Shown here piece after piece: positions 1 through 64,000 of a DNA stretch of 64,000 nt; within the stretch, counting starts at the first letter, position 1; each line of letters opens with the position of its first letter. Position numbers and translations under genes: made by a program. The stretch is from Cymodocea nodosa (taxonomy: Eukaryota > Streptophyta > Magnoliopsida > Alismatales > Cymodoceaceae): assembly GCA_036874045.1 (NCBI GenBank), contig CM072339.1, forward strand, positions 13,585,501 to 13,649,500, read 5' to 3'. The notes beneath the pieces were generated by a model, which ran no database searches, was not told the origin of the DNA, and saw only the letters and a program-made list of their open reading frames with translations.

Positions 1-317
1 GTTCACCATGGCACCTTCCTACCACACAATGTCTCGCCAAAAATGCCCATTCCCCACCGTATACCATGATGGCTATAATAATAGTAATAATGATGTCAAC
101 AAGGAAAAGAACTTACTTCTTTTGAGATCCTCTCAATCTCAGATGTGTAAAATTCAATGGAATCCACTCTTGTGCCACATAACCCCAAAAAACCAGCCTA
201 TTTGATAAAATAAAAGTAAACCATTTGGACAAATTTATTGTAACAATGGAAACAAAATAAGAGAAAATTTGGAATATTGGAACTAGTGTGTTCTAACTAG
301 AGACCAGCATAGATTAC
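1..317 (-). other. Channel gene intron 5, partial
   Basis: Starts with donor GTAATC at 317 and reaches the window edge. A 65-codon open frame at 8-205 on the plus strand has no recognisable similarity and is taken as chance. Nothing else is seen. Confidence 0.6.
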
Positions 318-437
318 CTTATGAGTTGGTCGTTTTGATGGATTCCGTTCATATTTTCCTTGGTAATATACCAGCCAATTATGCTTTGAACTCTTCTCTT
401 TTACCAGTTTTGCAAGCTTATTAGCATTGTAAACAAC
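318..437 (-). CDS. OSCA1-like: Channel gene, coding exon 5
   Basis: 120 bp, 40 whole codons, VVYNANKLAKLVKEK to KYERNPSKRPTHK. Acceptor is TTTTCAG and donor is GTAATC from 317. The next expected block (TGFLG... and the rest of the cytosolic domain) is not present in 1-317, so it lies outside the window. Confidence 0.9.
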
Positions 438-3400
438 CTGAAAATGAGAACTTTTTCAATGAGAACTAAAAAAAAATACAATCTCCCAATATGTTAAGAA
501 CATAAGGTTAGTCACAAAATATTAGAAATAATGGCCAGTTTTTATACTAAGAATACAAACTTAGAAGTTAACCAAAAAAGATAATATTGTTGCCAAGAAA
601 ATTTAACATTAGGAAAAACATTGAAAATATGTTTGAAGAACAAGATATTCAGAATAATGACATTTCCATATGTAAATAAAGAAACACAAAATATTGTACG
701 CAAACTCAATATTTTGCTTTAGATGGCCACCAAAGTGCGCAAAAAAGTAATACAAAGATAGTGGAATAGTAGTAGCGAATTAGTGAATTTAATTGTCAAA
801 CAAGATATATGCTGCACAAAACAAAATTATGCAAGTGTAACAAATATGCCTACTAAATTTGAAGAAAAAAATAAACTACATGCATTTCCCAGCATACAGA
901 GAAATTAAACAGCAATGGAACGGGAGATTTATATAACAGTTAGATGTGATATATTTATTTTGGAGAAAAGTAGTAAGTTTCGATGTAATAAAAGTAGATA
1001 TAAAATGTAAATATTATTTTGAATCAGAGTCTCAAATAATTAGGTCCTTCAACCACCATAAAAGTGCAACAATGTAACTTCTTATAAGGAGTTTTTATTG
1101 GATAACAGCAACTAACAAAATTATAAAAATAGAAGGCATATAGACACTTTATTAATATCACAAATTCATGTGGATCCCATGGAATTCAACATTGACACAC
1201 TCACCCACAAACTTAATGGTTGTGCTCTTTTTCAATACAAGGACATAAAATTTGGGATACAACTATTATTTCAGTGGAAAATATTTTTCATGGGATTTTT
1301 CATAACTGTTGTTGGTCATGTCAACCAACATTTTCAAATCAGTCCAAAATATTATGATAATGATCATAGCAGTATTTCTCACTCATTTCTTCTCCATGTC
1401 AAGTGACATTTTCAAATGACAGTTCATAATGATGATGATAGCAATGCTTTTCTTATTCATTTCACCTTTTTTGCTTTCCTCTTTTCTCTTCCACTCTCCT
1501 ACATTTAACAGAAGTTGGGCAAACATTTCTTATTGTATTTTGAATTCATTTATGGATCCAATTTGGAGGGGTGCATGTGAAGCTTATTGAACGGTAATGA
1601 CTGCCATACAGGGACAAAATTTGGGATACAACTATTTCAGTGGAAAATATTTTTCATGGGATTTTTCATAACTGTTGTCGGTCATGTCAACCAACATTTT
1701 CAAATCAGTCCAAAATATTATGATAATGATCATAGCAGTATTTCTCACTCATTTCTTCTCCATCATGTCAAGTAACATTTTCAAATGACAGTTCATAATG
1801 ATGATGATAGCAATGCTTCTTACTCATTTCTCCTTTTTTGCTTTCCTCTTTTCTCTTCCACTCTCCTACATTTAACAGAAGTTGGGCAAATATTTCTTAT
1901 TGTATTTTGAATTCATTTATGGATCCAATTTGGAGGGGCGCAGTGAAGCTTATTGAACAGTAATGACTGCCATACTGTCAACAGCATAAATCTAGGTTAG
2001 ATTTACAATGATTTTATGCTTCTTCATAATTACTTTGCATTTTGATGTTAATATCTTGATATCAAACAAGTTAATAGTAATAATCATGCATAGATCTTAG
2101 CACATCAAGTTTTCTTATATTGGCTGTATATTTTATAGATATGGTTTGCATTGTTATATTTATTTTTTAAGATTGATTGCATGGATTACCTACTTATATT
2201 TCAACACATTATTTTCAATTACATATGGTACTTTTCATATCATATCTCCAAAGTAAAAACTAAATTTAATTAGTCCTCAATATACAATGTTATATTTAAT
2301 TTTAAGATAGATTGTGTGGTTTTATTGATACAAACAAAAAACAACAATCAGAGTCATAATCCTACTAAGGTTGACTACATGAATCCTTCTTTCCCATGTA
2401 TTTTTATCAATGGTCAAATCCCCTATTAAATTACATAAATTTAATTCTTTATCACAATCCCTAAACAAGTAATTTTAAACTTTCTACTTTTTTTAGTTTC
2501 TTTTGCACTAATTAATTCTCCTCTTCTAACAAATACATTCTTTGGTCTCTTAAGAATATGACCAAATCACCTAAGCTGATTTTCTCTTTTATAATTTTCA
2601 ATTGGTGCAATTCTTACGCTATTCCTGATAAAATCAGTATCTAACTTATCTCTTGCAATACTACCACTCATCCATCAAAATGTTCACATCTTTACAATTC
2701 TAACTTTTTGCACATGATATACTTAACAGTCTGACAATCTGTCATATAGTTAGGTGTGCAGTAGTTTTATAGATTTTTTTTTTTAATTTTAAAACTATCC
2801 TCCTATCACCTTGCACTTTAAAAGCATTTCTCCACTTGATCCACCCTACTTTAATCTTATAAATAACATCCGTTATAATTTCTCTATTACCATTTATTAT
2901 GGATCTTAAGTACTTAAAAGTCTTACTTTTATGAATCTCATGATCATTTAATTGTATGCTTTTATCATTATTTTTGTTTTTGTTCAACCTACACTCCATA
3001 TAGTCAATTTTGATCTATTCAATTTAAATCCTTTGGACTCTAAAGTATCTCTCCATAATTGTAATTCAAGACTAATTCCTGCCTTAATAAATGAAAACTA
3101 TGTCAAAAGTAAATAACATACATGAAGGCATTTTTCCTTAGATATGTCATCCATAACTAGGAGAAACAAATATGGACTTAAAGAGGACTTTGGTGCAAGC
3201 CTATGTCTATTGGAAATTTCTTTTTTTTTTCATATGATTTTAACACTAGTAATTACTCTTTCACATATCTTTTATAATATCAATATATCTTATAGGTGCT
3301 CCTTTTCTTTCCAAATTCCACCACAATAAAAAACCATATGAAGGTATTCTATCATAAGCTTTTTCTAAATCAATAAAAATCGTATGAAGGTTTTCTTTTC

Positions 3401-6400
3401 TTAACTCTAAAACTTTCTATTAGTTGTTTAAGTAAATAAGTAGCTGCATTGTTGACCTATTTGACATAAGCACAAATTGATTTTCAGTGATTTTAGTTAA
3501 ATATCTTAGTCTTTTCTCAATTATCTTTCCCATAATTCCATAGTAAGTTTAACTACTAATATTTTAATAAATTATTTTTGATGACATGTAGTACTTTTCA
3601 TATCATATCTACAAAATAAATTTAATTAGTTCTATATATGCACTATTACTTATTATTTAAAAATAAATTTCCTAGTTCATAGCCCATTTCTGCAGACTTC
3701 TAAGTTTTGCTAAATTTCCAGAGACACCTCCAACAAAGTACATCTTTCCCTTTCCCACTAGACTAAAGTCAGAAATAAATTCAAAGTTGAATTCATTGGT
3801 CACTATACCCTCAGCATTCATAAGAGTTCCAATTTTGCAGACACATTGACACTTCAGTTGAATCTATTGAACCATAGAAGCATATATGTCAATATTCATC
3901 AACAGAAATATGCACAACCTGATGAGTAAGATAATGATCTGGATGATTGACAAGAAAAAAATGTTCAACAAGCTCACTGATGGATTCATCAGGATCTGGT
4001 GGAATATTTCTGACTAAAACCTGTAAAAAGCAAGAGATCAGGAAAAAGTGTAAGGTAAAACAAACTAAATGTATATAAATTTATTAATACATTGTTAAGA
4101 ACTATACTTAAATTTCAAACAGAAGTAGTTTTGCATTCCACTCCAAAATATTGCTACATTTATAATGCAAAACATCAAATTCAAATTAACCATTATCTAG
4201 CCATAGTGAATGCTGTACCAAATCCAATAATTCATATCTAGGTTTTCATATAGGTTCATGCACTATCACATCTTATAATTCAAAAAATAGAGGCATATGT
4301 TATATTTGTAAGTTCTAACCAACACCAGTCATATTAACGTCCCTACAAGCATCAATGATCAATAAAAATCAAATGACATAAATAACAACCTAAGTCATAA
4401 TCCCACTTCATGAGGTTTGCCATATGAATTCTTTTCTTCCATATATTTCTATCTATAGTCAAATCTTTAGTTAAATTACATAAATTTATATATTTTCTTA
4501 TAATTCTTAACTAAATAGTTTTAAGCCTACCTCTACTTATTTTAATTTCTTTTTCACTAATTAAAAAACAAACTTAAACAGATGAAACAATTTCCAAGTG
4601 ATGATTGGTAATAAGCTCCATAAGAAGATAACAGGCATTACATAATTTAACATTATCTCATTAAATGCTATCAACTTGGTTGGTATAATTTAAGCTTGCT
4701 AAGAAGAAATTGCTCTAACGTGTTTATTAGAGTTCTAATCTCATTGTCAAAAATGTTACCATCAACCTATACCCCTTATATTAAAATTGAAAGATGCACA
4801 TATGTAAGTTTGACATTTTCATTTCCGAGAATGCCCTTAAAAATCAAGTTATCCTGCCTCCCATTCATTTTCATCTTTCACCATTTTATCCTGCCTATGT
4901 TCTCCATCACTTTCCATTTACAATTTTCATTCACTAACCTGTCTGCATTCCCATATATTACTTCAAGATGTTCTATTGAATATGTCTAATATAAAAGTAC
5001 AATAATAATAACCTGTGTCATAATCTTACTATGTGAGATCAATCACATGAATCCTTTTTTTTCCTATATTTCTATCTATGATTAAATCTTTAATTAAATT
5101 GCATAAATTTAAACCTTCCCTCAAAATTTCTAACCAAGTAGTTTTAAGCAATTCCCTACATTTAGTTTCTTCCATACTAATTAATTCTTCTCTCCTATCT
5201 AGTATATCCTTTGGCCTTCTAAGGATATGACCAAACTACTTAAGCCAATTTTCACTTATTTTATCTTCAATTATTGTAACTTCTACTTTATTTCTAATAA
5301 AATCATTTTTTAGCTTATACTTTATAGTATTATCATTTACCCATTTAGGCATTCATATCTTTGTAACATTAACTTTTTGCATGCAATCATTTTGAGCCAT
5401 AAAGTATGTTTGGACAAATAATAGTTTTATAAAATTTTCCTTTTAATTTTAAAGGTATCTTCCTATCAACTAAATCTCCAAAAATATTTCTCCACTTCAT
5501 CCATGCTATTTAATCCTATGAATAATATCCTCTATAAGTTCTCCATTATTATTTATTATAAACCCTATGTACTTAAAAGTCTTATTTTTATAAATCTCAT
5601 GGCTATTTAATTCTATACTTTTATCATTATTCTATTTTTGTTAAACCTATACTACATAGATTCAATTTTTGACCTACTCCGCTTAAATCCTTTAAACTCT
5701 AAAGTATTTCTCCATAATTATAATTTAGAACTAATTTTTTCCTTCAATAAATCAAAACTATGTTATTAGTAAATAGCATACACCTATTTCTACTTGAATT
5801 TCATTAATTATTTCATCCATAATTAAGATAAACAGGTATTGACTTAGAAAAGACCTTCAATGTCAATTGATGTCTATTGGAAATTGTTTAATTTCTCTTC
5901 CTATGGTTTTAATAATAGTAACTGCTCCTTATATGTAATATAAAGGTCCCATTTAGTGGGCTAAATATTTTCACATTTAACTTCTTTTTGCCCATTTAGT
6001 GGGCTTCTATATTTTGACCCTATTTTACAAATCCTAACAAGCTATATATTTTTTGGACTAAAATCTGAAATGATATTGATGTTTAAAACAATGAACCACA
6101 TGCAAAATTCATCTCAAGAATGTAATGTAAAATTGTCAAAAAATAAATGTAATGCATCCAACTACTTCAATAAGAGTTCAATAAGATTCATTGTCATAAA
6201 TACAAGACAGTATGTATTACCATGTCACAACTTACAATAAGCATTCAAATAAAAACCATCAATTGTAAAGCATGAGTTTTGTTTGTATTAATCAACACAA
6301 TTTTACATATATGAGCTTACTGTAAATTGATCTGCACGGCGCCTCTCCGTAGCGAGAAAGTGCAATCTCATGGTTGCAACCTTCTCATATTCTTTATACA

Positions 6401-9400
6401 AAACAAAATATATCCAAAATGAAAATGCATATGACATCACTAGATGAGCCCAAAACCTACAAGAAAAAATTAACAAGTCTTATTAAATGTATACCATGAA
6501 AAAAGCCTAGGTTGCACTTGTAGCACTCCTACAGAGTACAGTCATGAATTTTAATTCAAATATTAATAACAATAACACTTGATAGAGTTTTCATGTTGCA
6601 TAAAATAGCTTACTTCGTAATTGTTGGCAATTTTCTGGAAAGATCTTAAGCAATAAATCATTATAAATTGGGACAATGCATAAGGATTTAGTGAATTTGC
6701 ATGCATTTTATACCAAATGATAGTGCTATGCAATAATTTAAAGAGCTAAAATACTAAAATATCATTGGAATGTGCTGCTTTTGTACATCCAATCTTCCAA
6801 AGAAATACATTGTTAAACTAGTGTACTTCACAATGTTCAATTGATTTAAACCCAAGTAATCATTGACTATATTAAAAGAACTCAACCCCTTTACATCAAA
6901 TGATCTTTTCTTGAAATGTTGAAGCTACACTATTTATTTTCCAACATCTACTAAAGTATCAAATATCAGGCTTAATAAATTTTGTGAGATTCAAAATTCA
7001 TAAACAGATTTGAATGTGAGTCTATTCTAAAAACAATTTAAAAGTAATAAGTTCCAGAAATTTGTAATAAGGGACAAGTTTCCTAGTGGTGATAATAGGT
7101 AATTTTCCTAATATCACCATTATTTCTCCCTATAAATACATGAGAAAATAAAAGTAATAATATACAATTTATTATCAGTTGACTATAAATACAAGATAAA
7201 TTTTTTATTTAAATTAAATAAATATTGACCTTGATCCGAAGATCTTAAAATTTATCAATTATTTTGGAATTACAATGACTGATTTTCAGATGAAAAAGTA
7301 ACAATGAATACTACTTAGACCATGTTGAAAATTTAGTACATAATAGACTAAATAATTATTCAAAGAGCTTAATTTTAACAATAAAATAATTTAAAAAATA
7401 GATCCCACAAGGAAAATTTCCTGCTGAAAATTATTTAATTAATTAGACCAAGTTGAAAATTTCCTGTTGGCACCACCAGAAATATGATGTAGTTTTATAA
7501 TATTCTGAACATTGAAATTAGAAAAAAAAAGATTTTAATCCCAAACATAAATTGAAAAATTACCAATTTCAGAATCTACAATTAAATTTTTTTTATTATC
7601 AATTTAAAAATATGTAGTACAGGTTCTTTGACTAAACCATAATTTCTCTTACATAGATTTTTAACTATTTTTCTATTTTGTTATTGTTTACTAATCATGG
7701 TTGAATATCAATGTTAAATATAAAATGCTTTGTCATATGCATTTGCATGTGCTCTTCAACAACTTTTATTAGAACTAGTATGTGGTCATCCTCGATATTG
7801 GATTCTAAACCATGACATTGGGAAAACCTAAAGAAAAAATTGAATATCAAGGCCCAAGCATTACTGGTTATTGAAAAACTAAACAAAGAATAAATATTAT
7901 GTCAATAATGTGTTACATATTTGAGGTTTCTCAGCAAGTGTTTTTTAATAGTCAGTTTTATTAGAGGTAGAATAGAATTTGAACCTTCAGATTTAAATTG
8001 GGTTTTTTAAACATGACAAGGGAAAACCTTAGAGAAGAAATTGAATAACAAGGCCCAAGCATGACTATCAAAAACATCAAAAAAGGACATTAACACCAAG
8101 AGGTGAGATATTTTTTCAGGGATCTTTTCAGCAGTTACATTTTGAAGGATTATAAGCATGTTGCCTTAAATCATATTTTGGGGGCTGATCATCATTTTTA
8201 CATGCAAATGGTACAACCCACTGCATATAAATTCCTGTAATATGCATCATTTGAGAGGGGCCCAATCCCAAGGCCAACTTTTTCAGTTTACATGTTTAAA
8301 ATAACACTTCATCAGTGAAAAGAGCAATGTGGTTTACCTGACAGAGCCAGGCCTGACATTAGATATGGAAAGCCTGTCAATATCACTAAAGTCTACTTTC
8401 TCAGTGGTCGTTCGGAGATTGTCACTAGTCCAATTCACTGGAACCAGGATTGCAAATGCAAAGAATGCAAGTGGAACAAATATTTTTAACCTAATAAGAG
8501 CAATTTTTTGAAGAAAGTGTCAGTTACCATGAAAATAATAGGATCCTACTAAAGATATAAAGATGATGTGTAAAAAAGAAAAAGAATAGTGTAAATTCAA
8601 GTAATGCACCAAGTAGCTTTCTTGGGGAATCATTAGAAAAATATATAGTTCATTGGTAATGTATGTGTGTGTGTGTGATATGAACTTAATGTGTGTGTGT
8701 GTGTGTGTGATATGAACTTTTTTAGCATGTAGCAAGCTTAAAGTCACTCTCAGAAAGAAAAGTTTGTTATTGTCAATTTTTCAAGGGAAGCAAACAATGA
8801 GAAGTGAAAGAATTTTTGATTTAGGAATTCCTAACAACCTTTTATATAATATAATATGATGACATCAATGACATGATAATTAAAGTATATAATCACTCAG
8901 TTTTTATGTTATCAATTGCAACACAGCAGTATCATGTATAAGGAGCAACAAAACATGTGAAAAACTGCAGTACGACCAAATACATGAAGAGAAAATAATA
9001 AAATAAGCTTAACATGAGGTAAACAAAATCTAGTTCCTTTGCATTGTATTCCCTTCATCTTTCTGCTTTTGATTATAAAATTTGCTTCTTATTGGAAAAT
9101 TTATGCAGTATAGAGGTGCCACATTTGCACACATTCTAATCATGTATTAGGTATATTTTACCTTGATTAAAAGAAATTTAAAAGTGATGGCAGTATCATG
9201 TATAAGGAGCAACAAAACATGTGAAAAACTGCAGTACGACCAAATTCATGAACAGAAAATAATAAAATAAGCTTAACATGAGGTAAACAAAATCTAGTTC
9301 CTTTGCATTGTATTCCCTTCATCTTTCTGCTTTTGATTATAAAATTTGCTTCTTATTGGAAAATTTATGCAGTATAGAGGTGCCACATTTGCACACATTC

Positions 9401-10549
9401 TAATCATGTATTAGGTATATTTTACCTTGATTAAAAGAAATTTAAAAGTGATGCCTTATTGTCAATTTTTCAAGGGAAGCAAACAATGAGAAGTGAAAGA
9501 ATTTTTGATTTAGAAATTCCTAACAACCTTTTATATAATATAATATGATGACATCAATGACCTGATTAATTAAAGTACGTAATCGCTCATTTTTTATCTT
9601 ATCAATTGCATCACAGCAGTATCATGTATAAGGAGCAAGAAAACATGTGAAAAAATGAAGTATGACCAAATACATGAACAGAAATAATAAATAACTTTAA
9701 CATGAGGTAAACAAAATCTAGTTCCTTTGCATTGTATTCCCTTCATTTTTCTGTTTTTGATTATAAAATTTGCTTCTTATGGGAAAATTTATGCAGTATA
9801 GAGGTGTTGCATTTGCACACAATCTGATTATGTATTAGGTATATTTTACCTTGACTAAAAGAAATTTAAAAGTGATGCCATAAACATCTTCAATCAGCAT
9901 ATCACAATGTTGAAAGAAAAGAACCATAAGATTACTATAAATAAATGAGTATTATCACTCATCTTCAGCCACCATTTTACATTTTCTTTCCGATACCCAC
10001 CACAACCGAGTATCAAAGTATCTTTTCACAAACAATTTAATTAGTTGCTTCTTAATCAATAAACACGATATGGAGGTCCATATTCTTAACTCTAAGCATT
10101 TTAATTAGTTTCTTAAATAGATTAAATGATAAAGGACGTTTATTACAGCTTTGGATGTCACATTTATTCTTCAATAAAAGATCATGCACTAGAATAAAGA
10201 AAGTAACGATGCATGAAATTGGAATTGTTGCAGCATACCCAATCAGGTATATTCTTAAATAAACAGCAGAGTCAAGTCCTGCATGTTCAATAAGCTCAAG
10301 CTCAGGCATTTTCAGGGCTGCAGGCATCCATTGGAGGAATCTCAAATATGACCGGTAGTCCAAGTTTACAAATCTACCAACCACCCCAGAGCTTGATGGA
10401 CCACTCCTCAGGCCCCTTAGATACCATTTTGGAAAGTATACTCGATCATTAAATGGCTGCAAACGCAGTATGGCAAATGCCACCAAAAATCCAAAGGCAG
10501 TAAGTATGTTGATGCTAGCAGCAAGTCCAATGTCACCAAGGGTAGCCAT
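318..10549 (-). CDS. OSCA1-like: OSCA/CSC1-type hyperosmolality-gated cation channel, 5' part (exons 1-5, runs off left edge)
   Basis: Five exons join in phase into 274 codons with GT/AG borders throughout: 10239-10549, 8338-8490, 6321-6456, 3919-4020 and 318-437. The protein starts MATLGDIGLAASINI, has a first membrane helix at about residues 8-28, and then the family signatures NDRVYFPKWYLRGLRS, WMPAALKMPE and GLDSAVYLRIYLIG. Exon 2 brings the second helix (KIFVPLA...VPVNW) and exon 3 the third (FWAHLVMSYAF...KEYEKVATMRL). Exons 4-5 open the cytosolic domain (VLVRNIPPDPDESISELVEH, HPDHYLTHQ, VVYNANKL). Known family members are roughly 750-800 residues with 11 membrane helices and conduct cations, including calcium, at the plasma membrane in response to osmotic or mechanical stress. 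The remaining two thirds lies left of position 1. Coding parts show no stop or frameshift. Introns are unusually long (1.7-3.5 kb) and filled with LINE pieces and duplications. Confidence 0.93.
1241..1975. repeat. Tandem duplication of about 368 bp in intron 4
   Basis: Two head-to-tail copies, 1241-1610 and 1611-1975, both starting GGACA(T)AAAATTTGGGATAC and both ending near TAATGACTGCCATAC. They differ by a few substitutions and short indels. Similar open frames in the two copies (1170-1406 and 1587-1775) only reflect the duplication. Confidence 0.88.
2335..3560 (-). mobile_element. Degenerate RTE-type LINE fragment (RT domain to 3' end) in intron 4
   Basis: Read on the minus strand from 3560 downwards, frames with stops and frameshifts show a plant LINE reverse transcriptase in order: GKIIEKRLRYLT.ITENQF, an IDLEKAYDRIP core, an RYIDIIKDMCERVITSV segment, a degraded GLHQ segment, a degraded FADD region, MECRLNKNKN and a KTFKYLRSIIN...WIKWRNA stretch. 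The 3' end has the characteristic CATGTAG...GGATTA and ends in TTG repeats (CAACAA on the plus strand). It is an old, dead insertion in the same orientation as the host gene. Confidence 0.85.
3919..4020 (-). CDS. OSCA1-like: Channel gene, coding exon 4
   Basis: 102 bp, 34 whole codons, from VLVRNIPPDPDESIS to HPDHYLTHQ. Acceptor is TTTACAG and donor is GTTGTG. The block is the conserved start of the PHM7-type cytosolic domain. Confidence 0.92.
4376..4562 (-). mobile_element. LINE 3'-end fragment in intron 3
   Basis: About 190 bp clearly related to the 3' ends at 2335-2525 and 5005-5180 (CATAATCCCACTTCATGAGG, then the ATGAATTC...TTTCTATCTAT block). It is in the same orientation as those copies. 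Only the terminal part is kept. Confidence 0.7.
5003..5935 (-). mobile_element. Second degenerate RTE-type LINE fragment in intron 3
   Basis: Minus-strand sequence parallel to 2335-3300: RRPKDILDRREELIS-like coding near 5170-5220, the C-terminal RT segment at 5440-5650, and the terminal CATAATCTTACTATGTGAG at about 5020. Every frame is broken. The copy is an independent insertion of the same family as the intron 4 LINE. Confidence 0.78.
6321..6456 (-). CDS. OSCA1-like: Channel gene, coding exon 3
   Basis: 136 bp, with acceptor TTGTAG and donor GTAAGC. It starts with one base that completes the split arginine codon, then FWAHLVMSYAFSFWIY and KEYEKVATMRLHFLA, and ends RRRADQFT. This is the third membrane helix and the start of the cytosolic domain. 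Confidence 0.92.
8338..8490 (-). CDS. OSCA1-like: Channel gene, coding exon 2
   Basis: 153 bp, with acceptor TTATTAG before 8490 and donor GTAAAC from 8337. It encodes the helix KIFVPLAFFAFAILVPVNW followed by an extracellular loop ending DIDRLSISNVRPGSV and two bases of an arginine codon. This is the normal second block of OSCA proteins. Confidence 0.92.
8664..8720. repeat. Pair of GT microsatellites in intron 1/exon 2 boundary zone
   Basis: Two runs of GT (8664-8678 and 8690-8709), each followed by the same GATATGAACTT. The unit of run plus tail is therefore duplicated. Confidence 0.9.
8767..9877. repeat. Composite tandem repeat A-B-B-A-B in intron 1
   Basis: Unit A (8767-8925 and 9456-9615, about 160 bp, starting TTATTGTCAATTTTTCAAGG) and unit B (8926-9189, 9190-9453 and 9616-9877, about 264 bp, starting GCAGTATCATGTATAAGGAG). 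The first two B copies are almost identical and exactly adjacent; the third is more diverged. This suggests an older A+B duplication followed by a recent B duplication. Confidence 0.9.
10046..10135 (-). mobile_element. Short LINE reverse transcriptase remnant in intron 1
   Basis: The minus strand reads KKLIKMLRVKNMDLHIVFID, which matches the segment just before DLEKAYDR in plant LINE reverse transcriptases and resembles the copy at 3340-3420. It is open from exon 1 by chance. Confidence 0.6.
10239..10549 (-). CDS. OSCA1-like: Channel gene, coding exon 1
   Basis: The ATG is at 10549-10547 and matches the conserved MATL start of the family. The exon encodes 103 codons plus two bases and ends ...YLIG with the split codon GG|G completed by exon 2. 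The donor is GTATGC at 10238-10233. Translation past the donor runs into intron sequence and then a LINE remnant, so an unspliced reading to about 10052 is not the real protein. Confidence 0.92.
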
Positions 10550-10578
10550 TTAGATCTTCCAAGAGCAAGATAGGAATC

Positions 10579-11040
10579 CTGGTGAATACAAGCTCAAATT
10601 AGCGAACGAACGAAATCACGTATTTCTATGCAGAATTCAAAACATACGTCAAATCGACAGAATAAAGAAGCACAAATTCTTGCACGGCTTGTGCCAATTC
10701 ACAAACAGCAGAAAATATTAGAAGACTAGACAAGGTTATCTAGTTTGAATAAAAATTATGGAATGTTTGGATACAAGTCAGAGAAATAAGCATTAATCAC
10801 TAAATCATGTAAGCATGAAAAAGGCATATCCAATCCTTGAGCTCTGAAAGCCAAAATAGAAAGGAAAACGCACTAGTATTTTAGAAGAAGAAGAGCATCA
10901 TCAAAAATTACAATTAGGAAGAAGAGAATCCCCACTCGATGATGAGCGTCTAGTAAGAAAAATATCACTTTTACGGGCCCCAATGAGGAAAACGACTCCC
11001 AAAAATGAAGCTAAATAAATTAAACACGGAAATACGACTA

Positions 11041-11078
<38 letters not shown>

Positions 11079-11079
11079 C
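10579..11079 (-). other. Possible 5'-UTR intron of the channel gene
   Basis: Upstream of the ATG the minus strand has an acceptor-like ATTCACCAG ending at 10579 and a donor-like GGTAAATC at 11079, next to the CT repeat. A 5'-UTR intron would explain the 500 bp between the ATG and the GC-richer leader. This is inferred from splice-site look alone. Confidence 0.35.
11045..11074. repeat. (GA)15 microsatellite, CT-rich on the channel gene's sense strand
   Basis: Fifteen GA units without interruption. On the gene's sense strand this is a CT run just inside the proposed 5'-UTR intron; CT runs are common near plant transcription starts. Confidence 0.9.
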
Positions 11080-11140
11080 CCAATAGAGTAGCAGCGATAG
11101 TTTTGCCTTAGTCTTCCCAACACCAGATCTTCTGGGAAGC

Positions 11141-11394
11141 CAACCCTCCCCCCCGGCAAAAGTGGCGTGATAGTGGCGAAGATGTCTTAAACAGTAGCAA
11201 GCCGGAGTGGGGAAGGCAACAACTCGCTTGGGAAAGATGGAAAGCAGAAATCTCTGGAGGGGAAACCAACCCTCCCCCCCCCAACAAAAGTGGCGTGATA
11301 GTGGCGAGGATGTCTTAAACAGTAGCAAGCAGGAGTCGGGAAGGCAACAACTAGCTTGGGAAAGATGGAAAGCAGAAATCTCTGGAGGGGAAAC
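11141..11394. repeat. Tandem duplication (2 x about 127 bp) in the leader/promoter of the channel gene
   Basis: Copies 11141-11266 and 11267-11394 both run from CAACCCTCCCCCCC through AGTGGCGTGATAGTGGCGA to TCTCTGGAGGGGAAAC. They differ at only a handful of bases plus the length of the C run. Open frames across it on both strands repeat themselves and are side effects of the duplication. Confidence 0.9.
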
Positions 11395-11454
11395 CGAACG
11401 GAAATCCGGCTTCTGGTGCACTACCTCCACCTCACACTTGCAGTATTCGCCCAG

Positions 11455-11817
11455 CTGTAAAGAAGACTGAAAAGAAGGATGGCGTTACCACCACAGGAAG
11501 GGAGGAGAAATACATCTTTCGTGTGCGAGAGTGCGTGTGTAGTAGTTATTCAAAAAAAAAGAGTGGGTTTATTTCACTTATTGCTGATTACACGTGTCTT
11601 GGACATCGATCGAGGACGGCTGGCTAGCCGTTACAGCAGCGGGAGGCAGATCCCGCGGCGGATATCGATCTGAAGGTGAGTTGGCGGATTATTGACGAGT
11701 TGATGACGGTCTGTGAGTTGACTGTAAAGAAGGCCGAAAAGGAAGGCGTTACCACTTCAGGAAGGGAGAAATACATCTTTTGTGTGTAGTTAGTTATTCA
11801 AAAAAAAAAGGCGTGGG
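11455..11817. repeat. Imperfect direct repeat upstream of the channel gene
   Basis: 11455-11567 and 11722-11817 share CTGTAAAGAAG, GGCGTTACCAC, CAGGAAGGGAG, GAAATACATCTTT and a terminal poly-A run after TAGTTATTC. About 155 bp of unrelated sequence separates them. Confidence 0.8.
11590..11598. promoter_or_regulatory. ABRE/G-box-like element upstream of the channel gene
   Basis: ACACGTGTC matches the ACGTG-core ABRE bound by ABA-responsive bZIP factors. It is about 1 kb upstream of the ATG. That fits a stress-responsive gene, but one short match may be chance. Confidence 0.35.
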
Positions 11818-14390
11818 AGAAAACATGGCAAGCATTCTATTCTGATTATTAACCAGAATTTATGATTTCTTTTACGTTTCTTATCTCGCAATTAATATTA
11901 TTACGAGCTTACATTACCCTCGCTACAGTTAACGATTTCAGGTAGGAACTTGTGAATAACGTCTCGTTCTCCCTTGCAAGTATTGACAGACAATTACAAA
12001 TCTTCTTCCGTGTGAAGAAGATTTCTTATACAACTGCGAATCCACAAGTTTAAATTAGCCGAGCATACTTGCAAAAGAGAGAATTTCACCCGCCAAAATT
12101 TCGGCTGTCTCGTCATTCATTACTTTTTACGATGATAAAGATTTTTTCTGGATTTGAATTTAGAATTTCTTTCCTTGTAAGGTGAAGAAAGATAAACTTG
12201 GTCGGTGATTGATTATTCATAACGCAAGATATTGATAATTAAAGAAAAGGAACTTCGAGAGATGAAGGTGAACTCAACGGTACATGTGCAAATTGAATTT
12301 GTATTTAATTTACTAATTAGGAGATGAACGCAAATTGGAATCTTGAGGACGACCGTTTTGTTTCATGGCCGTTTATTTATTATCAAGGTGCCACGGAAGA
12401 AAGAGACGGGTCTGGGTTGGTGGGTTTGTCGGCAGTGATGACGTGTTGGTGGAATAGGTGTGTATGATGTACATGGTTGTCTAGGTGTCACGGCGGCGTT
12501 ATCTGCGCGTTGATGGCCCATTAAATTCGAGAAAGATTTCACAAGTATGTTTTGAATTCGCCCAGGATTATTTTTCTCTTTCCATCGATCACTATTCACA
12601 TGAGGTGTTAACAAGTCAGTGATTTACTGTGGATGAAACAAACAACCTTGTAATTTGAATGAAAATTATATTGTCTTAGAAATGTGTTCGGTAGAAACTT
12701 AACTTCTACTTAGCTGTGACCCTGCTTGGTTCTAGATAAATAATGTTCATTTCATGTGTGATTTCAAAGTGAAAAATAAAATAATATTATAATGTTCATT
12801 TGTACGGTTTGAAATGTCAGTCAAAAAAATTTTTAAAAAAGTAAACAAGAACATTTAATACAAAACGAAAAGTCTAAAAAATAATTCTAAGTTTCCTTTA
12901 TTATAAATATTAAAAGTTTTCGGACATTCCTTTCTCCTTCCTTTCAAAAGTTTCACAGGAAATTTAGAAAGTAATATTATTTTTCACAAATAAAAATAAA
13001 ATTTAATATTGATAATTTATGCACTTGTACCTAATTTATATTTTTTTATAAATATTTAATATTTTATTTGACGTTAAATTAAATTTTATTAATATTTAAT
13101 AATTTATTTTCCTAACTTTTTTTTTGTCAGGCACAAAGAGAGAGAGAGATGACTCTATAATTGATATAAAAAACCCAAGGGTTTTTTTATTTGACTTTAC
13201 TTCTAACTTCAACTCATGTCAAGAGTTAAAGAGTAAGACAATGTAAAACAAACACATCTACCCCAACTTCTTAGATCTGCTCTAATCTGCTTCTATCTTA
13301 CTTTTTCTTTTTTGTTTATCTTTCCCCTAAAGCATGCTTTCAACCAACAACCGAGATCAAAATTTGCTCTGAGGATGGAGGATGTCCCAAAAATAATCCT
13401 TGTGGAAGCTCTCTTCTCTCGCGACTCCTCTTGTGGAACCTATCCCCGACACGAGAACCTTCTCTCCTCTCACCACTCTCACACCATGTCCACTCCAAGA
13501 GCTTCGTTTGACGCCTCCTCTTCTCTCTCGCCCGATGCAAGGCCTCCTCTCCTCTCCTTCGCTTTTGTATTGCAGGAAGAACCCTCTCCCTAAGGAATGC
13601 ACTTGTTTTTTTCCTTTCCTCTCCTTCGTTCTCCACTCTCGCACTATAGGAAGAACGTCTGAACTGCTCGCCACTATTGTTGCCTTATAGATGTATGATT
13701 TCTTCCTTAACGTATAGATGTTGATCTGTTTTATAAGAAAAGAAATATACTACAATAACTAAAGAAATAGTTGCAGCAAAAGTTGACAAGTAGAAGTCGG
13801 TTTACCTTACTATTGTACCTAAATTTAGGAGGAACTCATCATTCTCATAATTTGAGTGATGATTTTTTTTTTGGCATGTCCCAATTTTTCTATTTCAATG
13901 TTTCCATTTTTTCTATCATCACAATATATCAAATCAAAATGTCATACAGCTATTTGGGAAATTATGTCATACATAAATTACAAATTTTTATTTTTTTAAT
14001 ATCTAATATATTATTTCATATAATTTATAATATTACAATATCAATAAAAATAGTTTCAAATGTACCAAATATTCATTATAATACTTATTTTCTTAAAAAA
14101 TGATTAAAAGGCAAATTTGGAAAACTATTTACAATACTACTCTAATAAATAAACATCACTCCTAAATTTCTGCTAGAGTTGTCAAAAGTCAATCATAATT
14201 ACAATATTACTCTTAACTAGAGTTGTCACACTTTGAAGCAAAAATAAATGTAACCAAAGAGAAAGAAGACGAAATACTGACAGATAAATGATGATTGACA
14301 TCAGCAAGAACAATAATTGTGGCGAGAGTAACCGTTGTATATTATATGGTTTAGAATGTTACATCGTAAAAAGTTAGCATTGTATCGTTA
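11818..14390. other. Intergenic stretch, no supported gene
   Basis: AT-rich with a CT-rich island at 13390-13660. Overlapping open frames on both strands at 13312-13690 are a consequence of the low-complexity CT/GA composition; none looks like a known protein. A frame at 12363-12614 (minus) is also unrecognised. GAGAGA runs occur at 13138-13149. Confidence 0.6.
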
Positions 14391-15262
14391 GATGAATAAG
14401 TTGTAATATCATAAGAAATAGGTTAAAAATAATTTTATTAAAAACAAAGTAAGAATTGTACTAATTGAAAATAAGATAATTTTAAGCATAACTAAAAAAT
14501 GCACTAATTATAGAAAAAAACTAAAAAAGTAAAGAAACACCTAAAATTACTCAGGAATCATGAGAATCAATTTATATTTATATAATTTAATTAGCTGAAG
14601 ATTTTCCACGTGAAAAGAAAAGATTTATGTAAGTGACTCCATGTAATGGAAATATGACTTGGATTGTTGTTGTATTTTTTTAAAAAAATTAAAATTTAAT
14701 CTATAATATAATTTAATATATATTAAAGTTTTCAATTTAATGTAAGTCATATCTACTAATATTTATTGATTTAAAATCAATAGTCAAAATGTAACTAAAA
14801 TTGGCTAGATTTAAAATATTTGGATAAGAACTAATACTTATTCAATTTAAATAAAATTTTAACCTTGCATTTATAATCATTTGATTTTAAAATTGTTATG
14901 GATCGATGGCTTACTAGATGAAGGGTGAATAGTAAGCCTTCTAAAATTATTATTGATTTTTATTTTACTTTAAAAATTATATATGTGAGAGTTTTTCAAT
15001 TTTATCTTAAGTAGATTACAATCAGCATAATAACAAAAGTTTACTACAAAAGTAATAATAAAAAAGAACACAAAAGATTTTTATAGTAATTCATTTAAAT
15101 GAGTTAATCCACTCCTAAAGGTCTCAATCTTAAGAATTTCATTAATTCGATATTTTTAAGGTTCAATATCAACCTATACAAGAGTCCTCAAACTTTTATA
15201 GTGGTGTTTTCCTAGCTCAACACTAAACCATAAAGCACCATTTTATGCAAATATATAAGACA
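14391..15262. repeat. Repeat E, copy 1, left part
   Basis: Starts GATGAATAAGTTGTAATATC and matches 34061-34927 almost base for base, with scattered differences. It is cut at 15262 by element C1 and resumes at 25801. Class unknown; no coding capacity recognised. Confidence 0.85.
15258..15262 (+). repeat. 5-bp target-site duplication of C1 (left copy AGACA; right copy GGACA at 25801-25805)
   Basis: The uninterrupted copy of repeat E reads ATATAGGACACCAACC at 34929-34944. The split copy reads ATATAAGACA before C1 and GGACACCAACC after it. One transition separates the two duplicates. This fixes the C1 boundaries independently of the LTRs. Confidence 0.9.
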
Positions 15263-16807
15263 TGCTGAGTATTTTGTTTTGATGATATGTGTTGAAAGAA
15301 AATAATCATATTTGCTCAATTACTATTATTTGTGAAAGAAAATTAAAATCATTAATTAATACAGAAAAAGCTTACTGATATAAATACTTGTCTGTATTGG
15401 ATCTGAAATTATACTAAGTTAATAATTAATCGTTTCATTGCATTAATTTCTCATTTAACTAAATGTTAAGTTAACGTGTGTTTTTATTGAAAAACATGAT
15501 ATATTTTAAAGTTATATATTCTGTATCATGCACAGTGCACGTTTAGACAACTCGTTAAGTTAGAGTTTTGGTTGTATAGAGGTTACGTAAGAACTCGTTA
15601 AGTTAGAAGCTTAAATGTTAAAATAGGTCACGTGAGAACTCGTTAAGTTAGTGAGTAAAAGAAGAGACGAACTCGTTAAGTTAGTATTATACATGTGATG
15701 AAATTATAAGTTACGAATATTATATTGTATCACGTGAGGTGCACATGTTTAACTCATTAAGTTAACATAACTAAACGCGTTGAGTTGCTATATTGAATAC
15801 TAAGGCAACACGTTAAGTTAGCGTTACAAACTTAAGTTGTTATTTTTTGCACGTGATAAAATTCTTATTATAAAAACATTTGTATTTTACTAGTTCGTTA
15901 AGTTATCGTAACACAACGAAGATAGTTCGTTGAGTTATTCATAACACAACGGAGTTAGTTCGTTGAGTTAACTACAGTACTTATCACATGAATTGGCACA
16001 TGAGGAACTCGTTAAGTTAGAAATGTTAAGTTATATATATACCTGTGTTACTCGTTTAGTTAACATTAAAGTAATGACTTCTTATTACACATGAAAAATT
16101 TTGGACGAGAAAGTTTATTTTGCAGGAAATTTTTCAGAGATCCAGGATTGATGATTAAAGAAAATTCGCAATGTAAACGTGGGTCAGAATGTGTGTATTT
16201 CGATGAAGGAAAAAGAAAAGACGTGAAGAAGTGGAAAACTGGTAGTGATTAAGTGTGGAGGATATGCATAAAATGAAGATACAGTATAAAAGGCATAGAA
16301 TTCTCGTTGATCAAACTATCCCTGCACATCAAACGAAAAATCTTTTTAAGGATCAAAAACACCTATTCAGGGAAAATCTCTCAGGTGGAAGCAAATTCAG
16401 TGAAGCAGAAAAGGTCAGATTTACGTCACTAAAGATTTAAAGTATCAGAAGAAAGTAAATTCGATGAAGCATAAAAAGACAAGATATTTGTCACTAAAGA
16501 ATTACTGAAAAAGAAAGAAAAGAAGAAGAAGAAAGATCTCAAACAGAGAGAAATGTTTTAAATTCTGCAAATTAGTTTTCTCTGTTTGTAGTTATGAAAT
16601 TGTTTAGATGATACATGGTATCGAGATATAATTGCATCTACAATTTCTGAGGAGAATTGAATTGTATATTGTAATCGAAACCTTGAATAAAAATGATTTT
16701 ATGAAAACAATGTCTCGACTTGTTTTTGAGTTTTAAAGTTTCAATTATATTCAAAAATATTGAAAAACACAATTCACCCCCCTCTTGTGTAGCCATACGA
16801 TCCTACA
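15263..16807 (+). repeat. C1 5' LTR
   Basis: 1545 bp, TG(C)TGAGTATTTT ... GATCCTACA. A TATA box (TATAAAAGG) lies at 15285+1000, that is 16285-16293, and AATAAA at 16686-16691. The U3 half carries at least a dozen copies of a CTCGTTAAGTTAG-type motif (for example 15551-15563, 15594-15606, 15639-15651, 15672-15684) with several CACGTG/CACGTGA boxes between them. Confidence 0.93.
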
Positions 16808-16809
16808 AG

Positions 16810-16821
16810 TGGTATTAGAGC
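16810..16821 (+). other. C1 primer-binding site (initiator tRNA-Met type)
   Basis: TGGTATTAGAGC, two bases after the LTR end. The standard plant copia site is TGGTATCAGAGC; one transition separates them. Confidence 0.9.
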
Positions 16822-17007
16822 TTTGTTAATAATCTTTGATATAAAATCGATACCAACTTATTTAATATCATTGCTTATTATGCCTTCCTTCTTTTTAAAC
16901 ATACATTAATATCTGAGCATACGTTTAACTTTCTTGATTTAAGGCTCAAGTTGCTTTAAAGTTTTTAGACTGTTTAAAATGAATTAGGTTGAAAAATCTA
17001 AGGTAAG

Positions 17008-18118
17008 ATAGCTACTAGAAATGGTAATTTTTCTTTATATAAAGGCTAAAATCTTAATCGTCCTCCTTTATTTGATGGAATTCATTTTGAATATTGGAAA
17101 TATAGGATGACTGTTTTTCTTCAAAGTATAGATCATAAGTTGTGGTTCATGATTTCTAAATCATATACTCCGTTATCTACCCCTTATAATACTTGGACAA
17201 TTACTAAAAAAGAAAATGAAACTCTGAATGCTAAGGGCTTAAATATTTTATTTTGTGCATTGAGTTATGAACACTTCAGTAAAGTGTCGGCATATAAATC
17301 TGCTTATGAGGTGTGACATGCATTAGAAGTTTCACATGAAGTTACTTCTCAAGTTAAAGAGACTAAAATAAACATGTTGATTCATAAGTATGAACTTTTT
17401 AATATGCACATCATAAACTCTTTAAAATGCTTAGGAAAGAATTTTGAACAAAAGGATTTGGTGAGGAAAATTCTTAGATCCCTAAGTTCTAAATGGTCTT
17501 AGAAAGTAACATCAATTGAGGAATCACGAGATTTAAATGTTTATACCATGAATGAACTTATAGGAATCTTAACAGCTTATGAAGTTCAATTAAATGAATC
17601 ATTGAGTCACAACAAACCAAAAATGAAGAAAGAAATAGCCTTCGAAATTAATTCAGATTCTGATATATCTACTGATTCTAACGAGGATTTGATTTTGTTG
17701 ACTAGGAAATTCAAGAAAGCATGGAAAGCTAGGAAACAGTAAAGAAACAGAAATGACAAACCCTCAACATCAAAATCATTGAATGACAAGAATTCTTCAT
17801 TTAGAAAGTATGTATGTTACAACTGTAAAAAACCTAGACATCTTTCTCCAGATTGTCCTATAAGGAAAAATGAAAAGTATAGTAGGACAAATCAAAAGAA
17901 GATGGCTTAGAAAACTCATAAAAAGTTTTACAAAAAAAAAGCTTTGAATGTCACTTAGGATGACACGTTTGAAGAGTCTGAATCTGAGGAATCATCATCA
18001 AAATCTTCACATTTAGAAGGAGAACAAGAGTTAGAAGATGTTGCTCATGTGTGCTTCAAGGCAGATGAGTCTAAGGTAATATCTGATCCTGAAAGTCATT
18101 CAGATTTTAACTTTGATG
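17008..18118 (+). pseudogene. C1 gag (UBN2-type copia Gag), degraded
   Basis: The start codon has become ATA at 17008-17010 (C3 has ATGGCTACTGG here). Frame 1 then shows the Gag core (PPLFDGIHFEYWKYRMTVFL), INMLIHKYELF, VRKILRSLSSKWS and a CCHC knuckle (CYNCKKPRHLSPDC at about 17815-17857). In-frame stops lie at KAxxGYN-type positions: GGC TAA, TGG to TGA after YEV, CAG to TAG after KWS and after KARKQ, and more beyond. About 50 codons are deleted after YELF. Most stops are single C-to-T or G-to-A changes relative to C2/C3. The frame breaks at the deletion that removed protease and integrase. Confidence 0.88.
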
Positions 18119-19933
18119 AATCAATCTAAAGTTGATATGATCAATCTCCCAAAAGAGTTAGAGATCAATAGAGAGATTGAAGATTTATTTGAGAAAATTA
18201 AAAATATGAACTTAAATGATCATACTAATGATGAAAGTGAGGGACCTTCAGATGTTGATGAGAATAATGAGGAAAATCAGAGAAATTGGCGTTATTCTTC
18301 ATCACATCCCATTACTCAAGTCATTGGTAATATTAATGAGGGAGTTAAAACTAGAGCTTGAGTAAATTTAAATAGTATGTGTATGTTTGTTTCTATGGTA
18401 GAACCAAGGAATATAGAAGAAGCATTATTTGATGAAAATTGGATAGTGGCAATGCAAGAAGAACTAAATCAATTCATTAGAAATGATGTTTGGGAATTAG
18501 TCTCTCCACCAGAAAATCAGTCCATAATAGGTACAAAGTGGATATTTAGAAACAAAACTAACGAAACTGGTCAAGTTATAAGGAACAAAGCTAGATTAGT
18601 TTCACAAGGATATACACAGGAAGAAAGACTAGATTATGATGAAACATTTGCACTTGTGGCTAGGTTAGAAAGTAATAGAGTATTATTGGCCTATGCTTGT
18701 TATATGGATTTTAAATTATTTCAAATAGATGTAAAGAGTGCATTTCTAAATGGTTTAATTAATGAAGAAGTCTATGTAAAAAAACCACCTGGATTTGAAG
18801 ATATTAAAAATCCTGACTTTGTGTATAAATTGAAGAAAACCTTATATGGTTTGAAGCAAGCACCTAGATCATGGTATGAAAGATTATCTACTTTTTTAAT
18901 AGAAAAAAGCTATATCATGGGAAAAGTGGATCATACTCTATTTATCAAGAGAGATGGTAAAGAGTAGATTGTTGTTCAAATATACGTGGATGATATAATC
19001 TTTGGAGCAACCTCTGATAAGTTGATAAAAATATTCTCTGAAGAGATGACTAATCAGTTTGAAATGAGTATGATAGGAGAACTTTCATATTTTCTAGGAT
19101 TTCAAATTAAGCAAATGGATAAAGGTATATTTTTAAATCAGGAGAAATATGTAGATGAAATGCTTAAGAAATTTAATTTTAATGATACAAGGATTCGAGG
19201 AACTCCTATGAGTACTTCTTTAATGTTAGATATTGATGACATAGGAAAATCAATAGATCAAAGAAAATATAGAAGTATGATTGGTTCTTTACTTTATTTG
19301 ACTACTAGTAGACCTGATATTATGTTTGCTGTGTGTGTTTGTGCTAGATTTCAATCTAATCCTAAAGAATCACACTCAATTGTAGTTAAAAGAATATTTA
19401 GATATATACAAGGAACTAAAAATTTCAGACTGTATTATTCTAAGGATAGTTCAATAGATCTTATAGGATATACTGATGCTGATTATGCAAGATCTAAATC
19501 TGATAGAAAAAGTACAAGTGGCACATGTCAATTATTGGGAAATAATTTGGTATCATGGTTTAGTAAAAAGCAAAACTATGTAGCATTTTCTACTACTGAA
19601 GTTGAATATGTTACTGCTGCACTATGTTGCACTAAGATTCTATGGATAAGGTAAACTTTAGAGGATTTTGGATTATCTTATGATACAACTGAGATTTATT
19701 GTGACAGTAATTCTACAATAAATCTTTCCAAAAATCCTGTATTACATTCTAGAGCAAAGTATATAGAGGTTAGACATCATTTTCTAAAAGATAACGTAAT
19801 TAAAGGAAAAATTAAATTAGAATTTGTGTCTAGTAAAAATCAATTAGCTGATATATTTACAAAACCTCTAGACGAAAATACATTCTGCAACACTAGATTA
19901 AATTTGGGTATTTGTAGGCTATGTGATGTGTAA
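18119..19933 (+). pseudogene. C1 reverse transcriptase and RNase H (copia pol, 3' part)
   Basis: One frame from INLPKELEINREIEDL through RT to RNase H. RT landmarks: DENWIVAMQEELNQF, GTKWIFRNK, FQIDVKSAFLNG, YGLKQAPRSWYERL and the catalytic YVDD (about 18985). RNase H landmarks: GYTDADYARSKSDRKSTSG, TEVEYVTAALCC, YCDSNSTINLSKNP and the terminal DIFTKPL. Three stops interrupt it (18358-18360, 18965-18967, 19652-19654), each explicable as a CGA, CAG or CAA codon hit by C-to-T. The conserved P of the TFAPVARLE motif is L. Protease and integrase, normally upstream, are absent. Confidence 0.92.
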
Positions 19934-21494
19934 AATGCTTAAACTCCACATAAAAAGATAAATAGTATTGATGATGTTGTTCGCCTCATAGATATTATAT
20001 ACTTATCATAAATATCTAAAGTAATATCTAAACTACTACTTAAGATACTATGTATTTATTGTAAAATCATGGTAGTATCTTATTGATTTTAAGTAGTTTA
20101 TCAATTTTAATGGTTTTTACGATTTTAAGTGGAAGTGTAAATGAAAAACATTAAATACTTTTGAAGTTCTGAAACTTTGATTAAGTGTTTTCTTTGAATC
20201 GAGGAAAATGCATATGATCATACATAAATTTGACTTAATTGTTTAAACTTGTAGAATAATTTATATGTAACTCATCTTAAACTGTTAATCAAAAGTATAA
20301 GCTTATTGAAATTGATTCATATTTTCAGTAAAATCATAGAAGTAAAAATTGTATGAGATTTGTGTTTATTGCATTTGTATTAATGGAATACATATATACT
20401 GTGCTTAAAATGAAAAGTGCTTATAAAGTGAAAATCTTTGAGAGTTTATTGATCGGTTTGATCACGAGCCTTTTGTACTTGAGCAGATAGGTATGTAAGG
20501 ATTATTGTCCTAAAAAAGGATTCTTTAAATCTGACAACTTAAGGTCCTAATCAGATTTGAGATTATTTACTAAAAGCTCATTACATGGGTACATTAGAAA
20601 GCTCTTGTATGATTCAAGCTTTTCAAACTAACTTTCAAAAAAAGAAAAAAAAGGGTGTTTCATTAATGACAGATATCTTTGAATCAAATATAGTTTTTAC
20701 TAATATGACTATTGAGTTATTGAATCAACATTAGTACTTTTGAAAACATTTATTTGAGATACATTCTTTTATTCTCCTTGAATTAATCATATTGAGTTCA
20801 AAGTTGTGTTTTGATTCATATACAATAGGAATTGATTCTAAAAATCATTTTTGATGAAGTCAGAATAACGGAAGTTTCTTAAAAGAAAAATTAAAAGTAT
20901 AGTTATACTTAACATCTATTATTATACAAGTATATTTTGTATTTTGTTGAATATATATATAAAGTATATTTGTAGGGGAGGATTAACAATGTCCAAAACA
21001 GATTAATATAATTCAGAATACAAATCTTGGTTAATCTGAATTAATGTCCTCTTAAAAGCTTGATGAAATAATTTACAAAGACAAACAAACTATTTTAGAT
21101 TCAAAGGACAGGAATGTTAGAATAGTTTACAATGTTCTTAAGAAAATGATAAGGTATACCTATTGTGATGTGTTTGGAACGTTTCAGTTCGAAGCATCCG
21201 AAAATTGTTTTAAGTGTACTAACTGGATGTTATGTTAGATAAGGTAACGTGTAAAACTACCTTTAGACAGCGTTTTACTCGTTAGGTTAGTTAACTCAAC
21301 GAGTTATACTTGAATATTTCGGGTACTTTGATTGAATAAATTTTATTCAATATTCATTTAATATCTAAACCCGACTTCTCTTCATGTTGAGTTATTCGCC
21401 TAAAACCCTATTTAAACACTTATTACATGGGCACTTAGGTTATTCTGTAAACTTTGCCTAAACTCTTTCCCGCTTATTGCTGTTATAACCTGCG
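19934..21494 (+). other. C1 non-coding region containing a 200-bp block shared with gypsy element G2
   Basis: No open frame is recognised. From about 20090 to 20970 the sequence is related to 54020-54980 in G2. The best part, 20441-20640 versus 54381-54580, is exactly 200 bp in both with about 20 mismatches by eye. A short motif cluster (ACTCGTTAGGTTAG, TTAACTCAACGAGTTA) sits at 21274-21313, followed by a TATTTAAAC at about 21409, some 85 bp before ORFx. Confidence 0.8.
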
Positions 21495-23765
21495 ATGATG
21501 GTCTCCAAGTTCTACAAAGGTCATGGTAGAGAAAAAGGCAAAAGCAAAGGAGATGCAAAAGGAAAAGAAATAGAAAATGATGAAGTTCCACGCACTTGGT
21601 TTAAGAAAATTTTGTAAGTTGATAAAAGGTTAGCAAAAATTTACAGTGAATACTTCTTTCCTGAAGGTATACTGAATGAAGTTAGATTAGAGCTTCATAA
21701 TACTGATGCTAGTATTACATACATGGGGATTCAAAGTAAATATGATAGAGAATATCGTATGAAATGTGCTGAAATTGCATCTTTGGAATAGTATACAAAA
21801 TATATGGAAAAATGTGTAGGTTCATCAAATAGAATTCCTCAAACTCCTATTAGTGGTACATGACTACAACCATTTGAGGAAGAACATAAATCTGCTATAC
21901 CTACCCCTTTATATTCAAAATAAGTAGAATCAAATATTACTGTAGATAAAAGAAAAGTTGATAGTCTTCGAAAGTCTATAGTAATAGAAAGTGCATTTGA
22001 AGAATTAAAGTAGAAAACTTTTATGGAGCAATTTGAAAAGAAAGCAGCAATACTTGAAGAGGAGAAACATAAATTTTATAGTAGAAGGAAAGTTAGAAAA
22101 ATTATGTCTTCAAAGACAAAGTCTATTGAAAAAGGAAAATCAGATGAAAATTTATTTCCAAAGGACAATGTATGTCTAGACATTGCACCTTATTGTACAT
22201 CTAATAAACTCATCAGTTCTGAGCATACTGAAACTGATGATGATAATGAGACTTTATTTTCTCTTGCTAGAAAACTTGAGAAGAAATGCAAGTCAAATAT
22301 AAGCTCAAGTTTTTCTATTAGTACAAGTCCTGATGATGTAGAAATTGAAAAATCAAAGCATCAGGCACTTGACATTGAACAAGTTATTGCAGATATAATT
22401 GACAATGTTGAGGTAGTAACTAGTTCACAAGCTGAATTGTCTAGAGTAGCAGATATTGAAAAAGTTAAGACTTTAGAAGAGCAAAACGTTAACCAACCTT
22501 CTTTAGAATCTATAGAAGCAGAGTTTGAGAATTCACAGCATGTATCAATGGAGATATCTATTGAACAAAATGAACAACTACAGACAGATACACCGGTTGT
22601 AGAATTTATGGAAGCATTGAACTCTGATCATTCTATAGAGACTGAACAAATGAATGTTGAGCATATTGGCAATGTTCCTTACACTATTGAAGCTGAAGAA
22701 TCAAGTTTACATACGTAGCTTCAAGAAAATATTTTCACAAAGAAACAACATGACATTCATTTTGAAGAAGAGGTTCCTGAAGATGAATTAAACTTTGAAT
22801 CAAGGCTTCAGGTATCACCTTCTTTATGTATAGTACTACAAATTCAAGGTAATTCAATTCATTTTAGATCTGAAGAAGCATTGCAGAAATATAATAATCT
22901 GATTACATGTCAGATTCTACATACTCGACCAATAAAATTCAGAAATTTGATGGAAATAAGAGATCTATTTGAGTATCAAGGACTCATTCAATTCTTACCA
23001 GTTGGAACGAAATGGAAGCAATACACAGAGCTTATTGCAGCTTTTTATAGCAATCTGGTCAAAAATGAAAATTTTCTGAAAACTCAAATAAATCAATAAG
23101 AGTTTATATTGTCTCCTGAGTTAATTTTTGAAGTTTTGGGATTAAAGAATGAAGGTGCTCTTGTTACAAACAGATTTGACATGATTAGACAACTAGAATG
23201 GAACATTCAGTCTTTATCAAAAATTTTGGATGTATATTCTGAAATGAGATTAATGGAAAATCTGAATGTAGAGGCAAGGTTCATTGCAAATATATTGCAT
23301 GCAAATTTATTTTAGAGAGTTGGACACAATTTGGAAGTCAGCAGAAGCTGTTTATATGCAACTTATGGCCTGTTGAATAGAATTCAAATCAATTGGTTTG
23401 ATGTTTTTACTTCTCAACTACAGCATATGAGTTCAAAGTTATTTTATGGTGATGCTGTATGTAGAATCCTTGCAAGCTAATTGAATTTATCCGATTGGCC
23501 CTCTGAAACTAAAGGCATGAGAGCATTTAGTGTAAAAGATTTGCAACGATTCCAGGCCATGCATAAACCTGAACAACAACAACAACAACTTGATTGTACA
23601 AACCATATACAACAACAACAACAAAGTTATTCAGTTCAAGCAGAATAACAAACCTAGATACCTCTTGACCTAAATGATGTACTTAATGACATCAGAAATG
23701 ATATTAGGCATCTAGGAGATAAAATTTGTAATGCTATAAGTGATATACTTAGGAGGGGTCGATAA
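21495..23765 (+). pseudogene. C1 accessory ORFx (about 756 codons), degraded
   Basis: A single frame from ATGATGGTCTCC to TAA at 23763-23765, with about eleven stops; 22023-22718 is uninterrupted. Order of parts: a lysine-rich N-terminus (GHGREKGKSKG), a charged coiled-coil-like stretch (MEQFEKKAAILEEEKHK), a long acidic region rich in E, S and T, then a compact domain from about 22860 to 23560 (IRDLFEYQGLIQFL, AAFYSNL, LSPELIFEVLGLKNEG, RFIANILHANLF, NRIQINWFDVF), a glutamine run, and a C-terminal helix. The compact domain matches G2's 48885-49650 and recalls the Pfam family for putative plant transposon proteins (Transposase_32), from memory. No signal peptide or membrane helix is visible, so a classical envelope protein is unlikely. 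Confidence 0.8.
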
Positions 23766-24256
23766 CTGTTTTTGTTTGTATCTGAATACAAAATGTAATG
23801 TTTGTATTCCTTGTTTGATTCATTGAATAATACATTTTTCTGTAAATGCATTCTACTCTTATTATTGTTTACAGAAAGAGTTGTTGCAAATATATCTCTT
23901 CCTATATATATATTCTCTGTAATTATCTTTTTGATTAATGACAAAAAGGAGGAGAAATGTTATAAAAAGATGATTATGATTTTAATTGCATATAATATAA
24001 AGGGAGATGATATTTATGGTTATTGTAATCTAACAGATTATAATTAGAGAAATGATACTTATATAATTATTGACATCTGAAAGTTTTAGTTCTGAGAGAT
24101 GAAATTTACACAAACAATAGAAATAAGCGTAAGTGAACTTAAGTCAACAAACTTGTTTGTTGAATTAAAAGTTAACCCAACGAAGGTGCTTTGTTGAGTT
24201 AAATATATTTCATAATTGATTTAATATGATTTTATCATCATAAAAAAGGGGGAGAT
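23766..24256 (+). other. C1 3' untranslated region with polypurine tracts
   Basis: Holds a PPT-like GACAAAAAGGAGGAGAAATG at 23939-23958 and the terminal AAAAAAGGGGGAGAT at 24242-24256 directly before the 3' LTR. Repeated polypurine signatures are a known Sirevirus feature. A weak motif cluster (GTCAACAAAC...TTTGTTGAGTTAA) lies at 24140-24205. Confidence 0.8.
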
Positions 24257-25800
24257 TGTTGAGTATTTTATTTTGATGATGTGTGCTGAATGAAAATAAT
24301 CATATTTGCTCAATTACTATTGCTTGTGAAAGGAAATTAAAATCATTAATTAATACAGAAAAAGCTTATTGATATAAATACTTGTCTGTATTGGATCTGA
24401 AATTATACTAAGTTAATAACTAGTCGTTTCATTGCATTAATTTCTCATTTAACTAAACGTTAAGTTAACGTGTGTTTTTATTAAAAATATGATATATTTT
24501 AAAGTTATATTTTCTGTATCATGTACAGTGCACGTTTAGACTACTCGTTAAGTTAGAGTTTTGTTTGTATAGAGGTCACGTGAGAACTCGTTAAGTTAAA
24601 GGCTTAAAGGTTAAAATAGGTCACGTGAGAACTCGTTAAGTTAGTGAGTAAAGGAAGAGACGAACTCGTTAAGTTAGTGTTATACACGTGGTGAAATTAT
24701 AAGTTACGAATGTTATATTGTATCACATGAGGTGCACATGTTTAACTTGTTAAGTTAACATAACTAAATGTGTTGAGTTGCTATATTGAATACTAAGGCA
24801 ACACATTAGGTTAGCGATACAAACTTAAGTTGTTATTTTTTGCATGTGGTAAGATTCTTATTATAAAAACATTTGTATTTTACTAGTTCGTTAAGTTATC
24901 ATAACACAACGGACATAGTTCATTGAGTTATTCATAACACAATGGAATTAGTTCGTTGAGTTAGCTACAGTACTTATCACATGAATTAGCACATGAGGAA
25001 CTCGTTAAGTTAGAAACGTTAAGTTATATATGTACTTATGTTACTCGTTTAGTTAACATTAAAGTAACGAATTCTTATTACACATGAAAAATTTTGGACG
25101 AGAAAGTTTATTTTGCAGGAAATTTTTCAGAGATCTAGGATTGATGATTAAAGAAAATTCGAAATGTAAATGTGGGTCAAAATGTGTATATTTTGATGAA
25201 GGAAAAAGAAAAGACGTGAAAAAGTGGAAAACTGGTAGTGATTAAATGTGGATGATATGCATGAAATGAAGATACAATATAAAAGGTGTAGAATTCTCGT
25301 TGATCAAACTATCCCTACACATTAAACGAAATTTTTTTTCAAGGATCAAAAACACCTCTTCGGGGAAAATCTCTCAGGTGGAAGCAAATTCAGTGAAGTA
25401 GAAAATGTTAAATTTGTGTCACTGAAGATTTAAAGTATTAGAAGAAAGCAAATTCGATGAAGCATAAAAAGACAAGATATTCGTCACTGAAGAATTGCTG
25501 AAGAAGAAAGAGAAGAAGAAGAAGAAAGATCTCAAACAAGGAGAAATGTTTTAAATTCCACAAATTAGTTTTCTTTGTTTGTAGTTATGAAATTGTTTAG
25601 ATGATACATGGTATCGAGATATAATTGCATCTACAATTTCTAAGGAGAATTGAATTGTATATTGCAATTGAAACCTTAAATAAAAATGATTTTATGAAAA
25701 CAATGTCTCGACTTGTTTTTGAGTTTTAAAGTTTCAATTATATTCGAAAATATTGAAAAACACAATTCACCCCCCTCTTGTGTAGCCATACGATCCTATA
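24257..25800 (+). repeat. C1 3' LTR
   Basis: 1544 bp, TGTTGAGTATTTTA ... GATCCTATA, followed by the target duplication GGACA. TATAAAAGG lies at 25279-25287. The repeated CTCGTTAAGTTAG motif and CACGTGAGA boxes are kept. Confidence 0.93.
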
Positions 25801-26930
25801 GGACACCAACCTTATGTTAGTAAGGCATCAACCTTGTTCAAATGAAGCATCAACCTCACCTTCTTCTCAAATTTAAGAATTTGAGAAGGAGTCTCACATA
25901 ACCTAGTGGGTTAGGTTTTTCATAGTTAAAAACCTAAAGATCTAAAAATAATTCAATATATGAGCATTCAATAAAACACTTAATTCCACATGAGAACAAT
26001 TAAACATGCAAACCATATAATAATCTTCTTATTCTCTTGATTGAAATGCTTTACAAGAGAGACTCTACTATCTTCAATTGAAAATTGAATTCAAGTGAAT
26101 GCAAGTTGTAGAGTTTTCAAGCATAGAATATTTTTGATTTGTTCTCTCTATTCTCAATTTTCTCTAATCGCACTCATTAATCAATTGTCTTATTAACGTG
26201 CATATCTATAGGAAAAGTTTATACTTAAGAAGGGGGTGAATTAAGTATATTGCAAATTTTCTAATTTTCGATCTCTTTTTAAATCTAGGTAATGTGGAAA
26301 TGAAACAGAGATAAAAACATATAAACAATTTATAGCAGTTCCCCTCAACTAAGGTATGTCCACTCCTTAAGTCCCTACTCAATAATTCACTAATCTCAGA
26401 AGTTTTTGGTTCACTCAAAACCTAATGTACTACAACTTTACTCAAAGCAAAATCAACTTAACAAGGTGTCGATCATTCATCAATTCTTGTATAGTTATCT
26501 GCACAATTACCATATTAACTATATAAACTCTCGTACAGTTATCTGCACAACTTTATAATCTCCCATAAAGTTACTTGAAATTCTTCTAAAAGAGAATCTT
26601 TCAAAGTTTCTTCCATAACACCTCTTGTGGATAAGTTATCTCTTTTTCAATTTATGATGAAATGCAAAGAGGAATTAATCTAGAAAGCATAAACGTCATA
26701 AACGTAATATAAACTTTCCTCTTGTAGATACAACAACACTTAAATCTTTAGGAAATAGCTTTATTGTTGTTGAATTCCTTTAAATGACTTTGAGCTCTCG
26801 TTCTCCAAGAATCTTTAAGTCTTCTAAGAATTTTCTCTAGAGTACTATCGAAAGAACTAACTTTCAATTTTAATTGACTCTATTTATATTATATGAGTAA
26901 CTCTAATTAATTACACACATTCTCTAAACT
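25801..26930. repeat. Repeat E, copy 1, right part
   Basis: Continues 14391-15262 after the C1 insertion and matches 34929-36050. On the minus strand it contains AATTCACCCCCTTCTT (26231-26246), a sequence typical of copia LTR ends, so E may contain an inverted LTR. Ends at TCTCTAAACT, where the two copies diverge. Confidence 0.75.
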
Positions 26931-28244
26931 TCTTCAAACCATGATTTTCAATTTTGACTTTATCAAATTTATTTTTGATTGCCATTTGTAAATATTGACC
27001 AAGTCTTTAGAAATATAGTAGAACATGTGTGCATGAGTGTGTGTCACGTGTCATCTACAAAAATAATTATACCTATAACAAACTTTGATTAAAAATTATA
27101 ACAATTAAATAAATTCATCAGAGTCATAACTTATAGCCCTTCGTAAAGTTATGGGCATAACTTTACGAGCTTATGTATAGCATAATATGACAAATGTCCA
27201 TAAACTTATCTCCATAACTTTATGAACCCTTACAAGTTGACACATGTAAAGCACAATGACTTATTTTAATAAACTTTGTATACTTAACCATGATTCATGA
27301 CTTATATATGTAATTTTATATCTTTACGAATATTCGTAAAGTTATTCTCATAACTTTACATATGTCTATAAAGTTATATACTTAGAGAATTTTTCGAGTA
27401 ATAATTTAGAGTTATGAATCAGATAAGTTTATGAATGTCCGTAAAGTTAACTTCATATCTTTACGATAATCCGTAAAGTTAACTATATAACTTTATGATA
27501 GTCTGTAAAGTTAACTCCCCTTTTATTGTTCTTTTCTTTTCCTTATATATCTTTCAATAATAATTACTTCCACCAAAATCACTAGTTAGATTTCCTTCTT
27601 TCACATTAATGATGGTGATTACTTCTTCATTACATGATTTAGATTATGACATGATTCGTGCAATGTGGTTTTCTTCTAATTTTCTACAACTACTCACAAT
27701 CAAATATTAGAAAATAACTGGTCTATAGAGTTATTATAACTCAACAGATTTACTCTGTTGACATAACAATAATTCAATGGACTAACCTTGTTGAGTTAAG
27801 TGTAAAGTGATAATTTGTGTACATTTAGGTAGGTTAATTCATGCATTTTAGAGATTAAATGACTAAACATTATAAACTTTTAAGTCATATTACATGAATT
27901 GCATATTTTTATGGACTTACATGAATTATGGGTTTAAATGATATAAAGTGCACAAATTAAACTTTACTTAATTAGAACTTCATGTCATCATTTAAATGAC
28001 ATATGTACTAGCTTAGTTTTATTTTTTGTGAGTACTAATGTTTCTTTTAGTGATTTGATTTCTTAGATGGAGATTACTAAGTTGCCCTAGAGCATGAAGA
28101 CTTAGTTAAAGGGGCAACTTGGTCATTAGGCCAAGAGAGTCTCCTATAAGAGGCAACTTAGAGAACACTTTTTTCCCTCTTTAAACCTATTGTTTCTTTC
28201 CTCTCCAAGGGCATCCATCAACCTTCCTCCTTGGTGGTGACCAT
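26931..28244. other. Unassigned repeat-like stretch between E and G1
   Basis: No gene seen. 27120-27520 is rich in the complementary pair GTAAAGTTA / TAACTTTAC, often as TCCGTAAAGTTAAC followed by ATAACTTTACGA. 27715-27805 has CTCAACAG / TGTTGAGTTAAG elements like those in the gypsy LTRs. 28070-28240 is leader-like with a CT-rich end. It is probably an LTR of another, unnamed family. Confidence 0.5.
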
Positions 28245-30206
28245 TGTTTAGAATAAAAAAGTGTGTAATATTAACGGTTAAATAATGGTTAATTGCATAA
28301 TATTTAGCTTACCATATGAGAATTAAGTCATTATGTTATAATTGCACTGTTATATGCTTTAATGAAGGAATCTACATAATTTCAAGGAATTAGCATTAAT
28401 TTAGTACATTTCTGAACTATCGGTGAATTACAGGCTATGAAATTTTTAAGTATCTGAATTTTCTGTTATTTCAGAGAGCTATGCTTAATGTACCAAATAG
28501 TTATGTTTTTAACGATAGAAAAATATTTTATTATTTCCTGGATTACACTTGTTGGAACTTCAATGCATGACTTAAGTGGATTTTCGGTAAGTATCTGCTA
28601 ACTATCTGAAATATATCTGAGCATTGGATAGTTAAGGTTTATAAGTATTTGAAATATCTAAACTTGTTAAGTTAGATTTATGCATGTGTTGAATTTAAAT
28701 GTTTTACCATGTCACGTGAGATGCACATGTTTAACTCGTTAAGTTAGCATAACTCTACGCATTGAGTTACATGAATACATACTAAGATAACGCATTATGT
28801 TAGCAACTTATTTCTTTATTGCATGTGTTTTATAGTTAAATCAACAAAGTAAGTCTGTTGAGTTATCTGTAACTCCATGGACCATTTATTTTCTAATATG
28901 CCACTGTAACAATTACAGAAACAAGACATTTGATAGAAAACCACAATTACATGTATCATGCAGGAATTCACTCGTAGAAGGAAGAAGAAATCACCGTCAT
29001 TGATATGAATGAAGGAAATCCAACCGATCATCTAAGCAAAAGCAGTTACTACTGAAAGAAATATAAAAGAAGAGGAGAAAGACGAAGAAAGTGTATGTGC
29101 AAAGGTGGAGGACCGCGCTAACTATAGGAAGCGTCAAAAGTTCCCTGAAGCTACACACCACCACTAAAATCACCAACTATCGGAGGTCTGTGAGGATACT
29201 TTTCTGATGTTGGGTCGATTCTGAGCCAAACACGGTGCCTAACAACCACTGCGAGGAGTGATTGTGTCGCAGCAAGGGAAGCCATCTTCACCAAGCACTG
29301 ACTCATATCTCGAGAGATTGTAAAGCTTCTAGCCTTGGTATTGGGTTGATGCCAATATATTGAAGAGGAGATCATCTTACAATTCTGGATTCGCGATTCT
29401 ATAGGGAGAGGAGGTAGGATTGTAAGTGATTAAGTTTTCAGTGGTGTAATCGCGTCACATGTAGTGACGAAAGTTTTTACTATCGATAGAGATTTTTACA
29501 TTTCACCTTTCGCTCATCTTCAGGAACATATCAAAACAAAAATACCAAAAACAACAAATCATCTATGTTTACATTTAGTATTAAAGTGTTGTATTGTTTG
29601 TTTTATATTGTGATTAATGTTATCATTGTCAGTATTGTGAATGTTTTATGTTTGTTTGATTTAGAAAATAGAAAATAGTTTTACAGTTTACTGAAATTGA
29701 TTCGTTCCAAATACTTAAAAATTTTAATAGTTACTGTTTGAAACATCTGAATGTTAGTATTTCTTAATGATAAATCTAATATTAGCTAACATTAAAGAGC
29801 TTAATTGATGTTATTTACAATCTATGGAATTGCCCAATGGTTGGCCGAATTTCTCTGTAAATAGTAGTATTTAACTAGAAAGATAGGCTTGTGGAGTTAA
29901 CTGTAAGTCCACGAGGTTAGTCCGTTGAGTTAACCATAACTTCACGAACTTAGTCCGTTGTATTAACTGTAACTCAATGGAGTGCTTAATTGAACACACA
30001 TAAACTCCAATATAAAAATCGGAACAGTACACAATTCTTACTCAATCTCTATGGGATCAACTTATACTTACACACAAATACAATATACACTATGCACTTG
30101 CAGTTAAAAGCACAAATTGGATTTACTATCAAATTTGTGTGAAATGTAGTTTGTTTACTTCTAAAAGTAATTATTTATATAAGCAAGTTTAAGAATTAAC
30201 TTAACA
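28245..30206 (+). repeat. G1 5' LTR
   Basis: Starts TGTTTAGAATAAAAAAGTG; the end is placed at ...TTAACA by comparison with G2 and G3 (a few bases uncertain). TATAAAAG is at 29062-29069. Motif clusters CGTTAAGTTAG (28738) and CGTTGAGTTA/AACTCAACGG (29890-29985) flank the TATA box on both sides. CGGATAGTTA-like elements occur near 28585-28650. Confidence 0.85.
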
Positions 30207-30223
30207 ACCCCAAACAAGTTTTC

Positions 30224-30241
30224 TGACGCCGTTGCCGGGGA
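30224..30241 (+). other. G1 primer-binding site (tRNA-Asp type)
   Basis: TGACGCCGTTGCCGGGGA; the canonical Athila-type site is TGGCGCCGTTGCCGGGGA. One base differs. Confidence 0.88.
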
Positions 30242-30322
30242 TTGAGAAACTAAGCAACTATGAGTGCTGTTTTGTGTTAAAAGCAGAGGGAGTGTTGAGT
30301 GCTTTATTCTATAATTGAGAAT

Positions 30323-32756
30323 ATGACATATGCTTATGCTCAAAGATTTTTGAAACCTGTAATTAGAATATGTGAATTCTGCAATTTTGAACGTCACGAC
30401 ATCTCTAATTGTTTGAAACTGAGACGATTACAGATGGTTAAAGCACATGAACAACAAATGAATTATATTCAATATAATATAGTTGAGTATGAGAATCCTA
30501 TAGTTTACCGAACTGATGGTCAGTTTATAATGTGTAATATGTTGAGAGACAAAGAAGTTTGTGATAGGTATGATAGATTGGAGCATAGCCTAAAGCAAAA
30601 CATACACAAACTGGAACAATATATGTGGCAGTAATAAGAAGTCAACCAATTAAACTATAAGGAAGAATATATAGAATCTAACATTGATATCATTTACAAA
30701 ACTGAAAAAGCCATAATGAAAATTGATCAAAAATTGAATGCAATGAGATTAGATGATCTGGAAAGAAAATTAAAAGTATTGGACGAATTTACAATGAAAT
30801 TACAAGTTATGCAATAGGAAAACACAAATGAAAGCATTAATGTTATAGATTTGCATAATTTGCAAGACATACAGACAAAAGAAAATACCAATGCAATAGA
30901 ATTTAAAGAATGCAATGTAAAACTAAAAATAGTTGAAGATCATAATCACGAAATTGAAATACAAGAACATCATGAAAGTAATGAAAATCTGGAAGATATA
31001 TGTATAACATTAAGATCTGGAACTGATATACCACCAAGAATTCAAAAAGAAAATAATATGAAGGTGGATAAGAACAAAATTCAAAATGATAATGAAAATG
31101 TAGAAATCACTGAAGAAAAATCTAAATCTAAAAATGAGACTAAAAATGATCAGAAAAATGAAATGAAAGAAAAAGAATCTTGTAAATCACAATCATTAGC
31201 ACCCTATCTTGAAAGATTACAACAAACATTTCCTGAAAAATAAGAAAAAATTAAAGAAATTTTTAAAAAAGTACAAGTTAACATTCCTTTGTTAGACTTA
31301 TTGTAGAAAATGCCACATTGTGCTAAATTTCTTAAGGATTGGTGTACTAAGAAAAGAGAGCAAAAAGTTTTAAGCAAAGTCTTTTTAGCTGAGCAAAGTA
31401 GTTCCCTATTTCTACCACAAATTCCTAAAAAGTTATCTGATCTTGGAATCCTTGTTATATCATGCACTATAGGAAATACCATTTTAGAAAGAACCTTAAT
31501 AGACCTAGGTGTAGGTATAAATGTTATGTCGAGTGATATATTTGCATCCTTAGGATTAGAAGGTTTAATCCCTACTTGGACAATTATTCAATTAGCTGAT
31601 AGAAGTATAAGATACCCTAGAGGAAAAATAGAGTATGTCCTAATTAAAATAAAAAACTTCATATATCCTATTAATATTGTAATTTTGGATTCCCAACAAA
31701 TTAAGCATCAAAAGCATCATACATCTTTAATTTTGAGAAGGCCATTCTTAGCAACATCAAGGGCTGTTATAAATTATAAAACTGGAGTGATGAAGTTAGT
31801 ATATAGTAATGAGGATATTCAATTAAACATTTTCAAACCAGAAAAGTTTGAGGAGTTAGAAATGTCCTTACATACTATAAACTTTTTAGAGGATGAAGGA
31901 GATATGCTAGATGATGTGATTCAAGAAGAACTAAATAGGCAACTAAATTCTAAAAATTTAGGAGAAAGTGAAAGCATAAATATAGAAGGAGATCAAGAAG
32001 AGATTAATATAGAAAATGATGATGTTCAATTAGGAGTTCTAGCTTCTGATGGGCAACATTTAGATTTAAAACCTTTACCTCCTAAATTAACCTATATATT
32101 TCTAGAAAAAAAATGAACATGTCCAATCATTATTGCTTTAGATTTAAAAGAGGATCAAATTGCTAAATTAAAAGATGTAGTACAAACTTATAAAGAAGTA
32201 ATAAGAATGGACTATGACTAATATAAAAGGGTTAAGTTCAACTTTATATTGTCATCACATATATTTAGAAGAGAATGTTAAACCTATTAGAATTCCTGAG
32301 AGGAGATTAAATCTAAACCTTAAAGAAGTAGTCAGGAAGGAAATAGTGAAATGGTTAGATAATAACATAATTTATTTGATTTCTGATAGCTCATGGGTTA
32401 GTCCAATCTATGTAGTTCTCAAGAAATTAGGATTAACAGTTATTAGGAATGAAAGTCAGGACTTGATACCTATTAGAATTCAATCAGGCTGGAGAGTGTG
32501 TATAAACTATAGAAAGTTGAATGTTGTGACTAGGAAAGATCATTTTCCCTTACCTTTTATAGATCAAATACTAGAGAAATTAGCAGGGCAAAAATATTTT
32601 TGTTTCCTAGACGGGTATTCAAGATATAACCAAGTTCTAGTAGCATTACAGGATCAAGAGAAAAGAACTTTCACCTGTCCTAATGGAACTTATGCTTTTA
32701 AGAGAATGCCATTCAGATTATGCAATGCACCAGCCACCTTTCAAAGGTGTATGTAG
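30323..32756 (+). pseudogene. G1 pol polyprotein, zinc knuckle-PR-partial RT, degraded
   Basis: Starts MTYAYAQRFLKP. A CCHC knuckle (CEFCNFERHDISNC) lies at residues 15-28. A long charged linker follows, then TLRSGTDIPPR, the Athila gag/pol hallmark, at about 31010. Next come SLAPYLERLQQTF and protease with DLGVGINVM (about 31502) and LRRPFLATS. Knuckle to protease is one frame (about 30299-32116) with five stops. RT resumes in another frame at 32214 with VSPIYVVLKK, GWRVCINYRKLN and LDGYSRYNQ, and ends at FQRCM just before the catalytic FMDD would come. The capsid part of Gag that should precede the knuckle is absent. Confidence 0.9.
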
Positions 32757-32762
32757 GGCATA

Positions 32763-33780
32763 TGTTAGGGCAAGTAGTATAGGTATGGAGTATGCCACAA
32801 AAAGTCCAAGTTAAATCGGAAGCTTGTTAACAGTAAGTATCCGACAGATTTATTTTCGATAGGTTATCAGACCTAAGTATTCGAAAAATATAGTTTTAGT
32901 CGGAGGTTTTGAGCTAACTATCCGAAAGTCAGAAGATTTCGAAGGGTTACTAGTTGTAACCATCCGGAATGACTTAAAGGACACTTAAGTGGACGTTTGG
33001 ACAATTATGAAGCTAAGTATTCGAAAGTCAGACACTTAAGTAGATGTTCGGATAGTTAAGAAGCCAAGTATCTGAAAAGCAGAGACTTAAGTGGATCTTC
33101 GGATAGTTAGGCAATAACTATCCGAAAATCATAAGTTTTTGGAAGGTTAATGGCAGAACCTTCCGAAATGACTGAAGAGACACTTAAGTGAGTTTTTGGA
33201 TAGTTAAGACAGTAACTATCCGAAAGACATGTAGTTTTCAGAGAGTTAACAGCAAAACCTTCCGAAAGAACAGAGAGAGGAGTAAGTGGGTTTTCAAACA
33301 GTTAAGTCAGTAACTATCCAAAAGATTGAATCTCTCTAGACAGTAGCCTACTACAGTACTGCCCGTTACAATAAATGAAGAAAGAAGAATTTCTTCAGAT
33401 AGTTAAGTCTGTAACTATCCAAAATGTTGCAGATTTTGGTAAGTTAGGAAAATAAGGATCCGAAAGTGAGAGTCCCTTCTCCAAAGAATTATTTCTCCAT
33501 TGTAATGGCTTGAATGTAATTAAAGGTTTATTAACCCTAAGTTGGGTAGTATATAAACCTTTATGATGTTATAAAACATGGCCGTTGATTGTGCCGAAGT
33601 TCAAAAAGGAACCCTCAACTCTCCGTGGACGTAGGCTGTTGCTGAACCACATAAATCTTGTGTCTTCATTGTGTTATTTCTTCCTTCTACTCTTCACTTC
33701 CAGTTTTAGTGAGTTAAGAGGTGAGTGTTTTTGAATCGTGTCATAGAAAGTTAACTGAACGATTAGTTTCAAACGTAACA
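32763..33780 (+). repeat. C4 5' LTR with inverted CGGATAGTTA / TAACTATCCGAAA motif array
   Basis: 1018 bp, TGTTAGGGCAAG ... AACGTAACA. From 32840 to 33470 it repeats a unit of about 60-70 bp with CTTAAGTG, TTCGGATAGTTAAG and GTAACTATCCGAAA, plus variants with AACCTTCCGAAA. The arms can pair, so each unit is a potential hairpin. TATA-like TATATAAACC is at 33550. Confidence 0.85.
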
Positions 33781-33782
33781 AC

Positions 33783-33794
33783 TAGTATTAGAGC
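33783..33794 (+). other. C4 primer-binding site (tRNA-Met type)
   Basis: TAGTATTAGAGC, two bases after the LTR; one change from TGGTATTAGAGC. Confidence 0.8.
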
Positions 33795-33817
33795 AGTAGG
33801 TTTTTTAGTTTAATAGA

Positions 33818-34060
33818 ATGGCAGATGATAGAAAGCTTTGGATCGAAAAGTTTGATGGAAAAGATATTGGATACTAGAGGTCTCAGATTGAAGACTATTT
33901 ATATCAAAAGGATCTTCATCAACCTCTATTTGGAAGAAAATTAGAGATGGATCAGGAAGAGTGGGAGTTGCTGGACAGAAAAGCTCTAGGTCTCGTCAGG
34001 TTGTCACTGGTAAGGAACGTTCATTCAAACGTTGCCAAGGAGAAAACAACGGCTGACTTA
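33818..34060 (+). pseudogene. C4 gag N-terminus, truncated
   Basis: The reading frame begins MADDRKLWIEKFDGKDIGY, then a TAG where the family has W (WKMQMEDYL-type block), then QIEDYLYQKDLHQPL, EEWELLDRKALGLVRLSL and KEKTTADL. This is a UBN2-type copia Gag. The frame is cut by the junction with repeat E, at a place with TTA shared by both sides. Confidence 0.88.
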
Positions 34061-36050
34061 GATGAATAAGTTGTAATATCATAAGAAATAGGTTAAAAAT
34101 AATTTTATTAAAAACAAAGTAAGAATTGTACTAATTGAAAATAAGATAATTTTAGGCATAACTAAAAAATGCACTAATTATAGAAAAAAACTAAAAAGTA
34201 AAGAAACATCTAAAATTACTTAGGAATCATGAGAATCAATTTATATTTATATAATTTAATTAGTTGAAGATTTTCCACGTGAAAAGAAAAGATTTATGTA
34301 AGTGACTCCATGTAATGGAAACATGACTTGGATTGTTGTTGTATTTTTTTAAAAAAATTAAAACTTAATCTATAATATAATTTAATATATATTAAAGTTT
34401 TCAATTTAATGTAAGTCATATCTACTAATATTTATTGATTTAAAATTAGTAGTTGAAATGTAGCTAAAATTGGCTAGATTTAAAATATTTAGATAAGAAC
34501 TAATACTTATTCAATTTAAATAAAATTTTAACCTTGCATTTATAATCATTTGATTTTAAAATTATTATGGATCGATGACTCATTAGATGATAGGTGAATA
34601 GTGAGTCTTCTAAAATTATTATTGATTTTTATTTCACTTTAAAAATTATATATGTGAGAGTTTTTCAATTTTATTTTAAGTAGATTACAATCAACATAAT
34701 AACAAAAGTTTACTACAAAAGTAATAATAAAAAAGAACACAAAATATTTTTATAGTAGTTCATTTAAATGAGTTAATCCACTCTTAAAGGTCTCAATCTT
34801 AAGAATTTCATTAATTAGGTATTTTTAAGGTTCAATATCAACCTATACAAGAGTCCTCAAACTTTTATAGTGGTGTTTTCCTAGCTCAACACTAAACCAC
34901 AACATAAAGCACCATTTTATGCAAATATATAGGACACCAACCTTATGTCAATAAGGCATCAACCTTGTTCAAATGAAGCATCAACCTCACCTTCTTCTCA
35001 AATTTAAGAATTTGAGAAGGAGTCTCACCACAACCTAGTGGGTTAGGTTTTTCATAGTTAAAAACCTAAAGATCTAAAAACAATTCAATATATGAGCATT
35101 CAATAAAACACTTAATTCCACATGAGAACAATTAAACATGCAAACCATATAATAATCTTCTTGTTCTCTTGATTGAAATGCTTAGAGAGACTCTACTATC
35201 TTCAATTGAAAATTGAATTCAAGTGAATGCAAGTTGTAGAGTTGGCAAGCATAGAATATTTTTGATTTGTTCTCTCTATTCTTAATTTTCTCTAATTGCA
35301 CTCATTAATCAATTGTCTTATTAACGTGCATATCTGTAGGAAAGGTTTATACTTAAGAAGGGGGTGAATTAAGTATATTGCAAATTTTCTAATTTTCGAT
35401 CTCTTTTTAAATCTAGGTAATGTGGAAATGAAACAAAGATAAAAACATACAAACAATTTATAGTAATTCCCCTCAACTAAGGTACGTCCACTCCTTAAGT
35501 CCTTACTCAATAATTCACTAATCTTAGAAGTTTTTGGTTCACTAAAAACCTAATGTACTACAACTTTATTCAAAGCAAAATCAACTTGACAAGGCATCAA
35601 TCATTTGTCAACTCTCGTATAGTTATCTGTACAATTACCATGCTAACTGTATAAACTCTCCTATAGTTATCTACACAACTTTACAATCTCCCATAAAGTT
35701 ACCTGAAATTCTTCTGAAAGAGAATCTTTCAAAGTTTCTTCTATAACACCTCTTGTGGATAAGTTATCTCTTTTTCAATTTACAATGAAATGCAAAGAGG
35801 AATTAATCTAGAAAGCATAAACGTAATAGAAACTTTCCTCTTGTAGATACAACAACACTTGAATCTTCAAGAAATAGCTTTGTTGTTGTTGAGTTCCTTT
35901 AGATGACTTTGAGCTCTCGTTCTCCAAGAATCTTTAAGTCTTCTAAGAATTTTCTCTAGAGTACCATCGAAAGAACTAACTTTTAATTTTAATTTGACTC
36001 TATTTATATTATATGAGGAACTCTAATTAATTACACACATTCTCTAAACT
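34061..36050. repeat. Repeat E, copy 2 (uninterrupted)
   Basis: 1.99 kb matching 14391-15262 plus 25801-26930. It proves that C1 inserted into E. It begins exactly at GATGAATAAG, as in copy 1, which suggests a real element end. No terminal inverted repeat or coding frame is recognised. Confidence 0.87.
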
Positions 36051-36735
36051 CCTTATGGATTTGACTTGTACTTGTACATGATTATTACAATGGGCACCGT
36101 GCGCTTGTGGTTATAAATGAAAAATTTGCACTTTTACCATTTCATTTAACAACACATAAAAGTGTTACATGAAGCTCAACACAACAACTTCATCAGTTTT
36201 GTAATTTTAATAAAACAAATACATATTCATATAACATTTAACACTTGATATGTAAAAGAAGTAATTGCTAATTCATTTATAAATATTTTGAAGTTCATCA
36301 TTTGACTTATTGAAATATAAATCATCTTGTCAATCATCAAAACATAAACATATTAAAAGATAAGAACATTATCCCTAACAATATCCTTTCCAATTTTGTT
36401 CTTGATTCCTAACTTCAGAAACTCTAGTCACACCCATGATTTTTGCCAATTTTGAATGTATTGTTTTGTCCTTCCATATTTTTGTTTATTAGGAATTATA
36501 CTTTGATGATGATGTGGTTAATTAGTCATTTAATTAGTTTAGTTGATAAAATATAAGTTAGAAAGAATTTATTTTATGGAAAATAGAATAGTTGAAACTT
36601 GGGGAGTTAAATTCTTACATATCTAAGTAAGATGGCAAGTTAAGAAATTAAGTATCCAGACTATAGGCTATAGCATCCGAGTATAACAACTGTAGAAAGA
36701 GAGATAAAAATGCTAAGTACTAAAAACTTGTAGAG
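36051..36735. other. Unassigned sequence between E and G3
   Basis: No gene seen. 36480-36700 reads like the start of a copia LTR (GAATTATACTTTGATGATG, later AAGTATCCAGACT). Probably another fragment. Confidence 0.4.
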
Positions 36736-38937
36736 TGTTTAGAATGAAAAAGTGCATAATATTAACAGTTAAATGATGGTTAATTGCATAATATTTAGCT
36801 TATCATATAAGAATTAAGCCATTATGTTATAATTACACTGTTATATGCTTTAATGAAAGAATCTACATAATTTCAGAAAATTAACGTTAATTAAGTACAT
36901 TTCTGAATTGTTGGTAAGTTGTAGGTTTTTAATTCTTAAGTATCTGAATTTTCTATTATTTTGGAGAGTTATATTGCATGTACCGGACAATTATGTTTAA
37001 AATACTTAAAGAATATTTTATTATTTCTAGGAATACACGTGTTGAAACATCAATTAAGTAGATTTTCAGTAAGTTATCTACTAACTATCTGAAATGCATC
37101 TAAGCATCAGATAGTTAGGTTTGCAAGTATCCAAAATATCTTTTTATCATAAAACTTACTAAGGACACGTGTTGTTACCTAAAAACCTGATTTAAGTGTG
37201 GTTTTATAAAGCATGATTTATTTTATTTGCATATATTTATATCATGTACAAGTGCATAGTAACAACTCGTTGAGTTAGTGTTCTTTTTGTTGAAAGATCA
37301 CGTGCCAACTCGTTGAGTTACAGGTTTAAAGGTATAAAAAAATCATGTGAGAACTCGTTGAGTTATTGAGTAAAAATCGTAAATTATATATTTGAACTCG
37401 TTAAGTTAGAATTATGCACGTGTTGAATTTAAATGCTTTATTATATCATGTGAACTGCACATGTATAACTCGTTAAGTTAGCATAATTATTTGCGTTGAA
37501 TTAAATGAATATACACTAAGGTAACACATTGTGTTAGTAAGCTTATAAGTTATTTCTTTATTGCATGTGTTTTATAGTTAAATCAACGAAGTAAGTCCAT
37601 TGAGTTATCTGTAACTCCATGGACCATTTATTTTCTAATATGTCACTGTAGTAGTTACAGAAACAGGACATTCGAAGGAAAATCACAATTACACGTATCA
37701 CGTAGGAATTCACTCGTGGAATGAAGAAGAAATCATCATCGTTGATATGAATGAAGGAAATCCAACCAATCATCTAAGCATAAGCAGTTACTACAGAAAG
37801 AAATATAAAAGAAGAGGAGAAAGACGAAGAAAGTGTGTGTGTAGAGGTGGAGAATCGCGCTAACTATAGGAAGCGTCAAAAGTTCCCTAAAGCTCCACAC
37901 CACCACCAAAATCACCAACCATCGGAGGTCTATGAGGATACTTTCCTGATGTCGGGTCGATTCCGAGCCAAACATGGTGACTGACAACCACTATGATGAG
38001 TGATCGCATTGTGGGAAGGGAGGCCATTTTCACCAAGCACCGACTCATATCTCAGGAGATCGTAAAGCTTCTAGCCTTGGTTTCGGGTTGATGCCAGTAT
38101 GTTGAAGAGGAGATCATTTTACAATTCTGGATTCGCAATTCTATAGGAAGAGGAGGCAAGATTGTAAGTGATTAAGTTTTTAGCGGTGTAATCGCATATA
38201 GGGACAGAAACTTTTACTGTCGATAGAGATTTTTACATTTCACCTTTCATTCATCTTCAAGAACATATCAAAACAAAAATACCGAAAAAAACCAATTATC
38301 TGTCTTTACATTTAGTATTAAAGTATTGTATTATTTGTTTTGTATTGTGATTAATGTTATCATTGTCAATATTGTGAATGTTTTATGTTTGTTTGATTCA
38401 GAAAATAGAAAATAGTTTTATTGTTTACTGAAATTGATTTGTTCCAGATACTTAAAGATTTTAATGGTTACTATTTGAAATATCTGAATGTTAGTATTAC
38501 TTAATGATAAATCTAATATTAACTAACATTAAAGAGTTTAATTAATATTATTTACAATCTGTGGAACCGTCCAATGGTTGGCTGAATTCCTCTATAAATA
38601 GCAGTATTTAACTAGAAAGATAGGCTCGTGGAGTTAACTTAAGTCCATAAAGTTAGTCCATTGAGTTAGCCATAACTCCACGAACTGAGTCTGTTGTGTT
38701 AACCTTAACTCAATGGAGTGCTTACTGAACACATATAAACTCTAATATAAAAATCGAAACAGTACATAATTCTTACTCAATCTCTGTGGGATCGACCTAT
38801 ACTTGCACACAAATACAATATACACTGTGCACTTATAGTTAAAATACAAATTGGAATTAATATCTAATTTGTGTGAAAGGTTGTTTGTTTACTTCTAAAA
38901 GTAATTAGTTATATAATCATAAAAACAAAAGTTAACA
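36736..38937 (+). repeat. G3: Athila-like gypsy LTR followed by primer site, internal region lost
   Basis: 2.2 kb, TGTTTAGAATGAAAAAGTGC to ...GTTAACA. TATAAAAG is at 37804-37811. Motifs are CTCGTTGAGTTA (37267, 37310, 37352), CTCGTTAAGTTAG (37396, 37467) and the GAGTTA/AACTCCACGA cluster near 38625-38715. A primer site follows, so it was a 5' LTR, but no pol is found after it. Confidence 0.85.
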
Positions 38938-38954
38938 AATCAATACAAGTTTTC

Positions 38955-38972
38955 TAGCGTCGTTGTCGGGGA
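38955..38972 (+). other. G3 primer-binding site (tRNA-Asp type, degraded)
   Basis: TAGCGTCGTTGTCGGGGA; three transitions from TGGCGCCGTTGCCGGGGA. Confidence 0.8.
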
Positions 38973-40117
38973 CCAATTTTTTGATCTAACCTTTCACATC
39001 AATACATAGAGTTACATGTTTTAAAGGTGTAAAAAGTCATAGAGTTAAGACTAAAACACGTAGAGTTAACTTTGGTCACGTGTTAACTTAAAGATATCAC
39101 ATGAAACACTCTTAGTATTTAGATGAGCACATAACTCGTAAACTAAAAACTCATAAACTTAAGGTGAAAAACTACTAGACTTAAGAGGACATGTGAAGAA
39201 CTTAAATGTCACATGGCAAAGATAGAAAAGAATATTAATTATACACATAAAAAACTTAAAACATTCACATGAGAGGTCTTTAAAAGTCATAGAGTTAACA
39301 TTAACACTACGAGTTTTACATATAAAGTAAAGATAACTTGATGATATATTAAGTATTTTGAACAATACATCTGATAATTCATCTTGTTCTTTATTTGTCT
39401 AACTATGTTTTGTAGAATATTTTGTAGTACATTTTCAAGACACAATATTATGATAGAATGTGAAGGTAGAACGTGGGAGCATACACAGAATTTTTGAGAA
39501 GTATGAATGTGGAATGAAGGATAAACTTAAGAATTTGTTGCTATCCATGAATGTAAACCATGTTGTCCATTATTATTTGTAAACCATGATATACCACTAT
39601 CAAACATGTGTGATTGAAAATTACACTATAAATAGATGCGTATGTTAAAGGAAAATGAAGTGCATGACGATGATATAGATGAAAATCTATTGTACTACAG
39701 ATCTACTAGTCCCAAAAATGAAAAGTTAATTGACTATCGAAGATTCTAACTATTATTCTATAAATAATTTATCGCGTCACCAAACTCAAATAGTTGTCTC
39801 ATGACTTTCCAAGAAATTTGAATAGTCAAACCATAACTGTATGAGTTTTTCATTTGATATTTTTTATTCTTCTGTCACGTGAGAATATAAGTTGGGTACA
39901 TGAGGTTATTGTAAAGACGTAAAGTTATTTGTAATTCTTCAAGAAATTCGAATAGTTATTACTTAACCATATGAGTTTTCCTTCTTTTACTTTTCCCTTC
40001 TTTGTCACATGATAACTTAAGTCATCTACATGTGAGTTCTTAAAAGAATCATAAGGTTATCGTAATTCTTTAAGAAACTTGAATAATTAACACATAATTA
40101 TATGAGTTTTCTATCTT
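38973..40117. other. Unassigned LTR-like stretch
   Basis: No gene seen. It has many GTCATAGAGTTAA, CACGTGTTAACTTA and CATGAGAACTTAAG elements, in the style of the LTRs nearby but a different family. Likely an LTR fragment. Confidence 0.45.
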
Positions 40118-40560
40118 TTGTCCTTACCTTTTCTCCTACGTGAAAATTCTTTTGCTTGTGAGTTTACTAGGTTTGTTCTTGATTCTCTTCTTCTAATTGC
40201 TGAACTTAATGTTGAGGTTGTTGAAAATATTCTAGAGATTCCTGACTTTCAATTCTTAATTATGGTGGAGAGCCTACAGAACCTTCCATACTTTTATCTT
40301 GTAACTTTTCTAGTAATTGCTGAAGAGTTTCATCCTCTTTAATGAAATTTGTTGAACTATTTTTTTTCTTCGTGCTCCCTTGTTCAGCTTCTTCTCTTTC
40401 TTCTTCCTCCTCACAATCAATCTCCATTATTACTATTTTCTCAGATTCAGTGGTAGATTGGGATGAAATCTTGAGCATAGTGGATTCTACCCTAATTTCT
40501 TTGTTTGTCTTCTCTTCAAGCTACAACTCTTTTTCAACTTGTGTTTCTTCGCTCTACTAC
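40118..40560 (-). pseudogene. Inverted fragment of an ORFx-like reading frame
   Basis: On the minus strand, 40478-40260 reads EEEEEREEAEQGSTKKKN and KEDETLQQLLEKLQDK ending GSPP. G2's ORFx has the same order: EEEERAENEEAERS, KNN, EEQETLQQIMERIQDK, DSPP. So this is a third ORFx-related copy, in opposite orientation and truncated before the conserved domain. Confidence 0.6.
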
Positions 40561-40927
40561 TACTGTTGTGCGGAAAGATCAAACAAACCTGGAGCATCTA
40601 GGGGTGGTGTAGAGAAGAGATCTGTGTGGAAGAGAGGATTGCAAGTGGAGAATTCGAAGAACAACAAATTTACATGGTTCCCCAACATGGGTACGTCCAT
40701 GGGTGATCAATCTATCGTGATTCCTTGCTGTATGGTTGCTGGTACAAAGAAGGGGGAGAACGAAATCAAGGGATGGTTTGGCATGGCATCCCTTGGACGT
40801 GGATGACCCTTTACATATATAGGGGCAACGATTGGTGATACACAAAAGACAAGTTTGCTCCTATACAAATTATCAAAGAAATACAACTATATACAAAGAC
40901 ACATACATATACTTGATGGAAGACACA
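40561..40927 (-). other. Probable copia-type LTR fragment, minus strand
   Basis: The minus strand has TATATATGTAAAGGGTC and then GGGAACCATGTAAATTTGTT, a leader style common to plant copia LTRs. Frames on both strands here are not recognised as proteins. It abuts the start of G2. Confidence 0.4.
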
Positions 40928-43248
40928 TGTTTAGAATGAAAAAGTGCATATTATTAATGGTTAAATGATGGTTAATTGCACAATATTTAGCTTATCATAT
41001 ATGAATTAAGCCATTATGTTATAATTGCACTATTATATGCTTTAATTGAAGAATCTGCTTAATTTGGGGGAATTAATGTTAATTTAGTACATTTATGAAC
41101 TGTCGGTAAGTCGTAGGTTGTGAAATTCTTAAGTATTCGAATTTTCTGATATTTCAGACATTTATGTTTAACATACCAAACAAATTCGGATAGTTATGTT
41201 TAACAGACCGAATATGTATCAGATAGTTATGTTTAAATTGCCAAGCAGTTATGTTTTGAAAGTTTCCTGAAGTTAACAACTAGTCGTTTCGTTGCATTAA
41301 TTTCTCATTTAGCTAAACATTAAGTTAACGTGTGTTTTTATTGAAAAGCATGATATGCTTTAAAGTTATATCTTCTGTATCATGAATAGTGCATGTTTTG
41401 ATAACTCGTTAAGTTAGTGAGTAAAAGAAGAGACGAACTCGTTAAGTTAACATAACTAAACGCATTGAGTTGCTATATTGAACACTAAGGCAACGTGTTA
41501 GGTTAGCGTTATAAACTTAAGTTGTTATTTTTGCACGTGGTAAAATTCTTATTATAAAAACATTTGTTTATTACTGAATCGGTGAGTTAGCTGTAACTAT
41601 TCGAAATGCATTTGAGCATCGGATAGTTAGACCTATAACTCTCCAAAATGTTATTTTATGATTAAACTACTACTGACACGTGTTGAGATCTGGTAGATTT
41701 ACTTAAGTTATATATCGGTGAGTTATTTGTAAGTATCTGAAATGCATCTGAGCATCTGATAGTTAAGTTTATAAGTATCCGAAATACTCCTAAGCATCGG
41801 ATAGTTAAATTTATGCACGTGTTTTATAGTTAAATCAACGAAGAAAGTCCGTTGAGTTATATGTAACTCCACAGACTATATATTTTCTAATATACCACTG
41901 TAGCAGTTGTAGAAATAGGACAATTGGAAGGAAAAACCACGTTTGCACGTATCACGCAGGAATTCAATTGCGTAGGGAAAAGAAATCATCGCCGTTGATA
42001 TGAATGAAGGAAATCCAACCGATCATTTAAGCAGAAGCAGTTACTACTGAATAAATATAAAAGAAAAGAAGAAAAAAAGAAGAGGTGTGTGATCGATGGA
42101 CGACCAGTGTATACAGAGGAGGAGCATCGAGCTTTCTACAGACAATATCGGTGATTCTCCGAAGTATCACACCAACCATCGTTAACACCACCATAATCAC
42201 CAACCATCGTTACCATCACCATAATCACCAACCATCGGAGGTCTGTGAGGATACTTGCCTGATGTCGGGTCGATTCCGAGCCAAACACAGTGCCTGACAA
42301 CCACTATGAGGAGTGACCGCGCCGCGGGAAGGGAAGCCATTTTCACCAAGCGCCGACTCATATTTCAGGAGATCGTAAAGCTTTTAGCCTTGACTTCGAG
42401 TTGATGCCTGTATGCTGAAGAGGAGATCATCTTGCAATTATGGACTCGCAATTCTATAGGGAGAGGAGACAGGATTGTAAGTGGTTTAATTTTCAGTGGT
42501 GTAATCGCGTTGCAAGTAGTGTCAGAAGTATTTACTATCAAGTGAGATTACTTTACATTTCACCTATCGCCCATTTCCATGTTCATATTAAAACAAAAAT
42601 ACCAAAAACAATTTATCTATGTTTGTATGTTGTATTTGAGTGTTGTATTGTTTGTGTTGTATCGTGATTAATGTTATCTATGTCAGTGTTGTGATTGTTT
42701 TATGTTTACTTTAGTTTTACAGTTTACTGAAATTGGTTCATTCAAAAGACTTAAAGATTTTAATGGTTATTGTTTGAATTATCTGAATGTTAGTATTGCT
42801 CAATGATAAATCCAATGTTAACTAACATTAAAGAGCTTAATTGATCTTATTTACAATCTGTGGAATCGCCCAATGGTTGGCCGAATTCCTTTGTAAATAG
42901 CAGTATTAAAAAGAAAAGGCAGGCTCGTGGAGTTAACTTAAGTCCACGAGGTTAGTCCGTTGAGTTATCCATAATTCAACGAACTTAGTCCGTTGAGTTA
43001 GCTGTAATTCAACGGAGAGCTTATTGAATATATAAATTTGATTTTTAACAAACGAACAGTTCTCAAGTTCGTTAGCAATTCCCTGTGGGATCGACCTGTA
43101 CTTGCACACTGATACAATAGACACTGTGCACTTGCAGTTAAAGTACAAATTGGAATTAATATCTAAATTGTATTAAAGGTTGTTTGTTTACTTCTAAAAG
43201 AAAGAATAGGCATAAAGATAAATTAACTTAGTAAAAACAGAAGTAACA
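40928..43248 (+). repeat. G2 5' LTR, carrying a block from a copia LTR
   Basis: About 2.3 kb, starting TGTTTAGAATGAAAAAGTGC. 41270-41572 matches the inner part of the C1-C3 LTRs (ACTAGTCGTTTCGTTGCATT through AAAACATTTGTT), with internal deletions between CTCGTTAAGTTAG repeats. Gypsy-type sequence follows with CGGATAGTTA elements (41620-41805), then TATAAAAG at 42056-42063 and the CGTTGAGTTA/AATTCAACG cluster at 42920-43020. The end is placed by comparison. Confidence 0.83.
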
Positions 43249-43296
43249 AATCCAAGTTTTTCTAGTGTAGTGCTGGGAAGACCCAAACAAGTTTTA

Positions 43297-43314
43297 TGCC
43301 GCCGTTGTCAGGGA
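43297..43314 (+). other. G2 primer-binding site (tRNA-Asp type), with a degraded second copy just upstream
   Basis: TGCCGCCGTTGTCAGGGA, close to TGGCGCCGTTGCCGGGGA. CAAGTTTTTCTAGTGTAGTG at 43252-43271 and CAAGTTTTATGCCGCCGTTG at 43287-43306 look like a small duplication of the site and its flank. Confidence 0.78.
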
Positions 43315-43408
43315 ATTGAATTGAATTAAATTAAATTGATATAAGCAACTGTTAGAGCTGTTTCGTTTTAATAGTCAGAGTTGTGTGTTTTCTTCTGTAA
43401 TTGAGAAT

Positions 43409-43975
43409 ATGGCATATGCTTATGCTCAAAGATTTCTGAAACCTATAATTAGCATATGTGAATTCTGCAATTCTGAAGGACACGACATTTCTGATTGTTT
43501 GAAATTGAGACGTCTACAGATTGTTAGATCCTATGAACAACAAATGAATTATCTTCAATATAATAGAGTCGAGTATGAGAATCCTATAGTTTACCCAACT
43601 GATGGTTAGTATAGAATGTGTAATATGATGAGAGACATTGAAGTTTGGGATAGCTATGATAGACTGGAGCATAGTATAGAGCAAAATCTTGACAAACTGA
43701 AATACTTTGTGTGTCAACAACAAGAAGTCAACCAGTTAAACTATAAGGAATCATATTCAGAACCTAAATAGGATATAATTTACGAAATTGAAAAAGCCAT
43801 AAAGAAAATTGATCAAAAATTGAATGCAATGAAATTAGATGATCTGGAAACAAAATTAAAAGCATTAGACGAAAATACAATGAAAATACAAGTTATGCAA
43901 CAGAACAATGAGAATTATAATGTTATAAACCTACATAATTTGCAAAATATACAGCAAACACTAATGTAAGAGAAT
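43409..43975 (+). pseudogene. G2 zinc-knuckle start of the pol polyprotein
   Basis: Begins MAYAYAQRFLKP. CCHC knuckle CEFCNSEGHDISDC is at residues 15-28, followed by a basic KLRRLQIVRSYEQQ and a helical linker (KAIKKIDQKLNAMKLDD). Stops at 43607-43609, about 43769 and about 43967. In G1 the same segment is in one frame with protease; here a frameshift near 43950 separates them. No capsid domain precedes it: only about 160 bp of leader separate it from the LTR. Confidence 0.82.
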
Positions 43976-44031
43976 TTAAAGAATGTACTTTAAAACTAAA
44001 AACAATTGAAGATCATAATCACGAAAATGAT

Positions 44032-47000
44032 ATGCAAAAACATCATGAAAATAATGAAAATTTGGAAGATGTATGTGTAACATTAAGATCTGGAACTGAT
44101 ATACCACCAAGAACTCAAAATGAAAATGATATGAAGGTGGACAAGAGTAAAAATCAAAATGATAATGAAAATATAGCTGAAAATCTAGAAATCACTGAAG
44201 AACAATCTGAATCTGCGAATGAAGCAAAAAATGATCAAACAAATCAACTAAAAGAAAAAGAGTCTTTGAAATCAAAATCTTTAGCACCCTATCCTGAAAG
44301 ATTACAACAGACAATTCCTGAAAAACAAGAAAAAATCAGAGAAATTTTTGAAAAAGTACAAGTTAACATTCCATTGTTAAATCTATTGTAGAAAATGCCA
44401 CCTTGTGCTAAATTTCTTAAGGATTGGTGTACTAAGAAAAGAGAGTGAAAAGTTCTTAGAAAGGTCTTTTTAGCTGAGCAAAGTAGTTCCCTATTTCTGC
44501 CATAAATTCCTAAAAAGTTATCTAATCTTGGAATCCTTGTTATATCATGCACCATAGGAAATACCATTTTAGAAAGAACATTAATAGACTTAGGTGTAGG
44601 TATAAATGTTATGCCAAGTGATATATTTGTATCCTTAGGATTAGAAGGCTTAACTCCTACTAGTACGGTTATTCAATTAGTTGATAGAAGTATAAGATAC
44701 CCTAAAGGAAAAATAAAGGATGTCTTAATTAAAATCAAAAATTTTATATATCCTATTGATATTGTAATTTTGGATTCCCAACAAATTAAGCATAAAAATA
44801 GTGATACATCTTTAATTTTGGGAAGACCATTTTTAGCAACATCAGGGGCTGTTATCAATTGTAAAACTAGAGTAATGAAGTTAGCATATGGTAATGAAGA
44901 TACTCAATTAAATATTTTCAAACCAGAAAGGTTTGAGGAGTTAGAAATGTCCTTACATATCATAGACTTTTTAGAGGATGAAGGAGATATGTTAGATGAT
45001 GTGATTCAAGAAGAATTAAATAGGCAAATCAATTTTAAAACTTTAGAAGAAAGTGAAAGAATAAATATAGAAGGAGATCGGGAAGAAATTAATTTAAAAA
45101 ATGATGATATTCAATTAGGAGCTCTAGCTTCTGATGGGCAGCATTTAGAATTAAAACCTTTACCTCCTGAATTAACCTATATATTTCTAGAAGATAAACG
45201 AACCTGTCCAATCATTATTGCTTCAGATTTAAAAGAGTATCAAATAGCTAAATTAAAAGATGTAGTAAAAAGTTATAAAGAAGCAATAGGATGGACTATG
45301 ATTGATATAAAAGGGTTAAGTTCAACTTTATGCTGTCACCACATATATTTAGAAGAGAATGCTAAACCTGTTAGAATTCTTGAGAGGAGATTAAATCCAA
45401 ACCTTAAAGAAGTAGTCAGGAAGGAAATAGTTAAATGGTTAGATAATGATATAATTTATCCGATTTTTGATAGCTCGTGGGTTAGTCCAATCCATGTAGT
45501 TCCTAAGAAATCAGGATTAACAGTTATTAGGAATGAAAGTCAAGACTTAATACCTACTAGAATTCAATTAGGCTGGAGAGTATGTATAAACTATAGAAAG
45601 CTGAATGCTGTGACTAGGGAAGATCATTTTTCCTTACCTTTTATAGATCAAATGCTGGAAAGATTAGCAAGGCAAGAATATTTTTGTTTCTTAGACGAGT
45701 ATTCAGGGTATAATCAAATTCCAGTAGCATTAGAGGATCAAGAGAAAACAACTTTCACCTGTCCTAATGGAACTTATGCTTTTAAAAGAATGCCATTCGG
45801 ATTATACAATGCGCTAGCTACCTTTTAAAGATGTGTGTAGGGCATATTTACTAGAATGACTGAAGATTTTTTAGAAATATTTATGGATGATTTTACTGTA
45901 TATGGCAACTCATATGAAGTGTGTTTAAGCAATTTAGACCAAATATTAAAACGTTGTGTGGAAAAAAATCTAGTTTTAAATTGGGAAAAATGTCACTTGA
46001 TGGTTAAACAAGGAATAGTCTTAGGGCATGTTGTTTCTAAAAAAGGGTTGGAAGTAGATAAAGCTAAAATAGAAGTAATTTCTAATCTACCAGAACCTAA
46101 ATCAGTAAAAGATATTAGATCATTTCTAGGACATGCTGATTTTTATAAAAGATTTATTAAAGACTTTAGCAAGATAGCTAGACCTTTAACTAATCTATTA
46201 AAAGATGTTCCATTTAACTTTGATAAAAATTGCAAGGAAGCATTTTTCAGACTTAAGACTAGCTTAATTTCAACTCTTATAATTCAAGCACCTAATTGGA
46301 ACCATCCATTTGAATTAATGTGTGATGCTTTTGATTTGGCTGTAGGAGCAGTGTTAGGACAGAAGATAGAAAAATCTCCTAGAGTGATTCATTATGCAAG
46401 AAAAACCTTAAATGATGCTCAAGTTAATTACACAACTACTAAAAAAGAATTATTAGCTGTTGTGTTTGCTTTAGAAAAGTTTAGATCATATCTGATTGGA
46501 GCTAAAGTAATAGTATACACGGATCATTCAGCTCTAAAACATCTAATAAAGAAAAAAGAAACTAAACCTAGATTGATCCGATGGATATTATTATTACAAG
46601 AATTTGATCTAGAAATTAAAGATAAAAAAGGTTGTGAGAATGTAGTAGCAGATCATTTATCAAGATTACAAATAGAAAAATCAAATATTAAAATTAAGGA
46701 TAATTTTCTTGATGAACAATTAATGACCATCAACACAATGCCTTGGTATGTAGACATAGTTAATTACTTAGTTATTGGTTTAACACCTAAGGATTGGAAT
46801 AGACAGGATAAGAAATTGTTTTTCTCAAGAGTAAAATATTACTATTGGGAAGACCCATACTTATTTAAGAAATGTCCTGATCTGATTTTAAGGAGGTGTG
46901 TTCCAGAAACTGAATATCCGAGCATATTGTCTTTCTGTCATGACCAAACTTGTGGAGGACATTTTGGTTTAGGGAAAACTACTGCAAAAATTCTGCAATG

Positions 47001-48046
47001 TGGGTTTTATTGGCCAACACTATTCAAAGATGCTCATAAATATTGCTTAAGTTGTTTAAGATGTCAACAAATAGGAAGAATATCAAAGAGGAATATGATA
47101 CCTCTTAATCCTATTGTTGAGGTTGAAATCTTTGATGTGTGGGGAATAGATTTTATGGGTCCATTTCCTATGTCTAATCAATTTAATTACATATTGTTGG
47201 GGGTGGATTATGTTTCAAAATGGATAGAAGCTATTCCTACAAAAACTAATGACAACAAAGGGGTAATACAATTTATAAAAACAAATATATTTGCCAGATT
47301 TGGAATACCTAAAGCTATTATCAGTGATAGAGGAACTCATTTCTGTAATAGAAGTTTTGAAGCCTTAATGAAGAAATATGGAGTAAACCACAGAATTGCA
47401 ACATCATATCATCCACAAACAAGTGGACAAGTAGAAAGTGCAAACAAACAAATTAAATTAATCTTAGAAAAAGTAGTAAATCCTACCAGAACAGATTGGG
47501 CTAATAGATTGGTAGATGCACTTTGGGCTTATAGAACTGCTTATAAAACGAGCTTAGGTATGTCACCTTTTAGGCTAGTATATGGAAAAAGTTGTCATTT
47601 ACCTGTTGAAATAGAACATAAAGCTTATTGGACATTAAAAACTCTAAACACTAATTTAAATCAAGCTGTTGAAAATAGAAAAATGTAATTAATTGAATTA
47701 GAAGAATTTAGAAATGAAGTTTATTCAAAGACTGTAAGAGAAAAAGAAAAAAATTAAATTTTGGCATGATAGAAAAATTATTCCTAAAAGCTTTGAAATA
47801 GGACAAGAAGTATATCTTTATATGGCTAGACTCCATAACCATTTAGGAAAATGAAGATGTAGATGGGCAGGACCTTACATAGTTCGAAATGTTTATCCTT
47901 ATGGAGCTATTGAAATTAAAAATCCTAAAAATCAGAATATATTTAAAGTAAATGGACAAAGACTTAAACCTATTCTGAAAACACCAAAAAGCTCCTTTGG
48001 AATTATAGAAGAAGTCGGAGTAGAGGACTACTCGAGCTTTACTTAG
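44032..48046 (+). pseudogene. G2 pol: protease, RT, RNase H, integrase
   Basis: TLRSGTDIPPR at about 44078; protease DLGVGINVMP at about 44590 and LGRPFLATSG at about 44817. RT: WVSPIHVVPKKSG, GWRVCINYRKLNA, MPFGLYNA and catalytic FMDD at about 45885. RNase [43 protein letters not shown]. Integrase: zinc finger [11 protein letters not shown]...CLSCLRC, then [24 protein letters not shown], so the acidic triad is present. C-terminal WAGPYIVRNVYPYG and FKVNGQRLKP end at TAG 48044-48046. Stops at 44389, in 44446-44505 (two), at 45826 and 45838, and at 47686; a frameshift follows near 47750. The two long pieces 44611-45828 and 45856-47688 remain open. Confidence 0.93.
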
Positions 48047-48602
48047 TAAGAAATCAATTTTTATGTTTATATATATATAAAAAAAATATTAAAAATATAT
48101 ATAAAACATAAAAATAGTTGCGGTTCAATCGATTGGATCCATCGGTATGACCGGAACATTAAAAAAATTGTATTAATTTTCAGAAAAAATAATGGTTTTA
48201 CCGAAACATAGTATCGGTTCAACTGAAAGAAAAATAAAAAATATTTAGGTCTGACCGAAACATAGTATTGTTTAAACCGGTAAAAAAATAGAAAAATTAT
48301 TCTCTGTAATATTTTTATTATTATATTTGCTTGTACGGGAAGTCCGTTGAGTTATGCTTAACTCAACGAGTTTACTCCGTTGAGTCTTGAGTTAGTCAAC
48401 GAGCTTATTCCGTTGAGTTACAGTTAACTCAACGGAGTACTATAGCTAAGACTGCGGATAAAATAGTAATAGTTGGTTTGGGAAATGACCCGATTACCTG
48501 CCTAAACTTAGGGCTTATTTAAACTAAAACTTAGAGTTTTGGGGGCATTATCCGGCAAATCATTTAGAATCTAGAACAGTAATAGAATAGATTGGTAGTT
48601 AG
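48047..48602 (+). other. G2 spacer with ACCGAAACATAGTATCGGTT repeats and a motif cluster
   Basis: AT-rich at 48060-48115. 48120-48290 has three diverged copies of a GACCGAAACATAGTAT-GGTTcaac unit, partly palindromic. 48340-48440 is a dense cluster: CCGTTGAGTTA, TTAACTCAACGAG, CCGTTGAGTTAC, TTAACTCAACGGAG. TATTTAAAC follows at about 48518, some 85 bp before ORFx. Confidence 0.75.
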
Positions 48603-49712
48603 GAGGAAGAAGAAAGAGCAGAAAATGAAGAGGCTGAAAGAAGCCATTTAGACAAAAATAATTTCACAGATTCCATTGAAGAGCAAGAAACTCTTCAGCA
48701 AATTATGGAAAGAATTCAAGACAAAGTGGAGAGTTCTGCCGACTCACCACCACAAACAGAAGCAAAAGCAAAAATTTAGGAATCTGAAGAGAATGTCCAA
48801 ATGCAGCCTATGCTAGAGGAAGAACAAGTACAAACCCCTTAGGAGCAACAAAGTCACCTTCCTGACCCGACTGAAATAACAATTTTGAATGAAGTACATT
48901 TTTGTAGTAAGGAAGCTTATACCAAATACCAAGAAATAAGGGGTTACGATATTATTTACAGTAGACCAGTAAATTGGGATGGAATGCAAGAAATCAAAGA
49001 TCTATTTGAATTCCAAGGTCTATTGCAATTTATATCTCAAGAAAGAGGGCATGTAGTATATGAAAATTTAATGCCCTGTTTCTATGCAAATTTGAGAGAA
49101 AGAGAAGGAGGATTAATTTCAAACGTGGAGGAAGCTAATGAACAGATAACACCAGAGCTTCTCCATAACATATTTGGTTTAAAGAATGAAGGAACAAAAA
49201 TTTTGGAAGATACAACTGCAGTTGAATGGACTGAGCAACAAATTAAGGATTGTTTAGCTATCAATCCTGGTGTGCCATTATTAAACAGATTGAAGCATTT
49301 AAATGGTAAAGCACACATGGTAGCTAACATTCTGATTAAGAATGTCTATCAACAATAGGGTCATGACATAGAATTAAGTTAATTTGTCAAATGGGCCACG
49401 TATGTAGTTGTAAATAAGATCCAAATAAATTGGTCTGTAGTTTTTATCTCCAAGCTGAAAACAGTGAAGAAGAAATTATTTTATGGAGATTTGATTCCAC
49501 TGCTGATGGTGGACTGTATCGATTTCACTAAATGGACATCAAAAAAGATCAGATCAAGAACCATTTCAGTGAAAGAATACAGAAATTTTGTAGCTACAGA
49601 ACTAGCAGTACCTTCTAGAGAAATTACAGGAGCTGTAGAGAGGATTAATCAATTAGAACTTCAATTAGAAAAACTCTAGAAGGAAGTAGATGAACTTAGG
49701 CATAGAGATTAA
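48603..49712 (+). pseudogene. G2 accessory ORFx
   Basis: One frame of 370 codons with four internal stops and the end at TAA 49710-49712; the start is unclear because the frame is blocked just upstream (a spliced start is possible). Acidic N-terminus (EEEERAENEEAERS, EEQETLQQIMERIQDK). The conserved domain is open at 48885-49358: EIKDLFEFQGLLQFI, CFYANLRERE, ITPELLHNIFGLKNEGT, AHMVANILIKNVYQQ. Then NKIQINWSVVF, KKLFYGDL, a KWTSKK block and a C-terminal coiled coil (INQLELQLEKL). The order and residues parallel C1's ORFx. Athila elements often have an extra frame at this place that has been called env-like; no membrane helix is seen here. Confidence 0.8.
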
Positions 49713-50665
49713 ATTGTATTGTTCGTCTACTTATGTAAAATTGTATGAAATTGTATGATGTACTTGTATTGTAATTGATTCATATTAATGAAGATAATTT
49801 TTCAGATACAATTTTCATACGTGTGTTGGATGTGAGAATGAATGGAATTTATTGAAAATTAAGTAATTTGTGGAACTTTATGAATGAATATGTAATAGAT
49901 TTACAATTTGCTGAATGATAGATAACTGCTTAAAAATTTCTGCATGTTGTAAGGTAAAATATAAATTCTGCATAACATAAAATGACCTGCAAGTTAAATA
50001 TTTATATAATGTTCATATTTAAATGTATTTTAATCAAAATGAGGCATTAATGACATAGATTTAACTTTATTACAGTTAGCAGAATGACAGAGCAAATAAA
50101 AAAAAAAAATAGAATAGAAACACTTACAAGAGTAAAACTTAGTTGTTGCGAAGTGTTAACTCAACGAAGTAAGTCCGTTGAGTTAACCGTAACTCCACGA
50201 GGTTAGTAATATAATATAAGGTCACTCCGTTAAGTTATCTGTAACTCAACGAAGTTAGTCTGGGGAGTTAGCAACAGTAACCGACTGTGTTTCGTTGAGT
50301 AATCTGTAACTCAACGAGGTTAGTTCGTAGATTAAGCAGAACAGTTATTCTTCTAACCACGAACGAAACTTCGTCAGTTTAGTGGTTACCTAAATTTGAA
50401 ATTAGTAGTGGTACACGTACCCATAAAAACAAGAACCACGATGCACGTTGCAAGACACGTTCTTGCAATGAGATTTATTCACTTTATGGATGCACAGTAT
50501 ATATATGAAATAGAATGTTATTTACGAGTTACCAGTACTTTTAAAAGAAAGGAGAAAGCGTTGGAGGAACTGGAAGGAGAAGCAGCTGATTCAACTTCAT
50601 CCGACAACAAATATTTATAGAATGGAAAGCTTCAGACTGGTATGTAATTAATCTACTATTTATTT
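49713..50665 (+). other. G2 spacer before the capsid ORF, with a motif cluster
   Basis: 50145-50335 repeats AACTCAACGAAGT, GTCCGTTGAGTTAACCG, CTCCGTTAAGTTATCTGTAAC and CTCAACGAGGTTAG. A 74-codon open frame at 50396-50620 is in frame with the Gag ORF and ends in TAG 45 bases before it; it could be an upstream extension of Gag but is not recognised. A strong donor-like CTGGTATGTAA is at 50637-50647. Confidence 0.65.
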
Positions 50666-52009
50666 ATGAGCACATGGACTCATTCTCTAAGCACTAAACG
50701 ATTAGTAAGAACACCTACCCAGGAATTTTCATTGCAGAGGAGTACTAAAAAATTTTCTGAACTGAACTTTAACGAAATTCTTTGGGGTGCAGCTAACCTT
50801 TCTTTAAAAGAGAACGTAGAGATGGCTGTTCCAGTAGAAAAACCATTAGGAGAGATTCTGTATCTTGAATTAATTGATGAACCTTCATGTATTCGATTGC
50901 CAAATTTTGAGGGAGATAGGTTTGAAATGAAATCTAATTACATTAGTCAATTGCCACATTTTCATGGATTAGAAAGAGAGGATGCCTATTATTTCCTTAG
51001 AGAATTTAACGAAGTTTGTCAAATGATGAAAATGCTAAACATGAGTATAGATGCTATTAAACTTAGATATATCCCTTTTTCTTTAAAAGATACAGCTAAG
51101 AGATGGTTATATACTCTATCGCCTGATTCAATTTCTACATGGACTGAATTTTGCTCTATTTTTCTGGAAAAATATTATCTAACATATCAAACGATTAAAA
51201 AGAAGAAAGAAATATTAATGTGTAGCCAAAAACAGGGTGAATCATTTTGGAAATATTTTGAAAGATTTAAAGATTTACTGACTCAATGTCCACATCATGC
51301 AATGAGTAAAGCACAATTAATAGGTATAATTTATGAAGGCATAGATGTTTCAACGAAATCTTTATTAGAATCTACTTGTCAAAATGGATTTTTAAAATTA
51401 TGTAGTGAAGAAGCATGGGTATATTTAGAAAACTTTGCAAAAAGAACTGCACAGTGGGAAAATTTGGCTAAAGCTATTGCAAATAAAAGAATATTGCCAA
51501 GAGGAATGCATGAAATAGATTCCAAGACTATGCTGGAGGTGAAATTAAATGAATTAACAAAGAAAATAGAAGAATTATCATTAAATCAAAAGCTAGCAGA
51601 AAAGAATACAAACATAAATGACTTAGATATTATTTATGCTAGAAACCAGAGAGATAACTTGGGAAATTCTTGTAATCCTAATTGGAGAAATCACCCGAAT
51701 TTATCTTGGAGAAACAATAATTTTCAGGGAGGAGAAAATATAAATGAGAAGAACATAATTTATGAAGTATTAATTGAACAAGGAGCTAGAATAGAGAAAT
51801 TAGAAAAGATAATCCAACAAGTAAACAATCGTCTAGAATTTATATTTGGAAATGCTGCAATTCAAAATCAAAATAGAAATATATCACTTAGACAGAAGGA
51901 ACCAATGGAAGTTAGACCTACTAGAGGATTACTAATACAAGCTATACCTAATCCTATCAATAGAACGGTTAATGAAATTGATACCTCTTCTAGGAGGGCA
52001 GCTGAATGA
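50666..52009 (+). CDS. G2 capsid-type Gag, intact 447-codon ORF downstream of pol
   Basis: The retrotransposon Gag (capsid) domain runs at about residues 95-270: FHGLEREDAYYFLREF, DAIKLRYIPFSLKDTAKRWL, TWTEFCSIFLEKYY, GESFWKYFERFKDLLTQCPH and EEAWVYLENFAKRTAQWE. This is the standard order in Athila Gag. NPNWRNHPNLSWRNN at about residues 340-354 is the Athila Gag C-terminal signature, followed by a coiled coil (ARIEKLEKIIQQVNNRLE). No CCHC knuckle: that module is found alone at 43409. Normally this protein is encoded immediately after the 5' LTR; here it lies about 2.6 kb beyond integrase. It is the longest Gag frame in the window without a stop, while its neighbours all have several. A motif cluster lies 330 bp upstream. 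A later second Gag source cannot be excluded. Confidence 0.9.
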   Translation: MSTWTHSLSTKRLVRTPTQEFSLQRSTKKFSELNFNEILWGAANLSLKENVEMAVPVEKPLGEILYLELIDEPSCIRLPNFEGDRFEMKSNYISQLPHFHGLEREDAYYFLREFNEVCQMMKMLNMSIDAIKLRYIPFSLKDTAKRWLYTLSPDSISTWTEFCSIFLEKYYLTYQTIKKKKEILMCSQKQGESFWKYFERFKDLLTQCPHHAMSKAQLIGIIYEGIDVSTKSLLESTCQNGFLKLCSEEAWVYLENFAKRTAQWENLAKAIANKRILPRGMHEIDSKTMLEVKLNELTKKIEELSLNQKLAEKNTNINDLDIIYARNQRDNLGNSCNPNWRNHPNLSWRNNNFQGGENINEKNIIYEVLIEQGARIEKLEKIIQQVNNRLEFIFGNAAIQNQNRNISLRQKEPMEVRPTRGLLIQAIPNPINRTVNEIDTSSRRAAE

Positions 52010-52197
52010 AGCAACATATCTGAAGCAACTATCTGTATGTATATATGTTTTATTTTTAGTTAATAGTATCGTAGAGTTAATTTTTAACTCAATGAACTTA
52101 GTCCGTTGAGTTATGCCTTAACTCCACGAGGGTGTGCAGTAGTTAGGTTAATTTTTGTCTCTGCTAAATATTTGTTTGTGTTATACAGAATCGACAA
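52010..52197 (+). other. G2 spacer between Gag and F-box frames
   Basis: 52068-52131 has another motif cluster (CGTAGAGTTAA, TTAACTCAATGAAC, GTCCGTTGAGTTATG, TAACTCCACGAGG). A donor-like CTGTATGTATAT lies at 52034 and an acceptor-like TTTGTTTGTGTTATACAG ends at 52188, ten bases before the F-box ATG. Confidence 0.7.
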
Positions 52198-53336
52198 ATG
52201 GAATTGATGCAATTACCGTTGGATGCACTAAGAGAAGTATTAAGTAACTTGTCAGCTAAAGATCTGTGCAGGTTGTGTTGTGTATCAAAGGAAATTAAAG
52301 ACTGTATTGAAGAAAAATATTTTCATGGACTACAAGCTGCAAAAATGACTAAGATTAGAGAAGGATTTATATGGAGGTCATTTAATCGTAGTTCAAATAC
52401 CCATGAATATCTGACTATGGAAGAAACTACTGGAATTCCACCCAATGCATTAGAAGGAATAAATCATATTATGGGGATAGATGAAGGATTAATCATATAC
52501 AAGACGAGACCAAGGTATGCAAGTTTATTATTACCGGATATTTTGATAAGAAATCCTATAACAGGTGAAGAATGGAATATAGGAAGACCTAATAGATTTG
52601 AAGCACCAACTGTAAATTGTGGGTCAGTTTTAATATTTTCTGATAAAAATTCTACAATTCTTGAAAAATTATATTATTAGAGACCTATAGGAAATTAGGG
52701 TGAAGATTTACGTTTAAGTGTGTATAATTTTCTGAACAGATCTTGGATTGAAAACATTATAATATATCTAGGACAGAAATCATTAATTAACCAAACACAT
52801 GTCATACTTGATGGATATATATATTTAGTCACAGAGATATCAATAGCATATAGATTTGATTTATACATAGTGAGCATAGACAGTTATGATGATTATATAG
52901 AAATTTTACCTATACCGAGTGAAATAGCTAAACCACCATCTACAGAATTTAATGAAATTCAAATAGGAATGTGGTATAATGAAGAAGATGATCCTACTTT
53001 ATGTCTGATAAGATGGTGGGATGAATTGATGAAATTTCAAATATGGATTATGGAAAACATGAATGAATGGAGTGGGAAGAGGAGTATATTGAAATAGATG
53101 TAGAAATAGAAACTACTACATTACCCTAGAACCAAAAAGGATCCCTTTCTGCATTACATATCATTAATGGTAATACACTCGTATTTGGAATTTATAATAT
53201 ATTGCATGTTTACAAATTAAGAAGGAACAAAAACTGCATTAAAACAGAATTAATAGCAAGAAGAACTATGCCTAAAAAGTTTGCTTGGACTGATACATTT
53301 ATTCCATTTGTTTCTACTTTTCAATCATGTTCTTAA
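52198..53336 (+). pseudogene. F-box-protein-like frame inside G2, about 380 codons, degraded
   Basis: Starts MELMQLPLDALREVLSNLSA; residues 6-40 fit the F-box (LPxDxLxEVLSxLxxKDLCRLxxVSK), the part that binds SKP1 in SCF ubiquitin ligases. Downstream is an F-box-associated type layout: ILIRNPITGEEWNIGRP at about residues 120-136, then LDGYIYLVTEISIAYRFDLY, CLIRWWDELMKFQIWIMEN, and after a frameshift near 53070 GSLSALHIINGNTLVFGIYN and FAWTDTFIPFVSTFQSC to TAA 53334-53336. Stops at 52678-52680, 52696-52698 and about 53123. Total length equals an ordinary plant F-box protein. It lies between Gag and the polypurine tract, in the element's orientation, and has no visible introns, as expected of a captured cDNA. 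Target unknown. Confidence 0.8.
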
Positions 53337-55087
53337 GCTGTGATTTTGTGTGTCTAATGTTGTGTATTCTGCATTTATTTTTAGAAAAAAAAAAGGAATT
53401 TTGAAGTTTTCATGTTCATTTTATAAATAAAAATATAAAAAAATATCAATCCAGTTTGTTGGTATCTGTTCTAGGAAACCAATTGGCTTGCTTGTGAGCC
53501 ACCAAAGGCATAAGAGCCTGGGTTCCACACAAGACATTGATTTAGTAATATCTGTTAAATGTTATTTTGTTTTATATTTTGCTTTTATCTATGAATGAAA
53601 AGTTTTTCAGAATAAAAAACAAATTAGAATATGTAGAAGGAGATACAAATGGAACAAGGTATGTAACCAATTACTTATCTTGAATTTTAAATCAAACAAA
53701 ACTTTATTCATGTCTGCTACAATTATTGTACTTATTGTCAAACTCTTTACATTAAGGACAATGCAAAATGTAGGTATGAGGGGAGGTAATTAAAGTAACA
53801 GCTATGTAAGTTTGTTAATTAAAGAAATTAAAATAGTACTGCAAAGTTTTGAGGAAATTGAAAATTTTTATGAACTTGCTATAACTATTCGATAATTGAG
53901 ACTGTAATTTTTTTATAAACTGCTTGAATGTTATATTTAGAAGGCTATATAAGATGCTATAGAATTTATTATTTATGTAAATCTAGATATAGTATCTTAT
54001 GTTTTTTTCTGAATTTCATGAGTTTAACAGTTTCACGATTTTAAAATGAAATCAGAATGCTTAATGAAAAATCAATAAATTATCTGAAGTCCTGAAAGAT
54101 TTGAGATGTGAATTCTAGATTAAATGAAACACATATGATTAAAGATACATCTAATTTGACTGATTTAACTTGTAGAATGATTTATGTGTAGATCTTATGA
54201 AACTACAGAAAAAGTATGAGCTTATTGAGATGGATTCATATTTTCAGTAAATGATAGAAGTAGAACTATATGAGATTGGTGTTTTACTGCATCTGTATTA
54301 ATGAAATACATACATATATTGTATGTGATTATTGTTTTGTTTTGTGTTTGTAGTTTTGATTGAAAAAAAAAAAAAAATTGAGAGTTTATTGACTTGTTTG
54401 ATCACGAGCCTTTTGTACTTGAGCAGATAGGTATGTAAGGATTGTTGACCTGAAAAAGGACTCTTAAAATCTGACAACCTAAGATCCTAATCAGATCTGG
54501 GATTGTTGACTGAAAGCTCGTTACATGGGTACATTAGAAAGCTCTTGTATGATTCAAGCTTGTCAAATTAACTTTTAAAGTATGGAAAAAAAAAGAAAAA
54601 AAAAAGAAAAAAGAAAAAATACATATACTGTTCTGAAAAGATACAAGTGTTTTGTGAAATATAGATATCTTATGAATCGAGTATATTTTCTGTTATCTAG
54701 AATTGCTGAAATATGAATTTGTAATTGACTTTTGAAGTTGTTTAATGGAGATACAATTCTTTATTCTACTTGTCTTAATCATATTGAATTAGATTGTATT
54801 TTGATTCGTATGTTGTTGAAATTTCTTCTAGAAATCTTTTTGGAAAATTCAAGATGATAGATGATGAAAAGAAGAACAAATGATAATATAATTAACACCT
54901 ATATGATGATGATATACTTGGTATGTAATTTACATATATTCTAAGTATATTTGTAGATTGATTACTGAAACATACAGAATATATTTTTATGCTAAACAGA
55001 AGAAAAACAAAAGGGGAAGAATTAATTCTAACACTTTTAAAGACCAATTAATTAGATCTTAGTTTGCTAAGGGATTAGCAAAAATTA
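53337..55087 (+). other. G2 long 3' non-coding region
   Basis: No coding frame seen. 54020-54980 is related to C1's 20090-20970, best in 54381-54580. A looser related motif (GAGCCACCAAAGGCATAAGAG) is at 53497. A-rich tracts are at 54361-54377 and 54580-54620. Confidence 0.75.
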
Positions 55088-55100
55088 GGTATGGGGGAAG
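55088..55100 (+). other. G2 polypurine tract
   Basis: GGTATGGGGGAAG directly before TGTTTAGAATG, the LTR start shared with 40928. It marks where plus-strand synthesis would begin. Confidence 0.85.
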
Positions 55101-56844
55101 TGTTTAGAATGAAAAAGTGCATATTATTAATGGTTAAATGATGGTTAATTGCACAATATTTAGCTTATGATATATGAATTAAGCCATTATGTTATAATTG
55201 CACTGTTATATGCTTTAATTGAAGAATCTGCTTAATTTAGGGGAATTAATGTTAATTTAGTACATTTATGAATTGTCGGTAAGTTGTAGGCTATGAAATT
55301 CTTAAGTATCCGAATTTTCTGATATTTCAGACATTTATGTTTAACATACCGAACAAATTCGGACAGTTATGTTTAATAGACCGAATATGTATCAGATAGT
55401 TATGTTTAAATTGTCGAGCAATTATGTTTTGAAAGTTTCTTGAACTTAACAACTAGTCATTTCGTTGCATTAATTTCTCATTTAGCTAAACATTAAGTTT
55501 ACGTGTGTTTTTATTGAAAAGCATGATATGTTTTAAAGTTATATCTTCTGTATCATGAACAGTGCACGTTTCGATAACTCGTTAAGTTAGTGAGTAAAAG
55601 AAGAGACGAACTCGTTAAGTTAGTGTTGTACATGTGGTGAAATTATAAGTTACGAATGTTATAATGTATCACGTGAGGTGCACATTTTTAACTCGTTAAG
55701 TTAACATAACTAAACGCGTTGAGTTGCTATATTAAACACTAAGGCAACACGTTAGGTTAGTGTTAGAAAACTTAAGTTGTTATTTTTTGCACGTGGTAAA
55801 ATTCTTATTACAAAAACATTTGTTTATTACTGGTTCGTTGAGTTATCTGTAACACAACGAAGATGGTTCGTTGAGTTATTTGTAACACAATGGAGATGGT
55901 TCATTGAGTTATCATAACACCACGAAGATAGTTCGTTGAGTTAGCTATAGTACTTGTCACGTGACTTGGCACATGAGGAACTCGTTAAGTTAGAAACGTT
56001 AAGTTTTATATCTATTTGTATTACTTGTTTAGTTAACATTAAAGTAACGACTTCTTATTATACTTGATGAAAAATTTTGGAAGAGAAAGTTTATTTTGCA
56101 GAAAATTTTTTAGAGATCCAAGATTAATTATTAAAGAAAATTCGAAATGTAAACGTGGGTTAGAACATGTGTATTTCAATGAAGGAAAAGGAAAAGACGT
56201 GAAGAAGTGGAAGACTGATAGTGATTAAACGTGGAGGATATGCATGAAATGAAGATATAGTATAAAAGGCATAGAATTCTCGTTGATCAGTTATCTCTGC
56301 ACACAAAACGAAAAATCTTTTCAGAGATCAAAAACACCTTTTCGAGGAAAAGCTCTCAAGTGAAAGAAAATTCAGTGAAGCATAAAAAGGTAAGATATAT
56401 GTCGCTGAAGATTTGAAGTATTAGATGGAAGAAAATTTAGTGCAGTAGAAAAAGTCAGATTTATGTCACTGAATATCTGAAGTATCAGGAGAAAGCAAAT
56501 TCGATGAAGTAGAGAAAGACAAAATATTCATCACTAAAGAATTGCTGAAGAAGAAAAAGAAGAAGAAGAAAGATCTTAAATAGAGAGAAATGTTTTAAAT
56601 TTCGCATATTAGTTTTCTCTATTTGTAGTTATGAAATTGTATAGATGAAACATGGTATCGATATATAATTGCATCTACAATTTCTGAGGAGAATTGAATT
56701 GTATATTGTAATTGAAACCTTGAATAAAAATGATTTTATGAAAACAGTGTCTCGACTTGTTTTTGAGTTTTAAAGTTTCAATTATATTCGAAAATGTTGA
56801 AAAGCACAATTCACCCCCCTCTTATGTAGCCATGCGATCCTACA
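55101..56844 (+). repeat. Hybrid LTR: gypsy (G2) left end joined to copia (C-type) right end
   Basis: 55101-55448 matches the first 340 bp of the G2 LTR. 55449-55830 is the block common to both LTR types. After 55831 it follows only the copia LTR, with TATAAAAGG at about 56261 and the end GATCCTACA. A copia primer site (TGCTATAAGAGC, 56847-56858) follows. The switch lies within the shared block. Confidence 0.85.
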
Positions 56845-57043
56845 AGTGCTATAAGAGCTTTGTTAATAATCTTTGATATAAAATCAATACCAACTTATTT
56901 AAGATCATTGCTTATTTTGCCTTCCTTGTTTTGAAACAGAAATTAATATCTGAGCATACGTTTAACTTTCTTGATATAAGGCTCAAATTGTTTTATCATT
57001 TTAGACTGTTTAAAATCATATTGGTTGAAAAATCTAAGATAAG

Positions 57044-59255
57044 ATGGCTATTGGAAATGGTAATTTTTCTTTGTATGAATGTCAAAATCTTAATCATCCT
57101 CCTTTATTTGATGGAATACATTTTGAATATTGGAAATATAGGATGACAGTTTTTCTTCAAAGTATAGATCACAAGTTGTGGTTCATGATTTCTAAACCAT
57201 ATACTCCGTTATCTACCCCTTATAATACTTGGACAATTACTGAAGAAGAAAATGAAACTCTGAATGCTAAGGGCTTAAATATTTTATTTTGTACATTGAG
57301 TTATGAACAGTTCAGTAAAGTGTTAGCATATAAATCTGCTTATGAGGTATGGCATGCATTAGAAGTTTCACATGAAGGACTTCTCAAGTTAAAGAGACAA
57401 AAATAAACATGTTGATTCATAAGTATGAACTCTTTAAGATGCATGAAGACGAAAATATTTCTAAGATATTTTCCAGATTTCTTAATATCTTAAACTCTTT
57501 AAAATGTTTAGGAAAGAATTTTGAACAGAAGGATTTGGTGAGGAAAATTCTCAGATCCCTAAGTTCTAAATGGTCTCAGAAAGTAACATCAATTGAGGAA
57601 TCACGAGATTTAAATGTTTATATCATGAATGAACTTATAGGAAACTTAACTACTTATGAAGTTCAACTAAATGAATCACTGAGTCAAAACAAACTAAAAA
57701 TGAAGAACGAAATAGCCTTCGAAATTAATTCAGATTCTAATATATCTACTGATTCTGATGAGGATTTGATTTTGCTGACTAGGAAATTCAAGAAAGCATG
57801 GAAAACTAGGAAACAACAAAGGAACAAAAATAATAAACCCTCAACATCAAAATCACTGAATGACAAGAATTCTTCATCTAGAAAGTATATATGTTACAAC
57901 CGTAAGAAACCTGGACATCTTTCTCCAAATTGTCCTATAAGGAAAAATGAAAAGTATAGTAGGACAAATCAGAAGAAGACGGCTCAGAAAACTTAGAAAA
58001 AGTTTTACAAGAAAAAGTTTTACAAGAAAAAGGCTTTGAAGGTCACTTGGGATGACACGTCAAAAGAGTTTGAATCTAAGGAATCATCATCAAAATCTTC
58101 ACATTCAAATGGAGAACTAGAGTTAGCAGACGTTGCTCATGTGTGCTTCATGGCAAATGAGTCTAAGGTAATATCTGATCCTGAAAGTTATTCAAATTTT
58201 AACTTTGATGAATTATTATGTGCTAATCATGAATTATTACAAAAACTTAAAGTTTGTAAACTAGAAAATAAGAATATCAGAAACTCTTTATCCATTGTGG
58301 AAGAAGAAAATTGTTTCCGATCTACTACTTTAGAAAAGTTTAAATGTGATAATGAAAATCATGCTAGAGACTTGCATAAATTTAGATTTAATGAATGTGT
58401 CTTGCATGAACAAATACAAAATACAAATGCTGAAAAATTAAAGATAGAATATGAAAATGAAGTGTTGAGAAAAAATATAAATGATCTCGAGTTAGAGATT
58501 GATAAAATAAAAATGAGAGAGCTAGATTCAAATTCTACCATTGAGAAATGGAATTTAAGTCAAACTAAGTTAGATAAACTAACTAGTACCCCTACGGTGT
58601 CATATAAATTTGGCTTAAGATTTGATTATCCTTAACATCCTGAATCTCAAGCCAATAAAGGATTTCAAAACACTGGTTAACTAGTACCCCTGCGGTGTCA
58701 TATAAATTGTCTAAATGTACTTCTAACATAATTATTAATGTTTCTAAAAATCTTGTTTCTTGTTTTGGAAATTCAATTTCTAATGTTTCTAAAATTTCAA
58801 ACAATTGTAGTAAACTGAAAATTCAGAAACTCGAGCATGTAATTCAAAATACTGGTATTAGACCATTTACTCATTCTACATGTGATAAATCTGAAAATTC
58901 TTGTGTAGAAGAAGATTTTGTATGTATTGAAAATTTTAATACAAGTACAAAATCTTGGTATGAACTTACTGAAATGTATGAGTATGACCAAAATAAATTA
59001 ACATCTGATAAAAATCGGCTTGGACTTGGTTATACTACATTTGAAAACAAAAAGAATGATGATAACAGTAATAATGCTATAAGTAAGTATGAAGCTAATG
59101 ATAAGTCAATAGTACTTACAACTAATAAGAATGTAAATGATAATGTTAAACTGTTTTTAAACAAAAAGAAGAAATATGCGTTTAATGAACTTGGTCCTCA
59201 ACAACATTGGGTACCAAGAAAAATTTTTCATAATTTGTTTTGTAGGAGGAAATAA
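57044..59255 (+). pseudogene. C2 gag
   Basis: MAIGNGNFSLYECQNL start, then PPLFDGIHFEYWKYRMT. A one-base deletion at about 57378 shifts the frame into INMLIHKYELF, VRKILRSLSSKWSQKV and a knuckle in which the second cysteine is R (CYNRKKPGHLSPNC). A long acidic and coiled-coil part follows (SIVEEENCFRST, AEKLKIEYENEVLRKN). At 58585-58710 a 30-bp segment (AACTAGTACCCCT.CGGTGTC) is duplicated around an inserted 90 bp with a stop. The C-terminal part (58695-59255) is open. The long coiled-coil Gag is a Sirevirus trait. Confidence 0.88.
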
Positions 59256-59259
59256 CATC

Positions 59260-59596
59260 AAAATGGATCTTAGACAGTTGAGCATCAAGTAATATGACCG
59301 GACAGAAAAGTCTACTACAAAATTTTACAAATACCATGAAAGGAAGTGTAACATTTGGAAACAAAAGCAAAGATAAAATCATAGGTACGGGCAATGTTCT
59401 AATAACTCAAAATTGTGTTATTTTGAATGTACTATATGTAGAAAACCTAAGATTTAATTTACTGAGTGCTATAAAACTAACTAAGAATGGATACTATGTA
59501 ATGTATGCAAAATTATTGATAAAAATACAGATGAAATTAAGTTTATTGCTAAAAGAAAAGGTTCTATATGTATTTTACCTTTACCTTCTAGTGTAA
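59260..59596 (+). pseudogene. C2 protease
   Basis: WILDS then a stop then ASSNMTGQKS: the catalytic D-S-G of copia proteases has its glycine codon turned into TGA. Later LYVENLRFNLLSAIKLTKNGY is the usual copia protease C-terminal block. It cannot be active. Confidence 0.85.
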
Positions 59597-59613
59597 TTGA
59601 TTTAAATTCATGT

Positions 59614-60718
59614 TTGCCAGCTGAAACTAGTAATGCATATCTGTGGCATAGAAGGATTAGGCATATAAATATGAAACTGTTACATAAACTATCTAGAAAA
59701 TATTTAGTGAAAGGTTTACCAAAGATTAAATACTCAAAGGACTGTATATGTGAAGCATGTGAGTTAGGTAAACTTCACAAAAACTCTTTTAAATCCAAAA
59801 CTGATATTTCAAGTAAGAGAGTCTTAGAACTTATACATATGGATCTATTTGGACCAACAAGAATCATGAGTCTTGGTGGTAAACAGTATGTATTTGTTTT
59901 AGTAGATGACTTCTCTAGATACACTTGGGTATATTTTCTAGCATCTAAGATAGATGTTTTCGAAAAGTTTAAAATGTTTTGCAATCTTGTGCAAAATGAA
60001 CAAAGTGTCTCTATTCAAAAACTTAGGAGTGATCATGGTACTGAATTTGATAATGATCAGATGAATAATTACTGTATAGATCATGGCATTGATCATAGAT
60101 TTTCTTTTCCAAGTGCACCATCTCAAAATGGTGTTGTTGAGAGAAAGAATAGATCACTTCAGGAAATGGCCAGAACTATGTTGAATGAATATAAGTTACC
60201 TCAAAATCTTCGGGCTAAAGCAGTAAATACAGCTTGTTATGTGATTAACAGAAGTCACTTAAGACATCGTGTTAATAAAACTCCTTTTGAAATTATGTTT
60301 AATAGGGTACCAAAAATTTCCTATATGAAACCATTTGGTTGTAAGTGTTTTATTCTTAATACTAAGGATAAAAGGGATAAATTTCAAGCCAAAGTGGATG
60401 AAGGAATTTTTGTAGGTTACTCTAATAGAAGTAAAGTCTATAGAGTATATAACAAGACTTCTAGAACTGTTAAAGAAACCCTCCATGTAAGCTTCAATGA
60501 AAATTCTTTTAGAGAATCTCAATCTAAAGCTGATAATGATGATATGATCAATTTTCCAAAAGAGTTAGAGATCAATAGAGAGATTGAAGATTTATCTGAG
60601 AAAATCAAAAATATGAACTTAAATGATCAAACTAATGATTAAAGTGATGAACTTTCAGATGTTGATGAGAATATTGAGGAAAATCAGAGAAATTGGCGTT
60701 ATTCTTCATCACATCTCA
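59614..60718 (+). pseudogene. C2 integrase, core intact
   Basis: Open to 60642. GAG-pre-integrase/zinc finger: HRRIRH (H12, H17) and CEAC (C46, C49). Catalytic D77 (MDLFGP), D140 (LRSDHGTEF) and E176 (NGVVERKNR), with spacing DD35E. Then KPFGCKCFI, VDEGIFVGYSNRSKVYRVYN and a charged linker with a stop at 60640-60642. The frame differs from protease, so a frameshift lies at about 59580-59612. It is the best preserved enzyme domain of the copia copies. Confidence 0.92.
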
Positions 60719-62467
60719 TGTTGAGTATTTTTGTTTTGATGATGTGTGCTGAATGAAAATAATCATATTTGCTCAATTACTATTGCTTGTGAAAAGAAAT
60801 TAAAATCATCAATTAATACAGAAAAAGCTTACTAATATAAATACTTGTCTGTATTGGATCTGAAGTTAATAACTAGTCATTTCGTTGCATTAATTTCTCA
60901 TTTAGCTAAACGTTAAGTTAACGTGTGTTTTTATTGAAAAGCATGATATGTTTTAAAGTTATATCTTCTGTATCATGAATAGTGCACGTTTAGACAACTC
61001 GTTAAGTTAGAGGTTTGTTTGTATAGAGGTCACGTGAGAACTCGTTAAGTTAGAGGCTTAAAGGTTAAAATAGGTCACGTGATAACTCGTTAAGTTAGTG
61101 AGTAAAAGAAGAGACGAACTCGTTAAATTAATGTTATACACATGGTGAAATTATAAGTTACGAATGTTGTATTGTATCACGTGAGGTGCACATGTTTAAC
61201 TCGTTAAGTTAACATAACTAAACGCGTTGAGTTGCTATATTGAATACTAAGGCAACGCGTTAGGTTAGTGTTATAAACTTAAGTTGTTATTTTTGCACGC
61301 GGTAAAATTCTTATTATAAAAACATTTGTTTATTACTGAATCGGTGAGTTAAAGTTTTTTCGAAGACTTACAGTCGTAACTATTAGAAAGGTAACTTAAG
61401 TCATGTTTTCAGGTTTTGACACGTGTCTCACTAGTTTTATAATATAAAGAGTTTTTCAGTGACTTACATCTATAACTATCCGAAACTTAAATTGTTTTCG
61501 GTGAGTTATCGTTTAACCTTCCGAAAGAAAGGTTAAGCTGGTTCGTTGAGTTAGCATAACACCACAGACTTAGTTCGTTGAGTTAGCTACAGTACTTGTC
61601 ACGTGAAATGGCACATGGTGAACTCGTTAAGTTAGAGACGTTAAGTTATATATATATACTTGTGTTACTCGTTTAGTTAACATTAAAGTAACGACTTCTT
61701 ATTACACTGATGAAAAATTTTTGGACGAGAAAGTTTATTTTGCAGGAAATTTTTCAGAGATCCAAGACTGATGATTAAAGAAAATTCAAAATATAAACGT
61801 GGGTTAGAACGTGTGTTTTGATGAAGGAAAAAGAAAAGACGTGGAGAAGTGGAAAACTGGTAGTGGTTAAATGTGAAGGATATGCATGAAATGAAGATAT
61901 ACTATAAAAGGCATAGAGTTCTCATTGATCAATTTATCCTTGCACACAAAACGAAAAATCTTTTCAAGGATCAAACCATCCCTGCAAACCAAAAGAAAAA
62001 TCTTTTTTAGGGATCAAAAACACCTCTTCGGGAAAAATCTCTCAAGTGGAAGAAAATTCAGTAAAGCATAAAAAGGAAAGATTTTCGTCACTGAAGATTT
62101 GAAGTATCAAAAGAAAGCAAATTCGGTGAAGCATAAAGAGACAAGATATTCGTCACTGAAGAATTACTGAAGAAGAAAGAAGAAGAAGATAGATCTCAAA
62201 CAAGGAGAAATGTTTTAAATTCTGCAAATTAGTTTTATCTGTTTGTAGTTATGAAATTGTATAGATGAAACATGGTATCAAAATATAATTGCATCTACAA
62301 TTTCTGAGGAGAATTGAATTGTATATTGTAATTGAAACCTTGAATAAAAATGATTTTATGAAAACAATGTCTCGACTTGTTTTTGAGTTTTAAAGTTTCA
62401 ATTATATTTCAAAAAATATTAAAAATACATAATTCACTCTCCTCTTGTGTAGCCATACGATCCCACA
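60719..62467 (+). repeat. LTR shared by C2 and C3, with a 200-bp extra segment
   Basis: 1749 bp, TGTTGAGTATTTTTG ... GATCCCACA. TATAAAAGG is at 61913-61921. Compared with C1, 61335-61545 is extra and contains CGGTGAGTTA, CTATCCGAAA and CCTTCCGAAAG elements of the kind found in C4 and the gypsy LTRs. It serves as right end of C2 and left end of C3. Confidence 0.88.
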
Positions 62468-62469
62468 AG

Positions 62470-62481
62470 TGGTATCAGAGC
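62470..62481 (+). other. C3 primer-binding site (tRNA-Met type)
   Basis: TGGTATCAGAGC, exactly the canonical plant copia site, two bases after the LTR. Confidence 0.93.
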
Positions 62482-64000
62482 TTTGTTAATAATCTTTGAT
62501 ATAAAATCTATACGAACTTATTTAATATCATTGCTTATTCTACCTTCCTTGTTTTTAAACAGAAATTAATATCTGAGCATACGATTAACTTTCTTGATTT
62601 AAGGCTCAAGTTGTTTTAAAGCTTTTAGACTATTTAAAATCAATTAGGTTGAAAAATCTAAGGTAAAATGGCTACTGGAAATGGTAATTTTTCTTTATAT
62701 GAAGGCTAAAATCTTAATCGTCCTCCTTTATTTGATGGAATACATTTTGAATATTGGACATATAGGATGACTGTTTTTCTTCAAAGTATAGATCATAAAT
62801 TGTGGTTCATGATTAATGCTAAACCATATACTCCGTTAACTACTCCTTATAATTCTTGGACAATTACTTAAAAAGAAAATGAAACTCTGAATGCTAAGGG
62901 CTTAAATATTTTATTTTGTGCATTGAGTTATGAACAGTTCAATAAAGTGTCGGCATATAAATCTGCTTATGAGGTGTGGCATGCATTAGAAGTTTCACAT
63001 GAAGGTACTTCTCAAGTTAAAGAGACAAAAATAAACATGTTGATTCATAAGTATGAACTCTTTAAGATGGATGAAGACGAAAATATTTCTGAGATATTTT
63101 CCAAATTTCTTAATATCTTAAACTCTTTAAAATGTTTAGGAAAGAATTTTGAACAGAAGGATTTGGTGAGGAAAATTCTCAGATCCCTAAGTTCTAAATG
63201 GTCTCAGAAAGTAACATCAATTGAGGAATCACGAGATTTAAATATTTATACTATGAATGAACTTATAGGAAATTTAACAGCTTATGAAGTTCAATTAAAT
63301 GAATCATTGAGTCACAACAAACTAAAAATGAAGAAAGAAATAGCCTTCGAAATTAATTTAGATTCTGATATATCTATTGATTCTGACGAGGATATGCTTT
63401 TGCTAACTAGGAAATTCAAGAAAGCATGGAAAGCTAGGAAACAACAAATGAACAAAAATGATAAACCCTCAACGTCAAAATCACTAAATGACAAGAATTC
63501 TTCATCCAGAAAGTATGCATGTTACAGCTGTAAGAAACCTAGACATCTTTCTCCAGATTGTCCTATGAGGAAAAATGAAAAGCAAAGTAGGACAAATCAG
63601 AAGAAGACGGCTCAGAAAACTCAGAAAAAGTTTTACAAGAAAAAGGCTTTGAAAGTCACTTGAGATGACACGTCTGAAGAGTCTGAATCTAAGGAATCAA
63701 CATCAAAATCTTCACATTTAGAAGGAGAACAAGAGTTAGAAGACGTTGCTCATGTGTGCTTCATGGCAGTTGAGTCTGAGGTAATATCTGATCCTGAAAG
63801 TCATTCAGATTTCAACTTTGGTGAATTATTATGTGCTTATCATGCATTATTACAAAAACTTAAAGTATGTAAACTGGAAAATAAGAATATTAGAAAATCT
63901 TCATCCATTATGGAAGAAGAAAATTGTTTCCTATCTACTACATTAGAAAAGTTTAAATGTGATAATGAAAATCATGCAAGAGATTTGCAAAAATTTAGAT
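62482..64000 (+). mobile_element. C3: Sirevirus-like copia internal region, cut by window end
   Basis: Leader and gag, very close to C2 and C1, continuing beyond 64000. Confidence 0.9.
62668..64000 (+). pseudogene. C3 gag, partial
   Basis: Proper ATG (MATGNGNFSLYEG), then TAA at 62707 (CAA to TAA) and TAA at about 62869. From 62923 to 63663 it is open: YEVWHALEVSHEGTSQ, INMLIHKYELFKM, LVRKILRSLSSKWSQKV, knuckle CYSCKKPRHLSPDC. A TGA at 63661-63663 replaces the W of VTWDDTS. The acidic and coiled-coil part continues to the window end. Confidence 0.9.

Follow-up and report, generated by a model that had tools for sequence, protein, structure and literature searches.

An F-box gene as a recurrent cistron of a high-copy Ty3/Gypsy LTR retrotransposon in Cymodocea nodosa

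A high-copy Ty3/Gypsy LTR element carries, as one of its integral genes, the F-box frame found behind gag in a stretch of Cymodocea nodosa DNA, and we hold it virtually certain that this frame is not the chance passenger of one copy. The window, which is the whole 64,000-nucleotide stretch analyzed, carries one broken copy of the gene, and the frame stands at the same place in nearly all element copies fetched from the genome. The overall explanation that we favor, with a probability of roughly 0.6, is that the element captured an F-box cistron that became integral to it, that would be expressed by splicing and whose product would act as an SCF adaptor on a target.

Architecture of the element and its F-box frame

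The two LTRs of the window element start at 40928 and 55101, and their first 300 bases are 96% alike. The LTR pair, together with the order RT - RNase H - integrase in one frame (Pfam), places the element in Ty3/Gypsy; the Athila label implied by the earlier note on this DNA draws on a resemblance of gag, and the gene order does not support it, since gag stands behind pol, unlike in Diaspora of that lineage. Behind the 5' LTR, at ~43297, lies what we take to be a primer-binding-like site, and pol presumably also includes a zinc-finger-like stretch. No Pfam family matched orfX above cut-off, and one of the window's Copia elements carries a relative of orfX (34% identical) at 22851-23312. The best of the ten protein relatives found for gag came from Tasmannia lanceolata, with 44% identity over 62%. 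Rfam at gathering scores and a tRNA scan found nothing in the window. Feature positions are collected in Table 1.

Table 1. Features of the element, with positions counted in the window
Feature	Position	Strand	Basis or remark
5' LTR (TG...CA)	40928..43289	+	direct repeat with 55101 onward; 3' end inferred from the primer-binding-like stretch
Three palindromic units, LTR end, before pol	42926..43014	+	motif count
pol, several pieces: weak protease match, RT, RNase H, integrase	43340..48046	+	frames and Pfam
Palindromic units before orfX	48345..48434	+	motif count
orfX, broken frame, product function assigned to no Pfam family	48567..49700	+	open-frame list
Palindromic units before gag	50176..50316	+	motif count
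Putative short first exon, ATG and 15 bases	50622..50639	+	ends at donor; intron from 50640
gag, open in window copy, behind pol, inside putative intron	50666..52009	+	Retrotrans_gag E 4.4e-19
Two palindromic units before F-box (52070-52094, 52104-52128)	52070..52128	+	motif count
Putative 3' splice site, pyrimidine-rich stretch, ACAG	52159..52188	+	acceptor rank and conservation
F-box frame	52198..53336	+	PF00646 match; in the window interrupted by two in-frame TAG stops and a later shift of frame
Non-coding module M	53895..54956	+	69% identical to part of a Copia element (19988-20975)
Purine tract adjoining LTR	55087..55100	+	sequence
3' LTR start	55101..55600	+	passes into Copia-type LTR from ~55430

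Gag lies behind pol and orfX rather than before pol, both in the window (43340-52009) and at loci L009-L028. A second copy of the element in the window (28584-32763, 82% alike) runs from the LTR to the start of pol, likewise with no gag between them. Among the titles and abstract starts searched for such elements, none clearly described one with gag behind pol.

Palindromic units of the type CGTTGAGTTA-n-TAACTCAACG were counted 43 times in the window and 0 times in each of five first-order Markov resamplings. They form arrays of a 33-base unit, which stand before every cistron and in the LTRs, so that the F-box frame is indeed preceded by the same motif cluster as pol, orfX and gag, as the earlier note had remarked. 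Across 21 copies, two units precede the F-box in 19, one in L015 and none in L016, and in this set the palindromes have no special conservation compared to their surroundings.

In the window copy, the F-box frame starts with the ATG at 52198 and remains open for 160 codons, and its first piece matches PF00646 with E 3.1e-11 and 43.1 bits (curated cut-off 20.5), confirming the N-terminal F-box that the earlier note had read from the letters. That note was also right to place the frame between gag and the polypurine tract and to call it broken by stops: in-frame TAG codons occur at 52678 and 52696, and the sequence shifts into another frame further on. The window gene measures 1139 bases; of the 21 copies measured, this one included, 18 have a length of 1140. 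Ten A residues at 53385-53394 form a run ~50 bases past the F-box stop, and the stretch after the gene holds no long frame for ~1.7 kb, up to the purine tract and the LTR start.

Open copies of the gene, found elsewhere in the genome, encode a protein of 379 residues. An F-box was recognized by Pfam in all five open copies scanned, with E 1.6e-9 to 2.2e-10 and 37.7-40.5 bits. The full-length F-box-associated C-terminal part claimed in the earlier note did not stand up in the same way: the window copy has no FBA match in Pfam, and neither PF07734 nor PF08268 exceeded its curated cut-off in the five open copies. Sub-threshold matches were seen to FBA_1 in three of the five (PF07734/PF08268 test; E 0.018-0.036, 14.4-15.4 bits, cut-off 21.1) and to FBA_3 in four of the five (E 0.67-2.5, 8.5-10.4 bits, cut-off 20.7). 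Protein-database searches with the F-box piece found no relatives at E<=0.01 (13 and 54 candidates), a PDB sequence search gave one weak match for the window piece (E 0.57) and none for an open copy, and an IMG/VR scan with the F-box protein yielded no relative. A single-sequence fold had a mean pLDDT of 34.1.

The predicted domain layout of the open copies is that of a plant F-box/FBA protein, far diverged. From this layout and the lack of introns we infer a capture from the host, and since the frame is without introns, it was probably captured as cDNA; a plant F-box/FBA-type coding sequence would have been taken up behind gag before the family spread.

Other repeats surround the element. At ~55430-55620 the sequence of the 3' LTR gives way to that of a Copia-type LTR, behind which the 55101-64000 region holds two tandem Copia units with a spacing of ~5.6 kb, an arrangement as after unequal recombination. 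The Copia element at 15263-25798 shares with the Gypsy element a relative of orfX (compared with 48843-49679), the 1 kb module M and partly alike LTRs, as if modules had been exchanged between superfamilies; it is nested in another repeat (14388-26934), an uninterrupted copy of which lies at 34058-36054. Just outside the 5' LTR, an inverted remnant on the minus strand (40221-40448) resembles the start of orfX (48567-48800). Further upstream, part of a gene for a membrane protein, which we take to be OSCA/CSC1-like, lies on the minus strand at 10052-10549 (PF13967 RSN1_TM, E 3e-19).

Recurrence and selection across genome copies

The genome searched comprises 374.6 Mb in 28 contigs. A 160-residue F-box query gave 5129 first-look candidates, the best 150 of which had 91-100% protein identity, and a gag-piece query gave 5970 candidates, of which the best 150 were likewise taken. 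Twenty loci chosen by F-box were fetched and 19 were used, leaving out L021 (wrong place). In every one of these, a full-length F-box gene comes immediately after the 3' end of gag. All or part of module M is present behind it in 18, and the 3' LTR start was matched in 16 (unmatched in L009, L019 and L022).

A second set, which avoids choice by F-box, consists of 40 places (20 + 20) from the gag list. The F-box gene was found at the expected distance in 38 of these, with 34 at full length, three carrying deletions in the gene or beyond (L031, L047, L051) and one, L052, cut by the edge of its stretch. Of the remaining two, L043 runs into a Copia element and is uninformative on F-box presence, and L035 has LTRs and a purine tract, with only the first ~30 F-box bases before a jump to the purine tract and LTR; because those bases remain, L035 must once have had the gene. 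The definition of an additional ORF given in PMC7264820, that it occurs in all or most copies and not in one or few, fits the 38 of 40 gag-chosen places. With the frame at the same place in both samples and open in some copies, the recurrence that the earlier note had proposed to look for is there, and the possibility it raised that other copies lack the gene fails.

Selection was assessed in the 34 full-length gag-chosen copies, which leaves out partial ones, by classing changes with reference to a neutral spectrum that was derived from non-coding parts of the element. The true frame of the F-box gene had 413 non-synonymous and 168 synonymous changes, giving an omega of 0.69, and stop-making changes numbered 29 compared to 48.6 expected (p 0.0017). 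Frame 1 had 44 stops with 41.1 expected and an omega of 0.95, and frame 2 had 37 with 33.6 expected and an omega of 1.01, placing constraint in the true frame only, of the three. Pairwise dN/dS averaged over 666 pairs of F-box copies and 136 pairs of gag copies came to 0.57 and 0.59, respectively, both uncorrected for a strong C-to-T bias. The dN/dS below 1 that the earlier note had suggested checking for is seen both pairwise and in the gag-chosen copies. We read these results as modest but real purifying selection on F-box during spread, followed by neutral decay of the inserted copies, and the mutation pattern suggests that the element needed the F-box gene while spreading.

Other measures bear on how far this reading goes. 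In the F-box-chosen sample, gag had 38 stops compared to 29.4 expected, which is no deficit, and six non-coding readings ranged from 0.62 to 1.61. A test on shared variants gave 0.69 for F-box frame 1, 0.57 for gag frame 1 and 0.73-0.88 for non-coding controls, and as the controls also fall below 1, the shared-variant omega counts as weakened. Among the gag-chosen copies 31 of 34 are broken and 3 are open. The F-box is open in 11 copies of a 21-copy set, which was drawn by long frames from a list ranked by F-box score and is no measure of the family share; this set leaves out L021, L009 (the same copy as L002), and L003, L004, L006, L007 and L008 (other orientation). Gag is open in the window and in 0 of 16 stretches extracted from the same set, two of them cut at the locus edge. 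The idea that F-box stays open while gag decays was dropped as selection bias, given the open share of the gag-chosen sample. Changes between copies in module M and the spacer, among L009-L028, are mostly C to T (0.56 per site) and G to A (0.49), with all others at <=0.13, as expected from decay of methylated cytosines.

A putative splice past gag and the short derivatives

The earlier note had called the F-box gene free of introns, which holds within the frame itself; upstream, an intron containing gag is likely. The candidate donor before gag reads ATGGAAAGCTTCAGACTG/GTATGT, with the exon ending at 50639, and the candidate acceptor before F-box reads ...TTTGTGTTATACAG/AATCGACAAATGG, with the exon starting at 52189. 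When ranked within 40928-55100 using splice matrices, the donor came 2nd and the acceptor 5th, and the upstream ATG at 50622 is in frame with F-box once 50640-52188 is removed. The donor stretch could be located in 16 of 26 stored sequences; the remainder are cut, deleted, reversed or diverged there. GT and ATG are kept in all 16, and GTATGT in 15. At the acceptor, AG persists in 20 of 21 copies, L028 being the exception, and 14 of the 21 read TTACA(G/T) at the window's ATACAG. No special conservation was seen for the pyrimidine tract before the acceptor in the 21-copy set. Because the splice signals are strong, conserved and in frame, we propose that F-box is quite probably made from a spliced mRNA. 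Unspliced element RNA would yield Gag, and spliced RNA without gag would join the short exon and its ATG to the F-box frame.

Four pol-less copies retain the F-box gene. L020, L024 and L028 have a common pol deletion, from 43332-43347 to 48082-48084, and nearly all of orfX is gone; L020 and L024 are also without mid-gag, with junctions that are close and not identical. These three still have their LTRs, the sequence that follows the 5' LTR, F-box, module M and the purine tract, and L020 and L024 retain both putative splice sites along with F-box. Their LTR pairs agree at 93-97% along the main matched stretch. In L025, gag and F-box remain and pol is gone, and most of the 5' LTR and the sequence next to it are missing from its map as well. 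The F-box is open in L025, and of its 380 codons the first stop falls at 377 in L020, 350 in L024 and 96 in L028. The retention of F-box in elements that must borrow Gag and Pol, seen here in four copies, suggests either a benefit in cis or only that needed signals lie nearby.

Possible function and relation to known systems

Because of its family membership, the F-box protein would be expected to bind SKP1 through its F-box, with its C-terminal part bringing a target to the SCF ubiquitin ligase, an adaptor role that we consider somewhat probable. The likeliest single kind of target would be a host factor that holds the element in check, for instance part of the silencing apparatus, with the element's own proteins as the alternative; that the target belongs to silencing or defence, with silencing already suggested in the earlier note, is a tentative proposal, at well below even odds. 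Its fullest version is doubtful: a spliced counter-defence gene would turn the host SCF against the host's own silencing machinery, and even non-autonomous derivatives would keep F-box to shield themselves or their kin.

The protein could also act on the element itself, by controlling how much Gag, integrase or orfX protein is present or how long it lasts, or by limiting copy number. The putative splice choice, under which one RNA would give either Gag or F-box, is consistent with such self-action, as is the constant company of the gag 3' end in the copies fetched. Against it, F-box persists in derivatives that have lost most of gag and pol, a point softened by their need to borrow those proteins; we rate self-action as rather unlikely. 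Somewhat less likely still is a single capture of a host F-box cDNA by a copy that became a successful master, with amplification of the gene without a function of its own. Such hitch-hiking would agree with the broken state of nearly all gag-chosen copies, with a pairwise dN/dS near that of gag, with the part of the shared-variant signal that also appears in non-coding controls, and with L035, which has LTRs and a purine tract and just ~30 bases of the gene. Against it stand the stop deficit and omega below 1 in the true frame only, in a sample that was not chosen by F-box, and L020 and L024, which keep F-box despite the loss of pol and mid-gag.

A further reading takes the frame to be incidental and the stretch to be retained for the signals it provides in cis, namely splice sites, arrays, 3' module and purine tract; the retention of splice sites, module M and purine tract in the short derivatives would fit it. 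However, constraint tracks the reading frame in the 34 gag-chosen copies and the F-box domain is still recognizable in every open copy scanned, making this reading improbable. The ten-A run behind the window gene would fit a host F-box gene's processed pseudogene that had nested in this copy and in no other. The best target duplication framing the F-box scored 11, a score reached or exceeded by 9 of 60 random pairs, and this lack of a duplication above chance, together with the shared position of the frame in 19 of 19 and in 38 of 40 further copies, excludes such a pseudogene for all practical purposes.

No LTR element with an F-box was found in titles, abstract starts and parts of PMC7264820, PMC11963269, PMC13317346 and PMC9289625. 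Additional sense frames between pol and the 3' LTR of plant LTR retrotransposons are already known, with splicing cited for the extra frame of barley Bagy2 (PMC7264820), and within the literature searched an F-box as such a frame is new. The present element resembles those in having an extra sense frame in that place that is kept in most copies; the sense frames described there are envelope-like, whereas here the frame encodes an F-box protein, and pol precedes gag as well. Screening of 121 angiosperm genomes turned up 15 unusual domains (PMC9289625), and section 12 of that paper lists PMD, G-patch, AIR1, DUF1409, YgdH, L26, B3, ArgoL2 and 2-ODD; F-box is unnamed in that section and has 0 occurrences in the main text. 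The orchid Ty3/Gypsy elements of that study, with an m6A demethylase-like 2-ODD domain, are similar in that a many-copy Gypsy lineage acquired a plant-type domain, but the domain differs. Diaspora of soybean, in the Athila lineage, has a single gag-pol frame (PMC1142308); it and the present element are both Ty3/Gypsy, and here gag stands behind pol and orfX, not in front of pol, with F-box next.

Viral silencing suppressors with F-box-like motifs include polerovirus P0 and crinivirus p22 (PMC6593998, PMC6784205), and a host F-box protein, FBW2, targets AGO1 (PMC9035678). P0 and p22 are, like the predicted protein here, parasite-coded with an F-box motif. Their motifs are short, F-box-like and viral, whereas the present protein, known from sequence, has a canonical F-box above the Pfam cut-off and an FBA-like C-terminal part and belongs to a retrotransposon. 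VANDAL DNA transposons encode VANC anti-silencing proteins that bind specific non-coding regions (PMC10398659). As in VANDAL, an element-coded protein may here act for its element, and non-coding repeats lie within the element; VANDAL are DNA transposons with no F-box, in contrast to this LTR retrotransposon.

Additional frames of plant LTR elements are often without recognizable function, and an F-box predicts SKP1 binding and loss of a target. The splice choice between Gag and F-box, if true, would offer the element an easy way to alternate between particle production and action on its host. Should the target prove to be a silencing factor, this would be a case of silencing suppressed by an LTR retrotransposon in the manner of viral P0.
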